Below are positions 1-64,000 of a stretch of 64,000 nucleotides of DNA, one piece after another. The notes beneath the pieces are model-generated. The model was not told where the DNA came from. It did not search any database and was given only the letters and a program-made list of their open reading frames with translations. The stretch spans positions 1,736,001-1,800,000 of the forward strand of contig JAYMNP010000001.1 in the NCBI GenBank assembly GCA_036941025.1, read 5' to 3'. The translations under genes were made by a program, and so were the position numbers. Numbering within the stretch: position 1 is the first letter of the stretch; each line of letters opens with the position of its first letter. The DNA comes from Lachnospiraceae bacterium JLR.KK002 (GTDB taxonomy: Bacteria; Bacillota; Clostridia; Lachnospirales; Lachnospiraceae).

Positions 1-776
1 AAAAGGCGAATGTCATTATCCTATGCGACAGCTGGTATACAAAAGGGGATCTGGTTTCTGTCGTGGATGAATACCCAAACCTTGGCCTAATCGGAAATGC
101 AAGGTATGACTCTGTCCTTTATGACCTTGCCCCGCAGCCGACCGGAAAAAGGGGCAGGCCTGCAAAACATGGGAAACGTCTTTCGGCGGAAAAAGATTTT
201 ACACTTTCGGATGAAAAAATAGGCGGTTATTATATTGGGATGCGCCGTGTCCTTACAAATATTTTCGGCACAAGGGAAGTTTTTGCCTATGTGACAGCCA
301 CAGAGAAGGAAGGCGGTTCCAGGCGCCTGTTCTTCAGTACGGTTTTCCCCACACAGCTGCAGATTTTTTGTGCATGGCAGGAAAAGACCCCCCTGAACCA
401 GACGGGGAGTGCATGGATGGATTACATCCCCTTGTTCCTGTACTCATTCAGATGGAAGATAGAAGTCAGCTATTACGAACAGAAAACCTTCTGGTCACTA
501 TGCAGCTATATGGTGCGCAGCCGGAAAGGGATTGAAATGCTGGTTAATCTGATCAACATAGCTTATTGTGCGATGAAACTGCTGCCATATCAGGATGAAG
601 CATTTTCAAAGTACCGTAGGGAAAGCGCACAGGATTTCAGGTTTGTGCTCAGCGAGCGGATCAGGCAGGAGGTATTTTTTGCCACTTTCGTGAAAAAGAG
701 CGAAAGTATAATAAAATCATCTGCCCTTATGAGAGCCTTAAAATACCTTGTTCAGCAAAAGGAGCGCTATTTATAA
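1..776 (+). mobile_element. IS4-type transposase, 5' part cut by window edge
   Basis: This is the C-terminal part of a DDE transposase. The reading frame is open to the first bases of the window, so the true start lies outside. Near the edge it reads LCDSWYTKGD, which fits a catalytic aspartate region. Further on, YSFRWKIEVSYYEQK matches the Y-x2-R-x3-E-x6-K signature of the IS4 superfamily exactly, so the last acidic residue of the DDE triad is present. A basic GKRGRPAKHG stretch lies between them. The copy ends with a normal stop and has no frameshift in the visible part, so it may be intact. The right end of the element should lie within a few tens of bases after the stop, but no terminal repeat can be paired because the left end is missing. 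Confidence 0.85.
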
Positions 777-1509
777 TAGTTGTAAAGTGGTGATACAATA
801 GAGTACCAACAAAAATTATGGTCGCTAATACAACAATGTTATATTGTATTGGCGCTAAATAACAGATATTAAAAGCTGCGTGCATAATGGCAATCAGCAA
901 TATATTTCTGCATTGATAATAGGTTATTCCCAAAACAACGGAAACAAGTAATGTCCATATACAAAGACAAACAATTTGTTCCATGCCCAATGAATTTCTG
1001 ATGATCCACATTGGTAAATGCCACGCTGCCCAAACGGCGCCGACAAAAAGAACACTTTTAATGTTCTTAAAAGGAAGTCGTTCCAGCAGAAATCCTCTCC
1101 ATGCTATTTCTTCAGCAAAAGCTGTTATCAGCAGGTATATACAGCTTGTTAATAGTGATATTACTGTCGAATATGTATTTTTAAATACGTCAGTTTTCAC
1201 GATGAACGAATAGCAATAAGAACCAAATATACCTGCAGCCATACATATAACCCCTGTTAAAATATATTTGATTGTTATTTTCCCTGAAAACATTCGCGTA
1301 AAGTATACCTTGATGTTCTGCTCGCAAATCAGCAGAAAAGTAGCAGCCATAGCGGGAATACACACATATAAGTATTTTAAGTACAATAATCCATTGGGAA
1401 TGATAATTCCACTCTGTTCTAACAATGTAGGTACATAGCATATAAACGATAAAACATATACGACAGAAACCCATAACGTAAGTTTCAACTTATTTGTGTA
1501 TCCCGCCAT
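727..1509 (-). CDS. CPBP-family intramembrane metalloprotease, 3' end possibly replaced by the IS
   Basis: A membrane protein of 260 residues with about seven hydrophobic segments. It carries the CPBP (Abi) motifs: EEIAWRGFL (EExxxR) near residue 135, AAWHLPMW near residue 160, and MHAAFN (HxxxN) near residue 210. Family members are glutamate-dependent membrane proteases (Rce1-like), often linked to bacteriocin immunity or peptide processing. The start at 1509 has AAGGAG 9 bases upstream; the longer frame would overlap the next gene. The last residues, about NSAPFAEQGILRLS, are read antisense through the transposase gene and the stop lies inside it. The native C-terminus may therefore have been cut by the insertion, although all catalytic motifs remain. 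Substrate unknown. Confidence 0.8.
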   Translation of the reverse strand: MAGYTNKLKLTLWVSVVYVLSFICYVPTLLEQSGIIIPNGLLYLKYLYVCIPAMAATFLLICEQNIKVYFTRMFSGKITIKYILTGVICMAAGIFGSYCYSFIVKTDVFKNTYSTVISLLTSCIYLLITAFAEEIAWRGFLLERLPFKNIKSVLFVGAVWAAWHLPMWIIRNSLGMEQIVCLCIWTLLVSVVLGITYYQCRNILLIAIMHAAFNICYLAPIQYNIVVLATIIFVGTLLYHHFTTIINSAPFAEQGILRLS

Positions 1510-1589
1510 CACAATTTCTCCTTGCAGTGCGAAAATCTTGCAGAAATTCCAGTTTCTCGTTCTCGGCAAATTCCTGATAAATCGGAATT

Positions 1590-2114
1590 TTACCATTTTA
1601 ATTTTTCCCATTCTTCACGCTTTATGGCATATGCATATGATATCCCATTCTTTTCATCAGGATATTCTTTCACTTTCCTCATACCGATTGCAATGGCAGT
1701 AGAACATGAACCAATATTTGTATATTTCATATAAGAATATAGGCAATCGTATTCTGTATTCATAAATGCCCAATCTCTAACCGCGCTTGCGGCCTCACTT
1801 CCAAAACCTTTCCTCCAATGATTCTTTTGAATGTGATACCCTATTTCAGGCAGGGATTCTCCATCAATATTCTGTATTGTCAGCCCGCAGTCGCCGATAA
1901 ATTCATCCGTTTCTCTTAAAACAACAGCCCACAGACCGAATCCATATTCCTCGTAGTTCTGGAGATTCCATTCAATCCAATCCTTTGTACGGTTCTCATC
2001 AAAAGGTTTGGGATAGTGTCGCATGGTTTCCGGGTCTGAAAAGATTTCAAATAATGCTGGAAAATCCTCATGAGTAAATTCTCTTAACATTAGATTTTCC
2101 GTTTTAATGACCAT
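1590..2114 (-). CDS. GNAT N-acetyltransferase, RimJ/RimL type
   Basis: A 174-residue acetyltransferase of the acetyltransf_3 (RimJ/RimL) group. It starts with the typical TENLMLREFTHEDF strand, has the acidic SDPETMRHYPKPF segment, and shows the acetyl-CoA loop region HWRKGFGSEAA near residue 100. AGGAG lies 7 bases before the ATG. Homologues acetylate amino groups of proteins or small molecules; nothing here shows the substrate. It sits in a run of unrelated small accessory genes on the minus strand. Confidence 0.8.
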   Translation of the reverse strand: MVIKTENLMLREFTHEDFPALFEIFSDPETMRHYPKPFDENRTKDWIEWNLQNYEEYGFGLWAVVLRETDEFIGDCGLTIQNIDGESLPEIGYHIQKNHWRKGFGSEAASAVRDWAFMNTEYDCLYSYMKYTNIGSCSTAIAIGMRKVKEYPDEKNGISYAYAIKREEWEKLKW

Positions 2115-2137
2115 TGTTGTTTCTCCTCGATTTTTCT

Positions 2138-3190
2138 TTATATTTCTTCAGAAATTTCTCTGCTGCAACTCTCAATAAATTCTGTCATGCTCTCAAAATG
2201 CCTTGGGCAAATTCCCACTTTTTCATATTCTGCAAGATACTTATTCAGAGCCTGATCGAAGACATCCACATTCCCCTCCAGATTTTGGGGGCTAAATTTA
2301 TCCATAATTTCAAAGCCATCCACTGCGATACATTCTGCAATCTCATAGAACATCCACTGTAAAGACAATAAATTCATAAAGGAAGAATACACATCGTCTC
2401 TGCCTGCCGCCTCGGTCATCTTGTTTTTCCAGTTAGAATACATTTCCTCATATGTTCCACGCAGGTTTTCTGCAGAAGGGAGTTCCTTTTTCTTCGGAAC
2501 CTGTAGATACCCATCTGCCAAAACGAAGACTTCCGTCAGCTCTGCCCGTATCTTTTCCACTGTTTCTGCCTGAATGACGGCAAGAATCCTGGTTTCAAGG
2601 TCAAAAGGAAGTCCAAGCTGTTTCAGCTCATCCAAAGCACTTTTCGTTCCTTTTCTGAAATACCGACCATTATGCAGCATGACAGCATTTTCTATAAATT
2701 CAATAGCCGCTCCTGCACAGCTTCTGGCTTTCGATAAAGATTGGGCAAGATATACCTCTGCAAGCATCTTTTTTGCATTGCTATACGCCTGGTCTGCCTT
2801 CTCATACCGCCTATCCGATGCAAGCAGCTCTGCCGCCTTTCTTCTGATCCCATCCAGCCTTTTCAATGCACTTTTATCCTTGCAATAGACAATCACCGAG
2901 TCGAACAGTTTGGATAAATGTGCATGGTCACACTGCGCATCATTTTCAAGCATATCCCAGTTGGTACAATAAAGGTCATATCCGATATCGGCATCATCTA
3001 TAATAAATCCGTCAGCCAGAACCTGTCCCTTTTCGTCATTGATCAGGATCATCAAATCAAGATCGGATTTTTCGTACTCATCTCCGGTAATGACCGAGCC
3101 ATACACACCGATCAGTGCCAGGGAATCAGGGCACAGAGCTTCTGCCTTTTTTATGATAGCGTCTATCATTTTTTCATTCATGTCATTCAT
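2138..3190 (-). CDS. Pol-beta-type nucleotidyltransferase domain protein
   Basis: A 350-residue protein with an N-terminal minimal nucleotidyltransferase domain: VYGSVITGDEYEKSDLDLM gives the G-S-x(n)-D-x-D pattern of the pol-beta fold near residues 29-47. The remaining 250 residues are mostly helical. The layout resembles aminoglycoside adenylyltransferase-like proteins and other streptomycin/kanamycin nucleotidyltransferase relatives, but no drug specificity can be read from it. GGAGG lies 9 bases before the start. An antibiotic-modifying role is possible; a toxin-antitoxin role is less likely because there is no partner HEPN gene beside it. Confidence 0.7.
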   Translation of the reverse strand: MNDMNEKMIDAIIKKAEALCPDSLALIGVYGSVITGDEYEKSDLDLMILINDEKGQVLADGFIIDDADIGYDLYCTNWDMLENDAQCDHAHLSKLFDSVIVYCKDKSALKRLDGIRRKAAELLASDRRYEKADQAYSNAKKMLAEVYLAQSLSKARSCAGAAIEFIENAVMLHNGRYFRKGTKSALDELKQLGLPFDLETRILAVIQAETVEKIRAELTEVFVLADGYLQVPKKKELPSAENLRGTYEEMYSNWKNKMTEAAGRDDVYSSFMNLLSLQWMFYEIAECIAVDGFEIMDKFSPQNLEGNVDVFDQALNKYLAEYEKVGICPRHFESMTEFIESCSREISEEI

Positions 3191-3266
3191 TCCATATCCC
3201 TCCGATGCAAATCCCGATTCTAATTTTTCACTTTTTCTGTTTTATTTTATAACTCTGATGTATCTC

Positions 3267-3614
3267 TTACGTAAATTTCTTTTCTATTTTCAAATCAGTT
3301 TTATAAAATGCCCAAAACAGGAACCCCAGTCCTAAAAAAACTCCAACACATAAAATCTCATGAATTAAAATATGAAATAAATACATCGCTACGCTTAATA
3401 CAATCTCGGTTAGCCCCAAAGCTTTTCCGAAAGATATAAAAATATCGGGCGCAATACTTTGTGCATACTCCCAATGTTCCCTTGTTTTTCGTGAAGTTGG
3501 TGTGTTATATCCATTATTTGGATCCATGTCGGATGCAGGATGTTTCTTAAAGGTATATCCCACTGAAACCATTACAAATGGCATAATTAAATTTAGCACC
3601 AGTAAATAATACAC
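3267..3614 (-). CDS. SdpI-family small membrane protein
   Basis: A 115-residue protein with three hydrophobic segments (about residues 2-22, 60-80 and 84-105). The loop NGYNTPTSRKTREHWEYAQ matches the GYRTxxSxxN/W pattern of the SdpI family, in which Bacillus SdpI gives immunity to the SdpC toxin and senses it. The start is a GTG with GGAGG 8 bases upstream; an ATG 7 bases before it is out of frame and too close to the ribosome site. No SdpC-like toxin gene is visible nearby, so this may act alone or be a relic of an immunity system. Confidence 0.65.
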   Translation of the reverse strand: MYYLLVLNLIMPFVMVSVGYTFKKHPASDMDPNNGYNTPTSRKTREHWEYAQSIAPDIFISFGKALGLTEIVLSVAMYLFHILIHEILCVGVFLGLGFLFWAFYKTDLKIEKKFT

Positions 3615-3705
3615 TTTTCATACCTCCACAAGCATTTCTTATGTTGACTTCTTTTTTTCAAATCACCGATTGTCTTATTCGCTTTCAAAGCCTCCACTCC
3701 TCGTT

Positions 3706-4191
3706 CTATTCATCAACCTCAATCATCCGTTTATATACACCCGAAGCTTTTTCGTCAACCAGAATTGCGTTTACGCATTTTTTATAAAAATCAACAGCGG
3801 ATTTTGTGGGCCATCCAATAATGGCATACGCATAGCCAAGTTCCCGCATGGATTCCAGCGCCTTTAACAGTAAGGCTTTCCCCACACCCTTTTTTCTTTC
3901 ACTTTCCAGCACGGCCATAGGGCCGAAAAAATTTCTGGCTGTCGCTTCATAACATGCGAAACCGATAAGTTCCTTTTCTCTGGTCGCAATATAACAGGTG
4001 GCAGGGTTATTTGAAAAAGCGGCCCGCACTTCATCTGAATAGTCATCTTTTGCACATGTCCTGGCGAAAGCGATGATTTTGCTCCTGTCAGGCGCTAATG
4101 CTTTTTTGATTCTGATACCACTCTTGAATAAATTTTCTTCTATGTCGTGTGAACAGGGAATATTGTATAGTTTAACCAGCATATCTGCCAT
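3706..4191 (-). CDS. GNAT N-acetyltransferase
   Basis: A 161-residue GNAT protein. The acetyl-CoA loop is recognisable as ESERKKGVGKALLLKALE (R/Q-x-x-G-x-G/A pattern) near residue 105, followed by GYAYAIIGWP and a C-terminal YKKCVNAILVDE segment. The ribosome site GGAGG lies close before the ATG. The substrate is unknown. It is not a close copy of the other acetyltransferase at 1590-2114, so this is not a recent duplication. Confidence 0.75.
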   Translation of the reverse strand: MADMLVKLYNIPCSHDIEENLFKSGIRIKKALAPDRSKIIAFARTCAKDDYSDEVRAAFSNNPATCYIATREKELIGFACYEATARNFFGPMAVLESERKKGVGKALLLKALESMRELGYAYAIIGWPTKSAVDFYKKCVNAILVDEKASGVYKRMIEVDE

Positions 4192-4247
4192 ATGATTACC
4201 TCCCTGGATACCGGTTGTAATTTGTGTTTCCCAGAAAACGGAGGCAG

Positions 4248-4454
4248 TCAGCCAACCTTATGAAAACACACTGTCTGTTCTTTCATGGATATCTTCCCGA
4301 CCTGCCAGCCATATTCTGCAAGTTCTTTCTTATATTTCAGAAATGAATGGTCAATCGGTATCCCCGCGATCTCCTGAATCTCCTCAAAGGTCAGCTGAAA
4401 TGATTCCTTTCCGCTTTTCTGCACATATTCCCATAATGCGTTGTATTTACTCAT
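4248..4454 (-). CDS. Small DUF7662-like protein
   Basis: A 68-residue soluble protein. Its YNALWEYVQKSGKE opening and SFQLTFEEIQEIAGIPID centre resemble the small domain found in many bacterial proteins in which an LWEYL-like start is followed by a SFxEIExIxG segment (DUF7662 in current databases, as far as I recall). The start at 4454 is preferred over the ATG at 4460 because GGAG is only one base from the first ATG. Function unknown. Confidence 0.6.
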   Translation of the reverse strand: MSKYNALWEYVQKSGKESFQLTFEEIQEIAGIPIDHSFLKYKKELAEYGWQVGKISMKEQTVCFHKVG

Positions 4455-4483
4455 TACCATTCTCCTCTCTAATAATTACAAAA

Positions 4484-4660
4484 TTACAAAACCTGAAAAA
4501 GCACGGTTGTAAACATAATGATTCCTACCATAATGGCTGCTATGCCAAAGAAATAGCTTCTCTTGTTTCCATGTTTTCCGTCAACAATCCAAAACAGGCC
4601 GCGCAGTATAAGAAGCGCCCCTACAAAAATCGGAATAAATTTCTGAACAGCTTCTGTCAT
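4484..4660 (-). CDS. 58-residue membrane protein, coupled to upstream gene
   Basis: A small open frame found by reading the minus strand by hand. It starts MTEAVQKFIPIFVGALLIL and has two hydrophobic helices (about residues 8-25 and 38-55) joined by a short charged loop containing DGKHGNKR. Its ATG overlaps the stop of the preceding gene as ATGA, and GGGGAAAAGGA lies directly upstream, so translation is probably coupled. Function unknown; it may act with the membrane protein encoded just before it. Confidence 0.7.
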   Translation of the reverse strand: MTEAVQKFIPIFVGALLILRGLFWIVDGKHGNKRSYFFGIAAIMVGIIMFTTVLFQVL

Positions 4661-5067
4661 TCCTTTTCCCCTTTCTGCCCTCTCTTTTTCTTAAAAATAT
4701 AAATGACAGTATTGATGATACATAACAGCACAAAAAGACTCGTAAAGTTAATCCAGATATCCCTGTATGCTGTTTTCGCCAAGGGTTCCCGCAATCCGCT
4801 GAACCAGACATAGGCAAACGCCAACAGCTGAGAGGGAATATATGCAATCAAATATCTGAGAGCCAATGGCTTAACAGGCAGATTCGTGCATAGTTCAAAT
4901 GCCGCTATCCCGATCAGGAGAATGATAGCCCTGTCTAATTCGTGCCAGTTACCGCTTGGGTCTTCATAGACGCCGTTACAAAGATACAAAACGCTGCTTA
5001 ACAATGTAATTGCTGTATATATCACCGAATAAATCGACACCATACGAATTAATTTTTTCTTATTCAT
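4657..5067 (-). CDS. Four-helix membrane protein of unknown function (DUF6608-like)
   Basis: A 136-residue protein with four predicted membrane helices (about residues 8-28, 44-62, 70-90 and 107-127) and a lysine-rich C-terminus. The layout resembles the DUF6608 membrane proteins of Firmicutes, but this is from memory and uncertain. The start has GGAAAGGAAA upstream. Its stop overlaps the next start (ATGA), giving a two-gene membrane-protein unit. No catalytic motif is visible. Confidence 0.6.
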   Translation of the reverse strand: MNKKKLIRMVSIYSVIYTAITLLSSVLYLCNGVYEDPSGNWHELDRAIILLIGIAAFELCTNLPVKPLALRYLIAYIPSQLLAFAYVWFSGLREPLAKTAYRDIWINFTSLFVLLCIINTVIYIFKKKRGQKGEKE

Positions 5068-5107
5068 TTTATTTCCTTTCCAAGGCTGCAGCCTAACGCA
5101 TTGATCC

Positions 5108-5611
5108 CTATACCGAAACAGAAAGGTTCGTACCGGATTCCGGTTTCAATGCTTCTCCGGTTTTCGTATAGATTACAGGCTCTGTCTTAACAGCATCCGC
5201 TGTTTCTTCGATAGATACGCCATTGTCTGCACCAGTCTGAACCGAATCCGTCTTCTTGTCCAATGCGGCCTTTCCACTTTCACTGATGCTTACGGTATCT
5301 GTATCCTCATTCCGGCTTTCCGCTATCCTCTTTTCCTGCTCCTCGCGCTCTTCCTTGCGCTTCCTGATGGCATTTTCCTGCTCCATCTTCGCTTTTTCCT
5401 TCGCTTCCTTTGCGTCCTCCTTCATTCCTTTTTCTGCTTTCTTTTGATAGTCCTCTGCCTTCTCTGCAAAGTCCCCGACATACCCCATCGCCCGCTCCAT
5501 AACGGCTGTATCGCCTCTCCGCTCTGCGTCTTTATAGACACGGAAGGGGGTATTCAGTAACTTCATATTCGTACTTGCCCCTGCAAGACCTTCCATTGTT
5601 TTCGTATGCAT
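5108..5611 (-). CDS. Charged coiled-coil protein of unknown function
   Basis: A 167-residue hydrophilic protein without signal peptide or membrane helix. Residues 45-105 are a long Lys/Glu-rich coiled coil. A DTVSISESGKAAL segment follows, then a low-complexity acidic tail rich in Thr, Glu and Val. The start at 5611 has TAGGAGGG upstream; the longer frame has no such site. It lies downstream of a second coiled-coil gene (5827-6387) and of the LytTR/GHKL signalling pair. I do not recognise a named family. A role in scaffolding or as a modulator of the adjacent system is only a guess. Confidence 0.65.
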   Translation of the reverse strand: MHTKTMEGLAGASTNMKLLNTPFRVYKDAERRGDTAVMERAMGYVGDFAEKAEDYQKKAEKGMKEDAKEAKEKAKMEQENAIRKRKEEREEQEKRIAESRNEDTDTVSISESGKAALDKKTDSVQTGADNGVSIEETADAVKTEPVIYTKTGEALKPESGTNLSVSV

Positions 5612-5752
5612 AATTGTCCCTCCTAAATTTTTCCTGATATAATCCTTTCCAGGAAACCCATACAATAGAATCCACGCTTTGCGAGTCTTCTACAATAAAA
5701 TCTAAAAGAAGATTTTATTTTAATGTATTACCATGAAAGATGCCGCCATTCC

Positions 5753-5796
5753 AAAAATACCGGAAAACAGTGCGCATTTGCCACCATCTTCCGGTA
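5753..5796 (-). terminator. Probable terminator after the 5827-6387 gene
   Basis: TACCGGAA (5758-5765) pairs with TTCCGGTA (5789-5796); read on the minus strand the stem is followed by a T run (TATTTTTGG). It separates the two coiled-coil genes. Confidence 0.55.
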
Positions 5797-5826
5797 CTGA
5801 TACCACACTAAAAACTTAAGTCTCTT

Positions 5827-6387
5827 TTATTCTGATACAGAAGCATTCTGCCGCCTGTATGTATCATTGTCCTTCTGGCTTAACTCGTTTTCTACCTGCG
5901 CCAGCTTTTTCTCCAGCTCCCGGATTTTCTTTTCATCTCCGGAAGCAGACTGGATCTGCTGTTCCAGCTGCTGCTTTTTCTCTTTCAGCTTCTTGATCTC
6001 CCTGTCAACCTTATCCGTATTTGTGATACATTTCTCCGCCGGCTTTCCCTGGCTGTCTCCGCTTACCTTCGGTGCTTTGCCATCTTCGCTTTTCTCGGAA
6101 CGGCCATCCTGTTCCTTTGCATGGCCAGCTTTCGGGTCATCAAAAAAGATCTTCCGGTTTCCGTTCTCGTCCTGGCCTACCCGGTACAGTCCCGTAGGCT
6201 TTTGCCCCGATTTTTCACTGCTGATGTACTCGTCCTTTGGTTCGGACAGCCTGCCGGAGTTTTTCTCCTCTGCAGCTTTCTCTGCCTCCTTTGCCTTTTC
6301 CGCCCTCTCGGCGGTCATTTTTTCCTTCACCTGCTCTGCGTAGTCGGCGCCGGAATGATCATAATTTCCATGAATCTGCATTGCCAT
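5827..6387 (-). CDS. Coiled-coil protein with central GLYRVGQDENG motif
   Basis: A 186-residue soluble, highly charged protein. Residues 15-45 are Lys/Glu/Ala-rich. A central block, KDEYISSEKSG ... GLYRVGQDENGNRKIFFDD, is the only part with folded-domain character. Residues 125-175 form a leucine-heptad coiled coil. There is no signal peptide. The start at 6387 is chosen because AAGGAGG sits 9 bases upstream. The frame stays open for 60 codons before this start, but that part has no ribosome site. It lies immediately downstream of the GHKL kinase. Function unknown; together with the gene at 5108-5611 it may be an accessory part of the signalling/transport module. Confidence 0.7.
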   Translation of the reverse strand: MAMQIHGNYDHSGADYAEQVKEKMTAERAEKAKEAEKAAEEKNSGRLSEPKDEYISSEKSGQKPTGLYRVGQDENGNRKIFFDDPKAGHAKEQDGRSEKSEDGKAPKVSGDSQGKPAEKCITNTDKVDREIKKLKEKKQQLEQQIQSASGDEKKIRELEKKLAQVENELSQKDNDTYRRQNASVSE

Positions 6388-6450
6388 TAGCGTGTTCCTC
6401 CTTTCACATGGTAACGGCACGCGCCGCATAGCGGCACCTGCCAACTCGTC

Positions 6451-6487
6451 GGAAGGCATTAATAAAAATGCTTCGCATTTGCCTTCC
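6451..6487 (-). terminator. Nested hairpin after the GHKL kinase gene
   Basis: An outer stem GGAAGGCA/TGCCTTCC (6451-6458 with 6480-6487) encloses an inner stem AAATGC-GAA-GCATTT (6466-6480) that on the minus strand continues into TTATT. It probably ends transcription of the kinase operon or reduces read-through into the coiled-coil gene. Confidence 0.5.
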
Positions 6488-6571
6488 TCCTTCAAATTGA
6501 TATTGTCAGATATCTTCCTTAAGTTGACTGGCATCTTCCTTTTTCTTTTTTCGGCTGTAGAAAGCAGCATT

Positions 6572-7900
6572 TTAATCCATTTGCTGTGTGCTGCTTTCTG
6601 GATGCTGTGGAATGATCAGCAGCACATGGAGGACAAATACATGCCCCTGTGTCTCTATACTCATGGCGCCTCCATATTTTTCAGCCACCTTTTTTACATT
6701 CGACAGACCTGTCCCTTTTTTGAACGCGCTTTTCCCATGGAAGCTGTTCTGAATTTCCATCATAAGGAAATCCCCCTGGATCCGCCCGGACACACGGATA
6801 TACTTTTCTATGCCGGCACCCAGTTTTTTTACTGCATGGATTGCATTATCCAGTGCATTTGACAGGACAATACAGATATCAATATCCCGGATGCCACAGG
6901 GGTATGGCAGAAGGAGGGAACAGTCCACATCGATCCCCATGCTTTTTGCAATCCCCAGTTTGTTCCCCACCAGAATATCCACTACCGGATTATTGGTACT
7001 GCAGGGGAATGACATTTTTTCCGCCATATCGTCCAGATCCTCCATATAGGTTATGGCTTCCTCCAGTTTCCCATTCTGCAGGAGCTTTTTTACCACTGCG
7101 ATGTGGTTTCTGATGTCATGGCGGAAGGACTTTGTCTCATCGTAACGGGTTTTCGCTTCCTCCACATACTGGTTCAAGGAATGTTCCTGCTGTTCCAGCA
7201 GTGAAATTTCAGTGTTTAAACAAAAACTCTGCTGCAGTTTCTTATAGGAAAACAGGATGCAGAACAGACCGGCAAGCCCTAAAAGATGCAGGGCAAGCAA
7301 CTGCCAGTGGTTAAGCAGATACTCAAAAGGTCCGTCTTCCGCCAGGATTTTAATCTGGAATTCAAATTCTACCATATTGATGTACTCGCTCATAATGAAT
7401 ATCATCAAAATGGGGATGAAAACCAGAAACATTTGCTGCATTTCCACTGTAGTATAGTCGGAAAAATAACGGTACATCATATAATAACAAAAAACGGTCA
7501 GGGCCAGTGACACCGCTTCACTGGTCAGCATGAATGCGATACCTGCCGTATCAGGGAAAACAGTAGGCAAAAGCGGGCATAAAAGGCTGATCAGGGATTT
7601 CGCAATTCCATAGCATAGCTGCATGATCTCAGTCGTCAGAGCCGCATACAGAAGGGAAGACTTAAAATCCCCATGGCAGACAAAAATCCCATATGCTGTA
7701 AGCAGAAATACAAACACCACAAATCTGATTATCATGCCTGTCGCAAGAAAATGATCGACAATCACTGCACCTACTGCAAACAGGAAATAAAAAGGAGGCC
7801 ACATTTTCTTTTTCAAAATTTTTGCCAGGAAATAAAACTGGAAGGACATCTCGACAGCGCCCATTATATATACATTAAAAAAATCTAAATACTCAGCCAT
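6572..7900 (-). CDS. GHKL-domain sensor histidine kinase (AgrC/HPK10 type)
   Basis: A 442-residue kinase. The first 215 residues hold about six membrane helices, as in peptide-sensing AgrC/ComD kinases. A coiled-coil linker leads to FRHDIRNHIAVVKKLL (phospho-acceptor His), then NALDNAIHAVKKL (N box) and GTGLSNVKKVAEKYGG (G box) of a HATPase_c_5/GHKL domain. It follows the LytTR response regulator by about 28 bases and must be its partner. The ATG at 7900 is preferred; an in-frame ATG at 7915 has a poorer ribosome site. No agrB/agrD-like peptide gene lies beside it, so the signal is unknown; the adjacent transporter operon suggests a peptide antibiotic or secreted peptide. Confidence 0.85.
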   Translation of the reverse strand: MAEYLDFFNVYIMGAVEMSFQFYFLAKILKKKMWPPFYFLFAVGAVIVDHFLATGMIIRFVVFVFLLTAYGIFVCHGDFKSSLLYAALTTEIMQLCYGIAKSLISLLCPLLPTVFPDTAGIAFMLTSEAVSLALTVFCYYMMYRYFSDYTTVEMQQMFLVFIPILMIFIMSEYINMVEFEFQIKILAEDGPFEYLLNHWQLLALHLLGLAGLFCILFSYKKLQQSFCLNTEISLLEQQEHSLNQYVEEAKTRYDETKSFRHDIRNHIAVVKKLLQNGKLEEAITYMEDLDDMAEKMSFPCSTNNPVVDILVGNKLGIAKSMGIDVDCSLLLPYPCGIRDIDICIVLSNALDNAIHAVKKLGAGIEKYIRVSGRIQGDFLMMEIQNSFHGKSAFKKGTGLSNVKKVAEKYGGAMSIETQGHVFVLHVLLIIPQHPESSTQQMD

Positions 7901-7928
7901 GCTACCTGCCCCCATATGTAAAAAAACC

Positions 7929-8633
7929 TTACATATTCTTCATATACTGCAGAACAACACTGGAAAACTCCTTACTCCGCAGCCGTGATACGGGAACCTC
8001 TTTGCCGTTATCCATACAGGCAGTCCCGTTTTTATATCCTTTTAAATGCTTCAGGTTGATGAGATAGCTCCTGTGGCACCGGAAAAAATGGCTGCCCAGC
8101 TTCGTTTCCAGATTTTCGATCCGCTCATAATAATCAACAACCTCGCCGGAAGCCAGGTTCAGATATATTTTCCGGTCTATGATCTCGCAGAAAACAATCT
8201 CCTCCTCCCGGATAATGCGCCCCTCATATCCCTTTTGCACCAGCAGGCTGTCTTCGCTGGCATTTTGCATGGAAGTGTAAAGGCGCTCCATCGTCTTTTC
8301 AAACTGTTTTTCCTCCACCGGCTTGACCAGATAATCGTAAGGCTCTACCTCGAAAGACTGAAACACCATCTCTTTCAGTACCGTGATAAAGATCAGGAAT
8401 CCCCGGAACTTAGAATCCCTCAGCTTCCTTGCCGTTTCTATGCCGTCCATGCCCTTCATCTGGATGTCCAGAAACAGGATGTCGATCTGCCCGTCGTAGC
8501 TTAGCAGCTCTTCGCCACTTGAAAATGTCCGAAGCTGAATCTCCCTGTACTTTTTACGGAAAAAATCGGAGGCCATTGCCCTTATATGATCGGACATGTG
8601 TTTTTCATCATCACAGATTGCAATACGGATCAA
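7929..8633 (-). CDS. LytTR response regulator (AgrA/ComE type)
   Basis: A 234-residue regulator: an N-terminal receiver domain (acidic pair CDDEKH, phospho-acceptor in DILFLDIQMKGMDG, Lys in YDYLVKP) and a C-terminal LytTR DNA-binding domain (residues 135-230, with FFRCHRSYLINLKHL). The start codon appears to be TTG at 8633, with GAGGAGG 7 bases upstream; no ATG fits. The gene forms a pair with the downstream GHKL kinase. Upstream are two 15-bp direct repeats with 21-bp spacing, as expected for a LytTR dimer site, so it may regulate itself. Confidence 0.85.
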   Translation of the reverse strand: MIRIAICDDEKHMSDHIRAMASDFFRKKYREIQLRTFSSGEELLSYDGQIDILFLDIQMKGMDGIETARKLRDSKFRGFLIFITVLKEMVFQSFEVEPYDYLVKPVEEKQFEKTMERLYTSMQNASEDSLLVQKGYEGRIIREEEIVFCEIIDRKIYLNLASGEVVDYYERIENLETKLGSHFFRCHRSYLINLKHLKGYKNGTACMDNGKEVPVSRLRSKEFSSVVLQYMKNM

Positions 8634-8659
8634 TGCGCCACCTCCTCGCCATTATTCGT

Positions 8660-8688
8660 CAACGGCAAAAGAAAAACTTTTGCCGTTG
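8660..8688. promoter_or_regulatory. Perfect 11-bp palindrome in the leader of the LytTR regulator
   Basis: CAACGGCAAAA (8660-8670) pairs perfectly with TTTTGCCGTTG (8678-8688) around a 7-base loop. It lies between the predicted promoter and the TTG start of the regulator gene and has no T run after it on the minus strand. It could be a leader hairpin, a repressor site, or the 3' end hairpin of the permease transcript. Confidence 0.5.
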
Positions 8689-8705
8689 TCATAGACTGAC
8701 ATTTT

Positions 8706-8777
8706 ATGATAACCTGTCCGAAATGCCAAAACAATTTAATTGCTGTGAAATGTTTATCTGTTGCCGCGAAATGCTTA
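8706..8777 (-). promoter_or_regulatory. Predicted promoter and LytTR-type direct repeats
   Basis: On the minus strand TTGTTT (8729-8734), a 17-base spacer and TATCAT (8706-8711) form a fair sigma-A promoter. Seven bases upstream of the -35 box begin two direct repeats, TGCTGTGAAATGTTTA (8741-8756) and TGCCGCGAAATGCTTA (8762-8777), exactly 21 bp apart. This spacing is typical of LytTR dimers. The outer repeat overlaps the stop codon of the upstream permease. Confidence 0.55.
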
Positions 8778-11147
8778 ACTTTGCGCCCTTATCTGCTCAA
8801 CCAGGGATTGCTTTTTCTGCCTGCGCACCATCCATACAGACAGGACCACCTCCATGCCAAACAGCACCATGAGGAACAGCCCCATTTGCAGGAACGGGAA
8901 CTGGTATGGGACAACTGCGCCGGCAAAGGATTTCTTACTGACTGACCCACAGACTGCCATGGAAATCGGCAGCCCCAGGATTAAAACAGTAAGCACCGCA
9001 AAAAGCGCATGGCACATCCCCTCGGTGATACTCATCCGGCACAGCTGCTTCCCGGTCAGGCCAACGGAGCGCAGGATACTGTTCTCCCGCTTTCTAGACA
9101 TCTGGTTGGAAAGCGTCGTATTGATCAGGTTGACAACGCCGAACAGGAAGATCAGCCAGGAAAGAGCCTGCAGGCTTCCAAAAATAATGCTGCTCTGCAT
9201 TTTCTCATATTCGATATGTGCGTCTATCGTATCCATTCCAAGATTGCTGCGGCCTGATACCAGCTCCTTAAGCCTGCTTTCCACAAACTCTGCTTTTTGG
9301 GGATCATTCACAATACTCCAGGAGTAGTCAAAGCTTCCGATTTCAGGATGTATCTCATGAAACAACTCCTCTGGTGCGAACAGGGCTGCCGAATCCATGG
9401 CAAGCGCACCATGTCCGTTTGCTGCCTTCGACGCATCGAACAGTCCGGATATGGTAACTGTCACGGTTTTCTGGCCCAGGGTCAGCTCCATGGCGGCCCC
9501 GACATCCATATCGGCATGGTGCTTTTGATAACCCGTACTCAAAAGGACGCTGTGGGTATCCGCCGGCATGGCGCCTGATACCAGCGCAGCTTCTACATCC
9601 ATGCAGTTTGCGTCCGTCAGCATGTCGCACATACCGGCTTCAGCACTTTCGGAAGTCCTAAATTTGCCGTGCAGAGACCGGCGGGTGGCCAGCACATCTG
9701 TCACCCCGTCCACAGAAAGGATCTCCTGCCGCAATTCCTCATTCAGCGGATTGCCTGCAGCCATAATCTCTTCCTCCGGCTGCTCTGAAGACAGATATAT
9801 CTTTATATCCCCGTCCGGGAAAAACAGCCTTGCAGCCTGCTCCGGCGAGCGTGTCAGAACCATGGAGGATACCACCAGAAGAAGGATCCCGCCCAGGCTC
9901 AGGGATACTGCAATGCTCACTGACTTCTTGCGGTCGCGCCCAAAATTTGCAAATCCCATGGATATGGGACTTAATTTCCGGTGTTTCTTTCTGTTGTGTA
10001 CCTTTTCCTGACCTGCGGAAAAACGCATTGCCTCCAACGGTGAAATATTGGCAGCTATTTTGACCGGTCTGTGAACTGATATGGATACCATGAACCAGCA
10101 GACCATCACGGTCAGAAGTACGGCTACCCCATAATAACCTCCATGGAAACCTTTGGGAAACAGGAGCAGGCCGCCGCCCACACCCAGCAGGACACCCATC
10201 AGGATTCCAATACCGCCCAGCCGACCGCTCTCCTTTTTCACGATGCGCCGGATCTGTCTGGGTGTTGCGCCAATGGTGCGGAGCTGTCCATAGCTTTGTA
10301 TTTTATCGTTCACAGAGATACGGAAAATACTCTGGATGACTACATATCCGCCGGCAAGCACAAGGGCGGCTATACCAAAAACAGTCACAAAGTCAATAGA
10401 CTTTGAGTTAGAAGCAAAATAATTGCTGTTCATCCCTACATGCGCAGAGCCAAACTGCGCGGCAATCTCCCGGCAACGGGCAGCCATGGTCTCCTGGTCA
10501 AACTGCCTGTCATTTTTGAAATGCACATAGGCACGGTATCCTGCAGGGTCAAATCCGGCCCACTGCGTCAAGGCCGCTTTGGAAACGGCAATGGCACATA
10601 GATTCGCTTCCTTTTCTCCCACATTAGACAGGATTCCGGTCACGGTATAGTCGCCATGAAAGCTCTCGGTATCCAACCGGACCGTCTCACCGATTTTGGC
10701 ATTGGAACCGTAAGCGGAGAGAAAATATTCGCTGACCGCGACTTCATTCGCCTTTGCCGGGAGTTCTCCTTTTACCAGCTCCATCTGGCTGCGGGCAATA
10801 TACACCATATCGCTGTCGCAGTACACATAGGATGCATTGTATCCCTGCTCCGAATGCTCCTGCCCCAGTAAATAGTATTCACCCACGCGGGCAAGCTCCG
10901 GAAGGTCTTTCAGCGCCGCCACATGGTCCGTCTCCACGCCGGTGAAGACCGCCTCATAGGTGTCGGCCACCTGATTACGCTGGATCTGCACAATCGAAAC
11001 GGATATCACCGCTGACAAGCAAACCAGGAACGCCGCCAGGGCGACGGCAATTACCACCATCCGGTTCCGGCGCTTTTCGCTTGCCAGGCTGCGCTTTGCA
11101 AGTTTTTTCACAATGGCGCTTGTATCATTTTCAAAAGGCCATGTCAT
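8775..11147 (-). CDS. FtsX-type ABC permease, third of three
   Basis: A 790-residue permease with two FtsX-like halves. After the cytoplasmic start MTWPFENDTSAIVKKL there is a membrane helix (about 31-52), an outer domain (55-250), three helices (252-357), a cytoplasmic link, a helix (410-432), a second outer domain (435-650) and three final helices. LRTIGATPRQIRRIV and RSVGLTGKQL are the coupling-region motifs seen in MacB/FtsX permeases. It follows the second permease by 12 bases with GGAGG before the ATG. It shares one upstream ATPase with two sister permeases. Such systems commonly move or respond to peptides and envelope lipids; the substrate here is not known. Confidence 0.85.
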   Translation of the reverse strand: MTWPFENDTSAIVKKLAKRSLASEKRRNRMVVIAVALAAFLVCLSAVISVSIVQIQRNQVADTYEAVFTGVETDHVAALKDLPELARVGEYYLLGQEHSEQGYNASYVYCDSDMVYIARSQMELVKGELPAKANEVAVSEYFLSAYGSNAKIGETVRLDTESFHGDYTVTGILSNVGEKEANLCAIAVSKAALTQWAGFDPAGYRAYVHFKNDRQFDQETMAARCREIAAQFGSAHVGMNSNYFASNSKSIDFVTVFGIAALVLAGGYVVIQSIFRISVNDKIQSYGQLRTIGATPRQIRRIVKKESGRLGGIGILMGVLLGVGGGLLLFPKGFHGGYYGVAVLLTVMVCWFMVSISVHRPVKIAANISPLEAMRFSAGQEKVHNRKKHRKLSPISMGFANFGRDRKKSVSIAVSLSLGGILLLVVSSMVLTRSPEQAARLFFPDGDIKIYLSSEQPEEEIMAAGNPLNEELRQEILSVDGVTDVLATRRSLHGKFRTSESAEAGMCDMLTDANCMDVEAALVSGAMPADTHSVLLSTGYQKHHADMDVGAAMELTLGQKTVTVTISGLFDASKAANGHGALAMDSAALFAPEELFHEIHPEIGSFDYSWSIVNDPQKAEFVESRLKELVSGRSNLGMDTIDAHIEYEKMQSSIIFGSLQALSWLIFLFGVVNLINTTLSNQMSRKRENSILRSVGLTGKQLCRMSITEGMCHALFAVLTVLILGLPISMAVCGSVSKKSFAGAVVPYQFPFLQMGLFLMVLFGMEVVLSVWMVRRQKKQSLVEQIRAQS

Positions 11148-11159
11148 GTCCTACACCTC

Positions 11160-13535
11160 CTATTCCGTCACACGAAGCTGCTCTACGACACTATTTTTTC
11201 TGCAATATCGGCCAGCCCATTTTGTAAGGGCCAATTGAAGCATAAAAACTAACAGGACATATAAGAAAACCGGTATTACAGGAAAAGTATAATTTACGAA
11301 GCTGAATCCAGGCACATTCCCTATGGCAGAGCATATTGCTTTTCCAATTCCCAGACCACAGATAAGGGAAGCGGCAAAACTGCCAACCGTTTGAAATGCA
11401 TTTTCAAATCCTATCATATGATAAAGCTGTCTGTGGCTTAAGCCAACCGCCCGGAACAATCCCATTTCTTTCCTTCTGGAAATGATATTTGTCATACTGG
11501 TATTGACCAGGTTGATAATACTAAATATGACAATGACCGCTAACAGCGCATATGCCGCAATGGAAATTGTGCTGAACACGCTTTTGTATTGCATCGTCAT
11601 ATCTTTTAATGTTTTAAGGCGCAAAGTATCGCTTGCCAAAACCAATGAATGTAATTCATCCTCAATTCCAGCATAACTGTCTGTCTTTGCCCGGATCACA
11701 AACGCACTGCTTGCATTATAGGGAACCATCTGTTCCATTTCACCTGCCGGAAGGATAAAGCTGACAGATCTGTCCCTGTCAAAAACAATCGCAGATACGG
11801 TATAAGTAAGGCTGTTTCCTGCCTGTGAAAAAGTGACGGTATCGCCCACCTCATAGCTCTTATGCAGGTATTCTAATTCCGGACTGCCCATGTTAATGAT
11901 AAGGGAGTTTTCCCCTGTATGGTCATAACCCGGCAATTCCCCGATCATTATCTTGTTCTTTAATTCCTTATAATCCTCTGTGTTCATACTCCGGATTGCC
12001 GTTTCCATTCCATCTATCCCGACGCATATCTCCTGCTGGCAGATAATTTCATCTACCCCGTCAATTGACAAAATATCATTTTTCAATTCATCTGTCAGTA
12101 GATTGTTTTCCTGCAGCTGAGTGAGGGAAAACGTAGGCGTGACCAGCGCCCGGTTCAATTCCACCACATAACTTCCCTCATAAGGGAAGGCCTGTTTCGC
12201 CCTTTGCTCAGGATCAAGGGAGGATAGCAGGGAAGAAATCCCTATAAACATCATTCCGCTCAAAGCCAGTGAAATAAAGGTCAATATACTTTTCTTCCTG
12301 TTACGGAACAGGTTCATAGCCGCAAGTGAAAACGGCGTAAGATGCTTCCCGCTCTTTTTCCTCTTTTTTGTTCCGCTATAACCGCTATAATGGAATGCTT
12401 CCACAGGTGAAACTGACATGGCAATCTTTGCCGGTTTTAAAACAGACAGCCTTACACAAATAAATACAGCGATTCCTGATAAAAATGCAATCACAATATC
12501 TGGAAGCAGCTGAAAAGCACTCCGGTCTATCAAAAAAGATAACATCGCGCCTGCCATACATCCAAACGGAATGAAATGAAGCGCAAGATAGTTTCCTTCC
12601 CGTGAAATAATCTGTCTGATTTGCTTCTTCGTAGTACCAATCGTGCGCAGCTGCCCAAAGGAAGCTACATTATTTATAACCGAAATGTAAAATATATTGT
12701 AGACAACCAGGGAACATACACCGATTAAGACCAACCCAACGAGCAAAACCGTCAGTACCGTCTCTTTTGACATGTTATTGCTGTCAATGTATAAATTATT
12801 TACCTGAATATTGTCTGCAGAGATCCCACAATCCAAGCCAATCGTCCGTATCAGCTCTTTTAATTCCTGATTGGTATATTTTGCAGTATCATGGACAGAA
12901 ACCATAGCTGCCACCGGCCCAGTGGAAAGAGCAGGGTTTTCCCACACAAAATTCTGTGAAACAATAGCGTTATAAGCAACCCTGTCCCTGTCATTCTCAG
13001 CGGTTGTCTGAATAAAACCTGTAATCCGGAAATCTTTAGTTTCTAACTGACGGCTTGCCTGATTGCGATAATGAAGGGATATTGTGTCGCCGATCCCCGC
13101 TTTTAGAGTCAGGGCATCTATATATCCCCTTTCCACGAGCAATTCATCCGCTGCCTGGGGCATACGTCCTTCCAACAGTGTGATGTTGGAGAGCTGCATG
13201 GTTGTTTCATCAGAACATACCATACCCATTGTGATGCCATTTACCTGTTCCGTCATGCCGACAGACTGATATACACCCACTTTTTGAATATGGGGATCTT
13301 CTTTCAGCAAAGAGATATTCTCCTGTGAAAGGTTTTGGAAAATTCCCTGATATGCAGTTGATGCCGCATATTCATTTGTAATGTTATATGCATAAGAAGA
13401 AACAAACGCCATAATGGCTGCCGCCATAAAGATAATGATCCCAATCAGACGATTCCTGAAACGGTTCTGTCCAATACGGGCATTTGATAACCTATGGGTA
13501 ACAGCGCTGGTATCATTTTCAAAAGGCCATGTCAT
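11160..13535 (-). CDS. FtsX-type ABC permease, second of three
   Basis: A 791-residue sister of the flanking permeases with the same start (MTWPFENDTSAVTHRL), the same order of helices and outer domains, and the motifs LRTIGTTKKQIRQII and RAVGLSHRQLYHMI. The outer domains differ strongly from the sisters in sequence, so the three genes are old, diverged duplicates, not recent copies. AAGGAGG precedes the start. The gene lies 19 bases after the first permease in the same operon. Confidence 0.85.
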   Translation of the reverse strand: MTWPFENDTSAVTHRLSNARIGQNRFRNRLIGIIIFMAAAIMAFVSSYAYNITNEYAASTAYQGIFQNLSQENISLLKEDPHIQKVGVYQSVGMTEQVNGITMGMVCSDETTMQLSNITLLEGRMPQAADELLVERGYIDALTLKAGIGDTISLHYRNQASRQLETKDFRITGFIQTTAENDRDRVAYNAIVSQNFVWENPALSTGPVAAMVSVHDTAKYTNQELKELIRTIGLDCGISADNIQVNNLYIDSNNMSKETVLTVLLVGLVLIGVCSLVVYNIFYISVINNVASFGQLRTIGTTKKQIRQIISREGNYLALHFIPFGCMAGAMLSFLIDRSAFQLLPDIVIAFLSGIAVFICVRLSVLKPAKIAMSVSPVEAFHYSGYSGTKKRKKSGKHLTPFSLAAMNLFRNRKKSILTFISLALSGMMFIGISSLLSSLDPEQRAKQAFPYEGSYVVELNRALVTPTFSLTQLQENNLLTDELKNDILSIDGVDEIICQQEICVGIDGMETAIRSMNTEDYKELKNKIMIGELPGYDHTGENSLIINMGSPELEYLHKSYEVGDTVTFSQAGNSLTYTVSAIVFDRDRSVSFILPAGEMEQMVPYNASSAFVIRAKTDSYAGIEDELHSLVLASDTLRLKTLKDMTMQYKSVFSTISIAAYALLAVIVIFSIINLVNTSMTNIISRRKEMGLFRAVGLSHRQLYHMIGFENAFQTVGSFAASLICGLGIGKAICSAIGNVPGFSFVNYTFPVIPVFLYVLLVFMLQLALTKWAGRYCRKNSVVEQLRVTE

Positions 13536-13554
13536 GGTACGCCACCTCCTTCTA

Positions 13555-15942
13555 TTATCGCAAAGCTTCCATCATGGATGACTTGCTTTGCTGCTTTAAG
13601 GCCCCTGTTGTAATCAGCACACTACATAAAATAATAACCGCACAATTCAGGATTGTAATACCCAATGGAAATTGATAATTCAAATAGCTCATCAGGCTGT
13701 TTTTCAAAAATGAGCAAAGAACATATCCAATCCCTCCGCCAATGATCACAGATAATACAAGTCCCATGCCGACTACGATCAGTCCCTCTTTATGGACCAT
13801 CACGGATAATTGTTTTTGGGACATTCCCACGGAACGCATGAGGGAAAATTCCCTGCGCCTTACGATAATTCCCGTCAAAGTTGTATTCAACAGATTCATC
13901 ACGGAAAAACAGCCAATCAAAACAATGGCTATTGCAAGGGCGAACTGTGTCCCCTGCAGGAAGTTTTCATTCTGGGCAATGGCAGCAGAAAGGGAATCCA
14001 CACTCAGCCGCGGGTTATCGGATACAATCTGGTCTATTTCGTTTTCTGCCTGCTGTTCCAAAGAATCCTCTACACGGATCACATACTGATATGTCAGATT
14101 GCTGTGTGCGATTTTCTGCATGGAATCAACCGGCAATAACAGCATATCTATTTTATCGCCATGATTTCCAATCTTACTTTCGTCAAGGACTGCCGTAATC
14201 TCAAATTCCAGGTTCTCCGTATGCTGCCCATCAAAAATCTTCAGCATTACAGAGGAGCCGACTTTTGGATAAATGCCAAAATACTTCTCAAAGTCATTCG
14301 GCCTGCCAATCACCATCTGATCCTCAGATGCCATTTGCCCATAATCTGACAGGTTTCCATTTAAGAGACAGCTTTGCAGCAAATCCATATCTGCTTTCTC
14401 AAATCCCACGATTTCAGCATCTGATTCCAGGGCCTGCAGGTCATAGGAAACCGGGAGATGCTGGTCGTTCATGATCTTTTGCACACCTGGTAATTGCGAG
14501 AGTTCTTTTTCCACTTCCTCCGTAAAAGGGCTTGATCCCTGCAGAATCTCCAAAGGATTTTCCATCAGCTCCTGATTCGAGATCTTTAAAACGAACTGTC
14601 CTCTTGCAAATCCGGATAAAGACATATCTTCTGCATTGATCGAAGAAAGGACAGAGGATAAGCCTAACAGCAGGACGCCAGTCAGGACAAGGGAGGCGGC
14701 TGTCAGTATATTCTTTTTCTTATAACGCAAAACCTGGTTGACTGCCAAAGACCCCGGCGTCAGCCTGTGCTGCCTATGTTTACCTTTCGGCCCCTTATTT
14801 TGTTCATAGCGGGAAGCCTCTATGGGTGAAACGGCTGCAGCTATTTTCGCAGGCTTTTTGATGGACAGGCGCACAGTGGCATAGGTCAACGCAACAACAA
14901 CCGGGCATATCCATAGCACATTCCATAACCCAAATCCATGTGGAATTAAAAGATAAGCCGCTGCAATTCCCGCAATCAGTCCAATCGGAATTGCAGGCAG
15001 CATCAGCAAAGTCCCCTCCCTGAGAACAAGCCTTTGAATCTGTTTTGCTGTCATCCCTATTGTGCGGAGCTGTCCATATTCTTTAATGGAATTGATGATG
15101 GAAATATAAAAAATGTTGTATATTACCAAAACACCAGCGATCACGATCACAACCAGCCCGGCAATAGCCGCCAGAACCATCCATGCCGAAGGCTGGCTAA
15201 GATTCAGATACGCTTCATTATAAGAAGGAGCCGCTTTACAGCCTGCATCAGCCGCTATCTGCGATATTAAGCTTTTTACATCCCCAGAGCCCGCATCTAA
15301 ATTTACACGGAGCATGACTGCCGGTGAAAAGTGATCCCATCCATCCATTTCTGAGAAGTATTCTTCAGAAACCATAGCCGCATATAAGGAACGGTCAGTG
15401 CCTTTCGCCCCTGTCTTCAGGTATCCTGTTATAAGAAAGGATTTTTCCTGGCCGTTGTTTGGGTCTGGCAGCCGGATGGTATCTCCAATTTTAGCATTTA
15501 TCTTCTGCCGGATTAAATATTCCTGTTCAATCAGGATCTCATTCGCTTTCTCCGGCATTTTTCCCTCAGAAACAGACAGCCCATTTAATGTAAGTGCATC
15601 CTTGTTGCAATACGAAATATTAAGGCGGTCATTTCCGGATTTCACGCTGCCAATGGACGCTGTGAATCCGCATAGATCCACCCGCACATCATCAGACAAT
15701 TTCTGATATTGTTCTTTTTCTATGCCGGAAATAAGCGCATGATAAGACCCCGTTATGTTATTGCCGCCATTTTGGTTCACTGTAATAATTCCAGAAACCA
15801 GGAGCAATACGGATGCCATCAAAAATGTTGCCAATGAAATTGCAGTAACCGTAAAAATTTTCTTCAAACGCTCTTTCTTTAATTGAGCAGTCGCTAATTT
15901 TTTAATGATAGCGCTGGTATCATTCTCAAAAGGCCATGTCAT
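13555..15942 (-). CDS. FtsX-type ABC permease, first of three
   Basis: A 795-residue permease beginning MTWPFENDTSAIIKKLA. Helices and outer domains follow the same pattern as in its two sisters. The coupling motifs are LRTIGMTAKQIQRLV (about residue 295) and RSVGMSQKQLSVMV (about residue 705). It directly follows the ATPase gene (14 bases) with AAGGAGG upstream, so it is the first permease to be translated. With the ATPase it would make a complete MacB/YbbA-YbbP-like transporter. How the other two permeases share the ATPase, as homodimers or heterodimers, cannot be told from sequence. Confidence 0.85.
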   Translation of the reverse strand: MTWPFENDTSAIIKKLATAQLKKERLKKIFTVTAISLATFLMASVLLLVSGIITVNQNGGNNITGSYHALISGIEKEQYQKLSDDVRVDLCGFTASIGSVKSGNDRLNISYCNKDALTLNGLSVSEGKMPEKANEILIEQEYLIRQKINAKIGDTIRLPDPNNGQEKSFLITGYLKTGAKGTDRSLYAAMVSEEYFSEMDGWDHFSPAVMLRVNLDAGSGDVKSLISQIAADAGCKAAPSYNEAYLNLSQPSAWMVLAAIAGLVVIVIAGVLVIYNIFYISIINSIKEYGQLRTIGMTAKQIQRLVLREGTLLMLPAIPIGLIAGIAAAYLLIPHGFGLWNVLWICPVVVALTYATVRLSIKKPAKIAAAVSPIEASRYEQNKGPKGKHRQHRLTPGSLAVNQVLRYKKKNILTAASLVLTGVLLLGLSSVLSSINAEDMSLSGFARGQFVLKISNQELMENPLEILQGSSPFTEEVEKELSQLPGVQKIMNDQHLPVSYDLQALESDAEIVGFEKADMDLLQSCLLNGNLSDYGQMASEDQMVIGRPNDFEKYFGIYPKVGSSVMLKIFDGQHTENLEFEITAVLDESKIGNHGDKIDMLLLPVDSMQKIAHSNLTYQYVIRVEDSLEQQAENEIDQIVSDNPRLSVDSLSAAIAQNENFLQGTQFALAIAIVLIGCFSVMNLLNTTLTGIIVRRREFSLMRSVGMSQKQLSVMVHKEGLIVVGMGLVLSVIIGGGIGYVLCSFLKNSLMSYLNYQFPLGITILNCAVIILCSVLITTGALKQQSKSSMMEALR

Positions 15943-15956
15943 AGTCTGCCACCTCC

Positions 15957-16622
15957 TTACTCTACGATCCTGCCGTCCTCAATCCTTATGATCCGGTCAG
16001 CAAGCTGGGCAATCTCGTTATTATGGGTAATCATGACAATGGTCTGGTTAAACTCCATACTGGTACGCTTTAAAAGCCCCAGCACATCGGCGCTGGTCCT
16101 GGAATCCAGATTTCCGGTGGGCTCATCGGCCAGGATGATGGCCGGTTTGGTGATGAGAGCCCGGGCAATGGCGACACGCTGCTGCTGTCCGCCGGAAAGG
16201 TTATTCGGCATATTCTGCAGTTTATCTTCCAATGCCAGCATCCCCACGATCTCATCCATGAACTTCTTGTCTGCCGCATCTCCGTCCAGCTCCACAGGCA
16301 GGACAATGTTCTCATACACATTCAGAATCGGGACAAGGTTATAGTTCTGGAAGATGAAGCCGATGTTGCGGCGGCGGAAAATAGTCAGCTCCTCGTCATT
16401 CTTTTTTGCCAGCTCATCCCCACGGACAATCACATTGCCGGAAGTGGGCGTATCCAGCCCGCCCATCATGTTAAGCAGGGTGGATTTCCCACTGCCGGAC
16501 GTTCCGACAATCGCCACAAACTCACCCTGTTCCACAGAAAGGCTGACGCCATCCAGGGCGCGGGTAATGTTTGGCTCACTGCCATAGTACTTTTTCAGAT
16601 CGATTGTTTGTAATACATTCAT
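15957..16622 (-). CDS. ABC transporter ATPase, MacB/LolD type
   Basis: A 221-residue ATPase with Walker A GTSGSGKSTLL (about residue 40), Q loop IFQNYNLVP, signature LSGGQQQRVAIARAL, Walker B ILADEPTGNLDS and the H loop VMITHN. The length and the TGNLD motif place it in the LolD/MacB/YbbA group that partners FtsX-type permeases. The ATG at 16622 has AAGGAG 9 bases upstream; a TTG two codons earlier is less likely. It is the only ATPase gene for the three permeases that follow. Its promoter carries repeats shared with the OmpR-type regulator gene. Confidence 0.92.
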   Translation of the reverse strand: MNVLQTIDLKKYYGSEPNITRALDGVSLSVEQGEFVAIVGTSGSGKSTLLNMMGGLDTPTSGNVIVRGDELAKKNDEELTIFRRRNIGFIFQNYNLVPILNVYENIVLPVELDGDAADKKFMDEIVGMLALEDKLQNMPNNLSGGQQQRVAIARALITKPAIILADEPTGNLDSRTSADVLGLLKRTSMEFNQTIVMITHNNEIAQLADRIIRIEDGRIVE

Positions 16623-16717
16623 AATCAAATGCTCCTTTCCTTATCTCTGTCCTGTTTTTCAGGACATACAGGTATACCCTTGTGGTGTTTCAAGGCTTTC
16701 TGCCTGTTGATAAGGAC

Positions 16718-16778
16718 ATTATAAAATCCAAATGTCACAGAAATGTCCGAAGCGGCATAAAAAATGCGGCTGAAATGT
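16718..16778 (-). promoter_or_regulatory. Transporter promoter with four phased regulator half-sites
   Basis: On the minus strand the -10 box is TATAAT (16718-16723). No good -35 box exists; instead direct repeats read on the plus strand as AAATGT occur at 16730 and 16741 (11 bp apart), and a weaker pair AAATGC/AAATGT occurs at 16762 and 16773 (again 11 bp apart, 21 bp from the first pair). All lie on one face of the helix. The first pair stands exactly 6 bases from the -10 box, as in the regulator promoter at 18548-18576. This is typical of activation by an OmpR-type regulator. Confidence 0.65.
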
Positions 16779-16803
16779 TACAAGACTCGGACATTTCAAA
16801 AAA

Positions 16804-17835
16804 TTATCTTGTAGGGAGCATAATGGAAAATTCCGAACCCCTGTCCGGCTCCGAAACCACTTTGATATAGCCGCCCTGCCTCGTTACGATCTCGCGGGTC
16901 AGATACAGGCCGATGCCCACGCCCTGCTGTTCGTGTACTTCTTCCTCACGATAAAAGCGCCGGAAAATAGCGGCCTGATTACTCTCCGGGATACCCTTGC
17001 CGGTATCGGACACACTAAGCTTTACATACATTTCCCATTGCTCTACTGAAATTCGGATGGCTCCTCCGGCCGGGGTATATTTCACTGCATTGTCCAGCAG
17101 GTTGAACACGGCTTCCGCCGTCCACTTGCTGTCATGGGAAAGGATGAGATCCTCCGGACAGTCCACCGTTACGGATATATTCTTTTTCTCCGCCGCATAT
17201 ACGATGCCGCTTAAGGCCATCGCCAACGTATCGATCAGCGGGGCGTCTTTCTTTTCCAGTCTGATCGCCCCGGTTTCCAGGCGTGAGGTTTTCACAAGAG
17301 CCTGAAAAAGGAACTCCAGCTTGTCCGTCTGATTCCGGATGCCTTTCAGGAACTCCAGCTGTTCTTCCTCTGTGACCGGCTTTGAAAGCAGCGTGTCCGT
17401 CACCATTTTCAGATTTGCCACCGGTGTTTTTACCTGATGGGAAACATCTGACACCAGCATCTGCAGCTCCTGCCGTTCCTCATCCACCTTCCGCCGGTTC
17501 TCCTGCATGATCCCATACAGCCGGGTCAGACGGTAGCTGATACGGGCAAAGAGTGTTTCACTGTCCCCGGCGCGCACAGGCTCTCCGCTTCCGCTTATCA
17601 TCTGGTCCATTGCCCGGCAGAGCTCCCTGGTAAATATGGAAAGCCGTTTGCTGAAAGCAGCCGTCAGAAGGAACATCCATGCAAGGGCGCAGAGCATCAG
17701 TAATATACCGACAATCAGCATCCATATCTGTCCTGTCACCACAAAGAAAACCGCGCAGATGGCCAGCATGGAAACTACCATACCGCCGCTAAGCAACAGG
17801 AATATCCTTTTTACAGAGATTCGCCCCGGATTCAT
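16804..17835 (-). CDS. Intramembrane-sensing histidine kinase
   Basis: A 343-residue kinase. Two membrane helices at about residues 8-30 and 33-55 are separated by only a few residues (TGQIW), so there is no outer sensor domain; such kinases (BceS, LiaS types) usually sense through a membrane partner, often an ABC permease. DVSHQVKTPVANLK holds the phospho-acceptor His. NLLDNAVKYTP (N box), DTGKGIP and GIGLYLTREIV complete the ATPase domain. The start at 17835 overlaps the regulator stop as ATGA and has GGGAGG upstream. The adjacent three-permease transporter is the natural candidate for a sensing partner. Confidence 0.88.
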   Translation of the reverse strand: MNPGRISVKRIFLLLSGGMVVSMLAICAVFFVVTGQIWMLIVGILLMLCALAWMFLLTAAFSKRLSIFTRELCRAMDQMISGSGEPVRAGDSETLFARISYRLTRLYGIMQENRRKVDEERQELQMLVSDVSHQVKTPVANLKMVTDTLLSKPVTEEEQLEFLKGIRNQTDKLEFLFQALVKTSRLETGAIRLEKKDAPLIDTLAMALSGIVYAAEKKNISVTVDCPEDLILSHDSKWTAEAVFNLLDNAVKYTPAGGAIRISVEQWEMYVKLSVSDTGKGIPESNQAAIFRRFYREEEVHEQQGVGIGLYLTREIVTRQGGYIKVVSEPDRGSEFSIMLPTR

Positions 17836-18521
17836 TTTCTCTCGCCTCCCATCCACTGATACCCAATCCCGTAAATCGTTTTGATATAAGTATCGCCATC
17901 CGCCTCAATCTTGCCCCGGATACGGCTGATGGAGGTTGTCAGTGTGTGTTCGTCCACATAGTTTTCCTCCGCATCCCACAGCCGCTCCAGAAGGCGCTGC
18001 CTGGTCAGAATCTGTTTGGGGTTTTTGCAGAACAGGTACAGCATCTTATACTCCATGGGGGAAAGGGTAAGAGGCTTCCCATTCAACGAAGCTGTCTGTT
18101 CTGAAAAGTCCAGAAACAGCCTGCCATCATCATAGAAATCCTTTGCCAGCCCCCGGTGTTCCAGCATAGCGAACATGGCCCGTATTTTCCGCAGCAACGC
18201 CCCAATGGAAAAGGGCTTGGTAATATAATCCACAGCCCCCACTTCATACCCCCGGATCTGGTCGCTCTCCTGGTCGTTGGCAGTCAGGAAAATAACCAGC
18301 GTGTCAGGGTTCTCCGGCTTTATGAGCCTGCACAGGTCATAGCCGCTGCCATCCGGCAGGTTAATGTCCAGAAGTACCAGGTCATATTCCGTCTGCGCCA
18401 ATAACTCGGCGGCTGTGCCGGCATTCAGAGCTGATACGGTATCATAACCCTCAGAGATCAGGTTGTAAGTCAGCGTTTTATTTAAAAGGTCGTCATCCTC
18501 TACCAGCAAGATCTTTTTCAT
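17832..18521 (-). CDS. OmpR-family response regulator
   Basis: A 229-residue regulator: receiver domain with VEDDDLL, phospho-acceptor in DLVLLDINLPDGSG and Lys in DYITKPFS, then a winged-helix domain ending in RIRGKIEADGDTYIKTIYGIGYQW. The start at 18521 has AGAGGAG upstream; the frame extends 12 codons further without a ribosome site. It is translationally coupled to the kinase. Its own promoter and the transporter promoter share the same repeats, which points to self-activation and direct control of the transporter. Confidence 0.9.
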   Translation of the reverse strand: MKKILLVEDDDLLNKTLTYNLISEGYDTVSALNAGTAAELLAQTEYDLVLLDINLPDGSGYDLCRLIKPENPDTLVIFLTANDQESDQIRGYEVGAVDYITKPFSIGALLRKIRAMFAMLEHRGLAKDFYDDGRLFLDFSEQTASLNGKPLTLSPMEYKMLYLFCKNPKQILTRQRLLERLWDAEENYVDEHTLTTSISRIRGKIEADGDTYIKTIYGIGYQWMGGERK

Positions 18522-18547
18522 ATCCACACTCCTCTGCTTTTTTACAT

Positions 18548-18576
18548 AGTATAACAAGCAAATGTCCGCGAAATGT
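18548..18576 (-). promoter_or_regulatory. Promoter of the OmpR-type regulator with 11-bp repeats
   Basis: On the minus strand the -10 box is TATACT (18548-18553). Two direct repeats, read on the plus strand as AAATGT at 18560 and 18571, lie 6 and 17 bases from it. The arrangement matches the transporter promoter base for base in spacing. There is no consensus -35 box, so an activator is expected. Confidence 0.65.
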
Positions 18577-19031
18577 TACAGCGGGCAGATAATTGTGAAC
18601 CGATATATTCACAGACGAGATTGTCAGAATAACTGAGCTGTATATTTTTCATCTGCATTATTACCAACTCATAATTCCAGCAGGAACGGGACACCGCCCG
18701 TTCCCATATGAACTTTACATTTTCTACTTCTCATTATAACTATTTTTTCTGGAAGCACAACAAAGGATTTTATTCATACCGTCTGCGTATCTCCATCATT
18801 CTTACCACCGACGTTTCCGGATAGAATAACCCTTAGCTGCCTGATTTAGTTTATCAGTTAGATAAAAAACAGTATTTGCAGATGAATTCCTCTTTGAATA
18901 TTCCATAAAAACTCTGTTACTGCAGTTCTGAAATTGTATGTCTTCCTGCCATTGTGGCATCCGGCAAAGATATAACCCTTCTTCGTTGGATTCTCAGGCT
19001 TTTTGGCTTTGCCATCGAGCCACATAAACCT
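18577..19031. other. Non-coding junction with a repeat-domain remnant
   Basis: This stretch of more than 450 bases has no intact gene. It contains an 8-bp hairpin (GGAACGGG/CCCGTTCC at 18683-18704) and, near 18900-19025, a decayed protein fragment listed separately. It separates the accessory module from spoIVB. Confidence 0.6.
18870..19030 (-). pseudogene. Remnant of a Listeria-Bacteroides (InlB B-type) repeat
   Basis: The minus strand reads DGKAKKPENPTKKGYIFAGC followed by HNGRKTYNFRTAVTEF. The pattern P-x-x-P-T-K-K-G-Y-x-F-x-G and the later YNF-xx-xVT match the flg_new/Listeria-Bacteroides repeat found in large surface proteins of Firmicutes. The usual tryptophan after FxG is Cys here, and the last strand (ITLYAKW) is missing. 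No start, signal or wall anchor remains, so it is probably a leftover of a deleted surface-protein gene. Confidence 0.5.
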
Positions 19032-19082
19032 GAAAACTCCATGCGTTTCCTGCTGCTGGCAGCAGAGACGCATGGAGTTTTC
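19032..19082 (-). terminator. Terminator after spoIVB
   Basis: A 15-bp perfect stem (GAAAACTCCATGCGT with ACGCATGGAGTTTTC) with an inner CTGCTG/CAGCAG stem. On the minus strand it starts 14 bases after the spoIVB stop and ends in TTTTC, as expected for an intrinsic terminator. Confidence 0.7.
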
Positions 19083-19095
19083 ACCTTTACCTGGC

Positions 19096-20385
19096 TCAAT
19101 GCTGTATCATATTTTCAATAAATATCCCGTATCCTTTGGAGGCGTCCTGGACAAACACATGGGTGACTGCGCCTATGACTTTTCCGTTCTGGATAATGGG
19201 GCTTCCGCTCATCCCCTGCACAATCCCCCCGGTCAGACTTAAAAGTTCTCCATCTGTCACCTGAAACAGAATTCCCTTATTTTCACTGTTATAATCCACG
19301 TCGGTAATGACAATGGAATATTCCCGCCGCTCCCCGGAAACAGTGGAAATAATGGTGGCTTCTCCTTTTTCAATATCCTGTTTCAGGCCAATGGGATAAT
19401 AAGGGCTTTGACTCACTGTTTCAGGTATCTTTTCCAGATTACCGTAAATACCCACATTGGTATTTTCCTCTACGGTTCCCAGCCGATACTGGTCAAGATA
19501 TGTGATAACTCCGGCAATTTCTCCGGGATTCCCTTTTTCTCCCTTTGTAATGCCTGCCACTTCCGCTTCATACAGAGTCCCCTCTCCCATATTAACTTTT
19601 GTCCCGGTATCCAAATCGCTGACCGGATGTCCCAGCGCGCCGTAATCCCCCTCTTCATCATAAAATGTCAATGTTCCCACACCTGCCAGGTCATCCCGCA
19701 CCCAGATACCCAGCTTATATTCATTTTCCGAAGTCTGTACCGGCTGCAGCTTTAACTGAATATATTCTTCCCCGCGCAAAACGCCCAGTATCACAGATTT
19801 TCCCTGACACTGGTTGATTTTCTCAATTAAGTCTTCCCTGGTTTCCACCACCTGGTCATTTACTGTCTTTACATAATCTCCGCTTTTCACCAGATTCTCC
19901 GCCGGCTCATAATTCATTCCATCGCTTCCGGTTACCGTTCCTGTTCCAATAATCAGAATCCCGTCGGTTTTCACATAAATTCCCACGGGAATACCGCAGG
20001 GCACCACCTGCTCTTTCTCGATTACCTCAACTGCTACTTCTTTTATATGAAACAGGCCGAACAGCCTGCAGCTCATGGAATAACTTCCCTGATTCCTGGA
20101 TTTCAGAGAAAAACTTTCATTTAAATCCAGCCGGATTCTGTCTGCTTCCACCTCCGGAGACTGATTTCCAAAAACCTCCAGACCTTCCTGGTCCATTTCT
20201 CCGGTAATGGGCAGATGGAAATCAAAATTTTCTTCTTTTCCCTGTTCCATCCAGATTTTATCCGGAATGGCTTCCTTAATAGAATACCAGGAAAAAAAGA
20301 TTCCCCAGCAGAGCCCTGCCGTCAGACTTCCCCGCACCATCCATTTCTGAAATTTCGCCAGTCTGTTCCTTCCGTTTTCTTTCAT
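19096..20385 (-). CDS. spoIVB: SpoIVB peptidase (stage IV sporulation protein B)
   Basis: A 429-residue S55-family serine peptidase that, in sporulating cells, is made in the forespore and triggers pro-sigma-K processing by cutting SpoIVFA. There is one N-terminal membrane helix (about residues 12-30). The PDZ domain covers about residues 110-195 (VKSGDYVKTVNDQVV). The peptidase domain shows GALGHPVSD (catalytic His) and GGIVQGMSGSPIIQNGKVIG (catalytic Ser in GMSGSP). The start at 20385 is preferred; a TTG six codons earlier is possible. A -10 like CATACTA at 20442-20448 suggests control by a forespore sigma factor. It follows recN, as in other Firmicutes, but spo0A does not follow. Confidence 0.95.
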   Translation of the reverse strand: MKENGRNRLAKFQKWMVRGSLTAGLCWGIFFSWYSIKEAIPDKIWMEQGKEENFDFHLPITGEMDQEGLEVFGNQSPEVEADRIRLDLNESFSLKSRNQGSYSMSCRLFGLFHIKEVAVEVIEKEQVVPCGIPVGIYVKTDGILIIGTGTVTGSDGMNYEPAENLVKSGDYVKTVNDQVVETREDLIEKINQCQGKSVILGVLRGEEYIQLKLQPVQTSENEYKLGIWVRDDLAGVGTLTFYDEEGDYGALGHPVSDLDTGTKVNMGEGTLYEAEVAGITKGEKGNPGEIAGVITYLDQYRLGTVEENTNVGIYGNLEKIPETVSQSPYYPIGLKQDIEKGEATIISTVSGERREYSIVITDVDYNSENKGILFQVTDGELLSLTGGIVQGMSGSPIIQNGKVIGAVTHVFVQDASKGYGIFIENMIQH

Positions 20386-20441
20386 CCTTTCACATCCTCT
20401 CAAAAAAAGACTTCAATCTTATTCAAATTGAAATCCTTTTT

Positions 20442-20448
20442 TAGTATG
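20442..20448 (-). promoter_or_regulatory. Possible forespore sigma -10 element before spoIVB
   Basis: CATACTA on the minus strand equals the -10 consensus of sigma-G (close to sigma-F) and lies 57 bases before the spoIVB start. A convincing -35 box was not found at 17-18 bases, so the call rests on the -10 element and on the known forespore expression of spoIVB. Confidence 0.4.
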
Positions 20449-20487
20449 TGAAATTCTGCTGTTTTAAATCTGGGATTTTTTAACTTT

Positions 20488-20573
20488 CCGGATAAATTTT
20501 TCTTATTTTTCTGCTTTTATTTTTCCGGATAAAGTTTTTTATTTTTCTGCTTTTATTTTTCCGGATAAATTTT
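20488..20573. repeat. 36/37-bp tandem repeat between recN and spoIVB
   Basis: The unit beginning CCGGATAAA and ending in CTGCTTTTATTTTT starts at 20488 and 20525, and the first 13 bases start again at 20561. Two and a third AT-rich copies are nearly identical. It may act as a spacer or binding site; on the minus strand no hairpin terminator is formed by it. Confidence 0.7.
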
Positions 20574-20580
20574 CTTACGT

Positions 20581-22254
20581 TCAGCTCTTGATTTTCCGGG
20601 CAAGTTCTTTCATTTCTCCGGCGCTTTCCATCACTTTATCGGTAATTTTCACACCGCCCAGCATACGTCCCAGTTCCGTAATGCTTTCCTGTTCATCCAG
20701 CAGGGAAATATTGGAAACCGTTACGTGATTGATGACATCCTTCCGAATCAGAAAATGGTAATCTGCCATAGCTGCAATCTGAGGAAGATGGGTAATACAG
20801 ATAATCTGATGATTTTTGCCGATTACATTCATTTTCTCAGCCACCATCTGGGCTGTCCTTCCGCTGATTCCCGCGTCGATTTCATCAAAAATCAGCGTTT
20901 CAATCCGGTCGCTTTCCGCCAGGATAGTTTTGATGGCCAGCATAATCCGGCTCAGTTCACCGCCGGAAGCCACCCTGCCCAGAGGCTTTACCGACTCACC
21001 CGGATTGGTGGAAATCAGAAACTCCGCGTCATCTGTCCCGTTAGATGTATAACCTTTGGTTTCCTGAAATTCCATGGTAAATTCCACATCCAGGAAGTTT
21101 AAATCCACCAGCGCTTCCTTTACCTGCTTTACAAGTTTTTTTGCATATTTTTTCCGGATTTTTGACACTTCCGCCGAGGTTTTCTGAAGGGCTCCTTCCG
21201 CTTTTTCCAGACGTTCCTCCAATCCGGCCAGATATGCTTCATGGTCTTTCAGTCGATGGTATTTCTGCTTCTTTTCCTCTTTTGCCTGCAGGACTGCTTC
21301 GATACTTCCGCCGAATTTATCTTTCAGATGATTGATTTCATCCAGGCGTTTTTCCACCTGGGAAAAAGTTTCTCCGTCAAATTCCTCCTGGGAAATATAA
21401 CCGGACAATTCCCGGTTGAAATCATTCAGCAGACTGTCCACCTCTTCCAGCTGTTCCCGTAGCCCTTCCAGGTGAGGGTCAAAATCCGACACGGTCTGCA
21501 GTTCCCGCAATGCCCGTCCAAGCTGTTCCGTGGCGCTTCCGCCGCCCCCTGTCATTTCATAGGCAGTTCCCGCCGCTTCCATAATTTTGCGGCTATTGGC
21601 CATTTTCCGATAAGAAAGCTCCAGTTCTTCATCTTCTCCGGCTACCAGGGCAGCATCTTCAATTTCCTGAATTTCATATTCCAGAAAAGACAACTCCCGC
21701 TCTCTTCCTTCTCCCTCGGAAAGGGCCTGCTGACGTTCTTCCAGCAACTTCTGATATTCCTGATAACGCTGTTTTAAAAGCTGCTTTTTGGAGGCTAACT
21801 GCTCTTTTCCGTACTCGTCCAGGATTTCCAGATGTTTTTTCTTCTGAAGCAGAGACTGGTGCTCATGCTGTCCGTGAATATCAATCAAAAGTGCCGCCGC
21901 CTGCCGCATACGGGAAGCGGAAACAGTTTCTGAGTTGATTTTCCCCACGCTCCGGGAGGCAGTAATTTTTCTTGACATAATAATTTCCTCATTTTCCGGA
22001 AAAATATCCATCTCCTCCAGCAGCTTTCTCTGTTCTTCATTTTCCACCCGGAAAATCAGCTCCACCAGGGCATATTCTGCCTGCTCCCGCAGCATCTCCT
22101 TCGGCGCCTTTTCTCCCAGAGCCAGATTGATGGAACCGATGATAATGGATTTTCCGGCTCCCGTTTCGCCGGACAGAATGTTCAGTCCATTTCCAAATTC
22201 CACCTCTGCCTCCTCCATCAGGGCCAGATTTTTCACATGCAGACTTACCAACAT
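20581..22254 (-). CDS. recN: DNA repair protein RecN
   Basis: A 557-residue SMC-like protein that helps to hold and process double-strand breaks during recombination. Walker A is GETGAGKSIIIG (about residue 30). The middle is coiled coil (about 155-370). The C-terminal ATPase half has GRVASGGELSRIMLAIK (signature) and TLIFDEIDAGISG (Walker B). Full length for the family. AAAGGGA precedes the start. It follows argR by 63 bases, as in many Clostridia and Bacilli. No LexA box is visible before it. Confidence 0.96.
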   Translation of the reverse strand: MLVSLHVKNLALMEEAEVEFGNGLNILSGETGAGKSIIIGSINLALGEKAPKEMLREQAEYALVELIFRVENEEQRKLLEEMDIFPENEEIIMSRKITASRSVGKINSETVSASRMRQAAALLIDIHGQHEHQSLLQKKKHLEILDEYGKEQLASKKQLLKQRYQEYQKLLEERQQALSEGEGRERELSFLEYEIQEIEDAALVAGEDEELELSYRKMANSRKIMEAAGTAYEMTGGGGSATEQLGRALRELQTVSDFDPHLEGLREQLEEVDSLLNDFNRELSGYISQEEFDGETFSQVEKRLDEINHLKDKFGGSIEAVLQAKEEKKQKYHRLKDHEAYLAGLEERLEKAEGALQKTSAEVSKIRKKYAKKLVKQVKEALVDLNFLDVEFTMEFQETKGYTSNGTDDAEFLISTNPGESVKPLGRVASGGELSRIMLAIKTILAESDRIETLIFDEIDAGISGRTAQMVAEKMNVIGKNHQIICITHLPQIAAMADYHFLIRKDVINHVTVSNISLLDEQESITELGRMLGGVKITDKVMESAGEMKELARKIKS

Positions 22255-22317
22255 ATCCCTTTCTCCTTTTAATTCTCCGTAATTTTCAGGTAATTTTTCC
22301 GGTCCTTTTTCTGCCGC

Positions 22318-22770
22318 TCAGTTCTCTGTCATTTTCCGCAGACGCTTCATCAGAGATTCCGTATCCTCCAGGGTACGCACCGCACACATAATGGTGTCGT
22401 CTCCTGCAATGCTGCCTACAATCTCATGGCAGTCCATGGCGTCCAGAGCCGCTGCAACTGCCATGGCCATACCGGAAACCGTTTTAATCACCAGAATATT
22501 CTGGGCCATATCCATGGACACAAATCCCTCCCGGAAAATCCTGGTATATTTTTCACTTAAATCCGTATGTTTTTCACGCAGAGAAATATATTTCTGCTGC
22601 CCTGTACCGTTTGCCACTCTGGTCAGCTTCAGTTCCCGGATATCCCTGGATACGGTGGCCTGCGTTACATGAAATCCTTCCTGCTCCAGATGTTCGGAGA
22701 GTTCTTCCTGTGTCTTAATGCTGTATTTTGAAATAATTTCCAGAATTTTTGCCTGGCGTTTCGACTTCAT
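22318..22770 (-). CDS. argR: Arginine repressor ArgR
   Basis: A 150-residue arginine-dependent regulator. The N-terminal winged helix holds HVTQATVSRDIRELKLTRV (about residues 35-52). The C-terminal hexamerisation/arginine-binding domain contains SIAGDDTIMCAVR (GDDT arginine-binding motif). AGGAGGG precedes the start. It lies 13 bases after nadK and before recN, the usual place in this order of bacteria. The arg biosynthesis genes it would control are not in this window. Confidence 0.95.
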   Translation of the reverse strand: MKSKRQAKILEIISKYSIKTQEELSEHLEQEGFHVTQATVSRDIRELKLTRVANGTGQQKYISLREKHTDLSEKYTRIFREGFVSMDMAQNILVIKTVSGMAMAVAAALDAMDCHEIVGSIAGDDTIMCAVRTLEDTESLMKRLRKMTEN

Positions 22771-22782
22771 GGCTCCCTCCTG

Positions 22783-23640
22783 TCAGGTATATCCCTGCAA
22801 TTTTTTCCGAAGACGCTCCAGAAAACTGAGCTGGCTCAGTTTCAGTATTCTGGTGCAGGCCTGAGCCTTTTTTATTCTAATTTCCTCTCCTGCCCGGAGT
22901 GTTCCCACGGGTTCCCCATCAAAGCTGACTTCCAGGCTTTCTTTCTGCTCCTCGTTCCTTCTGGCAACCTGAATGGTAATCTCATCTTCCCCGTCCAGCA
23001 CAATACTTTTGGCATTGAGGGAATGGGGACTGATAGGGGTTATCAGCAGAAGGCTGGCCTTGGGGTCCACAATGGGGCCTCCCGCCGACATGCTGTAGGC
23101 GGTGGAACCGGTGGGCGTGGCAATAATCATGCCGTCCGCACTGTAGGTATTCAGGTACTGCCCGTTGACGGAAATAATCAAATCCACCACCTGCAGCCTG
23201 CCACAGCGGTGAATCACAATATCGTTCAGCGCCCGCCATTCCTCTCCTTCTCCGTCTTCCGTCATGCAACGCCCTGCCAGCAGCATACGATGTTCCACAG
23301 TATATGTGTCTTCGGTCAGAAGGCGTTCCACGCCGGAAATCACCGTGTCTGCTTCCAGTTCACAGAGATAGCCCACATGGCCCGTATTCACCCCTATCAG
23401 AGGTATTTTCCGGTCTGCCATGGTTCTGGCAGCACTCAGGAGGGTTCCGTCTCCTCCCACCACCAGAATGCATTCCGTCTCTTCCGGAATCTGTTCCTGG
23501 TCAAACAAATCTCCGTCAGGCCCCTGATTTGCCTGATATCCGCAGACGCCTCCGTGCTCCGCCACAAAACTGCAGATTTTCTCTGTGAGTTTTAACTGCC
23601 TGTCTTTTCCGGAATTTGCAATCACATAAAAATATTTCAT
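22783..23640 (-). CDS. nadK: NAD kinase
   Basis: A 285-residue kinase that phosphorylates NAD to NADP. Motifs: LVVGGDGTLLSAA (about residue 60, the GGDG motif), NTGHVGYLCE and TPTGSTAYSMSAGGP (about residue 155). Its start overlaps the stop of tlyA as ATGA, so translation of the two is coupled. Length is normal for the family. Confidence 0.95.
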   Translation of the reverse strand: MKYFYVIANSGKDRQLKLTEKICSFVAEHGGVCGYQANQGPDGDLFDQEQIPEETECILVVGGDGTLLSAARTMADRKIPLIGVNTGHVGYLCELEADTVISGVERLLTEDTYTVEHRMLLAGRCMTEDGEGEEWRALNDIVIHRCGRLQVVDLIISVNGQYLNTYSADGMIIATPTGSTAYSMSAGGPIVDPKASLLLITPISPHSLNAKSIVLDGEDEITIQVARRNEEQKESLEVSFDGEPVGTLRAGEEIRIKKAQACTRILKLSQLSFLERLRKKLQGYT

Positions 23641-24443
23641 ACTTTTTCGTCCAGTGTTTTATGGGCCAGTGCCACCACAGCGGCTCCATCCACAGACGCC
23701 TCCTGACTGTTCAGACCTTTCTGCATATGTACCAGATATTCGATATTTCCCTCCGGCCCCTTAATGGGCGAAAAGTCCAGATTCCGGATTCCGAATCCCA
23801 GTTCTTCTGCAGCGTCCAGGACTTTCCTGATTACTTCCTCCTGCACTTTGGGGTCCCGGACTACGCCCTTTTTCCCGACTTTTTCCCTTCCTGCTTCAAA
23901 CTGGGGCTTGATGAGACATACCAGTTCGCCCTGGTCTTTCAGCAGCTCTCTGACCGGGGGAAGGACTTTGGTAAGGGAAATAAAGGAAACATCCACCGAG
24001 GCAAAATCCAGTACGTCCCCGATATCCTCCGGCGTCACATACCGGATATTGGTTTTCTCCATACAGACTACCCGCTCATCCTGCCGCAGCTTCCATGCAA
24101 ACTGTCCGTATCCCACGTCCACCGCGTACACCTTTGCAGCTCCGTTTTGCAGCATACAGTCTGTAAATCCGCCGGTGGAAGCTCCGATATCCATACAGAT
24201 TCTGTCTGCGAGGCTGATTTGAAACTGTTTCATGGCCTTTTCCAGCTTCAATCCGCCCCTGCTCACATATCTGAGGGTATTTCCCCGCACTTCAATTTCT
24301 GCTTTTACATCAAAAGAAGTGCCCGCCTTGTCTTCTCTCTGACCTGCCACAAATACATTCCCTTCCATAATCATGGCCTTTGCCTTTTCTCTGGAAGGAG
24401 CAAACCCGCGCTGTACCAGCAGTACGTCCAGTCTCTCTTTCAT
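23637..24443 (-). CDS. tlyA: TlyA-family rRNA 2'-O-methyltransferase
   Basis: A 268-residue protein with an N-terminal S4 RNA-binding domain (RLDVLLVQRGFAPSREKAK) and an FtsJ-like methyltransferase domain (DIGASTGGFTDCML for S-adenosylmethionine binding). TlyA methylates cytidines of 16S and/or 23S rRNA and affects sensitivity to capreomycin in mycobacteria; the N-terminal length here fits the two-domain form. It follows dxs by 21 bases and couples to nadK. Confidence 0.92.
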   Translation of the reverse strand: MKERLDVLLVQRGFAPSREKAKAMIMEGNVFVAGQREDKAGTSFDVKAEIEVRGNTLRYVSRGGLKLEKAMKQFQISLADRICMDIGASTGGFTDCMLQNGAAKVYAVDVGYGQFAWKLRQDERVVCMEKTNIRYVTPEDIGDVLDFASVDVSFISLTKVLPPVRELLKDQGELVCLIKPQFEAGREKVGKKGVVRDPKVQEEVIRKVLDAAEELGFGIRNLDFSPIKGPEGNIEYLVHMQKGLNSQEASVDGAAVVALAHKTLDEKV

Positions 24444-24464
24444 ATTTACCGTCTCTCTTTCCTG

Positions 24465-26339
24465 TTACAGCCTTTCCATTGCTTCTGTGATTCTGTCTGT
24501 GACGGAAGCAGCGTCAAGACCCAGTTCCTGCCGCAGAAGTTCCACATTTCCATGCTCCACATATACGTCCTCGATGGCGATATTCAGGAATTTCGGAACA
24601 TGTTCCGGCCCTTTTTCCGTTTCCAGATAACGGACTGCATGTTCTCCGAATCCGCCGCTCAGAACATTTTCTTCCATGGTTACCAGCAGCTCATGGGAAG
24701 CAGTCAGCCGCTCCAGCAGTTCCCTGTCCAGAGGTTTCACAAACCGCACATTCACCAGAGTACAGCCATACCCCAGCTTTTTCAGATTTTCCCGGACCTG
24801 ACAGGCTGTTTTCACCATGCTTCCCACCGCCAGCAGTGCAATCTGGCTTTCCTCATAAATCACTTCGCTTTTTCCCCGGACAATTTCAGCCCGATATTCT
24901 TTCAGCTCTGCCCAGGCTTCTCCTCTGGGATAACGGATGGCAACAGGATGTCCGTAACTGACTGCAAATTTCACCATGTCGGAAAGCTCCCACTTGTTTT
25001 TGGGAGCCATAACACTCATATTTGGAACAGAAGAAAGCCAGGACAAATCGAAAATCCCCTGATGGGTTTCTCCGTCGCTGCCCACAAGCCCCGCCCGGTC
25101 TATGGCAAAAGTCACCGGCAAATCCTGGATACACACATCATGGAGTATCTGGTCGTAAGCCCTCTGCAAAAAGGAAGAATACACTGCCACTACCGGTTTC
25201 ATTCCCGCTGCTGCCAGCCCTGCCGCAAAGGTCACTGCATGTTCCTCCGCAATTCCCACATCAAAAAACCGTTCCGGGAACATATTGTGAAACCGTTTGA
25301 GGCCTGTTCCGTCTTCCATAGCCGCTGTAATGGCAGTTACCTTCTCATCCCGTTCTCCCAGTTTGCGCATAACTGTGGAAAAAACGTCGGTGTAATTGGC
25401 TTTGTTTCTTTTCTTCAGAGGAAGTCCCGTTTCAATATGAAAGGGCTCCGTTCCGTGAAATCTGGCAGGATGGCGTTCTGCCGGAACATAGCCTTTCCCT
25501 TTCTGGGTGAGCACATGAACTACCACCGCCCCGTCCACTCTGGAAGCGTCCCGGAATACCCGCAGCATTCCGCCGATATCATGTCCGTCCACCGGGCCCA
25601 GATAGGTAATTCCCATATTTTCAAACAGCATTCCCGGTATCAGAAGCTGCTTGATGCCGCTTTTGGTTCTGCGAATCTGTTCCACCATGCGTTCCCCGTA
25701 TACGGGTATTTTGTTCAGGGAATTGGTCACCCCTGTCTTCAGCCCCTGATAAGCGTCCGCCGTACGCAGATTGATGAGATGTCTGGAGAGGCCTCCCACA
25801 TTTTCTGAAATGGACATTTTGTTGTCGTTCAGCACAATAATAAAATTCGTCTTTAACCTGGAAGCATTGTTTAAGGCTTCATAGGCCATTCCTCCGGTCA
25901 GTGCTCCGTCCCCGATAACAGAAACCACCCTGTAGTCTTCTCCGGTCAGTTCTCTGGCCGCCGCATAGCCCAGCCCTGCTGAAATGGAAGTGGAACTGTG
26001 TCCCGTATCAAAACTGTCACATCTGCTTTCTTTCCGTTTGGGAAATCCGCTCATGCCGCCGAACTGCCGCAGACTGTCAAACCCCTTTTTCCGGCCCGTC
26101 AGCAGTTTATGGGTATAGGACTGGTGTCCCACATCCCAGATTATTTTATCCTCCGGCAACTGAAAAAACAGGTGCAGGGCCATCGTAAGCTCCACCACCC
26201 CAAGGTTGGACGCCAGATGACCGCCATGCTCCGCAACCTGCCGAATCAGAAATTCTCTGATTTCCTCTGCCAGTACCGGTAACTCTGATTCTTCCAGTTT
26301 TTTTATATCGTTGGGTTCCTCTATTTTCTCCAATACCAT
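24465..26339 (-). CDS. dxs: 1-Deoxy-D-xylulose-5-phosphate synthase
   Basis: A 624-residue thiamine-diphosphate enzyme joining pyruvate and glyceraldehyde 3-phosphate, the first step of the MEP isoprenoid pathway. GDGALTGGMAYEALNNA (about residue 140) binds thiamine diphosphate and metal. The catalytic Glu lies in DVGIAEEHAVTFAAG. DRAGLVGSDGETHQG and the C-terminal transketolase domain are complete. The start at 26339 has GAAGGAAGGGGA upstream; 13 extra codons before it lack such a site. The polyprenyl synthase before it belongs to the same pathway. Confidence 0.96.
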   Translation of the reverse strand: MVLEKIEEPNDIKKLEESELPVLAEEIREFLIRQVAEHGGHLASNLGVVELTMALHLFFQLPEDKIIWDVGHQSYTHKLLTGRKKGFDSLRQFGGMSGFPKRKESRCDSFDTGHSSTSISAGLGYAAARELTGEDYRVVSVIGDGALTGGMAYEALNNASRLKTNFIIVLNDNKMSISENVGGLSRHLINLRTADAYQGLKTGVTNSLNKIPVYGERMVEQIRRTKSGIKQLLIPGMLFENMGITYLGPVDGHDIGGMLRVFRDASRVDGAVVVHVLTQKGKGYVPAERHPARFHGTEPFHIETGLPLKKRNKANYTDVFSTVMRKLGERDEKVTAITAAMEDGTGLKRFHNMFPERFFDVGIAEEHAVTFAAGLAAAGMKPVVAVYSSFLQRAYDQILHDVCIQDLPVTFAIDRAGLVGSDGETHQGIFDLSWLSSVPNMSVMAPKNKWELSDMVKFAVSYGHPVAIRYPRGEAWAELKEYRAEIVRGKSEVIYEESQIALLAVGSMVKTACQVRENLKKLGYGCTLVNVRFVKPLDRELLERLTASHELLVTMEENVLSGGFGEHAVRYLETEKGPEHVPKFLNIAIEDVYVEHGNVELLRQELGLDAASVTDRITEAMERL

Positions 26340-26390
26340 AGATAATCCCCTTCCTTCTCCTGTATCGTTACTTATCACCCGTTCATCAGG

Positions 26391-27278
26391 CTATTTTTCC
26401 CGTTGTATCAGTTCCAGCATCAGATTTGTCAGAAATTCATTTTTCACTACCAGCGTATTGATTAATTCCACACTGTGTCTGGAAAGCCTTTCTACTTCCG
26501 CTTTCCCTTTCTCAATCCCCCAAAGGGTCACATAAGTAGTCTTATGATTCTTTTCATCGCTGCCCGTGGGCTTGCCCAGAACCTCCGTGCTGCCGGTCAC
26601 ATCCAGAATATCGTCCTGTATCTGAAAAGCCATACCCAGTTCTCCGGCCGCCTGCTCCACCTGCCGCTGTTCGCTTCCGGTGGCTCCGGCCAGTATGGCG
26701 CCGATGAGCATGGCGCTTTCCAGCAGCGCCCCGGTTTTCAGGCGGTAAATAAACTGCAGTGTTTCTTCTGTCACAGGCTTTCCTTCCATCTCCACATCCA
26801 CACACTGTCCGCCCAGCATTCCGTAAATCCCGGATTTCCCGGCAAGGACCTGGAAGGCCTTTCCGATACGGGCATTTCCCGGTTCTGTCTCAAAGGCTTT
26901 CGCCGCAGTTTCAAAAGCGTAATTCAGCAGTCCGTCGCCGGCCAGAATTCCCATGGCTTCCCCAAACTGTGCATGGGTGGTTTTTTTCCCCCGCCGGTAT
27001 TCATCGTTATCCATGGCGGGCAGATCATCATGTACCAGAGAATAGGTATGTATCATCTCTATTGCCGCCATAAAAGGCTCTACTACTTTGGACCTGCCGC
27101 CGAACATGCGGTAAGTTTCCTGCATCAGCATGGGCCGCAGACGTTTTCCGCCTGCCAGCAGGCTGTAATTCATGGCTGATATCACCGTTTTCTGCAGGCC
27201 TTCTTCTTCCGGAAGATACGCTCTGATTACAGCTTCAATCTGTTCTGTCCGGACTGCAATTTCTGCTTTTATATCCAT
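26391..27278 (-). CDS. ispA: Polyprenyl (farnesyl) diphosphate synthase
   Basis: A 295-residue trans-prenyltransferase that chains C5 units for undecaprenol, quinone or other isoprenoids. The first Asp-rich motif is HDDLPAMDNDEYRRGK (about residue 85) and the second is QIQDDILDVTG (about residue 230). Chain length cannot be fixed exactly, but the pattern fits farnesyl/geranylgeranyl synthases. The start at 27278 is preferred. It is followed by dxs after about 50 bases and preceded by xseB, the classic xseA-xseB-ispA-dxs order. Confidence 0.92.
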   Translation of the reverse strand: MDIKAEIAVRTEQIEAVIRAYLPEEEGLQKTVISAMNYSLLAGGKRLRPMLMQETYRMFGGRSKVVEPFMAAIEMIHTYSLVHDDLPAMDNDEYRRGKKTTHAQFGEAMGILAGDGLLNYAFETAAKAFETEPGNARIGKAFQVLAGKSGIYGMLGGQCVDVEMEGKPVTEETLQFIYRLKTGALLESAMLIGAILAGATGSEQRQVEQAAGELGMAFQIQDDILDVTGSTEVLGKPTGSDEKNHKTTYVTLWGIEKGKAEVERLSRHSVELINTLVVKNEFLTNLMLELIQREK

Positions 27279-27371
27279 ATCTGTCCTGTCCTTTCTGAAA
27301 ATCCTTCCGCCGCCACAACCTTCCTGCCCTGAAACAGGCTTCATGGCCGCCTGTGCTTTCTTTCACAGTTC

Positions 27372-27620
27372 TTATGTACTGCCTGTTTCCTGCTCCGGCC
27401 CGTCAAAAGGCCTCAGTTCACCCTGTTCATCCAGGACAAGCATTTTCTTTTCCACATAATCTATTTTCTCATTGCAGTAACGGAGTTTGTGAATCCCCTG
27501 TTCGTACAGGGTGAAGGATTCCTCCAGCGTCACTTCCCGGTCCTGCATTTTTTCTATAATCTGTTCCAGTTCCTGAAAGGTTTCCTCCAGGGACGGTTCT
27601 TTTTTCTCTGTCCGGCTCAT
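27372..27620 (-). CDS. xseB: Exodeoxyribonuclease VII small subunit
   Basis: An 82-residue helical protein with the core SLEETFQELEQIIEKMQDRE and the second helix ESFTLYEQGIHKLRYCN. It forms the multi-copy small subunit of exonuclease VII around XseA. Its start overlaps the xseA stop (ATGA), which helps to balance the two subunits. Confidence 0.93.
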   Translation of the reverse strand: MSRTEKKEPSLEETFQELEQIIEKMQDREVTLEESFTLYEQGIHKLRYCNEKIDYVEKKMLVLDEQGELRPFDGPEQETGST

Positions 27621-28825
27621 ATGCCCTCCCGTTCAATTTCTGTTACTTCCGCGGTCACGTTTCCGTTCAGCATGTGAATGTACAGGGTGTCTCCCCTGTC
27701 CAATCGTTCCACATCTGAAATACCCCGGCCTGCTTCATCCGCCACAAAAGAATATCCCTGGCTTAATTTCCGGATTGGAGACAGTGCTTCCAGTCGTTCT
27801 GCGGAAAGTTCCATCTCATGCTTTTTCTGCATCAGAACATGTTCCATCCTCATGCGGAGCCTGTCTTCCAGATCAGCGGCAGTCTGCCGCTTTTCATTCA
27901 GGCGTCTCTGAGGGCTCAGCAGACGGATTCTGCTCTCGTACTGCCTCAGTCGCTCTTCTGATCGTTCCAGCCTGTCCGTAATGCCCCGGTTCAGAGCCAG
28001 CCGCAGAGACAGCAGCAGCCCTTCCAGCTCCCGGATATCATAAACCGCCAGTTCCGCAGCCGCAGAAGGAGTGGGCGCCCGCAAATCCGCCACATAATCA
28101 GCGATGGTGGTATCCGTCTCATGGCCCACTGCCGAAATAACAGGAACGGAACATTCAAATATGGCCCTTGCCACGATTTCTTCATTAAAGGCCCACAAAT
28201 CTTCCATGGAACCGCCGCCCCGTCCTGCAATAATCACATCCACACCCAACTGTTCCAGTGCATGAATGCCGTTGACAATACTGGCCGCTGCTCCCTCTCC
28301 CTGTACCAGCGCCGGATAAAGAATGGTCTGTACACAGGGATTTCTCCGGCTGCTGATATTCTGAATATCCCGGATGGCCGCTCCGGTGGGGGCTGTCACA
28401 ATACCCAGCGTCCGGATATACTTTGGAATGGGCTGTTTGTATTCCGGGGCAAACATGCCCATCTCTTCCAGCTCCTGTTTGAGCTGTTCAAAACGCCGGT
28501 ACAGCAGTCCTTCTCCGTCCGGCAGAATTTCCCGTGCATAAAGCTGGTATTTTCCGTCCCGCTCGTAAACAGAAACGGAACCCAGAGCAATCACATTGTC
28601 CCCGTTTCTCATGGTAAATGAAAGGCCCTTCCGGTTTCCGGCAAACAGCACACCGTTAATAGCTCCCGTATGATCCTTCAGGGTAAAATAAATATGCCCT
28701 GAAGTGTGATACTTACAGTTGGAAACTTCTCCCTTCACATAAATCCGGTTCATCATAAAATCCTGGTCGAACATATTTTTGATGTAGGCGTTCACCTGGC
28801 CTACGGTATATACATGCTTCGTCAT
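27617..28825 (-). CDS. xseA: Exodeoxyribonuclease VII large subunit
   Basis: A 402-residue nuclease subunit that cuts single-stranded DNA ends. It has an N-terminal OB fold (VGQVNAYIKNMFDQDF, about residues 6-100), the catalytic core with RGGGSMEDLWAFNEE (about residue 195) and SAVGHETDTTIADYVADLRA (about residue 230), and a C-terminal coiled-coil part. Start and stop overlap nusB and xseB by four bases each. Confidence 0.95.
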   Translation of the reverse strand: MTKHVYTVGQVNAYIKNMFDQDFMMNRIYVKGEVSNCKYHTSGHIYFTLKDHTGAINGVLFAGNRKGLSFTMRNGDNVIALGSVSVYERDGKYQLYAREILPDGEGLLYRRFEQLKQELEEMGMFAPEYKQPIPKYIRTLGIVTAPTGAAIRDIQNISSRRNPCVQTILYPALVQGEGAAASIVNGIHALEQLGVDVIIAGRGGGSMEDLWAFNEEIVARAIFECSVPVISAVGHETDTTIADYVADLRAPTPSAAAELAVYDIRELEGLLLSLRLALNRGITDRLERSEERLRQYESRIRLLSPQRRLNEKRQTAADLEDRLRMRMEHVLMQKKHEMELSAERLEALSPIRKLSQGYSFVADEAGRGISDVERLDRGDTLYIHMLNGNVTAEVTEIEREGI

Positions 28826-29217
28826 ACCAGTTTTGCAAGAATCCCGTTGACAAAGGAGGCCGAATCATCGGTGCCGTAGCTTTTGGCCAGTTCCACGGCT
28901 TCATTGATTGCCACCCCCACAGGGACATCTTCCTCATATTTCATTTCATATACCGCAAGGCGGATTAAGGTCAGATCCACTTTTCCCATCCGGCTGGTCT
29001 TCCAGCCCTGGGCCACCTGATTAATCATCTCGTCAATCCCGGATAAACGAGCCAGAATCTGTTCAAATTTATCCTGAATGTAAAGGGTATCTTTTTCTTC
29101 TTTTCTGTCCGGTTCTTCCAAAAACAACTGCAGCTGCTCCGGCAGTTCTTCCGCTTCATAAAATTCCGCCCGGAACAACAGTTTGAATATCTGCTCTCTT
29201 ATCTCTCTTCGGCTCAT
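28822..29217 (-). CDS. nusB: Transcription antitermination protein NusB
   Basis: A 131-residue helical RNA-binding protein that acts with NusE (S10) in rRNA antitermination. It starts MSRREIREQIFKLLFR and ends with the typical DVPVGVAINEAVELAKSYG and SFVNGILAKL segments. The start at 29217 is chosen because AAAGGAAG precedes it; the frame is open 20 codons further. It opens the nusB-xseA-xseB-ispA-dxs-tlyA-nadK-argR-recN series. Confidence 0.94.
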   Translation of the reverse strand: MSRREIREQIFKLLFRAEFYEAEELPEQLQLFLEEPDRKEEKDTLYIQDKFEQILARLSGIDEMINQVAQGWKTSRMGKVDLTLIRLAVYEMKYEEDVPVGVAINEAVELAKSYGTDDSASFVNGILAKLV

Positions 29218-29297
29218 ATGCTTCCTTTCCCAATACCTGCCGGCTTCCATCCTGCCGGATGACAGACCGGCGGCCATATCAGGGCTGTACCCACGAA

Positions 29298-29319
29298 AAG
29301 GGTGTCTGATGACACCCTT
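29298..29319 (-). terminator. Terminator between asp23 and nusB
   Basis: A perfect 9-bp stem AAGGGTGTC/GACACCCTT with a four-base loop (29298-29319), followed on the minus strand by TTTTCG. It ends the single-gene asp23 transcript, although read-through to nusB is possible. Confidence 0.65.
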
Positions 29320-29374
29320 ATGATATTATATGTCTTCCTTCACTTTTCATACAGGAATGGTTCCTGCCGCACGG

Positions 29375-29755
29375 TTACTGCTTCTGTTTTTCCATATTGA
29401 CACTGGCAATGCGCACATTGACATGGCTCACTTCCAGACCTGTCATGTTCTCAACGGCAGATTTCACCCGCTCCTGCACCTTGGTGGAAACCTCCGGAAT
29501 GGCATATCCGAACCGGATATTCAGTGCAACGTCCACTTTCACCACATTTTCTTTCACTTCCACCTTGATTCCTTTGGAGAGGTTCTTCATTCCCAGCTTG
29601 CTTACCAGCTCGTTGGTAATATTTCCGGCCATGGAACTTACGCCTTCCACCTCAGTAGCCGCCAGTCCTGCAATAATTGCAACTACCTCATCTGCAATAC
29701 GCACCTCGCCCAGATTATCGTCTTTTATCATATATGCCTTTCTGTCTTCAGCCAT
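29375..29755 (-). CDS. Asp23/Gls24 family envelope stress protein
   Basis: A 126-residue alkaline-shock-type protein. The core GEVRIADEVVAIIAGLAA and the C-terminal PEVSTKVQERVKSAVENMTG and VNVRIASV are typical of the Asp23/Gls24 (DUF322) family, which in Firmicutes helps to maintain the cell envelope. It has its own promoter and an AGGAGG site. It lies just before nusB, a conserved neighbourhood in Clostridia. Confidence 0.92.
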   Translation of the reverse strand: MAEDRKAYMIKDDNLGEVRIADEVVAIIAGLAATEVEGVSSMAGNITNELVSKLGMKNLSKGIKVEVKENVVKVDVALNIRFGYAIPEVSTKVQERVKSAVENMTGLEVSHVNVRIASVNMEKQKQ

Positions 29756-29787
29756 TGTTCACGCCTCCTAAACTTATTCATTTTTTT

Positions 29788-29816
29788 ATTATAGCAGAGT
29801 TTCCGGGTTTTGCAAA
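29788..29816 (-). promoter_or_regulatory. Promoter of the asp23 gene
   Basis: On the minus strand TTTGCA (29811-29816), a 17-base spacer and a perfect TATAAT (29788-29793), 32 bases before the start codon. Confidence 0.65.
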
Positions 29817-29831
29817 GATATTCTGACTCTT

Positions 29832-30767
29832 TTATTCTTTCTTAATACTTTCAGGCACTGAAGTATACTCGTAAGGAGTTGCCTGATAGACATAATAATT
29901 CAGCCAGTTGGTATACAGGGTATTGGCGTGGGCCCGCCACTGCAGGTTGGGCCGGACGGTACAGTCGTCCCCCTGATAGTAATTCCTCGGAACCTGGATA
30001 TCCAGCCCCTTCTCTTTATCCCGTATGTATTCCGTATGGAGAGTAATCCTGTCGTACTCCGGATGGCCCATCACAAATACTTTTTTTCCGGTGGTGTCCA
30101 TAATCAGGAAAACCCCCGCTTCTTCTGATTCCGCCAGAATGGTCAGCTCCGGCTCTTTTTCAATATCTTCTCTGCGTACCTGGGTATGCCTGGAATGAGG
30201 CGCCAGAAAATAATCGTCAAAGCCCCTGACCAGAGGGATTTTCCGATTCCGTACCCGATGTTCAAAAAGACCGAACATTTTCTGTTTCAGCATTTCTTTC
30301 TGAATGCCATAATGATAATAAAGGCCGGCCTGGGCTCCCCAGCACAGGTGCATGGTGGAGGTTACATTTGTCTCGGTCCAGGCACAGATTTCCTTAAATT
30401 CTTCCCAGTAGTCCACATCCTCATACTCTATCTGTTCCACCGGCGCTCCCGTAATAATAAATCCGTCGAATTTCCGCTCCCGGATTTCCTCAAAGGTGTG
30501 ATAGAATTTATTCAGATGGCTGCTGGAAGTATTGCGTGATTCATGGCTTCCCGCCATCACAAAGGTTACGTCCACCTGCAGGGGAGTATTGGAAAGTTCC
30601 CGCAGAATCTGCAGTTCTGTCTCTTCTTTTAAAGGCATTAAATTCAGTATTCCCACTTCGATGGGACGGATATCCTGGTGAATGGCCCTGTTTTCATCCA
30701 TGGTAAATACATTTTCCCGCTCCAGCGTTTCCTTCGCCGGCAGGTCACTTTGCACTTTGATTGGCAT
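29832..30767 (-). CDS. metA: Homoserine O-acyltransferase MetA
   Basis: A 311-residue enzyme that activates homoserine in methionine synthesis. It belongs to the MetA (homoserine succinyl/acetyltransferase) family: LNLMPLKEETELQ near the start, catalytic Cys in LCWGAQAGLYYHYG (about residue 140), FGLFEHRV and MGHPEYDRITL. Most Firmicute MetA proteins use acetyl-CoA, so the acyl donor is open. The start at 30767 has AAGGGAAAA upstream. It lies 46 bases after ligA, without a visible SAM riboswitch or T-box, so it seems to ride on the rluF-ligA transcript. Confidence 0.93.
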   Translation of the reverse strand: MPIKVQSDLPAKETLERENVFTMDENRAIHQDIRPIEVGILNLMPLKEETELQILRELSNTPLQVDVTFVMAGSHESRNTSSSHLNKFYHTFEEIRERKFDGFIITGAPVEQIEYEDVDYWEEFKEICAWTETNVTSTMHLCWGAQAGLYYHYGIQKEMLKQKMFGLFEHRVRNRKIPLVRGFDDYFLAPHSRHTQVRREDIEKEPELTILAESEEAGVFLIMDTTGKKVFVMGHPEYDRITLHTEYIRDKEKGLDIQVPRNYYQGDDCTVRPNLQWRAHANTLYTNWLNYYVYQATPYEYTSVPESIKKE

Positions 30768-30813
30768 AATTTTCCCTTCTTTCTCTATGATTCCCGTTTT
30801 TGTATATTCTGAA

Positions 30814-33623
<2,810 letters not shown>

Positions 33624-33640
33624 TGCTTATCCCCACACCT

Positions 33641-34072
33641 TTATAAAAATCTTTTTAACCGCTCTATATTTTCTTCTTCAAAATCCATCAGTTCTTCCGC
33701 CAGTTCATTGGCAAAACTTCCGGTATTTTTATTGTTATGCTTCACTTTCAGCAAATCTGTAATTCCCCTTGTATTCCCCTGTATCATCATGTCCGCCACA
33801 TGAGGGGTGCTGATATTCAGCATGGTATTGGCCTGTATGGCGCCCCACAGCATGGCTTTTTCCAGTCCGGACTCCCTGGGCGTCAGCCCGTGCTCCCATA
33901 ATCCGGCCTCCGCTTTTCTTTCAAAATCCTGAAACCGGCTTCTCTGTGACGTCAGTTCATAAGCAAACTCCTGATTGTAAATTTTTCCCATCAGTACATC
34001 AATGGCGTTTACGGCCATGGCCGCATTCTTTCTGGTTTCTTTCAAAACATTTATCTCCTGATAATTACGCAT
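33641..34072 (-). CDS. Helical protein of unknown function
   Basis: A 143-residue soluble protein that appears to be all-alpha: MRNYQEINVLKETRKNAAMA at the start, a middle helix with SQRSRFQDFERKAEAGLW, then LEKAMLWGAIQANTML and an acidic C-terminal helix LAEELMDFEEENIERLK. The layout recalls four-helix ferritin-like proteins, but no metal-binding EXXH pattern is seen. AGGAGG precedes the start. I do not recognise a named family. It lies directly upstream of rluF, and the pair may be co-transcribed. Confidence 0.7.
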   Translation of the reverse strand: MRNYQEINVLKETRKNAAMAVNAIDVLMGKIYNQEFAYELTSQRSRFQDFERKAEAGLWEHGLTPRESGLEKAMLWGAIQANTMLNISTPHVADMMIQGNTRGITDLLKVKHNNKNTGSFANELAEELMDFEEENIERLKRFL

Positions 34073-34265
34073 GGTTTCCTCCTGATCTGCTGTAACAGCT
34101 CCGTATGTTCTGTTACGCTGTTTTTCCTATTAGATTGAAACATTTTGCTTATTTTATACAGGCTTTTGTTTTGATATGATAAAAAGAATGCGCACAGCGT
34201 ATTCTCCGCGCGTGAGCGGATTGCCTGGCAATAAACTTCCTTTCCGCGAACTGCGCATCTTAATT

Positions 34266-34322
34266 TTCTTCTACAGAAAGGCACTTTCACGCTTTAGCGT
34301 GACAAGTTCTTTCCTGTAGAAG
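34266..34322. repeat. Hairpin repeat element, copy 1
   Basis: The outer arms CTTCTACAG and CTGTAGAAG enclose an inner hairpin TTTCACGC/GCGTGA. CTTTCAC-(N)-TTAG-(N)-TTTCCTGTA is shared with the stretch at 48071-48110, where the inner arms are changed together (CACAC/GTGTA). This suggests a family of small structured intergenic repeats. Confidence 0.45.
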
Positions 34323-34355
34323 AAAAAAGAGAATTACCCTTTCAGGCAATTCTCT
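34323..34355 (-). terminator. Terminator of the SH3-domain gene
   Basis: AGAGAATT (34328-34335) pairs with AATTCTCT (34348-34355); on the minus strand the stem is followed by TTTTTT. It lies about 55 bases after the stop of the SH3 protein. Confidence 0.75.
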
Positions 34356-34410
34356 CTGTTTTCTATATAGTTGGTGACTGAAAATCGCCGACCTCACCGG
34401 ACATGAACAT

Positions 34411-35574
34411 TTAATTATTCAACAGCAAATCAGTCCGGATATATCCTGTCTTTTCCTTCCATTCCACCTTGGTCCAGCCCTCTGCATAACTCAGAATTAC
34501 TTTGATACTGTCGCCAGGAGCTGTAGTTCCGACCAGTTCTGCAGATTCATTCATGGACACACGGATATTATAACTGTTGTTGGCAGTAAGAACGGTTCCT
34601 TCCGGCACATAATTAATCTCAGGCGTACTGTCTTCCTGCGGAGCCTCCGGCTCCTGAGATTCTTCCGGCGCAGCTTCCGGAGTCTCTTCCGGCTGACTGT
34701 CAGCAGGCGGATTCTCCTGATTTTCCCCTTCTTCCGGCGTTGCTTCTTCCGGCTGCTCATTATTTTCTCCGGAGGCAACTTCTGTCTGATTTTCATTCGG
34801 ATTATAGGAATCTTTCCATCCTACAATTGCCTCTTTCACAGTGTTCTCCATTGTTTTCAGATTCTCATCTGCCGCTACGGCAGCTTCATACTTGCTCTGG
34901 AACTCTGCACGGAGTTTCTGTACATCTTCCCCGCCTTCAAATTCACTGATTAACGCGTTAATTTCCGCTTCTGTCTCCTGCTCCTTCATCTGACGGTTAA
35001 AAGAACAGTAACGGTTGTCGATATAAAGTTTTCCGTCTTCCCCGGTTCTTACATAGAAGAAATCCATACCGGGAAGTCCGCCCTCCGCATTATGAAAATT
35101 CATATTAAAAGTAGCAGATACCATGTGAGAACCTTCGTCCAGACCATCCTTGCTGTAACAGGTGATCTCACTGTAGCTTTCCACATATTCATTCATCATT
35201 TTAATATAGCTTTTTTCCATATCGGAAAGATTCTGTGTCACAGTCTGAAGCTGTTCAATATCTCCTGCCGCATAGGCATTATAATAAGTGGACACCAGCT
35301 CCTTCACTTCCGGCTGCACGTCCATCGTATACTCGTCCGTTTTTTCTTCCTGTTCCTCCGGAGTCTTCTGTACCTCCTCCTGCTGTACTTTCGGAGGCTC
35401 CTTTTTCTCCTCTTTCCCTTTCCCGTTGAGCATTGTGACTCCTACTACCACGCCCAGCGCAATTACCACTGCTCCCACGGAAATCATCTTACCATTTTTT
35501 TTCAGAAAATCACTTTTATTTTCAACTCCGTTTTCGGACTGTTCATTGTTATTTTTATTCAAAGAATCGCTCAT
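34411..35574 (-). CDS. Membrane-anchored SH3-domain protein
   Basis: A 387-residue protein. After a hydrophilic N-terminus one membrane helix (about residues 30-50, ISVGAVVIALGVVVGVTML) anchors it. A helical, NTF2-like region of about 140 residues follows, then a Pro/Glu-rich low-complexity linker (about 270-320) and a C-terminal bacterial SH3 domain (NSYNIRVSMNESAELVG ... EGWTKVEWKEKTGYIRTDLL). SH3b domains often bind peptidoglycan peptides, so an envelope role is likely. It follows tRNA-Arg and has its own terminator. Confidence 0.8.
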   Translation of the reverse strand: MSDSLNKNNNEQSENGVENKSDFLKKNGKMISVGAVVIALGVVVGVTMLNGKGKEEKKEPPKVQQEEVQKTPEEQEEKTDEYTMDVQPEVKELVSTYYNAYAAGDIEQLQTVTQNLSDMEKSYIKMMNEYVESYSEITCYSKDGLDEGSHMVSATFNMNFHNAEGGLPGMDFFYVRTGEDGKLYIDNRYCSFNRQMKEQETEAEINALISEFEGGEDVQKLRAEFQSKYEAAVAADENLKTMENTVKEAIVGWKDSYNPNENQTEVASGENNEQPEEATPEEGENQENPPADSQPEETPEAAPEESQEPEAPQEDSTPEINYVPEGTVLTANNSYNIRVSMNESAELVGTTAPGDSIKVILSYAEGWTKVEWKEKTGYIRTDLLLNN

Positions 35575-35653
35575 ATCTGCTCCTTTATTTCTTATCTATA
35601 TGATTCGGCTGCATTCTGTCTGAATCACAAAATGCAGCGACTAAAAGTTTCAG

Positions 35654-35725
35654 TGCACCCAGAGGGAATCGAACCCCCAGCCCCAGAACCGGAATCTGGT
35701 ATTTTATCCGTTAAACTATGGGTGC
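35654..35725 (-). tRNA. tRNA-Arg (anticodon CCG)
   Basis: On the minus strand the 72-base sequence folds into a cloverleaf: acceptor arms GCACCCA/TGGGTGC, anticodon stem CCAGA/TCTGG with loop TTCCGGT (anticodon CCG, reads CGG), and T arm GGGGG-TTCGATT-CCCTC. The 3' CCA is not encoded. Confidence 0.93.
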
Positions 35726-35770
35726 TTTTCAGTTGTTTTTCGGAACTCTGATATTGTAACATACTTTTTC

Positions 35771-36301
35771 TTAAAAATCAAAAGAAATTTTTCCATTTTT
35801 CAAAATTTTATTAATTTCTCCGGAAATCTCTCTCGGAGTTCTGTTATCTGTGGTTATTATTACCTCTCCTGCCGCCTGATAATACGGCATTCTTTCTTCC
35901 AGCAGCTTCTCCACATATTCCAGACTCATGTTCCTGTTCAGCACCGGACGATCCGTTCCCCGGCGCACTCTGGAAAATATGGTATCAGGTCTGGCAGTCA
36001 GCAACACAACCACGCCGCTTTCCTTCATCAGCCGGACATTTTCCTCCCGCAGCACGATTCCTCCTCCGCAGGATACAATTTTTCCGCCCGTCGCTCCCAG
36101 CTCCCGCAGCAGCTCTGTTTCCAGATTCCGAAAATACCCTTCTCCCTCTGATTCAAATATTTCTCTTATAGATTTGTTCTGCTGTCCGGCAATCACTTCG
36201 TCCGTATCTACCATTTCAAATCCGGTCTCTTTTTCCAGTATACGGGAGACCGTGGTTTTGCCTGTGCCCATAAATCCGGTCATATATATATTGCGCTTCA
36301 T
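35771..36301 (-). CDS. aroK: Shikimate kinase
   Basis: A 176-residue kinase that phosphorylates shikimate. Walker A is GFMGTGKTTVSRIL (residues 7-20), DTDEVI (about 30) holds the magnesium/shikimate Asp, and CGGGIVLREENVRLM (about 75) the shikimate-binding glycines; RGTDRPVL fits the lid. The start at 36301 has GGAG upstream. It lies four bases after aroD in the same direction. Confidence 0.94.
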   Translation of the reverse strand: MKRNIYMTGFMGTGKTTVSRILEKETGFEMVDTDEVIAGQQNKSIREIFESEGEGYFRNLETELLRELGATGGKIVSCGGGIVLREENVRLMKESGVVVLLTARPDTIFSRVRRGTDRPVLNRNMSLEYVEKLLEERMPYYQAAGEVIITTDNRTPREISGEINKILKNGKISFDF

Positions 36302-36305
36302 TTCA

Positions 36306-37079
36306 TCACTCCAGATTTTCTGTAATTTTATCAAGTATCACCGTCAGATCCTCCAGAGGAATCTGGCCCGGTGCAGAAGTTTTCCCCACTGTTCCAAAGG
36401 TAATGCAGGAACCGGTAATCTGGCCTCCAATCCTGGAAAGAAGTCCTTCCTTTCCCATGGCCATGGTTACCAGAGGATACGAGGGATACCTGTCTTTCAC
36501 ATGCATGGTTGCTTCCATTATATGCAATACATCCGTATTCTTCCGGGGCATCACTGCCAGCTTGGCCCCATCAGCTCCCAGCTCTTTCATATGATACAGT
36601 TCCCGTTCCATCTTATCTGTTTCCGGTGTATGGGAAAAATAATGCTGTGACGCCAGAACGCAGGCGCCATGTCTGTGCAGTTCCCGGATAACTTTCTCCG
36701 GGTCAGACAACTCTCCTGTCTCCACATCCAGTATATCTCCGAAACCGCTCTCTCCAATCTGATACAACAGCCGAATATAATCTTCTTCTGCAAGTTCCAT
36801 CTGCCCGCCCTGATTTTTACTGCGGAAGGTACAAAGCAGAAGCATATCCCGGCAGACTTCCGAAAGTTCTCTCAGAATTCCTTCCGCTTCGCTCCAGTTC
36901 AGGACTGCCTTTTCACACCAGTCCAGACGCCACTCTGCCATATCCGCCCCTTTTTCTGCAATCCGGCTGGCAGACGCCAGAATCCCTTCTCTGCTCTGCT
37001 CCACAATGGGAACACAGACCAGAGGCCTTCCGGCTCCGGAAATCTGCTTTTTCTTTCTGTTTTCCTGCTGTTCTCTCAT
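36306..37079 (-). CDS. aroD: 3-Dehydroquinate dehydratase, type I
   Basis: A 257-residue TIM-barrel enzyme forming a Schiff base with dehydroquinate. ADMAEWRLDW holds the substrate-binding Glu/Arg, ASQHYFSHTP the catalytic His and GADGAKLAVMP the Schiff-base Lys. The C-terminal SCITFGTVGKTSAPGQ loop binds the carboxylate. It is transcribed with aroK and away from aroE, with which it shares the 206-base intergenic region. Confidence 0.95.
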   Translation of the reverse strand: MREQQENRKKKQISGAGRPLVCVPIVEQSREGILASASRIAEKGADMAEWRLDWCEKAVLNWSEAEGILRELSEVCRDMLLLCTFRSKNQGGQMELAEEDYIRLLYQIGESGFGDILDVETGELSDPEKVIRELHRHGACVLASQHYFSHTPETDKMERELYHMKELGADGAKLAVMPRKNTDVLHIMEATMHVKDRYPSYPLVTMAMGKEGLLSRIGGQITGSCITFGTVGKTSAPGQIPLEDLTVILDKITENLE

Positions 37080-37145
37080 CGCCGATTCCTCTTTCTGATT
37101 ACTTCGGAACTAAGTATACCCTACAAAAACAAAAGGTGCAAGTCA

Positions 37146-37174
37146 TTGACATATTTTTTATTATCCATTAAGAT
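37146..37174 (+). promoter_or_regulatory. Promoter of aroE
   Basis: A perfect -35 box TTGACA (37146-37151), a 17-base spacer and TAAGAT (37169-37174). It stands directly before the 13-bp leader hairpin. Confidence 0.7.
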
Positions 37175-37180
37175 ACTTAA

Positions 37181-37218
37181 GTAACAGTTCAGACAGGACA
37201 GCTTATCTGAACTGTTAC
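37181..37218 (+). promoter_or_regulatory. 13-bp hairpin in the aroE leader (GTAACAGTTCAG family)
   Basis: GTAACAGTTCAGA (37181-37193) pairs perfectly with TCTGAACTGTTAC (37206-37218) around 12 bases. It begins about where the transcript should start and has no T run, so it could stabilise the mRNA end or bind a protein. The arm sequence recurs elsewhere in the window. Confidence 0.5.
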
Positions 37219-37285
37219 ATACTTAATGTTACTGTTCGCAGGTACCCTGGGAATGGAACTATTTTATAAAATAACAGGTGATACT

Positions 37286-38167
37286 ATGAATGGAAATTAT
37301 GAAATAACAGGAACCACAAAACTGACCGCCCTGCTGGGCAGTCCGGTGGCCCACAGTATTTCTCCCCAGATGCACAATGAGGCTTTCCGTCAGCTTGGCC
37401 TTGATTATGTGTATCTTGCCTTTGACGTAAAGCCGGAAGACTTAAAAACCACCGTGGAAGGACTGAATACGGCAGGAATCTGCGGATTTAATCTGACTAT
37501 GCCTTTAAAAGTACATATTCTGCCTCTGTTAGACGAACTGACTCCGGCGGCTCGCCTGGCCGGCGCAGTCAACACGGTAATCGTAAAAAATCACCGCCTG
37601 ACAGGCCACACCACAGACGGGGCAGGCTATATGCGTTCCCTTTCTGAAAAAGGCCACCACATCATCGGGAAAAAAATGACTCTTTTGGGCGCAGGAGGCG
37701 CTGCCGCTGCCATCTGCGTTCAGGCAGCGCTGGACGGCGTGTCCGCCATTGACATGTTCAAACGGAAAAACAGTTCCTGGGACAAAGCGGCGGCATTCTG
37801 TTCCAGAACCGCAGAGGAAACAGGCTGCCATATCCGGCTTATGGATATGGATAACTCTTCTCTGCTGGCAGAAAGCATTTCCGAAAGCGCCATCCTCACC
37901 AATGCCACCAGTGTGGGCATGTCTCCGGACTGCTCTGTCAGTCCCATTCCGGATGCTTCCATGCTGCACGGTAATTTAATCGTATCCGATATTATTTACA
38001 ACCCCAAAGAAACATTACTTCTGAAACAGGCCAGAACACAGGGCTGCCCCTGCCTGAACGGGCTGTATATGCTGCTGTACCAGGGTGCGGAAGCCTTCCG
38101 ATGCTGGACCGGACAGGAAATGCCGGTGGAATTAATTAAGGAAAAATACTTTTCTGACAGGCAATAG
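37286..38167 (+). CDS. aroE: Shikimate dehydrogenase
   Basis: A 293-residue NADPH-dependent enzyme reducing 3-dehydroshikimate. LLGSPVAHSISPQMHNEAF (about residues 15-33) binds the substrate, and the catalytic Lys lies in FNLTMPLKVHI. TTDGAGYMRSL holds the conserved Asp, and LLGAGGAAAAICV is the nucleotide-binding loop. The start at 37286 has AGGTGAT upstream; 20 codons of open frame before it are not family-like. It is followed by the DAHP synthase gene, giving a two-gene aromatic operon. Confidence 0.95.
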   Translation: MNGNYEITGTTKLTALLGSPVAHSISPQMHNEAFRQLGLDYVYLAFDVKPEDLKTTVEGLNTAGICGFNLTMPLKVHILPLLDELTPAARLAGAVNTVIVKNHRLTGHTTDGAGYMRSLSEKGHHIIGKKMTLLGAGGAAAAICVQAALDGVSAIDMFKRKNSSWDKAAAFCSRTAEETGCHIRLMDMDNSSLLAESISESAILTNATSVGMSPDCSVSPIPDASMLHGNLIVSDIIYNPKETLLLKQARTQGCPCLNGLYMLLYQGAEAFRCWTGQEMPVELIKEKYFSDRQ

Positions 38168-38184
38168 CACCAGACACAGATGAC

Positions 38185-38206
38185 TGCAAAACTTAACAGT
38201 TTTGCA
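38185..38206 (+). other. Small hairpin between aroE and the DAHP synthase gene
   Basis: TGCAAAAC (38185-38192) pairs with GTTTTGCA (38199-38206). With only two Ts after it, it is a weak terminator at best; it may adjust the ratio of the two proteins. Confidence 0.4.
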
Positions 38207-38249
38207 ATTATCCGGATAACATCAGACAATGAGAAAGGAGACGACACCC

Positions 38250-39281
38250 ATGAGTTTTTCATTTTTAAAAAAACTTCCGGCTCCGGAAGAAATCAAACAG
38301 GAATATGCCTTATCCAAACAGGCGGTTCAGACAAAACAAGGCCGTGACCGGATGATTCGTGACATTATTACCGGAGCATCCAATAAATTTCTGGTAATCA
38401 TCGGCCCATGTTCCGCTGACAATGAAGATTCTGTCTGCGACTATATCAGCCGCCTGTGCAAAGTACAGGAAAAGGTAGCGGACCGCCTCGTTATCGTTCC
38501 CCGGATTTACACCAACAAACCCCGTACCACAGGAGAAGGCTATAAAGGTATCGCCCACCAGCCGGATCCGGAAAAAAGGCCGGATATGCTTGCCGGCCTG
38601 ATTGCCATGCGCAAAATGCATATCCGGGCTCTGGAAGAAAGCGGCCTTTCCTCCGCAGATGAAATGCTCTATCCTGAAAACTGGCCTTATGTGGAAGATC
38701 TGCTGTCCTATGTGGCCATCGGCGCCCGCTCTGTAGAAGACCAGCACCATCGTCTCACCGTCAGCGGCTTCGACGTGCCTGCCGGAATGAAAAATCCCAC
38801 CAGCGGCGATTTCTCCGTAATGCTCAATTCCGTATATGCAGGCCAGCATCCCCATCATTTTGTATTCCGGGGCTATGAAGTGAGCACCACTGGAAATCCC
38901 CTTACTCATGTGGTTCTGCGGGGAGCTGTCAACAAACGCGGCGTCTGCATTCCCAATTACCACTATGAAGATCTGGAACGCCTGATTCAGATGTATGATA
39001 AAATGGAACTTCAGCATCCCGCCGCCATCATTGACTCCAATCATTCCAACTCCAACAAGCAGTACGAGCAGCAGATTCGGATTGTAAAGGAAATCATGCA
39101 CAACCGTAAGATTTCTCCTGAAATCAAAAAAATTGTCAAAGGCGTCATGATTGAAAGCTATCTGGAACCTGGCTGCCAGAAAGTGGGGGAACATGTCTAT
39201 GGAAAGTCCATCACAGACCCCTGCCTGGGATGGGCAGAATCGGAAGATTTGATTTATCAGATTGCAGAAATGAACGTATAA
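38250..39281 (+). CDS. 3-Deoxy-7-phosphoheptulonate (DAHP) synthase, class I
   Basis: A 343-residue enzyme for the first step of aromatic synthesis (phosphoenolpyruvate plus erythrose 4-phosphate). It is the AroF/AroG/AroH type: IIGPCSADNED (about residue 50), RIYTNKPRTTGEGYKG (substrate-binding RxxxxKPR), IGARSVEDQHHR, GMKNPTSGD, IDSNHSNSNKQYEQQ and the metal ligands in MIESYLEPG. It lacks a fused chorismate mutase. The start at 38250 has AAAGGAG upstream. Which aromatic amino acid inhibits it cannot be read safely. Confidence 0.95.
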   Translation: MSFSFLKKLPAPEEIKQEYALSKQAVQTKQGRDRMIRDIITGASNKFLVIIGPCSADNEDSVCDYISRLCKVQEKVADRLVIVPRIYTNKPRTTGEGYKGIAHQPDPEKRPDMLAGLIAMRKMHIRALEESGLSSADEMLYPENWPYVEDLLSYVAIGARSVEDQHHRLTVSGFDVPAGMKNPTSGDFSVMLNSVYAGQHPHHFVFRGYEVSTTGNPLTHVVLRGAVNKRGVCIPNYHYEDLERLIQMYDKMELQHPAAIIDSNHSNSNKQYEQQIRIVKEIMHNRKISPEIKKIVKGVMIESYLEPGCQKVGEHVYGKSITDPCLGWAESEDLIYQIAEMNV

Positions 39282-39290
39282 TACACAAAA

Positions 39291-39314
39291 GGGGGCTGTT
39301 TTACAACAGCCCTC
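39291..39314. terminator. Terminator between the convergent DAHP synthase and xerD genes
   Basis: GGGGGCTGTT (39291-39300) and AACAGCCCTC (39305-39314) form a stem with one mismatch, followed by TTTCCTTTTATTTT on the plus strand. It can serve the plus-strand operon; the xerD stop lies only 23 bases beyond. Confidence 0.75.
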
Positions 39315-39336
39315 TTTCCTTTTATTTTATTTTTAA

Positions 39337-40218
39337 TCATCCTCTGGGATGTGTCCTGGCATATACCTCCCGGACACGATTCTGTGTCATCCGCGCATAC
39401 ATCTGCGTGGTTGAAATATCCGAATGTCCCAGCATTTCTTTTACCGAATGCAAATCCGCACCGTTGCTGACCAGGTGAACCGCAAAGGAATGGCGCAATG
39501 TATGAGGCGTTAATTCTCCGGTAATTCCTGCTTTTCTCCCGTAAGATTTCACCAGTTTCCAGAATCCCTGACGGCTCATGGCCTGACCGGAACAATTAGT
39601 AAACAGATACGGGCTGCCTGTATCTGTCATGGCCGGACGCCCTTCCTGCAAATATCGTTCCAGCGCCTGTTTTGCAACCGTTCCAAAGGGGACAATCCGT
39701 TCTCTGCTTCCATCCCGGCAGGTGATATATTCCATCTGCAGATTTACATCCGATACTTTCAGTGAAATCAGTTCCGATACCCGAATCCCGGTGGCATACA
39801 GCAATTCCAGCATGGCGCTGTCCCGGAGTTCTTTGGGGCTCCTTCCCTTTGCTTCCTCTAACAGCCGTACCGTTTCTTCTCTTGTCAGTACAGCCGGCAC
39901 TTTTTTCTCCACTCTGGGAGCCTTTAACTCTTCAGCAATATCTTCTGCCAGATATCCCTCTTTCTGCAGATAATGAAAAAACGCTTTCAGGGCCGCAACG
40001 CTTCTGGAAATGGTAGAGGGCTTCCTTCCCTGTCTCTCCTGAAACAGAATATAGGAATTCAGTCCCGTAGCAGTAATCTGATTTACCTGTTCAATGCCCT
40101 GCTCCTGAAAAAACTGATTCATCTTTCTCAAATCACGCTCATAGGAAACCACCGTGTTATCAGAAGTTTTCCGAATCTCTCTCATATACTGAACAAATTT
40201 TTGAATCTCACATATCAT
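39337..40218 (-). CDS. xerD: Tyrosine recombinase XerD
   Basis: A 293-residue recombinase resolving chromosome dimers at dif. The N-terminal SAM-like core-binding domain spans about 1-90. The catalytic residues are Arg in LYATGIRVSELISLK, His-x-x-Arg in TPHTLRHSFAVHL, His in MLGHSDISTTQ and the nucleophile Tyr in MYARM. Length and position next to spoIIM, a shared context in Firmicutes, favour XerD over a phage integrase. No attachment site is visible beside it. Confidence 0.9.
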   Translation of the reverse strand: MICEIQKFVQYMREIRKTSDNTVVSYERDLRKMNQFFQEQGIEQVNQITATGLNSYILFQERQGRKPSTISRSVAALKAFFHYLQKEGYLAEDIAEELKAPRVEKKVPAVLTREETVRLLEEAKGRSPKELRDSAMLELLYATGIRVSELISLKVSDVNLQMEYITCRDGSRERIVPFGTVAKQALERYLQEGRPAMTDTGSPYLFTNCSGQAMSRQGFWKLVKSYGRKAGITGELTPHTLRHSFAVHLVSNGADLHSVKEMLGHSDISTTQMYARMTQNRVREVYARTHPRG

Positions 40219-40386
40219 ACCTGTCTACCTCGTCTTATGGCTTCTTATGGGCGCTTGCTCTCCTATTATAATCATATTCGGGAGGAAAATCAATTGCCAT
40301 TTTTTCTCCTTTTTTGCCCTTTTCAGAGGCAGTACAAGATGTCGTTTTCCACTTTTTGACTGTTTCAATATGTAGTAAAAATCTGT

Positions 40387-41019
40387 TCAGAAAATTTTTA
40401 AAATCTGCCTGAGAATCATGGGATTCACATAACTTTCCAGAAAAATCCCGGTGAGAAATACTGCCAGCAAAGCTCCCATGGCCAGCAGTCCCATCCCGTA
40501 CATCAGCTTACGCTCCGGAAAACCGCCCTCGTTCCCCCGGCAAAAGCGCTGTCGAATAAATACTGCCAGGCAGAAACAGAACACATAAACCGGAATGTAA
40601 AAGAGATACTGAGGGAAAAGTCCTCCCAGAACCAGCAGGATTCCTTTCACGCCATATTTTGCAATTCCAATAGAAAGCATAAAACCAATGGAAAATCCCT
40701 GCCATCCCAGCACAAGTATTCCTCCTGGTATTCCCAATGCCGTAAACAGCAGAACAAAGAGCAAAAACAACAGCGGAAGACGTTCCCCCACAATATAGAA
40801 AAAAAGATTCTCCCCGTTCACCTGAGTATACTGAAACTTTTCAATAAAATAGTCATTCAGCACTCCTGCATTGGAAATCATATCATGCCCCATGAGATTT
40901 GCCGCAAAAATCCCCGCCACAAAAGATACCAGCAGCGCTATTTTCATAACTTTTATCCACAGAGATTCATGCTCTGAAATTCCTTTCTGCTGCCAGGACA
41001 TACGCCACAGTTTTTTCAT
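40387..41019 (-). CDS. spoIIM: Stage II sporulation protein M
   Basis: A 210-residue membrane protein with about five helices. With SpoIID and SpoIIP it drives septal peptidoglycan removal during engulfment. The family core is seen in VAGIFAANLMG, LGIPGGILVLGWQGFSIGF and GLFPQYLFYIP. The gene lies directly upstream of xerD. There is no obvious sigma-E promoter that I can defend. Confidence 0.9.
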   Translation of the reverse strand: MKKLWRMSWQQKGISEHESLWIKVMKIALLVSFVAGIFAANLMGHDMISNAGVLNDYFIEKFQYTQVNGENLFFYIVGERLPLLFLLFVLLFTALGIPGGILVLGWQGFSIGFMLSIGIAKYGVKGILLVLGGLFPQYLFYIPVYVFCFCLAVFIRQRFCRGNEGGFPERKLMYGMGLLAMGALLAVFLTGIFLESYVNPMILRQILKIF

Positions 41020-41137
41020 AAACTTTCCAATCTTTTTCCTGTCTTACGCTTATTTTATGCAAGTCCCCGGAAAAAAAGTATCAACAATGACCAGTTTACA
41101 GAACGGCTTTCAGTAAAAATCCCGCAGAAACCAAAGC

Positions 41138-41683
41138 TTACTTATTGTACTTATTTTTATAAGCCATAATTCCGGCCACTGTCTTGCCATCCTGTATCAC
41201 GCCCTGATAAATCAGCCCGCACAGTTCTTCCAGAGAATGGGGTTCCAGATCTATAAACTCTCCTTCGTCCAGATGCTGTCTGGAAGGTACCAGGTTTTCC
41301 GCCACATAGATATCTACCAGTTCGTTGCAGAATGCCACAGTAGTCCGCAGGGACAGCAGGAATTCCAGATTATCACAGCGATAACCCGTTTCCTCCTCCA
41401 GTTCTCTGGATGCGCATTCTATTGTCGGCTCTGTTCTGGAATCTCTGGCTCCCGCAGGAATCTCCAGCGTGAAACGCTCCAGTGCATTCCGATACTGGCG
41501 GACCATCAGAATTCTGCCGTCAGGCAGTACCGGCACTATTGCAGCGGCTCCGTTTCTGTGTTCCACATAATCCCACTTTTCCACTTTGCCGTCGGGCAGT
41601 TCCATATAATCAGAATATATATCCAGAATAGCTCCCTTATGTTCCAGTACTCTTTCTTTTCTTTTTATTAACGGCTGTTTCAT
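41138..41683 (-). CDS. Nudix hydrolase, ADP-ribose pyrophosphatase type
   Basis: A 181-residue enzyme of the ADP-ribose pyrophosphatase branch: VRQYRNALERFTLEIPAG is typical, followed by the Nudix box end ASRELEEETGY. The glycine that normally starts the box (G-x5-E) seems to be shifted by one residue (GARDSRTEP), a small insertion compared with the usual pattern; the metal-binding RE..EE is intact. Likely substrates are ADP-ribose or similar nucleoside diphosphates. AAAGGAG precedes the start. Confidence 0.88.
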   Translation of the reverse strand: MKQPLIKRKERVLEHKGAILDIYSDYMELPDGKVEKWDYVEHRNGAAAIVPVLPDGRILMVRQYRNALERFTLEIPAGARDSRTEPTIECASRELEEETGYRCDNLEFLLSLRTTVAFCNELVDIYVAENLVPSRQHLDEGEFIDLEPHSLEELCGLIYQGVIQDGKTVAGIMAYKNKYNK

Positions 41684-41716
41684 AAATTATCTCTCCTTTC
41701 AGAACTTTCTGCATAC

Positions 41717-41780
41717 TTTGCCGCGCACAAGCGGATTGCCCAGCATTAGCTGACATATTTCCTTTGGACACCCGTGTGCA
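41717..41780. repeat. Intergenic element sharing AGCGGATTGCC with 34203-34250
   Basis: CGCGCACAAGCGGATTGCC followed by a TTTCCTTT segment and a closing GTGTGC arm resembles the stretch at 34203-34250 (GCGTGAGCGGATTGCC, then TTCCTTT and a GCGCA arm). The outer arms (GCGCAC and GTGTGC) can pair. Confidence 0.35.
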
Positions 41781-41781
41781 T

Positions 41782-41811
41782 AAAAAGACCGCCAACAACA
41801 TGTTGACGGTC
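41782..41811 (-). terminator. Terminator of rny
   Basis: An 11-bp stem (GACCGCCAACA with TGTTGACGGTC, one G-T pair) with a three-base loop, followed on the minus strand by TTTTT. A clear intrinsic terminator 127 bases after the rny stop. Confidence 0.88.
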
Positions 41812-41937
41812 TGTATATGCAAGCTACCGGACAAAAAGGCTCCTTTCTCCGCAGCCGGAGACGGTATGGCCTTCCCGCTTATACTAAAATAAAGCAGGCC
41901 GTTGCAGGTTTGTCCATCTCTTAAAACTGTGTAGCTT

Positions 41938-43485
41938 CTATTTCGCGTAATCAGTTACACGGGATTCACGAATTACATTGACTTTAATCTGGCCCGGATA
42001 TTCCAGTTCATTTTCAATCTGTCTTGAAATATCGCGCGCTAACAAAATCATATCCGCATCATTAATCTGATCAGGAACTACCATAATCCGAATCTCTCTG
42101 CCTGCCTGAATAGCAAAAGACTTATCAACACCTTTAAAACCATTAGCAATATCTTCTAACTGTTTCAATCTGTTTGAATATGTTTCCAATGTTTCTCTTC
42201 TTGCGCCCGGCCTTGCCGCTGAAATTGCATCGGCTGCCTGTACCAGACACGCAATCAAAGATTCTGCTTCCACGTCTCCGTGGTGAGCTTCCACTGCATT
42301 AATCACGATTGGACTTTCCTTGTATTTTCTACATAAATCCACACCAATCTGAATATGTGAACCTTCCATTTCATGGTCAACAGATTTACCGATATCATGG
42401 AGTAAGCCGGCTCTTTTGGCCACTCTCACATCCACACCGATTTCTGCTGCCAGTAAACCGGACAACTGAGCTACTTCAATGGAATGCTTCAGTGCATTCT
42501 GTCCATAACTTGTACGGAACTTCATCTTTCCGAGAAGTCTTACAAGTTCCGGATGGATTCCGTGCACTCCAACTTCCAGCGTTGCTGCTTCCCCTTCCTC
42601 CCGAATCATGGTCTCCACTTCTTTCTGAGCTTTCTCAACCATTTCTTCGATTCTCGCAGGATGAATACGTCCATCCACAATCAGTTTTTCCAAAGCAATA
42701 CGGGCTACTTCCCGCCGAACCGGGTCAAACCCGGACAGGATGACTGCCTCCGGCGTATCGTCAATAATTAAATCTACGCCTGTCATCGTCTCCAGCGTAC
42801 GAATATTCCTTCCTTCCCGGCCGATGATTCTTCCTTTCATCTCATCGTTGGGAAGCTGAACTACAGAAATCGTAGTTTCCGCCACATGGTCCGCAGCACA
42901 TTTCTGAATGGCTGTTACCACATATTCCTTCGCCTTCTTACCTGCTTCTTCTTTTGCTTTGATTTCCATTTCCTTGATTAATTTTGCAGTATCAAGCTTC
43001 ACATCATCTTCAATCATTTTTAAAAGATAATCTTTCGCCTGTTCAGAGGTTAATCCAGAGATTCTCTCCAGTTCCTGTACGCGTTCTTCGTGTAGCCTTG
43101 CAACTTCTGCTTTTTGTCTGTTAATTTCTTCTTCTTTTGCTGCAAACCCCGATTCCTTTTTCTCGATGGCTTCTAATTTCTTATCCAGATTTTCTTCCTT
43201 CTGGATAATCCGCCGCTCGTTGCGCTGAATCTCGTTCCTTCGCTCTTTGATTTCCTTATCAAGGTCGTTCTTCGTCCGAATAGACTCTTCCTTGATTTCC
43301 AGCAAAGATTCACGCTTTCTGGTCTCTGCAGTTTTTACAGCTTCATCTATTATTTCTCTTGCCTTTTCTTCCGCGCTTCCGATTTTGGACTCAATTACAC
43401 GTTTGCGGTAGGAAACCGTTGAAAAGTAAGTAACAGGTACTGCAAAAATTAACGTGACTACTACAGCGATTAAAATTTGTGGCAC
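41938..43485 (-). CDS. rny: Ribonuclease Y
   Basis: A 515-residue membrane-bound endoribonuclease that starts mRNA decay in Firmicutes. One N-terminal membrane helix (residues 3-22), a long coiled coil (about 25-190), a KH domain ([19 protein letters not shown], about 215) and an HD domain with the metal site [12 protein letters not shown] and [11 protein letters not shown]. Full length and intact. It has its own strong promoter and terminator. Confidence 0.96.
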
Positions 43486-43608
43486 AGGAGCACCTCCTTA
43501 TTAAATTTTCATTGTACATATAGTAAACTATCATCCGTTTCTAATATGTCATATACAATAAATTACAGGAATCCTCTGCAATCTATGAACATGAATTACA
43601 ACATATTG

Positions 43609-43637
43609 ATTTTATACTTTTTTCGGCTTTATGTCAA
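43609..43637 (-). promoter_or_regulatory. Promoter of rny, overlapping the recX end
   Basis: On the minus strand TTGACA (43632-43637), a 17-base spacer and TAAAAT (43609-43614). The -35 box lies inside the last codons of recX. The leader to the rny start is about 120 bases. Confidence 0.75.
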
Positions 43638-44234
43638 GTAGTCTAATACATGCAAAATGTCATCCGAATGAAAACCTTTCCGCATCAGAAACTGATACAT
43701 CTTCTGTTTTTCTTTCAAATCTGCCTGTTCACCGGAATAGTGCTTCTTTTCCACCCACTTTAAAATCAGTTCCCGCTCTGTTTCCTGTCCGTATTCCTCG
43801 TCCAGCGCCTGTTCCGCCAGTTCCTTCCCAATCCCCCTTTCCGCCAGCTCTGCCCGGATTTTTCTGCGGCTTTTTCTGTCCTTCTGATTCCTCACATAAT
43901 TCCGGGCATACCGGGTATCGTCCAGGTAGTGAAACCCTTTTACATATTCAATCGCGTGGTCAATCAGATCCTCCCCGTAAAACCCCTGACGGAGCTTCAT
44001 TCTGAGCTGGGCCTCCGTACGGTCCGTCTTTTCCAGAAGATGAAGGGTCCTCCTTCTGACCCTTTTCACCAGAATCTCCTGATATATCTCCTCATACTGT
44101 TCCTTGGAAAGTTCCGCATCTTCTCTGATTCCGTACTTTCTCCCTTCCCCTTTATACAGCACAAAATCCGTTCCATCTTCCAGAAAGATTCGAATCCGCT
44201 TATTATCCAGTTCAGTTACCTGCGCTATCTGCAT
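43629..44234 (-). CDS. recX: RecA regulator RecX
   Basis: A 201-residue helical protein that modulates RecA filaments. The three-helix repeats are seen as [38 protein letters not shown] and [18 protein letters not shown]. Its start lies 23 bases inside the end of recA, so it is expressed with recA and probably at a lower level by coupling. Confidence 0.9.
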
Positions 44235-45378
44235 TCTGGCTGTCCTTTCCGGTATCCGGCTTCTCTTCCTTCACCGCCCTTCCGGTATCCGGCTTTTCTT
44301 CCTTCGCCGTCTTTCCTGCCTTTCCGGCCTTCTTCTCGTCCGCCTTTTCCGCTTTTTCTTCCGGTTCTTCTTCCCCGGCCAGTACCTGTTCTCTCACTTT
44401 TATCTCAACTTCCCGGCAGACCTCCTCATGTTCCCGCAGATACTGCTTGGCATTTTCCCGGCCCTGCCCGATTTTCGCTCCATTGTAGGCAAACCATGCG
44501 CCGGACTTGTTGATAATGCCGCAGTCTACGGCGATATCCAGAATATCTCCTTCTTTTGATATGCCCTGACCGAACATAATGTCAAACTCCGCCTCTTTAA
44601 AGGGAGGCGCAACTTTATTCTTCACCACTTTGATTCTGGTGCGGTTGCCGATAAATTCTCCGGCCTGTTTCAAAGCCTCCACCCTTCTCACATCCAGCCG
44701 GATGGAGGAATAGAACTTCAGCGCCCGTCCTCCTGTGGTGGTCTCAGGGCTTCCAAACATGACGCCCACCTTTTCACGAAGCTGATTGATAAAAATGACA
44801 ATACAGTTGGACTTGCTGATAACGGCTGTGAGCTTACGGAGGGCCTGGGACATCAGCCGGGCCTGCAGACCCACATGGGAATCTCCCATATCTCCGTCAA
44901 TCTCCGCCTTCGGTACCAGAGCCGCCACAGAATCCACAATCACAATATCCACTGCTCCGGAACGCACCATAGTCTCCGTAATCTCCAGAGCCTGCTCTCC
45001 ATTGTCCGGCTGAGAAATATACAGATTATCAATATCCACCCCTATATTCCCTGCATACACCGGATCCAGCGCATGTTCCGCATCAATAAATCCTGCGATA
45101 CCGCCCTGCTTCTGTACTTCCGCCACCATATGTAAGGCCACTGTCGTCTTACCGCTGGATTCCGGCCCGTACACTTCAATAATTCTTCCTCGCGGTACGC
45201 CGCCCACACCCAATGCCAGATCCAGGCTGAGACAGCCGGTGGGAACAGATTCCACATTCATATTGGCCACGGATTCGCCCAGCTTCATAATGGAGCCCTT
45301 CCCGTAATCCTTCTCAATCTTCGCTATCGCGGCATCCAGCGCTTTTAATTTATCCTCTTTTTTATCTTCTTTCGCCAT
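44212..45378 (-). CDS. recA: Recombinase RecA with long charged tail
   Basis: A 388-residue recombinase. Walker A is [13 protein letters not shown] (about residue 68), Walker B follows in [13 protein letters not shown], then loop 2 [19 protein letters not shown]. The C-terminal tail after about residue 335 is longer than usual and Lys/Glu-rich, with an imperfect double repeat ([11 protein letters not shown] and [11 protein letters not shown]). The start at 45378 is chosen for its spacing from AAGGAG. A LexA box and a strong promoter stand upstream. Confidence 0.97.
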
Positions 45379-45396
45379 TTTCATTCTCCTTCTCTG

Positions 45397-45410
45397 CGAA
45401 CTTATGTTCG
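45397..45410. promoter_or_regulatory. LexA (SOS) box of recA
   Basis: CGAACTTATGTTCG fits the Firmicute LexA box CGAAC-N4-GTTCG perfectly. It lies just downstream of the -10 box of the recA promoter, where LexA would block transcription. Confidence 0.88.
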
Positions 45411-45419
45411 TTTGAATCC

Positions 45420-45448
45420 ATATTAGTATAGTTTGGGGAAGTTGTCAA
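45420..45448 (-). promoter_or_regulatory. Promoter of recA
   Basis: On the minus strand a perfect TTGACA (45443-45448), a 17-base spacer and TAATAT (45420-45425). Confidence 0.82.
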
Positions 45449-45536
45449 CTGTTTTCCGGAAATTTTATGCTTTCATTACTGATTTGAAACAACAGCCAGA
45501 CAGGGCTGCGGCAGAATCGCGCCGCTTTTCCTGAAG

Positions 45537-45568
45537 AAAAAAGAACAGTTACTGTCTGTAACTGCTCT
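45537..45568 (-). terminator. Terminator of trxA
   Basis: AGAACAGTTAC (45542-45552) and GTAACTGCTCT (45558-45568) form an 11-bp stem with one G-T pair; on the minus strand a T run of six follows. A clear intrinsic terminator. Confidence 0.88.
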
Positions 45569-45595
45569 TTATTATAAGATTTATTTTCTGTTCCG

Positions 45596-45904
45596 TCAAG
45601 CCAGGATTTTTCTGATTTCCTCCAGAGAATGGAAGCCCACCGCTTTTTTCGCAATCTGTCCTTCCTGAAAAACAATCAGTGTGGGAATACTCATAACGCC
45701 GTATTTCTGCGCCAGTTCCCCCTGCTCGTCCACATTCAGCTTGCCCACTTTTATTCCGGGAAATTCTTCCGCTGCCTGTTCGATAACCGGGCCCTGCATC
45801 TGACAGGGACCGCACCAGGTTGCCCAGAAATCCACCAGTACCGGTACGTCGCTGTTCAATACTTCCTGTTCAAAATTATCTGTTGTAATTTCCAATACTG
45901 CCAT
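45596..45904 (-). CDS. trxA: Thioredoxin
   Basis: A 102-residue thioredoxin with the redox site WATWCGPCQMQGP (residues 25-37), the buried Asp in VLVDFWA and the cis-proline in VMSIPTLIVFQEG. It reduces disulphides of cytosolic proteins. It stands alone with its own terminator; the thioredoxin reductase gene is not in this window. Confidence 0.96.
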   Translation of the reverse strand: MAVLEITTDNFEQEVLNSDVPVLVDFWATWCGPCQMQGPVIEQAAEEFPGIKVGKLNVDEQGELAQKYGVMSIPTLIVFQEGQIAKKAVGFHSLEEIRKILA

Positions 45905-46187
45905 CTTTTCTTCCTCCTGAATATTAATTTTATTCCCGCAGCCGGGTTTTGATTTGGTAACTGTTTACAGCTCCATGGAAAACAAAAGGTCAGATTCTCT
46001 CCCCGATTACCATCCGTGCTTCCTGCTGTTTGCCATTATGGTATATCTTACCACACTTTTTGTACTGACTGACATACTTTTTGCTAAAAAACTGTTAAAA
46101 AATTTTTTCCTCCTTGAATACTTTCCGGCTTCATGGTACAGTAAATGACAAACAATATATCAAATCCAGAATAATCGAGGTTACCAG

Positions 46188-47261
46188 ATGAAGAAAAATT
46201 TCAAGAGACCACTGTTCCACGATTTTGCTGTTACCATCGGACTTCTGTTTTTTACCACCGGGCTGACGTTCCTTCTGTTTTATTTTGTCTCTGAGAATCC
46301 GGCAAATATTGCCCTGTTTTATATTGTTGGCATTATCTCTGTTGCACGGTACACAAACGGGTATTTTTATGGGATTTTTGCTTCTTTCCTCAGTATTATT
46401 TTAATCAATTGTTTCTTTTCCTATCCATATTTCCGGATAGATTTTACGCTTCAGGATTACCCTTTTACCTTTATGTGCATGTTGACTCTTGCTTCTATTA
46501 CCAGTATTACCACAACCCACCTGAAACAACAGACAAAAATCCTTGCATTTCATGAAAAACAGCTTATGGAAGCTGAAAAGGAAAAAATGCGCGCCAATCT
46601 TCTCCGTGCAGTTTCCCATGATCTCCGCACTCCGCTGACCAGCATTCTGGGCTCCATTTCATCCATTGAGGCGGAAAGTGGCAACTCTGACCCTCAGGAA
46701 TGGCAGGAACTCATCCGCAACATCCATGACGATGCCGTCTGGCTGCTGAACATGGTGGAAAATCTGCTGTCCGTTACAAGAATCCAGACCGGTACTTCCC
46801 GGCTGAATACATCTCCGGAAATTGTGGATGAGGTGGTGGCCGAGTCCGTAACCCGCATACAGAAAAGGTTTCCTGATGCTGAAATTGATGTGACAGTCCC
46901 CTCGGAAATCCTTATGGTTTCCATGGACGCCATGCTGATTGAACAGGTTTTACTCAATCTCCTTGAAAATGCCATCACCCATTCCGAAAGCAGTAAACCG
47001 GTCCGCCTGATTGTGGAAAATCATCCCCGGATTGTCTGTTTCCGCGTAATTGATTATGGGGTAGGCCTGCAGGAAAACCAGCTTGAGCACATCTTCGACG
47101 GCACCTATTCCGAAGGTTCTTCCGCAGACATACGAAAAGGCATGGGTATCGGACTGTCTATCTGCAAGACAATCGTTACTGCACATAAAGGCAGCATTTC
47201 TGCTGAAAATCACGCAGAAGGCGCTGAATTTCTTTTTACACTGCCAAAGGAGGAAATGTAA
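46188..47261 (+). CDS. KdpD-like sensor kinase without the N-terminal KdpD domain
   Basis: A 357-residue histidine kinase. The first 105 residues hold four membrane helices of the DUF4118 type found in KdpD (ALFYIVGIISVARYTNGYFYG). A helical linker leads to AVSHDLRTPLTSILGS (phospho-acceptor His), LLNLLENAITHSE (N box) and GMGIGLSICKTIV (G box). The large N-terminal KdpD and USP domains that bind cyclic di-AMP and potassium signals are absent. It overlaps the regulator by one base. No kdpFABC genes are nearby, so the target is unknown. Confidence 0.88.
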   Translation: MKKNFKRPLFHDFAVTIGLLFFTTGLTFLLFYFVSENPANIALFYIVGIISVARYTNGYFYGIFASFLSIILINCFFSYPYFRIDFTLQDYPFTFMCMLTLASITSITTTHLKQQTKILAFHEKQLMEAEKEKMRANLLRAVSHDLRTPLTSILGSISSIEAESGNSDPQEWQELIRNIHDDAVWLLNMVENLLSVTRIQTGTSRLNTSPEIVDEVVAESVTRIQKRFPDAEIDVTVPSEILMVSMDAMLIEQVLLNLLENAITHSESSKPVRLIVENHPRIVCFRVIDYGVGLQENQLEHIFDGTYSEGSSADIRKGMGIGLSICKTIVTAHKGSISAENHAEGAEFLFTLPKEEM

Positions 47262-47971
47262 TGCACAAATTTACCGTACTTCTCATTGAAGATGAAAAAA
47301 GTATCAGCGATTTTACATCCAGGACACTGACTTCTCATAATTATCGTGTTGTCTGTGCAACCACCGGAGAGGAAGCCCTCTCTCTTGCTTCTTCTCTCTG
47401 CCCCGACATTTATCTTCTGGATCTGGGACTTCCGGACATGGACGGCATGGAGATTATCCGCAATCTCCGCACCTGGTCCGGAGCTCCTGTTATTGTAGTT
47501 TCCGCCCGTACGCTGGAAGACGATAAAGTGCGGGCTCTGGACGCCGGCGCCGATGACTATCTTACCAAGCCTTTCGGAACTTCGGAGCTTCTGGCACGCA
47601 TCCGTACTTCCCTGCGGCACAGCAACAAGGTAAACAGTGACAACGGACTCCCTCAGCATCCATATCAGGCAAAAGGCCTTAAAATTGATTTTTTCAAACG
47701 GACGATTACCATCCATGGGGAAGACATACACCTCACACCAATTGAATACAAAATAGTGGCGTTTCTGGCTCAGAATTCCGGCAAAGTTATGACTTATTCC
47801 GCAGTTATGAACAATGTATGGGGGCCTTATGCCGAGTCTGACAACAAGATTTTAAGGGTAAATATGGCCAATATTCGCCGCAAACTGGAGAAAAATCCGG
47901 CCCAGCCTGTTTATATTTTCACGGAAGTAGGCGTGGGTTACCGCATGGCCGACGATGAAGAACTTCCATAA
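47261..47971 (+). CDS. OmpR-family response regulator, KdpE-like
   Basis: A 236-residue regulator: receiver domain with IEDEKS, DIYLLDLGLPDMDG (phospho-acceptor Asp) and DYLTKPFGTSELLAR, then a winged helix (HLTPIEYKIVAFLAQNSG ... YIFTEVGVGYRMAD). It is the partner of the KdpD-like kinase. GGAGG precedes the start inside the kinase gene. The PdaA-like gene downstream has its own promoter, so membership in its regulon is not shown. Confidence 0.9.
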   Translation: MHKFTVLLIEDEKSISDFTSRTLTSHNYRVVCATTGEEALSLASSLCPDIYLLDLGLPDMDGMEIIRNLRTWSGAPVIVVSARTLEDDKVRALDAGADDYLTKPFGTSELLARIRTSLRHSNKVNSDNGLPQHPYQAKGLKIDFFKRTITIHGEDIHLTPIEYKIVAFLAQNSGKVMTYSAVMNNVWGPYAESDNKILRVNMANIRRKLEKNPAQPVYIFTEVGVGYRMADDEELP

Positions 47972-48028
47972 CTGACTAATTGCCAGATAAGATGCAGGTG
48001 TTTCAATCACTTATTAAGAAATTCTCAA

Positions 48029-48057
48029 TTGTTTTTTTTCCTGCAATTGTATACAAT
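48029..48057 (+). promoter_or_regulatory. Promoter before the polysaccharide deacetylase gene
   Basis: TTGTTT (48029-48034), a 17-base spacer and TACAAT (48052-48057), followed by a leader of about 150 bases that contains a dispersed hairpin element. Confidence 0.6.
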
Positions 48058-48065
48058 AGAGTTGT

Positions 48066-48118
48066 TATCAGCGAGAGATACTTTCACACATTAGTGTAAG
48101 ATAGTATTTCCTGTAAGA
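48066..48118. repeat. Hairpin repeat element, copy 2
   Basis: ATACTTTCACACATTAGTGTAA is followed by a TTTCCTGTAAGAGAA segment, closely matching 34280-34322 (CTTTCACGCTTTAGCGTGA ... TTTCCTGTAGAAGAA). The inner arms differ in both strands of the stem, so the fold is kept. Confidence 0.45.
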
Positions 48119-48210
48119 GAATAAAGCGGACTGGTTCGCTTTCATTCCGAAACCCTGCCCCGGCTCCGGGGCAAACGTTAATTTTATATGGAAAGGCAGA
48201 GAAACATTTT

Positions 48211-49293
48211 ATGCAGAAAAGAAGAAAAAGACGCAGGAGAAGAAGAAATCAGGAACTCCGCATACTGGCCTGCATTGCGGCAGTGGCTGTAATACTTGCT
48301 GTTATCGTGGGTATTACCGGCGCTGTAAATTCCGCAAATAAGCGGGAACAGCAGAAGCTGGAAGAACAGGCCCGAAAAGAGCAGGAGGAAAAAGAAGCCG
48401 CTGAGCAAAAAGAAAAGGAAAAAGAAGCCGCCGAAAAGAAAGACAGTACTTCCGAATCTCCGGACAGCCAGGCCCCGGAGGAACCGGAAGATACGAAAAT
48501 GCCTTTCACACTGGCAGATTTGGACAACCCGGAAGGATTTGACATCAGGCCCACAGAAAAAGGGATTGTACTGCAGAATCAGCAGCTTGACCTGAACGGA
48601 CTGGATACCACCTGTCTGGACTGGGGCCAGGGCGGAGACAAAGACCAGTGGAACCGTCCTGCGGGCTGTATGCAGTATCAGGAAAAATACGGAAAGTGCA
48701 ATGCACATTTTATTGTGGATGAACCGGAGAAAAAGGTCATTTACCTCACCATTGACGAAGGTTACGAATATGGCTGTTCCCCGCGGATTCTGGATACTTT
48801 AAAAGAAAAAAATGTACATGCCGTATTTTTTGTAACGAAATCATTCGCATCACAGAATCCTGATCTGGTTCAGCGCATGATTGACGAAGGGCATGAAGTG
48901 GGCAACCACAGCGTCACCCATCCGGCCGCAGGCCTGCCTTCCCAGACCATCGAGCAGCAGACGGAAGAAGTTACAGGCAATCACAGTTACATCAAAGAAC
49001 AGTTTGACTACGACATGCACCTCTTCCGCTATCCGGCCGGCAAATTCAGCGAACAGTCTGCGGCACTTTTAAATAACCTGAATTACAAAAGTGTATTCTG
49101 GAGCTTTGCCTACCTGGACTATGATGTAAACAACCAGCCGGCCCCAGGAGAAAGTCTTCAGAAACTTATGGACTGCCTGCACCCCGGCGCTATTTATCTG
49201 CTGCACGCCGAGTCAGAAACAAACACACAGATACTGGGAGATTTCATTGACCAGGCCAGAGCCCAGGGCTATGAATTTAAAGTATTCCAGTAG
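48211..49293 (+). CDS. Polysaccharide deacetylase, PdaA-like
   Basis: A 360-residue protein. A very basic start (KRRKRRRRRRN) and one membrane helix (about residues 18-40) anchor it outside the cell. A charged linker leads to a NodB domain (about 170-355): YLTIDEGYEYG, FVTKSFASQNPDLVQ, HEVGNHSVTHP (metal His residues), FRYPAGKFSE and a final YLLHAES. Motif 1 reads D-E-G-Y-E-x-G in place of the usual D-D-G, close to the D-N-G-Y-E-N-G of PdaA, which makes muramic delta-lactam for spore cortex. A cortex or wall de-N-acetylase role is likely. Confidence 0.88.
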   Translation: MQKRRKRRRRRRNQELRILACIAAVAVILAVIVGITGAVNSANKREQQKLEEQARKEQEEKEAAEQKEKEKEAAEKKDSTSESPDSQAPEEPEDTKMPFTLADLDNPEGFDIRPTEKGIVLQNQQLDLNGLDTTCLDWGQGGDKDQWNRPAGCMQYQEKYGKCNAHFIVDEPEKKVIYLTIDEGYEYGCSPRILDTLKEKNVHAVFFVTKSFASQNPDLVQRMIDEGHEVGNHSVTHPAAGLPSQTIEQQTEEVTGNHSYIKEQFDYDMHLFRYPAGKFSEQSAALLNNLNYKSVFWSFAYLDYDVNNQPAPGESLQKLMDCLHPGAIYLLHAESETNTQILGDFIDQARAQGYEFKVFQ

Positions 49294-49334
49294 ACTCTGT
49301 CGCAAACAAAATGAGGTAACAGTTCAGCCCGCGA

Positions 49335-49375
49335 GAATCAAAAACCCCGTCAGCTTACTGCGGGGTTTTTGATTC
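49335..49375. terminator. Bidirectional terminator, overlapping the ABC permease end
   Basis: A perfect 15-bp stem GAATCAAAAACCCCG/CGGGGTTTTTGATTC around 11 bases. It serves both the plus-strand deacetylase gene and the minus-strand ABC operon, whose last codons lie inside the right arm. Confidence 0.88.
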
Positions 49376-50068
49376 CAGCCCGCAGCCACGGTATGCAAGG
49401 ACAAACATCCCTGCAAACAGCATCAGGTTTGCCCCGATAATACATACTCCCTCCATTCCAGGCTGAAGAGAGCCAGCATGATTCAGCATTCTGCTGATTT
49501 GCTCCGAATAAGCAAATTTTGCTATTTTTTCAATGTCGGGATTGAACATGGACAGCATGGGCAGAAAGGAAAAAATCATCATGACCGGAACGGACAGAGA
49601 TGCGGCCATCATCTGATTTTTACTCCGGACACCCACTGCGGCGCCCACCAGCAATGAGGCCAGAATCCCCACTGCCAGCACTGCCAGAAAGAAAAAACGC
49701 TCCGGCAGGCGAAAGGTTCCGGCAGCACAGATTACAGCTGCCCCTGCCATACAGGCAGACCAGATATGGCTTCCGGTTCCCAGCAGATATTCATATGGTT
49801 TTACATTGGACATAAGCAGTACGCGGAGGGTATTCTTTTCTTTTTCTTCCGCCAGTACTGCCGCCATGGACGTAAGAGGCGCCATACCCATATACATGGT
49901 GGCAAAGAGATTTACAAAGAAATTTTCCGGCATTCCTGCTATCACTATGGTGCGGCTCATAACCAGGGTAAGAATCGGGAACATGACAAACTGGATGAAA
50001 ATCGTTTTATTTTTCAGAGTATCCTTCCATTGCTTTTTAAAAATTGCTGCTATATTATTCATATTCAT
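49355..50068 (-). CDS. ABC-2 type permease
   Basis: A 237-residue membrane protein with about six helices, starting MNMNNIAAIFKKQWKDTLKN and containing the ABC2-like segment EEKEKNTLRVLLMSNVKPYEYLLG. It lacks a large outer domain, so it is a simple exporter half. Its start overlaps the ATPase gene by 14 bases. Its stop lies inside the terminator hairpin. With the ATPase it probably exports a peptide or drug, or gives self-protection. Confidence 0.85.
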   Translation of the reverse strand: MNMNNIAAIFKKQWKDTLKNKTIFIQFVMFPILTLVMSRTIVIAGMPENFFVNLFATMYMGMAPLTSMAAVLAEEKEKNTLRVLLMSNVKPYEYLLGTGSHIWSACMAGAAVICAAGTFRLPERFFFLAVLAVGILASLLVGAAVGVRSKNQMMAASLSVPVMMIFSFLPMLSMFNPDIEKIAKFAYSEQISRMLNHAGSLQPGMEGVCIIGANLMLFAGMFVLAYRGCGLESKTPQ

Positions 50069-50924
50069 TCAGCCCCTTTCCCGTCAGTTCGATAAAAACA
50101 GTCTCCAGCGTGGGTTCCGTAGAATGAATAGCCTGAATCATATTTTTTTCCAAATATTCCTTTACCGGAACGGCCGAATCTCTGCCATTGCTCAGCAAAA
50201 CCTGTTCTCCGTTTCTTAAGGTAATCCGGAGCCGGTTTACGTGATTGTATTTTCTGCATACTTCCGCCGGACGGCCATATTCGATTATCCTGCCTTCACT
50301 CAGCAAAGCCACATGGTCGCAGAGGCTTTCCGCCTCAAACATATTGTGGGTGGTAAGAAAAATCGTCGTTCCCTTTTCCTTCTGTTCTTCCAGTATGGTA
50401 TGGATTTCTTTTGCTGTGACAGGGTCCAGCCCGGAAGTTGGCTCATCCAGAAACAGCAGTTCCCTCCGGCTCAGCAGAGCTCTTGCCAGTGACAGCCTGC
50501 TTTTCATGCCTTTGGACAGTTTCAGGACTGCTCTGCGGCGCGCCTCATACAGGCCCGCCTCTTTCAGCAGTGAATCAACTCTGCTGCGGTGCACACGGTG
50601 GATATCCGCATAAAATGCCAGATTGTCGTAAACGGACAGCCGCTCATACAATCCCAGGTGCTCCATCATAATACCGATTTTCGCCTGTTCCTGAGGCCTT
50701 AATTTCTCCGTATCACGCCCGAAAAGTTCCGCATACCCTCCGGTCTGTCTGAGCTGTCCTGTCAGAATTTTAATCAGAGTGGTTTTGCCTGCTCCGGAAG
50801 GGCCCAGCAATCCAAAAATTTCCCCTTTTCGTATCTCAAAATTTACCTCCTGCAATATCCTGTTCTCACCAAAACTGTGGGAAAGGTTCCTGACAGTAAC
50901 TGTGTGCGCCGATTCATTGCTCAT
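50055..50924 (-). CDS. ABC transporter ATPase
   Basis: A 289-residue ATPase of the drug/bacteriocin exporter (CcmA/DrrA-like) type: Walker A GPSGAGKTTLIKIL (about residue 40), signature LSKGMKSRLSLARALL (KGM in place of GGQ), Walker B LLFLDEPTSGLDP and H loop FLTTHN. A C-terminal extension of about 70 residues follows. It overlaps both neighbours by a few bases within a LytTR-DUF3021-ABC operon. Confidence 0.9.
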   Translation of the reverse strand: MSNESAHTVTVRNLSHSFGENRILQEVNFEIRKGEIFGLLGPSGAGKTTLIKILTGQLRQTGGYAELFGRDTEKLRPQEQAKIGIMMEHLGLYERLSVYDNLAFYADIHRVHRSRVDSLLKEAGLYEARRRAVLKLSKGMKSRLSLARALLSRRELLFLDEPTSGLDPVTAKEIHTILEEQKEKGTTIFLTTHNMFEAESLCDHVALLSEGRIIEYGRPAEVCRKYNHVNRLRITLRNGEQVLLSNGRDSAVPVKEYLEKNMIQAIHSTEPTLETVFIELTGKGLNEYE

Positions 50925-51402
50925 TCTGCCTTCCCTCCTTCGACTTTAATCGCTTAAGGGCATCTTCCAGACGCCTGTTTTCTGTTTTTTCTTTTACTGA
51001 CATCACCCCATAACTTCCCGAAACCGACAGGCCGAAGCACAGGAAAAACATGGCCCAGGGCTGCCACAGATTCGCAGGAAACCATTGAAAGGTTACTGCA
51101 AAAACAGCAATTGTCATAACAACCAGAGCCAGCATACAGACAGCCCGCAGCCAGACCTTCATGTTCCGAATAAAGACATCTGTAAAAAACACGAACCTGA
51201 AAACCGTAATCAGCACAGACACCGCTGCGAACTGAAACACGATTTCCGCCGGAATCCCTTTCCTGCCCAAAGCAAACATGGCTGAAACTTCTTTTGCAGA
51301 TTCCCCGAACAGAAGGCAGAACACATTCAGAACTGCCATTGCAAATCCAAATACCGTCAGCGCCTGCGCCAGATAATCAAATATGGTTTTTCTTTCTTCC
51401 AT
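50914..51402 (-). CDS. DUF3021-family membrane protein
   Basis: A 162-residue protein with four membrane helices (about residues 14-33, 50-72, 82-105 and 110-130) and a charged C-terminal tail. It matches the DUF3021 proteins that commonly stand after small LytTR regulators in Firmicutes. In comparable streptococcal LytTR systems the membrane protein holds the regulator inactive. Its ATG follows the LytTR stop directly and its end overlaps the ATPase start. Confidence 0.75.
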   Translation of the reverse strand: MEERKTIFDYLAQALTVFGFAMAVLNVFCLLFGESAKEVSAMFALGRKGIPAEIVFQFAAVSVLITVFRFVFFTDVFIRNMKVWLRAVCMLALVVMTIAVFAVTFQWFPANLWQPWAMFFLCFGLSVSGSYGVMSVKEKTENRRLEDALKRLKSKEGRQNEQ

Positions 51403-51843
51403 TTATATCACCCCCAGCCGTTTCTTCAGTTCCTGCGCATACTGCCTGGAAGCAATAATCTGCTCCCCGTTCGACATGGTAACGCGGATTCTCCGGTTAA
51501 TGTCAGCTTTCAGAGACTGGATTTGCCGCAGCTGAATCAGAAATGATTTGCTCACCCGGAAGAACCCGTATTCCTCCAGCCGCTGTTCCAGCTCATACAG
51601 GCGAATTTCTGTCTCATACACCTCGTCCGGCGTGCAGATAAAGCATTTTCTGTCCACACTTTCAATATAGATGACCTGTTCCATATCCAGCAGGTAAATC
51701 TCATTGTCTTTTTTTGCAGTAAGCTGATGATTTATCATCCGCAATGCAATCAAAATTTTTTCCACATCGGGCGTCAGATGTCTGCAGGTAACAGATACGG
51801 TTAAGTCTTCTGCCTTTTCATCCACCAGAATTTCTATCTTCAA
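51403..51843 (-). CDS. LytTR DNA-binding regulator without receiver domain
   Basis: A 146-residue protein. The first 45 residues form a small strand-helix region and the rest is a LytTR domain (EIYLLDMEQVIYIESVDRK ... FFRVSKSFLIQLRQIQSL ... VTMSNGEQIIASRQYAQELK). There is no receiver, so it is not a standard response regulator; the membrane protein after it is the probable control partner. The start is a TTG with GGCGGTGG upstream, as no ATG fits. Good direct repeats before its promoter suggest self-activation. Confidence 0.85.
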   Translation of the reverse strand: MKIEILVDEKAEDLTVSVTCRHLTPDVEKILIALRMINHQLTAKKDNEIYLLDMEQVIYIESVDRKCFICTPDEVYETEIRLYELEQRLEEYGFFRVSKSFLIQLRQIQSLKADINRRIRVTMSNGEQIIASRQYAQELKKRLGVI

Positions 51844-51867
51844 TATGCCACCGCCTTTCTGCCTTTT

Positions 51868-51939
51868 ATTATACCCTTTATATCCCCCTTATCAATGGCC
51901 AGACACATATGCTGCCGGATTCCGTACATAAGTTGCCGG
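51868..51939 (-). promoter_or_regulatory. Promoter and 21-bp LytTR repeats of the LytTR-DUF3021-ABC operon
   Basis: On the minus strand TTGATA (51890-51895), a 16-base spacer and a perfect TATAAT (51868-51873). Nine bases upstream of the -35 box lie two direct repeats, read on the plus strand as CACATATGCTGCCGG (51904-51918) and TACATAAGTTGCCGG (51925-51939), exactly 21 bp apart. The spacing and place fit a LytTR activator. Confidence 0.7.
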
Positions 51940-51950
51940 CAATTTCCTGT

Positions 51951-52023
51951 AAAATAAAAAGAAGCTGCGGCACATGCAGCCTGTATACCATACTCCGTAC
52001 ACAGCAGCTGTTTTGCCGCAGCC
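51951..52023 (-). terminator. Terminator of prfC
   Basis: GCTGCGGCA (51964-51972) pairs with TGCCGCAGC (52015-52023), with further inner pairing; on the minus strand it is followed by TTCTTTTTATTTTA. It insulates prfC from the LytTR operon. Confidence 0.72.
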
Positions 52024-52040
52024 CTTCACATATTCTATTC

Positions 52041-53630
52041 TTAATTTCGTCCGAATTCCGACAATATCAGCCCTTCGTTCCTGTCCAGCGTCATTCCCAC
52101 GCTCCAGCTGTTTACAAACAGCAGCAGAGGATTTCCTTTCAAATCCTGAATCTTTTTCATATCGGAGGTTCCTGTCAGTTTTTCCATGTCGATATCCTTA
52201 TTTTCAATCCAGCGAATATGCTCATATGGAAGATTTTCCAGACGGATATCCACATTGTATTCGTTTTCCAGACGGTATTTCAACACATCGAACTGAAGAA
52301 CGCCCACAACGCCCACAATGATTTCCTCCATTCCCGTATGGTACTCCTGAAAAATCTGAATGGCTCCTTCCTGGGCAATCTGGGTAATTCCTTTGACAAA
52401 CTGCTTGCGCTTCATGGTGTCAAGCTGTCTCACTCTGGCGAAATGCTCCGGCGCAAAGGTGGGGATTCCCTCAAATTCAAATTTATTTCCCCCGGTGAGA
52501 ATGGTGTCGCCAATGGAAAAAATACCGGGGTCAAACACGCCGATAATATCTCCCGCATAAGCCTCTTCCACCATCTTCCGCTCCTGAGCCATCATCTGCT
52601 GAGGCTGGGAAAGGCGCATTTTTTTATTTCCCTGTACATGAAATACTTCCATGCCCGCCTCAAACTTCCCGGAGCAGATACGCATAAAGGCGATTCTGTC
52701 CCGGTGGGCCTTATTCATATTTGCCTGTATCTTAAATACAAAGGCAGAAAAATCCTGAGAAAAGGGATTGATTGTTCCGGTATCCGCTTTTCTGGGCAGG
52801 GGAGAGCTGGTCATCTGCAAAAAATGCTGCAGAAAGGTCTCCACACCGAAATTAGTCAGAGCAGAACCGAAAAATACCGGAGAAAGTTCTCCTTTTGACA
52901 CCAGTTCCATATCAAACTCCGCACTGGCTCCGTCCAACAGTTCAATTTCTTCTTCCAGCACCGCCTTATAGTCCTCCCCAATCTCCGCTGCCAGAGAAGG
53001 GTCGTCCAGGGCAATATCCTTTTCTACTCCTTCTTTTGTGCCTTTTAAGGTATCGGCAAAGGTCATGACCTTTTTCGTATTCCGGTCATAAACACCCTTA
53101 AAATTCTTTCCGGAGCCTATGGGCCAGTTAATGGGACAGGTGGCAATTCCCAGCTCCTTTTCAATTTCATCCAGCAGTTCAAAGGTATCGTTAGCGTCCC
53201 GGTCCATCTTGTTGATAAAGGTAAAAATGGGGATATGGCGCATTACGCATACCTTAAACAGTTTTCTGGTCTGAGCTTCCACACCTTTGGAACCGTCAAT
53301 CACCATCACGGCAGAATCTGCAGCCATCAGCGTCCGGTACGTGTCCTCTGAAAAGTCCTGATGGCCAGGCGTATCCAGAATATTGATGCAGTAACCGTCG
53401 TAGTTAAACTGCAGCACGGAAGAGGTAACGGAAATCCCCCTCTCCTTTTCAATCTCCATCCAGTCTGATACCGCATGGCGGGCAGTTGCCTTTCCTTTCA
53501 CGGAACCTGCAAGATTAATGGCGCCTCCGTAAAGAAGAAACTTCTCTGTCAGGGTGGTTTTTCCCGCATCCGGATGGGAGATTATGGCAAAGGTACGTCG
53601 CTTTTCTATTTCTTTTTCTAAATCCGGCAA
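52041..53630 (-). CDS. prfC: Peptide chain release factor 3
   Basis: A 529-residue GTPase that recycles release factors after termination. G1 is SHPDAGKTTLTEK (about residue 18), the following switch region contains GSVKGKATARHAVSDWM, G3 is DTPGHQDFSED and G4 NKMDRDAND. The C-terminal domains are complete. The start appears to be a TTG at 53630, with GGAGGAAC upstream inside the end of pepF. The two genes overlap by 13 bases. Confidence 0.95.
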   Translation of the reverse strand: MPDLEKEIEKRRTFAIISHPDAGKTTLTEKFLLYGGAINLAGSVKGKATARHAVSDWMEIEKERGISVTSSVLQFNYDGYCINILDTPGHQDFSEDTYRTLMAADSAVMVIDGSKGVEAQTRKLFKVCVMRHIPIFTFINKMDRDANDTFELLDEIEKELGIATCPINWPIGSGKNFKGVYDRNTKKVMTFADTLKGTKEGVEKDIALDDPSLAAEIGEDYKAVLEEEIELLDGASAEFDMELVSKGELSPVFFGSALTNFGVETFLQHFLQMTSSPLPRKADTGTINPFSQDFSAFVFKIQANMNKAHRDRIAFMRICSGKFEAGMEVFHVQGNKKMRLSQPQQMMAQERKMVEEAYAGDIIGVFDPGIFSIGDTILTGGNKFEFEGIPTFAPEHFARVRQLDTMKRKQFVKGITQIAQEGAIQIFQEYHTGMEEIIVGVVGVLQFDVLKYRLENEYNVDIRLENLPYEHIRWIENKDIDMEKLTGTSDMKKIQDLKGNPLLLFVNSWSVGMTLDRNEGLILSEFGRN

Positions 53631-55426
53631 AACAGTTCCTCCATTTCTCCAATCAGTTCACCAAACGTTTTCAGTGCCTCCTGAATGGGCTCTTTGGTGG
53701 TCATATCCACCCCTGCATCCTTCAGAAGGTCAATGGGGGATTTGCTGCATCCGCCGCTTAAAAATTTCAGATAACGCTCCACAGCCGGCTGCCCTTCTTC
53801 CAGAATCTTTTTACTGAGGGCCATGGACGCCGCAAAGCTGGTGGCATACTGATATACATAGAAATTATAATAAAAATGAGGGATTCTCGCCCACTCAATG
53901 GCAATTTCTTCATCTGCCTTCACAGCTTCTCCGTAATACTGCACATTCAGGTCATAATAGAGCTTTTTCAATGATTCTGCTGTCAGAGCTTTGCCCTTTT
54001 CCACCATCTCATGGGTCAGAAGCTCAAATTCCGCAAACATGGTCTGACGGTACAGGGTGGTGCGGAACTGCTCCAGAAAATAATTGATGAGACTGGCTTT
54101 TCTCCTGTTATCTTCGGTATGGTTCAAAAGATAATGCATCAGCAGCGCCTCGTTGCAGGTAGAAGCCACTTCCGCCACAAATATTTTGTAATCACTGTCA
54201 AACACATTGTTATGTTTTGCAGAATACCAGGAATGCAGCGCATGTCCCATTTCATGGGCAAGGGTAAATTCCGAATCCATATTGTTCTGATAATTCATCA
54301 GCACATAGGGATGGAGGTCATAACATCCGGCAGAATAGGCGCCGCCCCTTTTATTTTCATTTTCATATTTGTCAATCCACCGGTTTTCAAATCCCTGTTT
54401 CAGCACGCCCACATAATCTTCTCCCAGTACTTTAAGGGCTTCCAGGATTTCCTGCTGTGCCTGTTCAAAGGGAACATGCTCCGTCTCCTGCGGAACCATG
54501 GGTACATAAATGTCATACATGTGAAGTTCTTCCACGCCCATGAGTTTTTTACGCAATGCCATATAATCATGCATGTAATGGATGTTTTCATGGACAGCTT
54601 CAATCAGATTGTAATACACTTCTTTCGGCACATTGTTGGCGTCCACTGCCGCTTCCATGGAAGTATTGTACTTTCTGGCTTTTGCGTAAAAATAATTGCC
54701 TTTGGCCCTGCCTTCGTAAAGGGAGGCAAAGGTATTCTTATACTGCTCATACCGGGCATAGTAAGCCTGAAAAGTCTCTTTGCGCACCTGTACATCCTGG
54801 CTTTCCAGCAGAGGAATAAACCGTCCGGTGCTGACTTTTACCAGTTCTCCCTCTGCATCTTTTACCGTTGGATGTTCAAAATCCGCATTGGTGAGAAGGC
54901 TGTAGGACTTGTCCACAGCAGTACCCATCTCCCGCGAAGCTGCCAGCAGTTCTTCCATCTCCGGAGACAGGGTATGGTCTTTTAATCTGCGCAAATCGTC
55001 AATAGTCACTCTGTAACCGGCAAGTTCCGGTGTTTCCCGGTAAAACTGCTGTATTTTTTCTTCCTCCATGGCTGCAATCCAGGTATCTGCAGGGGCAGTC
55101 ACCGTCCCGTATTTGTGGTAAATTCCCATTATTTTTCCGCTCAGGGCCTGGTAATTGTCATCTGCGGTATCCACATCTTTGCTCCGCTCTGACCAGGTAA
55201 TGGTTCTTTCCAGAAGAATCGTAGTCTGTTCCAGCTTTTTAAAATATTCCAGCAGATGTTCTCCTGTCTCTGTCAGATAATCCTCAGTGAAATCCTTTAA
55301 TTCTTCTATCATCTGCTCCAGCCGGCCAGCGTCTTCCAGAAACAGCTCCGCCGATTCGTATAAATCCTCTACCGCCCAGGTGTCTTCTTTTGCCACCTGG
55401 CTTCTCTTTAATAATTCTTTTGCCAT
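53618..55426 (-). CDS. pepF: Oligoendopeptidase F
   Basis: A 602-residue M3-family metallopeptidase cutting short peptides in the cytosol. The zinc site is TLAHEMGHALHSWYSAK (about residue 385), with the third ligand Glu in FVAEVASTCNEALL. The N-terminal helical lobe is complete. Homologues take part in peptide use and recycling of signal peptides. Its end overlaps prfC. Confidence 0.93.
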   Translation of the reverse strand: MAKELLKRSQVAKEDTWAVEDLYESAELFLEDAGRLEQMIEELKDFTEDYLTETGEHLLEYFKKLEQTTILLERTITWSERSKDVDTADDNYQALSGKIMGIYHKYGTVTAPADTWIAAMEEEKIQQFYRETPELAGYRVTIDDLRRLKDHTLSPEMEELLAASREMGTAVDKSYSLLTNADFEHPTVKDAEGELVKVSTGRFIPLLESQDVQVRKETFQAYYARYEQYKNTFASLYEGRAKGNYFYAKARKYNTSMEAAVDANNVPKEVYYNLIEAVHENIHYMHDYMALRKKLMGVEELHMYDIYVPMVPQETEHVPFEQAQQEILEALKVLGEDYVGVLKQGFENRWIDKYENENKRGGAYSAGCYDLHPYVLMNYQNNMDSEFTLAHEMGHALHSWYSAKHNNVFDSDYKIFVAEVASTCNEALLMHYLLNHTEDNRRKASLINYFLEQFRTTLYRQTMFAEFELLTHEMVEKGKALTAESLKKLYYDLNVQYYGEAVKADEEIAIEWARIPHFYYNFYVYQYATSFAASMALSKKILEEGQPAVERYLKFLSGGCSKSPIDLLKDAGVDMTTKEPIQEALKTFGELIGEMEELFCRI

Positions 55427-55510
55427 AATGTATGCTCCTCCATTTCTGTTTCAGCACCGATTATATCACACTTCACCGGCCTTTGTCACCTGTCTGAACT
55501 GTTCAGCAGT

Positions 55511-56341
55511 TCAGCAATTTCCCGTAAATACATAATCCAGATATTTTCCCGCCGTTTCCGCCAGGCGGTACACCTGCCGTACCGAAACTGCCTTTCGGTC
55601 TGACATCTGATACCGGGGGAAAAACCGGGTCACATGGAGAGGAATCTTCCTGTCTATGGAAGCAATCCACCGGGCTTCTTCCTCCATCTCCGCCGCACTG
55701 TCGTTCTGTCCCGGAACAATCAGCGTAGTCAGTTCCACATGGCAGGCAGCAGCGGCCTGTATGATAAACCGCTGCACCGTCTCCAGATCTCCGCCCAGCT
55801 TCCGATAAGTTTCTCTGCGGAAAGATTTCAAATCAATGTTCATGGCATCCATAAACGGAAGCAGCTCCTGCAGCACGTCCGCAGAAGCTGTCCCGTTGGT
55901 GACCAGCGCATTTTTCATGCCGGCGGCTTTACTGAGCCTGGCGGCGTCCCGCACATATTCCCAGCCCACCAGAGGCTCATTGTAGGTAAATGCCAGACCC
56001 ATATTTCCTTCCCTCTGACAGGACATTGCCCGTTTCACCAGAGCCTGAGGAGAAAGAACCATAGTCTCCGCTTCTCCTTCTCCCGCCATGGAAATCTGAT
56101 GATTCTGGCAGAAAGGACATTTTAAATTACAGCCAAAACTGCCCACTGAGAGTATTCTGGCTCCCGGATGGAACATCTTCAGCGGCTTTTTCTCGATGGG
56201 ATCCAGCGCCAGAGAAGTAATTCGCCCGTAATTGCCGCAAACCACCGCTCCGTTTACATTCTTCCTTGCACCGCACATGCCCCACTGGCCGGGCGCCAGC
56301 CTGCAGCCGTGAAAACACACCTGACAAACCGCCTCTTTCAT
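55511..56341 (-). CDS. amrS: AmmeMemoRadiSam system radical SAM enzyme
   Basis: A 276-residue radical SAM protein. The cluster motif is FGCNLKCPFCQNH (C-x3-C-x2-C, about residues 69-81). Four N-terminal cysteines (CQVCFHGC and MCGA, residues 6-23) may bind a second centre. LAFTYNEPLVGWEYV and the PflA-like fold place it in the family linked to Memo and AMMECR1 genes. It lies 18 bases after the AMMECR1 gene. The reaction is not established to my knowledge. Confidence 0.9.
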   Translation of the reverse strand: MKEAVCQVCFHGCRLAPGQWGMCGARKNVNGAVVCGNYGRITSLALDPIEKKPLKMFHPGARILSVGSFGCNLKCPFCQNHQISMAGEGEAETMVLSPQALVKRAMSCQREGNMGLAFTYNEPLVGWEYVRDAARLSKAAGMKNALVTNGTASADVLQELLPFMDAMNIDLKSFRRETYRKLGGDLETVQRFIIQAAAACHVELTTLIVPGQNDSAAEMEEEARWIASIDRKIPLHVTRFFPRYQMSDRKAVSVRQVYRLAETAGKYLDYVFTGNC

Positions 56342-56359
56342 AAACCGGATTCCTCCTTT

Positions 56360-56887
56360 TTACACATGGCGCACCACCTCAAACCGCTCCAGCTCCACCG
56401 TTTCGTCACTTCCTATGCCTGCTTTCTGCCTGGCGATGGCAACCTGCTGCTCCACCGTATCCACACCATCCAGATTGGGCAGCAAAAGCCCCCGGCGGCG
56501 GCCCTTTGTCACAACCACGCCGTACCGTTTCACATCCAGCTGCTCCAAAGAAGTGACCGGCTCCAATTCTCCCAGTACGTCCACACTGATGGAAAGCTGC
56601 TCCAGTTCTTCCTCCCTGACCGGATTAAATCTGGGGTCCCGGACTGAAGCACTGACGGCATTTTCCACAATTTCCTCGGCTATGGAGCCATACACTGCCT
56701 GAATGGTTCCAATGCAGCCCCGAAGCTGTCCCGCTTTTTTAATGGAGACAAAAACCCCCGCCCTGTTATGACACATTTCCTCCGGCAGCCCTGCAGGCAG
56801 CGCCGGCTTCCTGCCTGTACGGACATAAGTTTCGATTACATTCCGTGCAAGACCTGCATAATCATCTTCCTTAACTCTCTGTTCCAT
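56360..56887 (-). CDS. amrA: AMMECR1-domain protein (AmrA)
   Basis: A 175-residue AMMECR1 protein: GVFVSIKKAGQLRGCIGTIQ (the LRGCIG motif is the family mark), AVSASVRDPRF and a C-terminal LLLPNLDGVDTVEQQVAIA. It stands between the Memo and radical SAM genes and overlaps the Memo gene by 17 bases. The human homologue is of unknown biochemical role. Confidence 0.92.
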   Translation of the reverse strand: MEQRVKEDDYAGLARNVIETYVRTGRKPALPAGLPEEMCHNRAGVFVSIKKAGQLRGCIGTIQAVYGSIAEEIVENAVSASVRDPRFNPVREEELEQLSISVDVLGELEPVTSLEQLDVKRYGVVVTKGRRRGLLLPNLDGVDTVEQQVAIARQKAGIGSDETVELERFEVVRHV

Positions 56888-57686
56888 CCTTCATCACCTC
56901 ATATGCACAAATACCATATCCCACCCCGAAAGGCCCTTCATAAGAAAGGCGCCGGGGCGTAACCTTTACCTGCTTCAAAGCCCCTGCCATCATGACAAAA
57001 GAGCGGTGTCCGCATTCTCCTGCCCGTTCACAGAAAGACTCGTCAAATGTCAGCAGTTCCGGAAAGTTTCCTTTTCCCATGATCTCCATCACGCGCCGGT
57101 CATATTCCGGCCCTTCTTTCTGATATCCGTAAGGCCCGTCCGGTTTCAGCCTGTGCGAAAGATCCCCGCTGGCTATCAGCACCGTCCGTCTGTCCAGTTC
57201 CTCCGCTGTCTCCCATATTTTCTGTCCAAGCTGATCATGCACCGATAAGGGCAGGCCGGACAGCCCCATCCGAACCAGCCGGTACGACGTCCGGTACTGA
57301 TTCACAAAATACAGGGGCACCATGGTTCCGTGGTCCAGTTCTCTGCTCCGCTCTCCCTCAGTCCCGGCAGGCAGGCCTGCAATTCTGGCCTTTCTGCAGA
57401 GGTGTTCCACAAATTCCGTATCATAAGGCACCCGCATTTTCACCTGTCCTGCCTGAAACCGGCCAAAATCCCCTCTCCCGCCTGTTCCCGGCGATATATG
57501 AAAATAATCCGCATACATGGTCTGATGGGGTGAAATCAGCACAATAACCTCCGGCTTTAACCGGCCGATACTGCGTCCCACCTCATGGTATGCGTCTATG
57601 GTATTCTGAATATTCTTTTCCTGCCCTCTGCCCACCTCCGGTACAATCAGCGGCGGATGAGGAACCATATATGCACCTGCAATCAT
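56871..57686 (-). CDS. amrB: Memo-family protein (AmrB)
   Basis: A 271-residue protein of the Memo/LigB-like dioxygenase fold. Metal-site candidates are seen in YMVPHPPLIVPEVG (residues 6-19), ISPHQTMYADYF, LDHGTMVPLYF and ASGDLSHRL. The start at 57686 has AAGGGAG upstream and overlaps the MATE stop as ATGA; the frame is open 37 codons further without a good site. It opens the Memo-AMMECR1-radical SAM trio. Confidence 0.9.
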   Translation of the reverse strand: MIAGAYMVPHPPLIVPEVGRGQEKNIQNTIDAYHEVGRSIGRLKPEVIVLISPHQTMYADYFHISPGTGGRGDFGRFQAGQVKMRVPYDTEFVEHLCRKARIAGLPAGTEGERSRELDHGTMVPLYFVNQYRTSYRLVRMGLSGLPLSVHDQLGQKIWETAEELDRRTVLIASGDLSHRLKPDGPYGYQKEGPEYDRRVMEIMGKGNFPELLTFDESFCERAGECGHRSFVMMAGALKQVKVTPRRLSYEGPFGVGYGICAYEVMKDGTES

Positions 57687-59044
57687 ATGTCTCCCTTCTG
57701 AAGCCTGAACAGCTTCCTGCGTACAAAAATATAACAAACCATATGGACTGCCCCGGTAAGCACCCAGGATACCGGATAGGAAATATACAGCACCCACAGG
57801 CTGCGGTGACTCTGAAATACCGTAAAAATCCAGAGAATACGGAACCCGCAGGCTCCCAGCAGAGATACAATCATGGGCAGAAACGCATAGCCCAGTCCCC
57901 GCAGTTCTCCCACCATTACATCCATGATTCCGCAGAGACAGTAGGTGGTGCAGATTACTGACAGCCGCAGCAGACCTACCTCAATTACCCCTGCATCCGA
58001 AGAATAAATGCCCAGAAGCTGATTCCCACACAGGTATGCCGACCAGCCCATGACAATCCCCACTGCAGTTACCATGGTAAGACATTCCAGCAGCACTTTT
58101 CCAATCCGTTTATAATTTCCCGCACCAAAATTCTGGCTGGTAAAGCTCAGAGCTGTCTGGTGGCAGGCGTTCATGGCCATATAAATAAACCCTTCGATAT
58201 TCTGAGCCGCCGTATTGCCCGCCATGGCCACGGAGCCAAAGGAATTGACCGAAGACTGTATCAGCACATTGGACAGAGAAAATATCGTTCCCTGCAGCCC
58301 TGCCGGAAGGCCGATGCGCACAATCTGCATGACTTTTTCCTTTTTCATCCGCAGCTTTTTCCATTCCACCCGGCAGCCGCCCTCCATATGCATCAGACAG
58401 CGCAGAATCAGGCCTGCCGATACCACCTGGGAAATCACAGTGGCCAGCGCCACTCCGGCCACGCCCAGATGAAATCCAATCACAAATATCAGATTCAGAA
58501 TGATATTGACTACACCCGCCCCAAACAGATAATATAAAGGCCGCTGGGTATCTCCCACCGCCCTTAAAACTGAACTTCCGAAATTATACAGCAAAATCAC
58601 CGGCATTCCCGCAAAATAGATTCGGATATACAGAACCGCCTGGCTCAGCACATCATGCGGCGTTCCCATAAGCACCAGAATCCGGGGCGCAACCGCCATG
58701 CCGAACACCATCAGCCCCAGGCCGCAGACCAGGCTCAGTACAACGGCGCTGTGTACCGTTTCGCTGATATCCTCCTCTCTTTTCGCTCCGTAAAATCTTG
58801 CAACCAGCACGTTTGCTCCCACGGAAAACCCGATAAACAGGTTGGTCAGCATATTGATAAGGGAAGCATTGGCCCCCACCGCCGCCAGGGCGGTGCTTCC
58901 CGCAAATCTTCCCACCACCACCATGTCTGCCGCATTAAACAGAAGCTGCAGAATACTGGAAATCATCAGCGGCACGGCAAACAGCAGGATTTTTGAAAAC
59001 AGGGGGCCGCTGCACATGTCTATTTCATAAGATTTTCGTTTCAT
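57683..59044 (-). CDS. MATE-family efflux transporter
   Basis: A 453-residue protein with about twelve helices in two halves, starting SGPLFSKILLFAVPLMISSILQ and containing the MATE core VVGRFAGSTALAAVGANAS. It is the bacterial NorM/DinF-type group that exports cationic compounds by ion exchange. Its start overlaps the deoB stop by one base, and its end overlaps amrB by four, so one transcript is likely. The substrate is unknown. Confidence 0.92.
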   Translation of the reverse strand: MKRKSYEIDMCSGPLFSKILLFAVPLMISSILQLLFNAADMVVVGRFAGSTALAAVGANASLINMLTNLFIGFSVGANVLVARFYGAKREEDISETVHSAVVLSLVCGLGLMVFGMAVAPRILVLMGTPHDVLSQAVLYIRIYFAGMPVILLYNFGSSVLRAVGDTQRPLYYLFGAGVVNIILNLIFVIGFHLGVAGVALATVISQVVSAGLILRCLMHMEGGCRVEWKKLRMKKEKVMQIVRIGLPAGLQGTIFSLSNVLIQSSVNSFGSVAMAGNTAAQNIEGFIYMAMNACHQTALSFTSQNFGAGNYKRIGKVLLECLTMVTAVGIVMGWSAYLCGNQLLGIYSSDAGVIEVGLLRLSVICTTYCLCGIMDVMVGELRGLGYAFLPMIVSLLGACGFRILWIFTVFQSHRSLWVLYISYPVSWVLTGAVHMVCYIFVRRKLFRLQKGDI

Positions 59045-60204
59045 CAGAACAAACTCTCTCCCTGGATTCTCTTTTCTGTGCCATTTATTCCAAAGTATGA
59101 AAGAACCGTTGCTCCGATATCGGCAAAGGTGGGTCTGGTGCCGAAATTTCTGCCTGACAAAACAGCAGCTCCATACATGACCAGAGGCGTATATTCTCTG
59201 GAATGGTCCGTAGAAGGAGTGGACGGGTCGCAGCCATGATCCGCTGTAATCATCAGAATATCCTCTTTCCGGAGTTTTCTCAGAAGTTCCGGCAGCCGCT
59301 GATCAAAATATGTCAGGGCCCTGGCATATCCGTCCACATCATTCCGATGGCCGTAAAGCATGTCATAATCCACCAGATTGACAAAACACAGCCCCTCAAA
59401 CTCCCGGTCCATCCACCGGAGCGTCTTCTCAATTCCATCTTCATTTCCTGCGGTTCTTACAGAATCTGTCACGCTTTTTCCTGCAAAAATATCATAAATC
59501 TTCCCTACGCCCAGCACTTCCCGGCCTGTTTCTTTCAGCTGGTCCAGCATGGTAACAGCCGGAGGCTCCAGAGAAAAATCGTGGCGTCTTACGGTACGCC
59601 GGAAATTTCCCGGCTCTCCTTCAAAGGGTCTTGCAATCACCCTTCCTACTCCGTGAATTCCCGTCAGCAGTTCTCTGGCTGTCTGACAGTACTCATACAA
59701 GGTTTCCACCGGAATCACATCTTCATGGGCCGCCACCTGAAAGACGGAATCCGCGGAGGTATACACAATCAAATCTCCTGTTTTCATGTGTTCCTGTCCG
59801 TAATCCCGGATGACTTCCGTGCCGGAATAAGGCCGGTTGCAGAGCAGGCCCCGCCCTGTCCTTCTGGAAAATTCCTCTGTGATTTCCGCCGGAAATCCTT
59901 CCGGGTAGGTGGGCAATGGCTGTTTTGAAATGATTCCCGCAATCTCCCAGTGTCCGATGGTGGTATCTTTCCCCCTGGAGGCCTCCGTCATCCTGGCAAA
60001 AGCACCCAGGGGAGCCTTCACCGGCTCCCCAAAGTCTGCACCATCAATATTAAACAATCCCAGTTCCGCCATATTCGGCATGGAAAAATACCGGCTTTTG
60101 GAAGCCGCTTTCAGAGTATTGCTTCCCTCGTCCCCGAATGCTGCTGCATCCGGCATTGCTCCCATTCCCACACTGTCCAGTACAATCAAAAAAATTCGTT
60201 TCAT
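59044..60204 (-). CDS. deoB: Phosphopentomutase
   Basis: A 386-residue manganese enzyme that interconverts ribose (or deoxyribose) 1- and 5-phosphates in nucleoside breakdown. It belongs to the alkaline phosphatase superfamily: LDSVGMGAMPDA (metal Asp, about residue 10), SRGKDTTIGHWEIAG (phospho-acceptor Thr, about residue 85) and ITADHGCDPSTPSTDHSREY (metal Asp/His, about residues 318-337). Full length. Nucleoside phosphorylase genes are not adjacent in this window. Confidence 0.95.
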   Translation of the reverse strand: MKRIFLIVLDSVGMGAMPDAAAFGDEGSNTLKAASKSRYFSMPNMAELGLFNIDGADFGEPVKAPLGAFARMTEASRGKDTTIGHWEIAGIISKQPLPTYPEGFPAEITEEFSRRTGRGLLCNRPYSGTEVIRDYGQEHMKTGDLIVYTSADSVFQVAAHEDVIPVETLYEYCQTARELLTGIHGVGRVIARPFEGEPGNFRRTVRRHDFSLEPPAVTMLDQLKETGREVLGVGKIYDIFAGKSVTDSVRTAGNEDGIEKTLRWMDREFEGLCFVNLVDYDMLYGHRNDVDGYARALTYFDQRLPELLRKLRKEDILMITADHGCDPSTPSTDHSREYTPLVMYGAAVLSGRNFGTRPTFADIGATVLSYFGINGTEKRIQGESLF

Positions 60205-60214
60205 TTTATCCTCT

Positions 60215-60397
60215 CTATTCTTTCACTCTGTCCAGTTCGATAAGATTTATACCGGAAGACATCAGGAAAACTTTTAATTCCACGTATCTTATCTTCATGG
60301 CTTTATAGGATTCAGAATTTTTCTCGGCCAGCAGCATGTAACTTTGCAGCCTGGAGAATTCCTCAATAGATATTTTCAGCATTTCTTTCTCTGACAT
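60215..60397 (-). CDS. Small helical protein before deoB
   Basis: A 60-residue protein, all helical by pattern: MLKISIEEFSRLQSYMLLAE, then AMKIRYVELKVFLMSSG. AGGTGA precedes the ATG, and the stop lies 10 bases before deoB, so it is likely a real gene in the same transcript. Function unknown. Confidence 0.6.
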   Translation of the reverse strand: MSEKEMLKISIEEFSRLQSYMLLAEKNSESYKAMKIRYVELKVFLMSSGINLIELDRVKE

Positions 60398-60693
60398 ATA
60401 ATCACCTGCTCTCCTTTGTATTCTGTGGAATCAGGATACCGCAAACACTTTTCTGACAATACTCCTGTCATAATTATAACAAATAATCGGACAGAGTGCA
60501 AAGGCTTTCCTGACAGACTGCTGAAAATCTGTAATGGTTCAGCCCAGGACTTTGCACTCCGCTGCAAAGTCCGTAAGAAAGCATAAATTATGCCAGGAAT
60601 GAATCCGGCTCTTCGCGAAGCAAACTTTAAATGGCCGGATTCAGCAACAGTTCTGCCGAAGGCTGAACTGTTACATGCATCCTGTAAGCGTAA
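60398..60693. other. Intergenic stretch with hairpins
   Basis: No gene is seen. It contains a GGCTGAACTGTTAC hairpin (60646-60672, one mismatch, loop GAA) just after spoIIIAH, a TTTGCACTCCGC/GCAAAG hairpin near 60550-60572 and a GAATCCGGC/GCCGGATTC stem (60601-60642). The last two could be end structures of the spoIIIA transcript. Confidence 0.55.
60646..60674. repeat. GTAACAGTTCAG-family hairpin after spoIIIAH
   Basis: AACAGTTCTGCC pairs with GGCTGAACTGTT around a GAA loop, with one mismatch. The right arm continues as CTGAACTGTTAC, the same arm as in the aroE leader (37206-37218) and, as GTAACAGTTCAG, at 49316-49327. Confidence 0.5.
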
Positions 60694-61509
60694 TTATTCT
60701 TCTCCCGCCGGCGTCTGAGTGCTTCCTTCCGGAGTTCCTGCTCCTTCTTCCTGTCCTGCTCCGGCGTCTGTTCCCGTCCCTTCTCCGGTCTCTGTCTGTA
60801 CTCCTGTTCCCGCGGAAGAATTCTGAATGGGCGTAATAATAATATTTTCCGCTTCCACATTTGTTTTCCGTTTTACGATGTCTTCCACCTGGGCCCGTTT
60901 TGCGTCGGTCACCTCTCCCATATTAAGGACCACATCTGCTTTCCCGTCGGTGATGCTTACCACCACATCGGTAAATCCCTTTGCTTCCAGCAGCATTTCC
61001 GCAGCCGCCTCACGCTCTGCAATGTCTGTCATATTAATCATGGCGTTGATGGCTTCCTGCTTCTGTTCCTCACCGATAGCCGCATTGTTGATGATTTCCA
61101 GAAGCGACGCTTTATTCTGGGAACGCACCTGCTCCCGGTTCAGTTTTACTTCCGAAGCAAAATTCACATTGTTCACTCCGCTGCTGGTCAGCACCGCCTC
61201 ACCGGGATTATCCACATCACTGCTCTGACCATTTGCTTTTGCAATATCCTCTCCGGTCTGAATGCCCAGAGCCGCATCCTGCGCGTCTGCAGAAGTTTCC
61301 TCGCTGGCCTCTGTGTCTGTAAAAATATCCTCCGCGCTGTACATATCTTCATCGGATATTTCATATGTAGTTTCTTTGGTGTCTGTACTGGCCTCTTTGG
61401 CCACGTCGCTGTCGCTCTGACTTCCGGTATACTGCAGATAGCCCGCTACCGCAATCATAAGAGCCAGAGCCGTAATGATAATCTGGTTCTTTTTAAATAC
61501 TTTCTTCAA
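60694..61509 (-). CDS. spoIIIAH: Stage III sporulation protein AH
   Basis: A 271-residue protein with one N-terminal membrane helix (about residues 8-26). After an acidic linker comes a conserved domain (about 125-215: REAAAEMLLEAKGFTDVVVS), related to the YscJ/FliF ring-forming proteins. In the mother cell it meets SpoIIQ to form the channel to the forespore. The Gly/Thr/Glu-rich C-terminal tail is unusual in length. It is the last gene of the spoIIIA operon. Confidence 0.92.
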   Translation of the reverse strand: MKKVFKKNQIIITALALMIAVAGYLQYTGSQSDSDVAKEASTDTKETTYEISDEDMYSAEDIFTDTEASEETSADAQDAALGIQTGEDIAKANGQSSDVDNPGEAVLTSSGVNNVNFASEVKLNREQVRSQNKASLLEIINNAAIGEEQKQEAINAMINMTDIAEREAAAEMLLEAKGFTDVVVSITDGKADVVLNMGEVTDAKRAQVEDIVKRKTNVEAENIIITPIQNSSAGTGVQTETGEGTGTDAGAGQEEGAGTPEGSTQTPAGEE

Positions 61510-61525
61510 AACTGATACCCTCCTG

Positions 61526-62104
61526 TCAATTCATCTTAACTACCTTAATTTTATGTACTTCCACCGGAAATAATGCTAAAACTGCATCGGAAATATTTTT
61601 CGTCACTTTTCCGTTCCCGCCTCCCTCCGCCACTACCAGCACCCCCTCCACCGCCGGCACAGATTCTTTTGCAATAAAGGGCTGTCCCTCGTTTCCGGAT
61701 TCTTTCACAAATACTGTCTCCTCCTGATACTGGCTTTCATATGTATTGCGCTTCACCTCCCCTTCCTCGGTGACTTCCTGACTGTTCCGGGATATGTCTT
61801 TTTCCAGCACCTGCTCCCCGCTATCTTTAAGAGTAATCATTACCTCCACCTTCCCAACCCCTTCCATTTCCGCCAGAATCTCTTCCAGCTTCCGCTCCAG
61901 TTCCTTCTCATAGTTGCTGTAATCTGCAGCCTTCTGTTCCGCCTTTTTATCCTCTCCCTGGGGAAGCTCTGCTTCCTGCTGCTTTTTCGTATCGGCGGGC
62001 AGAGCGATAACCAGCAGAAGAATTCCCGCCAGACCTCCGATTAAAAGCTGATTTTTCGGAATTCCCTTTAATTTTTCCGGAGAAAACCATTCCTTTTTTT
62101 TCAT
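61526..62104 (-). CDS. spoIIIAG: Stage III sporulation protein AG
   Basis: A 192-residue protein with an N-terminal helix (about residues 18-34, LLIGGLAGILLLVIALP) and a ring-building-type domain (about 70-190: LEEILAEMEGVGKVEVMITL). The first ATG at 62113 overlaps the spoIIIAF stop but has no spacing from GGAGG, so the third-codon-later ATG at 62104 is preferred. It forms a large ring in the feeding-tube channel. Confidence 0.9.
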   Translation of the reverse strand: MKKKEWFSPEKLKGIPKNQLLIGGLAGILLLVIALPADTKKQQEAELPQGEDKKAEQKAADYSNYEKELERKLEEILAEMEGVGKVEVMITLKDSGEQVLEKDISRNSQEVTEEGEVKRNTYESQYQEETVFVKESGNEGQPFIAKESVPAVEGVLVVAEGGGNGKVTKNISDAVLALFPVEVHKIKVVKMN

Positions 62105-62109
62105 CCTTT

Positions 62110-62664
62110 TCATCCTCCCTGCAGGGCAATTTCAATCTGCCCCTCTTCTAACTGATAAAACTCCATCAGTTCTCTCCGGAATTCCCGCACCTTTGCACTG
62201 CCCTGACTTTCTGCTCCGGACATAAATTCTTCCGAAAAGAAATCATCTTCCTGATTATATTCCACCTCCAGAGCAATGGACTCCACCTGATATTCTCCGG
62301 ACAGACGGACTTTTGTCTGCAGGGGATTCAGCTGTTTTCGGACCGCCATTCCGTTGACATCCAGGGCGATGGCCCGCTCATATTCCCGCATATAAACCTT
62401 TTTCTGGCTCTGCTCCAGATGCTCCGTATCCATCTTCAGATTGTCCAGTTCCTGGAAGAATCCCGCCTGGCTGATTTTCCGAATAACCACTTCTTCTTTG
62501 CCAAGAAGAGAAAGCACCGGATTCATCACCAGTATAACCAGCAGCATTCCGGTAAAAAAACGCACATATTTCCGGTAATTCTCTTTGGGAAGCAGATGAA
62601 GTATAACCGTGATAAAAATATAAAAACATATGATATTCTTAATCCATCCATAAATACTGTCCAT
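62110..62664 (-). CDS. spoIIIAF: Stage III sporulation protein AF
   Basis: A 184-residue protein with two N-terminal membrane helices (about residues 8-23 and 33-52, the latter FFTGMLLVILVMNPVLSLL) and a soluble C-terminal domain. The pattern and its place between AE and AG identify it. It overlaps AG by four bases at most. Confidence 0.9.
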   Translation of the reverse strand: MDSIYGWIKNIICFYIFITVILHLLPKENYRKYVRFFTGMLLVILVMNPVLSLLGKEEVVIRKISQAGFFQELDNLKMDTEHLEQSQKKVYMREYERAIALDVNGMAVRKQLNPLQTKVRLSGEYQVESIALEVEYNQEDDFFSEEFMSGAESQGSAKVREFRRELMEFYQLEEGQIEIALQGG

Positions 62665-62708
62665 ATTATCATCCTTTCCGGCAGATGTATCAGCCCGAAC
62701 AGATACTG

Positions 62709-63983
62709 CTAACAGCGGAATGTAGTGGCCGCTGTAACCATGGCCACAGCCACCAGAAACATCATGGTGGTGGTTACCACCACTTTGCCCAGCAGCCTGC
62801 CGCTCTCTCCCGCACTGCTGATACAGCCTGTCATCCGCCGGTCAGATACCGGCTGCATGACAGCCGCCAGCAGCTTATACAGAAAGGTCATAACGCCTGT
62901 TTTAATCAGAGGCCCGGCACAGAGCATAAGCAGTACCAGCACAGCCGCCAGTCCAATCCCGTTTTTGATAATAATTCCGGAACCTACCATGATTTCTGTC
63001 ACTGCACTGATGGAAGCCCCCAGCCCCGGCACCATACCCGCTGTTTTGGCAATCAGGTTGCTCTTAAAGGTGTCTATGACCGGAGTGAGCAGATTCTGTA
63101 CCACATTGATTCCAACCACAACGGTAAACAGCAGTTTCATCACCCATACAATACCGGATTTTAAAAGTTCCGTCATTCGGGAGAGAAATTCTTCCTCTGT
63201 AAGGTAGTTCATCAGCTCCAGCACCATATAAATCTGCACTGCCGGAAGTATCAGCATCCGCAGCAGCCATTCCATTCCGTAAATCAGCAGAAACGTCAGA
63301 TCATAAAATCCTGCTGCAGTAGTAATCTGACCGGAAAATGTCATACTCATGGTAAACGTGGGTATCATCACTTTCAGAAAAACCATCATTTCCTCAATAA
63401 CCTCGTCGGACACATCCCGGAGAATAAAAAAAGATTTCATCAGAAGGACAAACAGCAGCATATAAACCATGTAAAAACTCAGTTCTGTCACTGCGGGGTT
63501 TTCAAATACGTCTGCAAAATTACAGAGAATGGCAAATACGAAGCACAGCAGCATAATCTGAACCATTGTACTCCGAAAGGCCGCCACTTCCGCAAATACC
63601 GCCCGGAAAATTTCTTTCAGCAGCCATCCCTTTTCCAGTTCTTCCCCGGCAATCAGCTTCCGGACCAGTTCCTGGAAATCCAGATTCCTGGTGCTTTCCT
63701 GTCCTTTCAATACGGAATCTATTTCTGAAAAATCCAGTTCTGCAAGGTATGAGTCCAGTGCTTCTTCCAGTTCCTGTCCTTCTCCGGTCTCCATACCGTA
63801 ATATTCCTCCGCCGCCTCTGTGGTTTCCCTGTCACAGAACATCTCCGCCTTTTCTCCGGTTCCCGCCTCTGAAAATTCTTTCGGCTCCTCCCAGGTTTTT
63901 GCAGCGCACACCTCCCGGCATGGCAAAAAAATCCACCAGAAAAAACACAGCATACACAGCCATACTTTTTTACTCAATCCCAT
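62709..63983 (-). CDS. spoIIIAE: Stage III sporulation protein AE
   Basis: A protein of about 424 residues with an N-terminal signal-like helix (KKVWLCMLCFFWWIFL), an acidic linker and about eight helices, ending in the conserved VSDRRMTGCISSAGES region. It is the largest membrane protein of the SpoIIIA complex. The ATG at 63983 is chosen; a GTG directly before it is possible. The genes AA to AD should follow just outside the window. Confidence 0.92.
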   Translation of the reverse strand: MGLSKKVWLCMLCFFWWIFLPCREVCAAKTWEEPKEFSEAGTGEKAEMFCDRETTEAAEEYYGMETGEGQELEEALDSYLAELDFSEIDSVLKGQESTRNLDFQELVRKLIAGEELEKGWLLKEIFRAVFAEVAAFRSTMVQIMLLCFVFAILCNFADVFENPAVTELSFYMVYMLLFVLLMKSFFILRDVSDEVIEEMMVFLKVMIPTFTMSMTFSGQITTAAGFYDLTFLLIYGMEWLLRMLILPAVQIYMVLELMNYLTEEEFLSRMTELLKSGIVWVMKLLFTVVVGINVVQNLLTPVIDTFKSNLIAKTAGMVPGLGASISAVTEIMVGSGIIIKNGIGLAAVLVLLMLCAGPLIKTGVMTFLYKLLAAVMQPVSDRRMTGCISSAGESGRLLGKVVVTTTMMFLVAVAMVTAATTFRC

Positions 63984-64000
63984 CACCCCAGCCTTTTCAA

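Follow-up and report, generated by a model that had tools for sequence, protein, structure and literature searches.

The ten genes at positions 5108–18557 of the Lachnospiraceae bacterium JLR.KK002 window (the whole 64,000-nucleotide stretch analyzed) fairly probably form two adjacent, separately controlled units, in the second of which two coiled-coil genes, CC1 and CC2, would be driven by a LytTR regulator and a sigma-28-type promoter. At the end of the GHKL kinase gene, before the coiled-coil genes, a LytTR-type repeat was found with a sigma-28-type promoter behind it, and this arrangement is a new observation of the present analysis.

Organization of the locus

The ORF list of the window bore out the order given in an earlier note on this DNA, with all ten genes, like all features described below, on the minus strand, and Pfam families matched the described roles for the first eight, from the OmpR-type response regulator (RR) through the GHKL kinase. 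Unit A comprises the RR, histidine kinase (HK), ATPase, and three permeases (P1, P2, and P3), and unit B is LytTR-GHKL-CC1-CC2. A single transcript across the ten genes appears unlikely, because four promoters were predicted, 5' of the RR, ATPase, LytTR, and CC1 genes.

Unit A encodes a two-component system and tandem permeases

The RR gene (ORF 17832–18557; PF00072 and PF00486) probably starts not at the ORF 5' end but at MKKILLVEDDD, around 18521, with a Shine-Dalgarno sequence and an ATG present. In the HK (16804–17856; HisKA and HATPase_c), hydropathy predicted two helices (residues 18–36 and 46–64) joined by a 9-residue loop, so the earlier label of an intramembrane kinase fits. The LolD/MacB-type ABC ATPase (15957–16628; PF00005) matched TIGR02211 at 217.8 bits, under the family cut-off. 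P1 (13555–15942) is a tandem FtsX/MacB fusion with two PF02687 and two MacB_PCD domains, and P2 (11160–13535) and P3 (8775–11147) are tandem FtsX fusions, each with PF02687 twice. P2 and P3 share 28–31% identity with P1, but the first 11 residues (MTWPFENDTSA) are common to all three, and the DNA pattern of this start, with at most 2 mismatches, had three matches genome-wide, all at this locus. Each permease has 8 helices predicted by hydropathy, in a 4+4 layout with two large outside segments, and the ATPase lies on a separate gene. TIGR03434 was the top NCBIfam match for all three permeases, which scored under the curated cut-offs (TIGR03434, best 43.4 of 622.3 bits; NF041854, best 18.7 of 999). 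PADLOC gave no match for P3 and only generic matches for the ATPase. The best Foldseek match of the P3 model was 9ge6 (E. coli YbbP; TMq 0.52), with BceB lower in the ranking.

The locus had been likened to BceRS-BceAB modules, in which the kinase signals only jointly with its transporter. As in unit A, a single locus there encodes an OmpR-type RR, an intramembrane kinase with two helices and a very short loop, a large permease, and a MacB-type ATPase, and an operator precedes the transporter genes. However, the unit A permeases have 8 predicted helices and two outside domains, whereas BceB has ten helices and one outside domain (PMC5985334). The analogy fails at this point, and membership in BceAB was rejected on permease architecture and on the P3 fold being nearest to YbbP; as modelled, the unit A permeases are tandem MacB-type fusions, not BceB. 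In the YbbP/ADOP duplicated permeases (type VII ABC), two MacB-type units are likewise fused, with two outside domains and a separate ATPase. YbbP differs in having 10 helices in all, including two linking ones (PMC12646458), against 4+4 by hydropathy in unit A, which additionally encodes the RR and HK alongside and does not reach the ADOP cut-off.

Two putative operators were found in unit A. The first, a direct repeat AACATTTC-GCG-GACATTTG with a period of 11 (18559–18577), lies upstream of the RR gene, and the second, with 1 mismatch (16729–16747), is located just 5' of a TATAAT -10 preceding the ATPase gene. The pattern had 2 matches in the window vs 0.08 expected and aligns in relatives, and similar sites were present at 12 of the 13 permease loci examined. 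Unit A thus looks like a self-regulated ABC/two-component operon, in which the HK and RR would activate their own genes, the ATPase, and the tandem-MacB permeases, possibly in envelope stress or peptide handling.

Unit B carries an AgrC/AgrA-like pair with its own predicted operator

The LytTR RR (7929–8633; PF00072 and PF04397) is followed by the GHKL sensor kinase (6572–7915; PF14501), whose N-terminus has five helices predicted by hydropathy, in agreement with an AgrC/AgrA-type pair. The signal genes agrB and agrD are linked to AgrC/AgrA-type pairs, and LytTR repeat pairs usually have a period of about 21 bp. Upstream of lytTR, we found a LytTR-type operator, CATTTCRCRGCAA-N8-CATTTCRCRGCAA, with a period of 21 (8740–8773), which had 0 mismatches in the window, zero occurrences in 100 shuffles, and no more than 5 mismatches at 30 of the 35 clade loci. 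A predicted SigA-type promoter, TTGTTT-N17-TATCAT (8706–8734), was read from the sequence and aligned in relatives, and the lytTR leader contains a putative hairpin, CAACGGCAAAAG...CTTTTGCCGTTG (8660–8688), which in the alignment shows paired changes in some relatives and is missing in others. Unit B therefore resembles AgrC/AgrA in its multi-helix GHKL kinase, its LytTR regulator, and the period-21 direct repeats 5' of the regulator operon, but differs in carrying CC1/CC2 behind a sigma-28-type promoter and in that neither agrB nor agrD was recognized by eye among ORFs of at least 70 aa. PADLOC had no match for LytTR, GHKL, or CC2. A candidate for an extra independent LytTR site (L224) was rejected, since it belongs to a further GHKL/CC1 copy whose end has decayed.

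Control of unit B by the unit A RR was rejected: ACATTT-type half-sites are alike, but the window has no period-11 repeat pair 5' of LytTR. Moreover, cross-sites between the unit A and unit B operators were not found in the window, each unit having its own operator.

Comparison with relatives

LytTR-GHKL-CC1-CC2 is a recurrent cassette. In 62 of 72 loci, CC2 was preceded by both LytTR and GHKL, with no GHKL near CC2 in 8 of the 72, and any permease match was present in 28 of 80 loci; G017 was left out of the CC carriers because its match is a dispersed repeat. The GHKL, LytTR, and CC2 distance matrices were concordant across 54 loci (Spearman 0.71–0.88; 0/999 permutations).

The earlier note had proposed that all ten genes form a single module for detecting and handling one peptide by means of two sensors and the permeases, the coiled-coil proteins serving as accessories. 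We regard this reading as unlikely, although its adjacency and co-occurrence hold in part: in the CC2 clade of the window, LytTR is preceded by a permease or fragment at 24 of 36 loci (15 full, 2 edge-cut, 7 fragments), the records bearing the names Eubacterium and Parablautia, among others. In G040, from another genus, RR-HK-ATPase-permease-LytTR-GHKL-CC1 are consecutive with a diverged transporter (profile scores: RR 94, HK 105, ATPase 243, permease 64, and GHKL 223 bits), which suggests that the pairing of the units may exceed chance; the sigma-28 element was not seen by eye at this locus. In addition, G002 has such a transporter unit on the GHKL strand at a distance of about 4.4 kb, and a permease lies within the fetched stretch of 4 of 38 lower-identity loci (L185, L193, L200, and L204). 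However, some permease-GHKL proximity is expected because genomes hold many such permeases, with up to 41 first-look candidates each. None of the 27 paralogous loci had a permease upstream of LytTR, and among the 18 genomes, counting that of the window, whose GHKL orthologue is at least 44% identical, the array was found in 5 and a remnant in 1, two of the others being cut by contig ends. RR-HK-ATPase-permease units also stand alone elsewhere, and where the units adjoin in the clade of the window, unit A decays while unit B persists, as in L137, L156, L168, and L170. The operators within the window are likewise separate, and the coiled-coil genes, which have a sigma-28-type promoter, accompany the LytTR/GHKL pair, contrary to their suggested role as peptide-handling accessories. 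At this locus, adjacency would suggest one module, but the regulatory sites suggest two.

A LytTR-type repeat and a sigma-28-type promoter precede the coiled-coil genes

Within the last GHKL codons lies a LytTR-type repeat (6581–6614; 5 of 26 mismatches), followed by a sigma-28-type promoter, TAAA-N15-GCCGAAAA (6548–6574), with its -35 overlapping the GHKL stop codon, and then by CC1 (CC2 in paralogues). The repeat region had the top third-base conservation among 300 windows, and the promoter matches the sigma-28 (FliA) TAAA-N15/16-[G/A]CCGATAA-type pattern at 11 of 12 positions. The following repeat and promoter counts are not independent because the sequences share descent, and the patterns were picked after inspection: the repeat occurred with at most 5 mismatches in 36/37 of the clade and in none of 100 shuffle rounds; sigma-28 scores of at least 9/12 were reached in 68 of 77 CC-linked GHKL genes vs 5 of 23 GHKL genes without CC; and scores of at least 10/12 in 25 of 36 clade loci (shuffle mean 0.8), 12 of 30 paralogue loci (shuffle mean 1.3), and 5 of the 217 other gene ends. 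At the paralogue loci the spacing is 16 and the scores are weaker: 18 of 30 fall below 10, and shuffled sequences attain 9 at about 8 of the 30.

We infer from these sites that the AgrC-like GHKL kinase would turn on the LytTR regulator, which would bind the 21-bp-period repeats 5' of its own operon, giving positive feedback, and also the diverged repeat at the GHKL gene end, directly 5' of the sigma-28-type promoter driving CC1-CC2. Expression of the coiled-coil genes would then depend on a surface signal as well as on active FliA, i.e., an AND gate into the late flagellar program. Activator-dependent sigma-28 promoters exist: those of E. coli aer and trg are CRP-activated, with the activator site directly 5' of the promoter as here (PMC2859248), although unit B has a LytTR-type repeat instead of a CRP site, inside the upstream coding end.

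Somewhat less probable still than a single module is that CC1/CC2 are made only by read-through from lytTR, the element after GHKL being an RNA-processing or translation signal. The genes are co-oriented and closely spaced, and the -10 of the coiled-coil genes, [G/A]CCGAAAA, differs at one fixed position from the host's own, ACCGATAA, which would agree with read-through. However, a TAAA-like box and CCGA are kept at near-fixed spacing across two divergent groups, and 0 of 23 GHKL genes without CC score 10/12. When the fetched loci (2.21 Mb, including overlaps and enriched for CC loci) were scanned strictly, 21 distinct sites were obtained, of which 16 were GHKL/CC junctions, with flgM, a flagellin gene, and 3 others. 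A dual LytTR and sigma-28-type control of CC1-CC2 is therefore preferred.

The coiled-coil proteins and the flagellar system

The start of CC1 (ORF 5827–6570; likely gene 5827–6387; about 186 aa) is probably around 6387, because the first ~60 "residues" of the ORF cover the promoter, the leader, and a dispersed repeat read through. CC2 (ORF 5108–5665; part listed 5108–5611) is a predicted helical hairpin with a disordered tail. No Pfam or NCBIfam family was found for CC1 above cut-off, with weak coiled-coil matches only under the Pfam cut-off, nor any for CC2; in PADLOC, CC1 gave a weak PbeC match. Gut Lachnospiraceae commonly carry two-component systems whose orphan partners are annotated as "hypothetical" and are difficult to interpret, and the promoter architecture offers a testable function class (late flagellar, signal-gated) for these two unnamed protein families.

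That CC1/CC2 are precursors of a peptide sensed by the GHKL kinase would agree with their tight co-inheritance and correlated divergence with GHKL, but was rejected as very improbable since both are predicted to be charged, helical, and partly disordered proteins of about 167–186 aa, the conserved parts of CC2 cover its N-terminal helices with no small hypervariable core seen by eye, and no signal peptide was apparent by eye.

The sigma-28-type promoter points to flagella rather than peptide handling; CC1/CC2 probably belong to the late flagellar proteins, under the control of a surface signal, and most likely either act on the flagellar system or are exported by it. The tail of CC2 contains an FlgM-like motif, DTVSISESGK, and D-x-V-x-I-S-x-x-G-K/R is common to CC2 and the host FlgM; the sigma-28-type promoter is also shared with flgM and other late flagellar (class III) genes. 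However, CC1 and CC2 had no PF04316 match at E 0.1, and the CC2-FlgM profile alignment covered only 16 residues with a probability of 2%; CC2 was therefore rejected as an FlgM homologue. The CC2 structure model (mean pLDDT 64.6, pTM 0.30) was judged too poor for a fold search.

The host genome (G000) encodes FliA and FlgM and has six flagellin matches. Its flgM and one flagellin gene have a TAAA-N15-ACCGATAA promoter of the same class as that of CC1, and a perfect sigma-28 site was not seen at 5 of the 6 host flagellin genes. Co-occurrence of FliA with the coiled-coil genes is weak evidence because 84 of 116 genomes have FliA. Flagellins of such bacteria have been studied as immune stimuli (PMC3720852), so a sensor wired into the sigma-28 program would be of interest.

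More tentatively, and with doubt, LytTR-GHKL-CC cassettes might represent a multi-copy, previously unnamed signaling class of flagellated Lachnospiraceae of the gut. Each AgrC-like sensor would gate its own coiled-coil protein via a LytTR and sigma-28 dual promoter in the kinase gene end, and these FlgM-motif effectors would be exported through or tune the flagellar apparatus, linking cell-cell sensing to motility. Judged by title, no published description of the cassette was found among the literature matches listed, and no paper was found for DUF6033.

Separately, a possible LytTR regulon site was noted at a GT2 gene as a lead only.

Gene Array and Transporter Affiliation

The ten open reading frames (ORFs) occupy 18.6 to 5.1 kb on the minus strand and follow the order claimed in the earlier note, and the first eight carry the domains expected from its assignments. 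Unit A comprises an OmpR-type response regulator (RR), a kinase (HK), an ATPase, and permeases P1 to P3; unit B comprises a LytTR regulator, a GHKL kinase, and two charged coiled-coil (CC) proteins, CC1 and CC2. Two helices and a loop of 9 residues are predicted for the HK, and each unit A permease has eight predicted helices and two outside segments. P2 and P3 share 28-31% identity with the first permease, yet the first 11 residues are common to all three. Among 58 distinct permeases from the fetched loci, WPFENDTS opens 31, a variant of it opens 16, and the remaining 11 begin differently; the motif thus marks a wider permease subfamily.

The analogy with BceRS-BceAB previously drawn for these genes extends to the arrangement of unit A and not to family membership, because the permeases are nearer to YtrF and YbbP. 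In a PDB search, the permease profile matched YtrF best (47 bits), followed by MacB (25.9), whereas BceB-type PsdB reached 18.5 bits. The structure closest to the P3 model (pTM 0.51) was Escherichia coli YbbP (E 3.7e-17, TMq 0.52), with BceAB ranking below it (TMq about 0.30). Membership of unit A in the BceRS-BceAB family was thus rejected.

Linkage of the Two Units across Genomes

The GHKL, CC1, permease, and CC2 sequences were searched in 116 genomes, including the host genome G000, and loci were then fetched. A GHKL match of at least 44% identity occurred in 18 of the 116, and a permease array adjoined it in five (G000, G016 without P1, G014 with P3 only, G023, and G024 with four permeases). 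In G003, the end of P3 was the sole remnant of the array beside GHKL, and in two of the remaining genomes (G001 and G020) the contig stops at or just upstream of LytTR. Scattered GHKL fragments were seen in relatives (L119, L120, and L133), two of which (G003:C39, L119; G020:C9, L120) had a short GHKL tail 5' of a long CC1 match.

A scan with the CC2 alignment retained the best 80 of 185 named loci, 72 of them with at least 2.8 kb upstream. Among these best 80 of 185, GHKL lay upstream of CC2 at 64 of the 72 loci, LytTR at 64, and both at 62, while a permease match of at least 50 bits anywhere in the fetched stretch was found at 24 of 42 loci of the window's own CC2 clade and 4 of 38 others. 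The distances of GHKL, LytTR, and CC2 were correlated over 54 loci (0.71-0.88, reached by 0 of 999 permutations), which shows co-inheritance, not contact.

The proposal of a single peptide-sensing module, with two sensors, three permeases, and the coiled-coil proteins as accessories, stands only in part. Among the best 80 of 185 loci, a permease lay upstream of LytTR at 24 of 36 clade loci (full at 15, truncated by the locus edge at 2, and fragmentary at 7) and at 0 of 27 lower-identity, paralogous loci; one locus was impossible to judge. Independent occurrence, which would speak for separate units, was also seen: RR-HK-ATPase-permease units stood in stretches without LytTR, GHKL, or CC (L131, L132, L134, and L135), and fragment loci such as L137, L156, L168, and L170 had lost the permeases and retained LytTR-GHKL-CC2.

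In G040, from another genus of the family, RR, HK, ATPase, one 750-aa permease, a short LytTR ORF, GHKL, and CC1 are consecutive on one strand (L090, 2797-9849), matching the window's gene order with a diverged transporter (64 bits; called ORF start without WPFENDTS). Its GHKL-CC1 junction has two CATTTC boxes and no sigma-28 element seen by inspection, and the unit A operator was not found in the G040 stretch. In G002, a similar transporter unit and GHKL share a strand and are about 4.4 kb apart. Given these two cases, the pairing of the two kinds of unit would reflect either a deeper ancestry or repeated formation; such transporters are numerous, with as many as 41 first-look candidates in a single genome.

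Predicted Operators

The predicted unit A operator, AACATTTC-N3-GACATTTG, lies 5' of the RR and 5' of the ATPase, giving two window matches against 0.08 expected, and is alignable in relatives; none was found upstream of lytTR in the window. Of 13 permease loci checked, including an overlapping pair, 12 had a looser form of it, some in several copies, and L130 was the miss. In L127 and L129, stretches of 19-20 kb with several permease or ATPase genes, the operator was seen four times each, perhaps reflecting a distributed regulon of YbbP-like permeases.

The lytTR gene is preceded by CATTTCRCRGCAA-N8-CATTTCRCRGCAA (one match, none in shuffles), followed by TTGTTT-N17-TATCAT. This repeat recurred with at most five mismatches at 30 of 35 clade loci, and also at permease-free loci; many paralogues have a different period-21 repeat by inspection. 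A putative lytTR-leader hairpin (window 8660-8688) shows apparent compensatory changes in relatives (CAACGGC/GCCGTTG versus CAGCGGC/GCCGCTG). Elsewhere in the host, a LytTR-type repeat with 2/26 mismatches accompanies TAAA-N16-GGCGAAAA (L217, about 1501-1545; G000 C1:1706385-1706410), and the GT2 glycosyltransferase gene 3' of it is a possible further LytTR target.

A Predicted Sigma-28-Type Promoter at the GHKL-CC Junction

The last GHKL codons resemble the predicted lytTR operator, with at most 5/26 mismatches in 36 of 37 clade sequences (exactly five in the window) and no such match in 100 shuffle rounds or in 324 segments within the same genes. Third-base conservation of this tail ranked top of 300 windows (26 non-redundant genes), and a half-site was present in 21 of 27 paralogue tails (shuffle mean 1.6, maximum 7). 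Immediately 3' of the repeat, most loci carry TAA[A/C/T]-N15/16-[G/A][C/T]CGAAA[A/G]. Scored against TAAA-N15/16-[A/G]CCGATAA (12 positions), at least 10 were matched in 25 of 36 clade loci and 12 of 30 paralogues (shuffle means 0.8 and 1.3) versus 5 of 217 other gene ends, and at least 9 in 36 of 36 and 26 of 30 (7.3 and 7.9) versus 30 of 217. GHKL genes followed by a CC gene reached at least 10 in 38 of 77 cases and at least 9 in 68, compared with 0 and 5 of 23 without one.

Strict scanning of the fetched loci (2.21 Mb, overlapping and enriched in CC loci) yielded 21 distinct sites, of which GHKL/CC junctions made up 16; the rest were flgM, one flagellin gene, and three others. One junction site is a decayed copy in G000 (L224, 12301-13440), where a GHKL-tail/CC1 remnant lies immediately 5' of a DUF6033 gene that may have taken over its promoter. 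At about 6400-6520 of the window, on the minus strand, a dispersed repeat (reading in part MPSDELAGAAMRRVPLPCERRNTL) separates the predicted CC1 promoter from the CC1 start, and similar stretches are scattered in relatives, chiefly G012 and G017.

The host encodes sigma-28 (FliA, 264 bits), the anti-sigma factor FlgM (71.6 bits), and six flagellin matches. TAAA-N15-ACCGATAA is present at flgM and at a single flagellin gene. Over a search span of 280 nt, the scores of the remaining five flagellin genes were 8 to 10 of 12, with L263 alone reaching 10. In relatives, such a promoter lay within 300 nt of 15 of 30 fetched flgM genes. PMC3720852 gives the consensus TAAA-N15-CCGATAT in general and TAAA-N16-17-MCGATAa for Butyrivibrio fibrisolvens, spacings that cover both of those found at the CC junctions. 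FliA was found in 84 of 116 genomes, including each of the 25 genomes that matched CC1 or CC2 once G017 was set aside; this co-occurrence is weak support for a sigma-28 link, because all 28 same-genus genomes have FliA and only four CC carriers lie outside the genus. A sigma-28-like site, TAAA...ACCGAAAT, was also observed 66 nt 5' of a G000 DUF6240 gene (L268, 8261-11365; 1035 aa, weak FliK-like match).

Proposed Mechanism and CC Proteins

We propose that unit A would act as an envelope-sensing transporter operon inducing itself. Unit B would respond to a signal through its kinase-regulator pair, and its CC1-CC2 output would depend on both LytTR and sigma-28. The putative CC -10 element has a fixed A for T relative to the host consensus, which would suit an activator-requiring promoter; CRP at aer (PMC2859248) is a precedent for an activator-dependent sigma-28 promoter. 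The role of CC1 and CC2 is the weakest step of this mechanism.

Family searches with CC1 and CC2 gave no match over the cut-off. CC1 is charged with a C-terminal coiled coil, and CC2 (27 sequences aligned) is predicted, with low confidence, to form helices at 3-32 and 35-101 and a disordered tail. The tail motif D-x-V-x-I-S-x-x-G-K/R occurred in 4 of 195 ORFs from nine stretches partly picked as flagellar or CC-bearing, namely FlgM, two CC2 proteins, and apparently one ABC ATPase. A CC2 profile aligned only 16 residues with 30 FlgM sequences (probability 2%), which suggests a short motif in common rather than demonstrable homology. Genes for a DUF6608 membrane protein and a 70-aa protein (window 4657-5067 and 4248-4460) follow CC2 in many relatives, including at loci without permeases.
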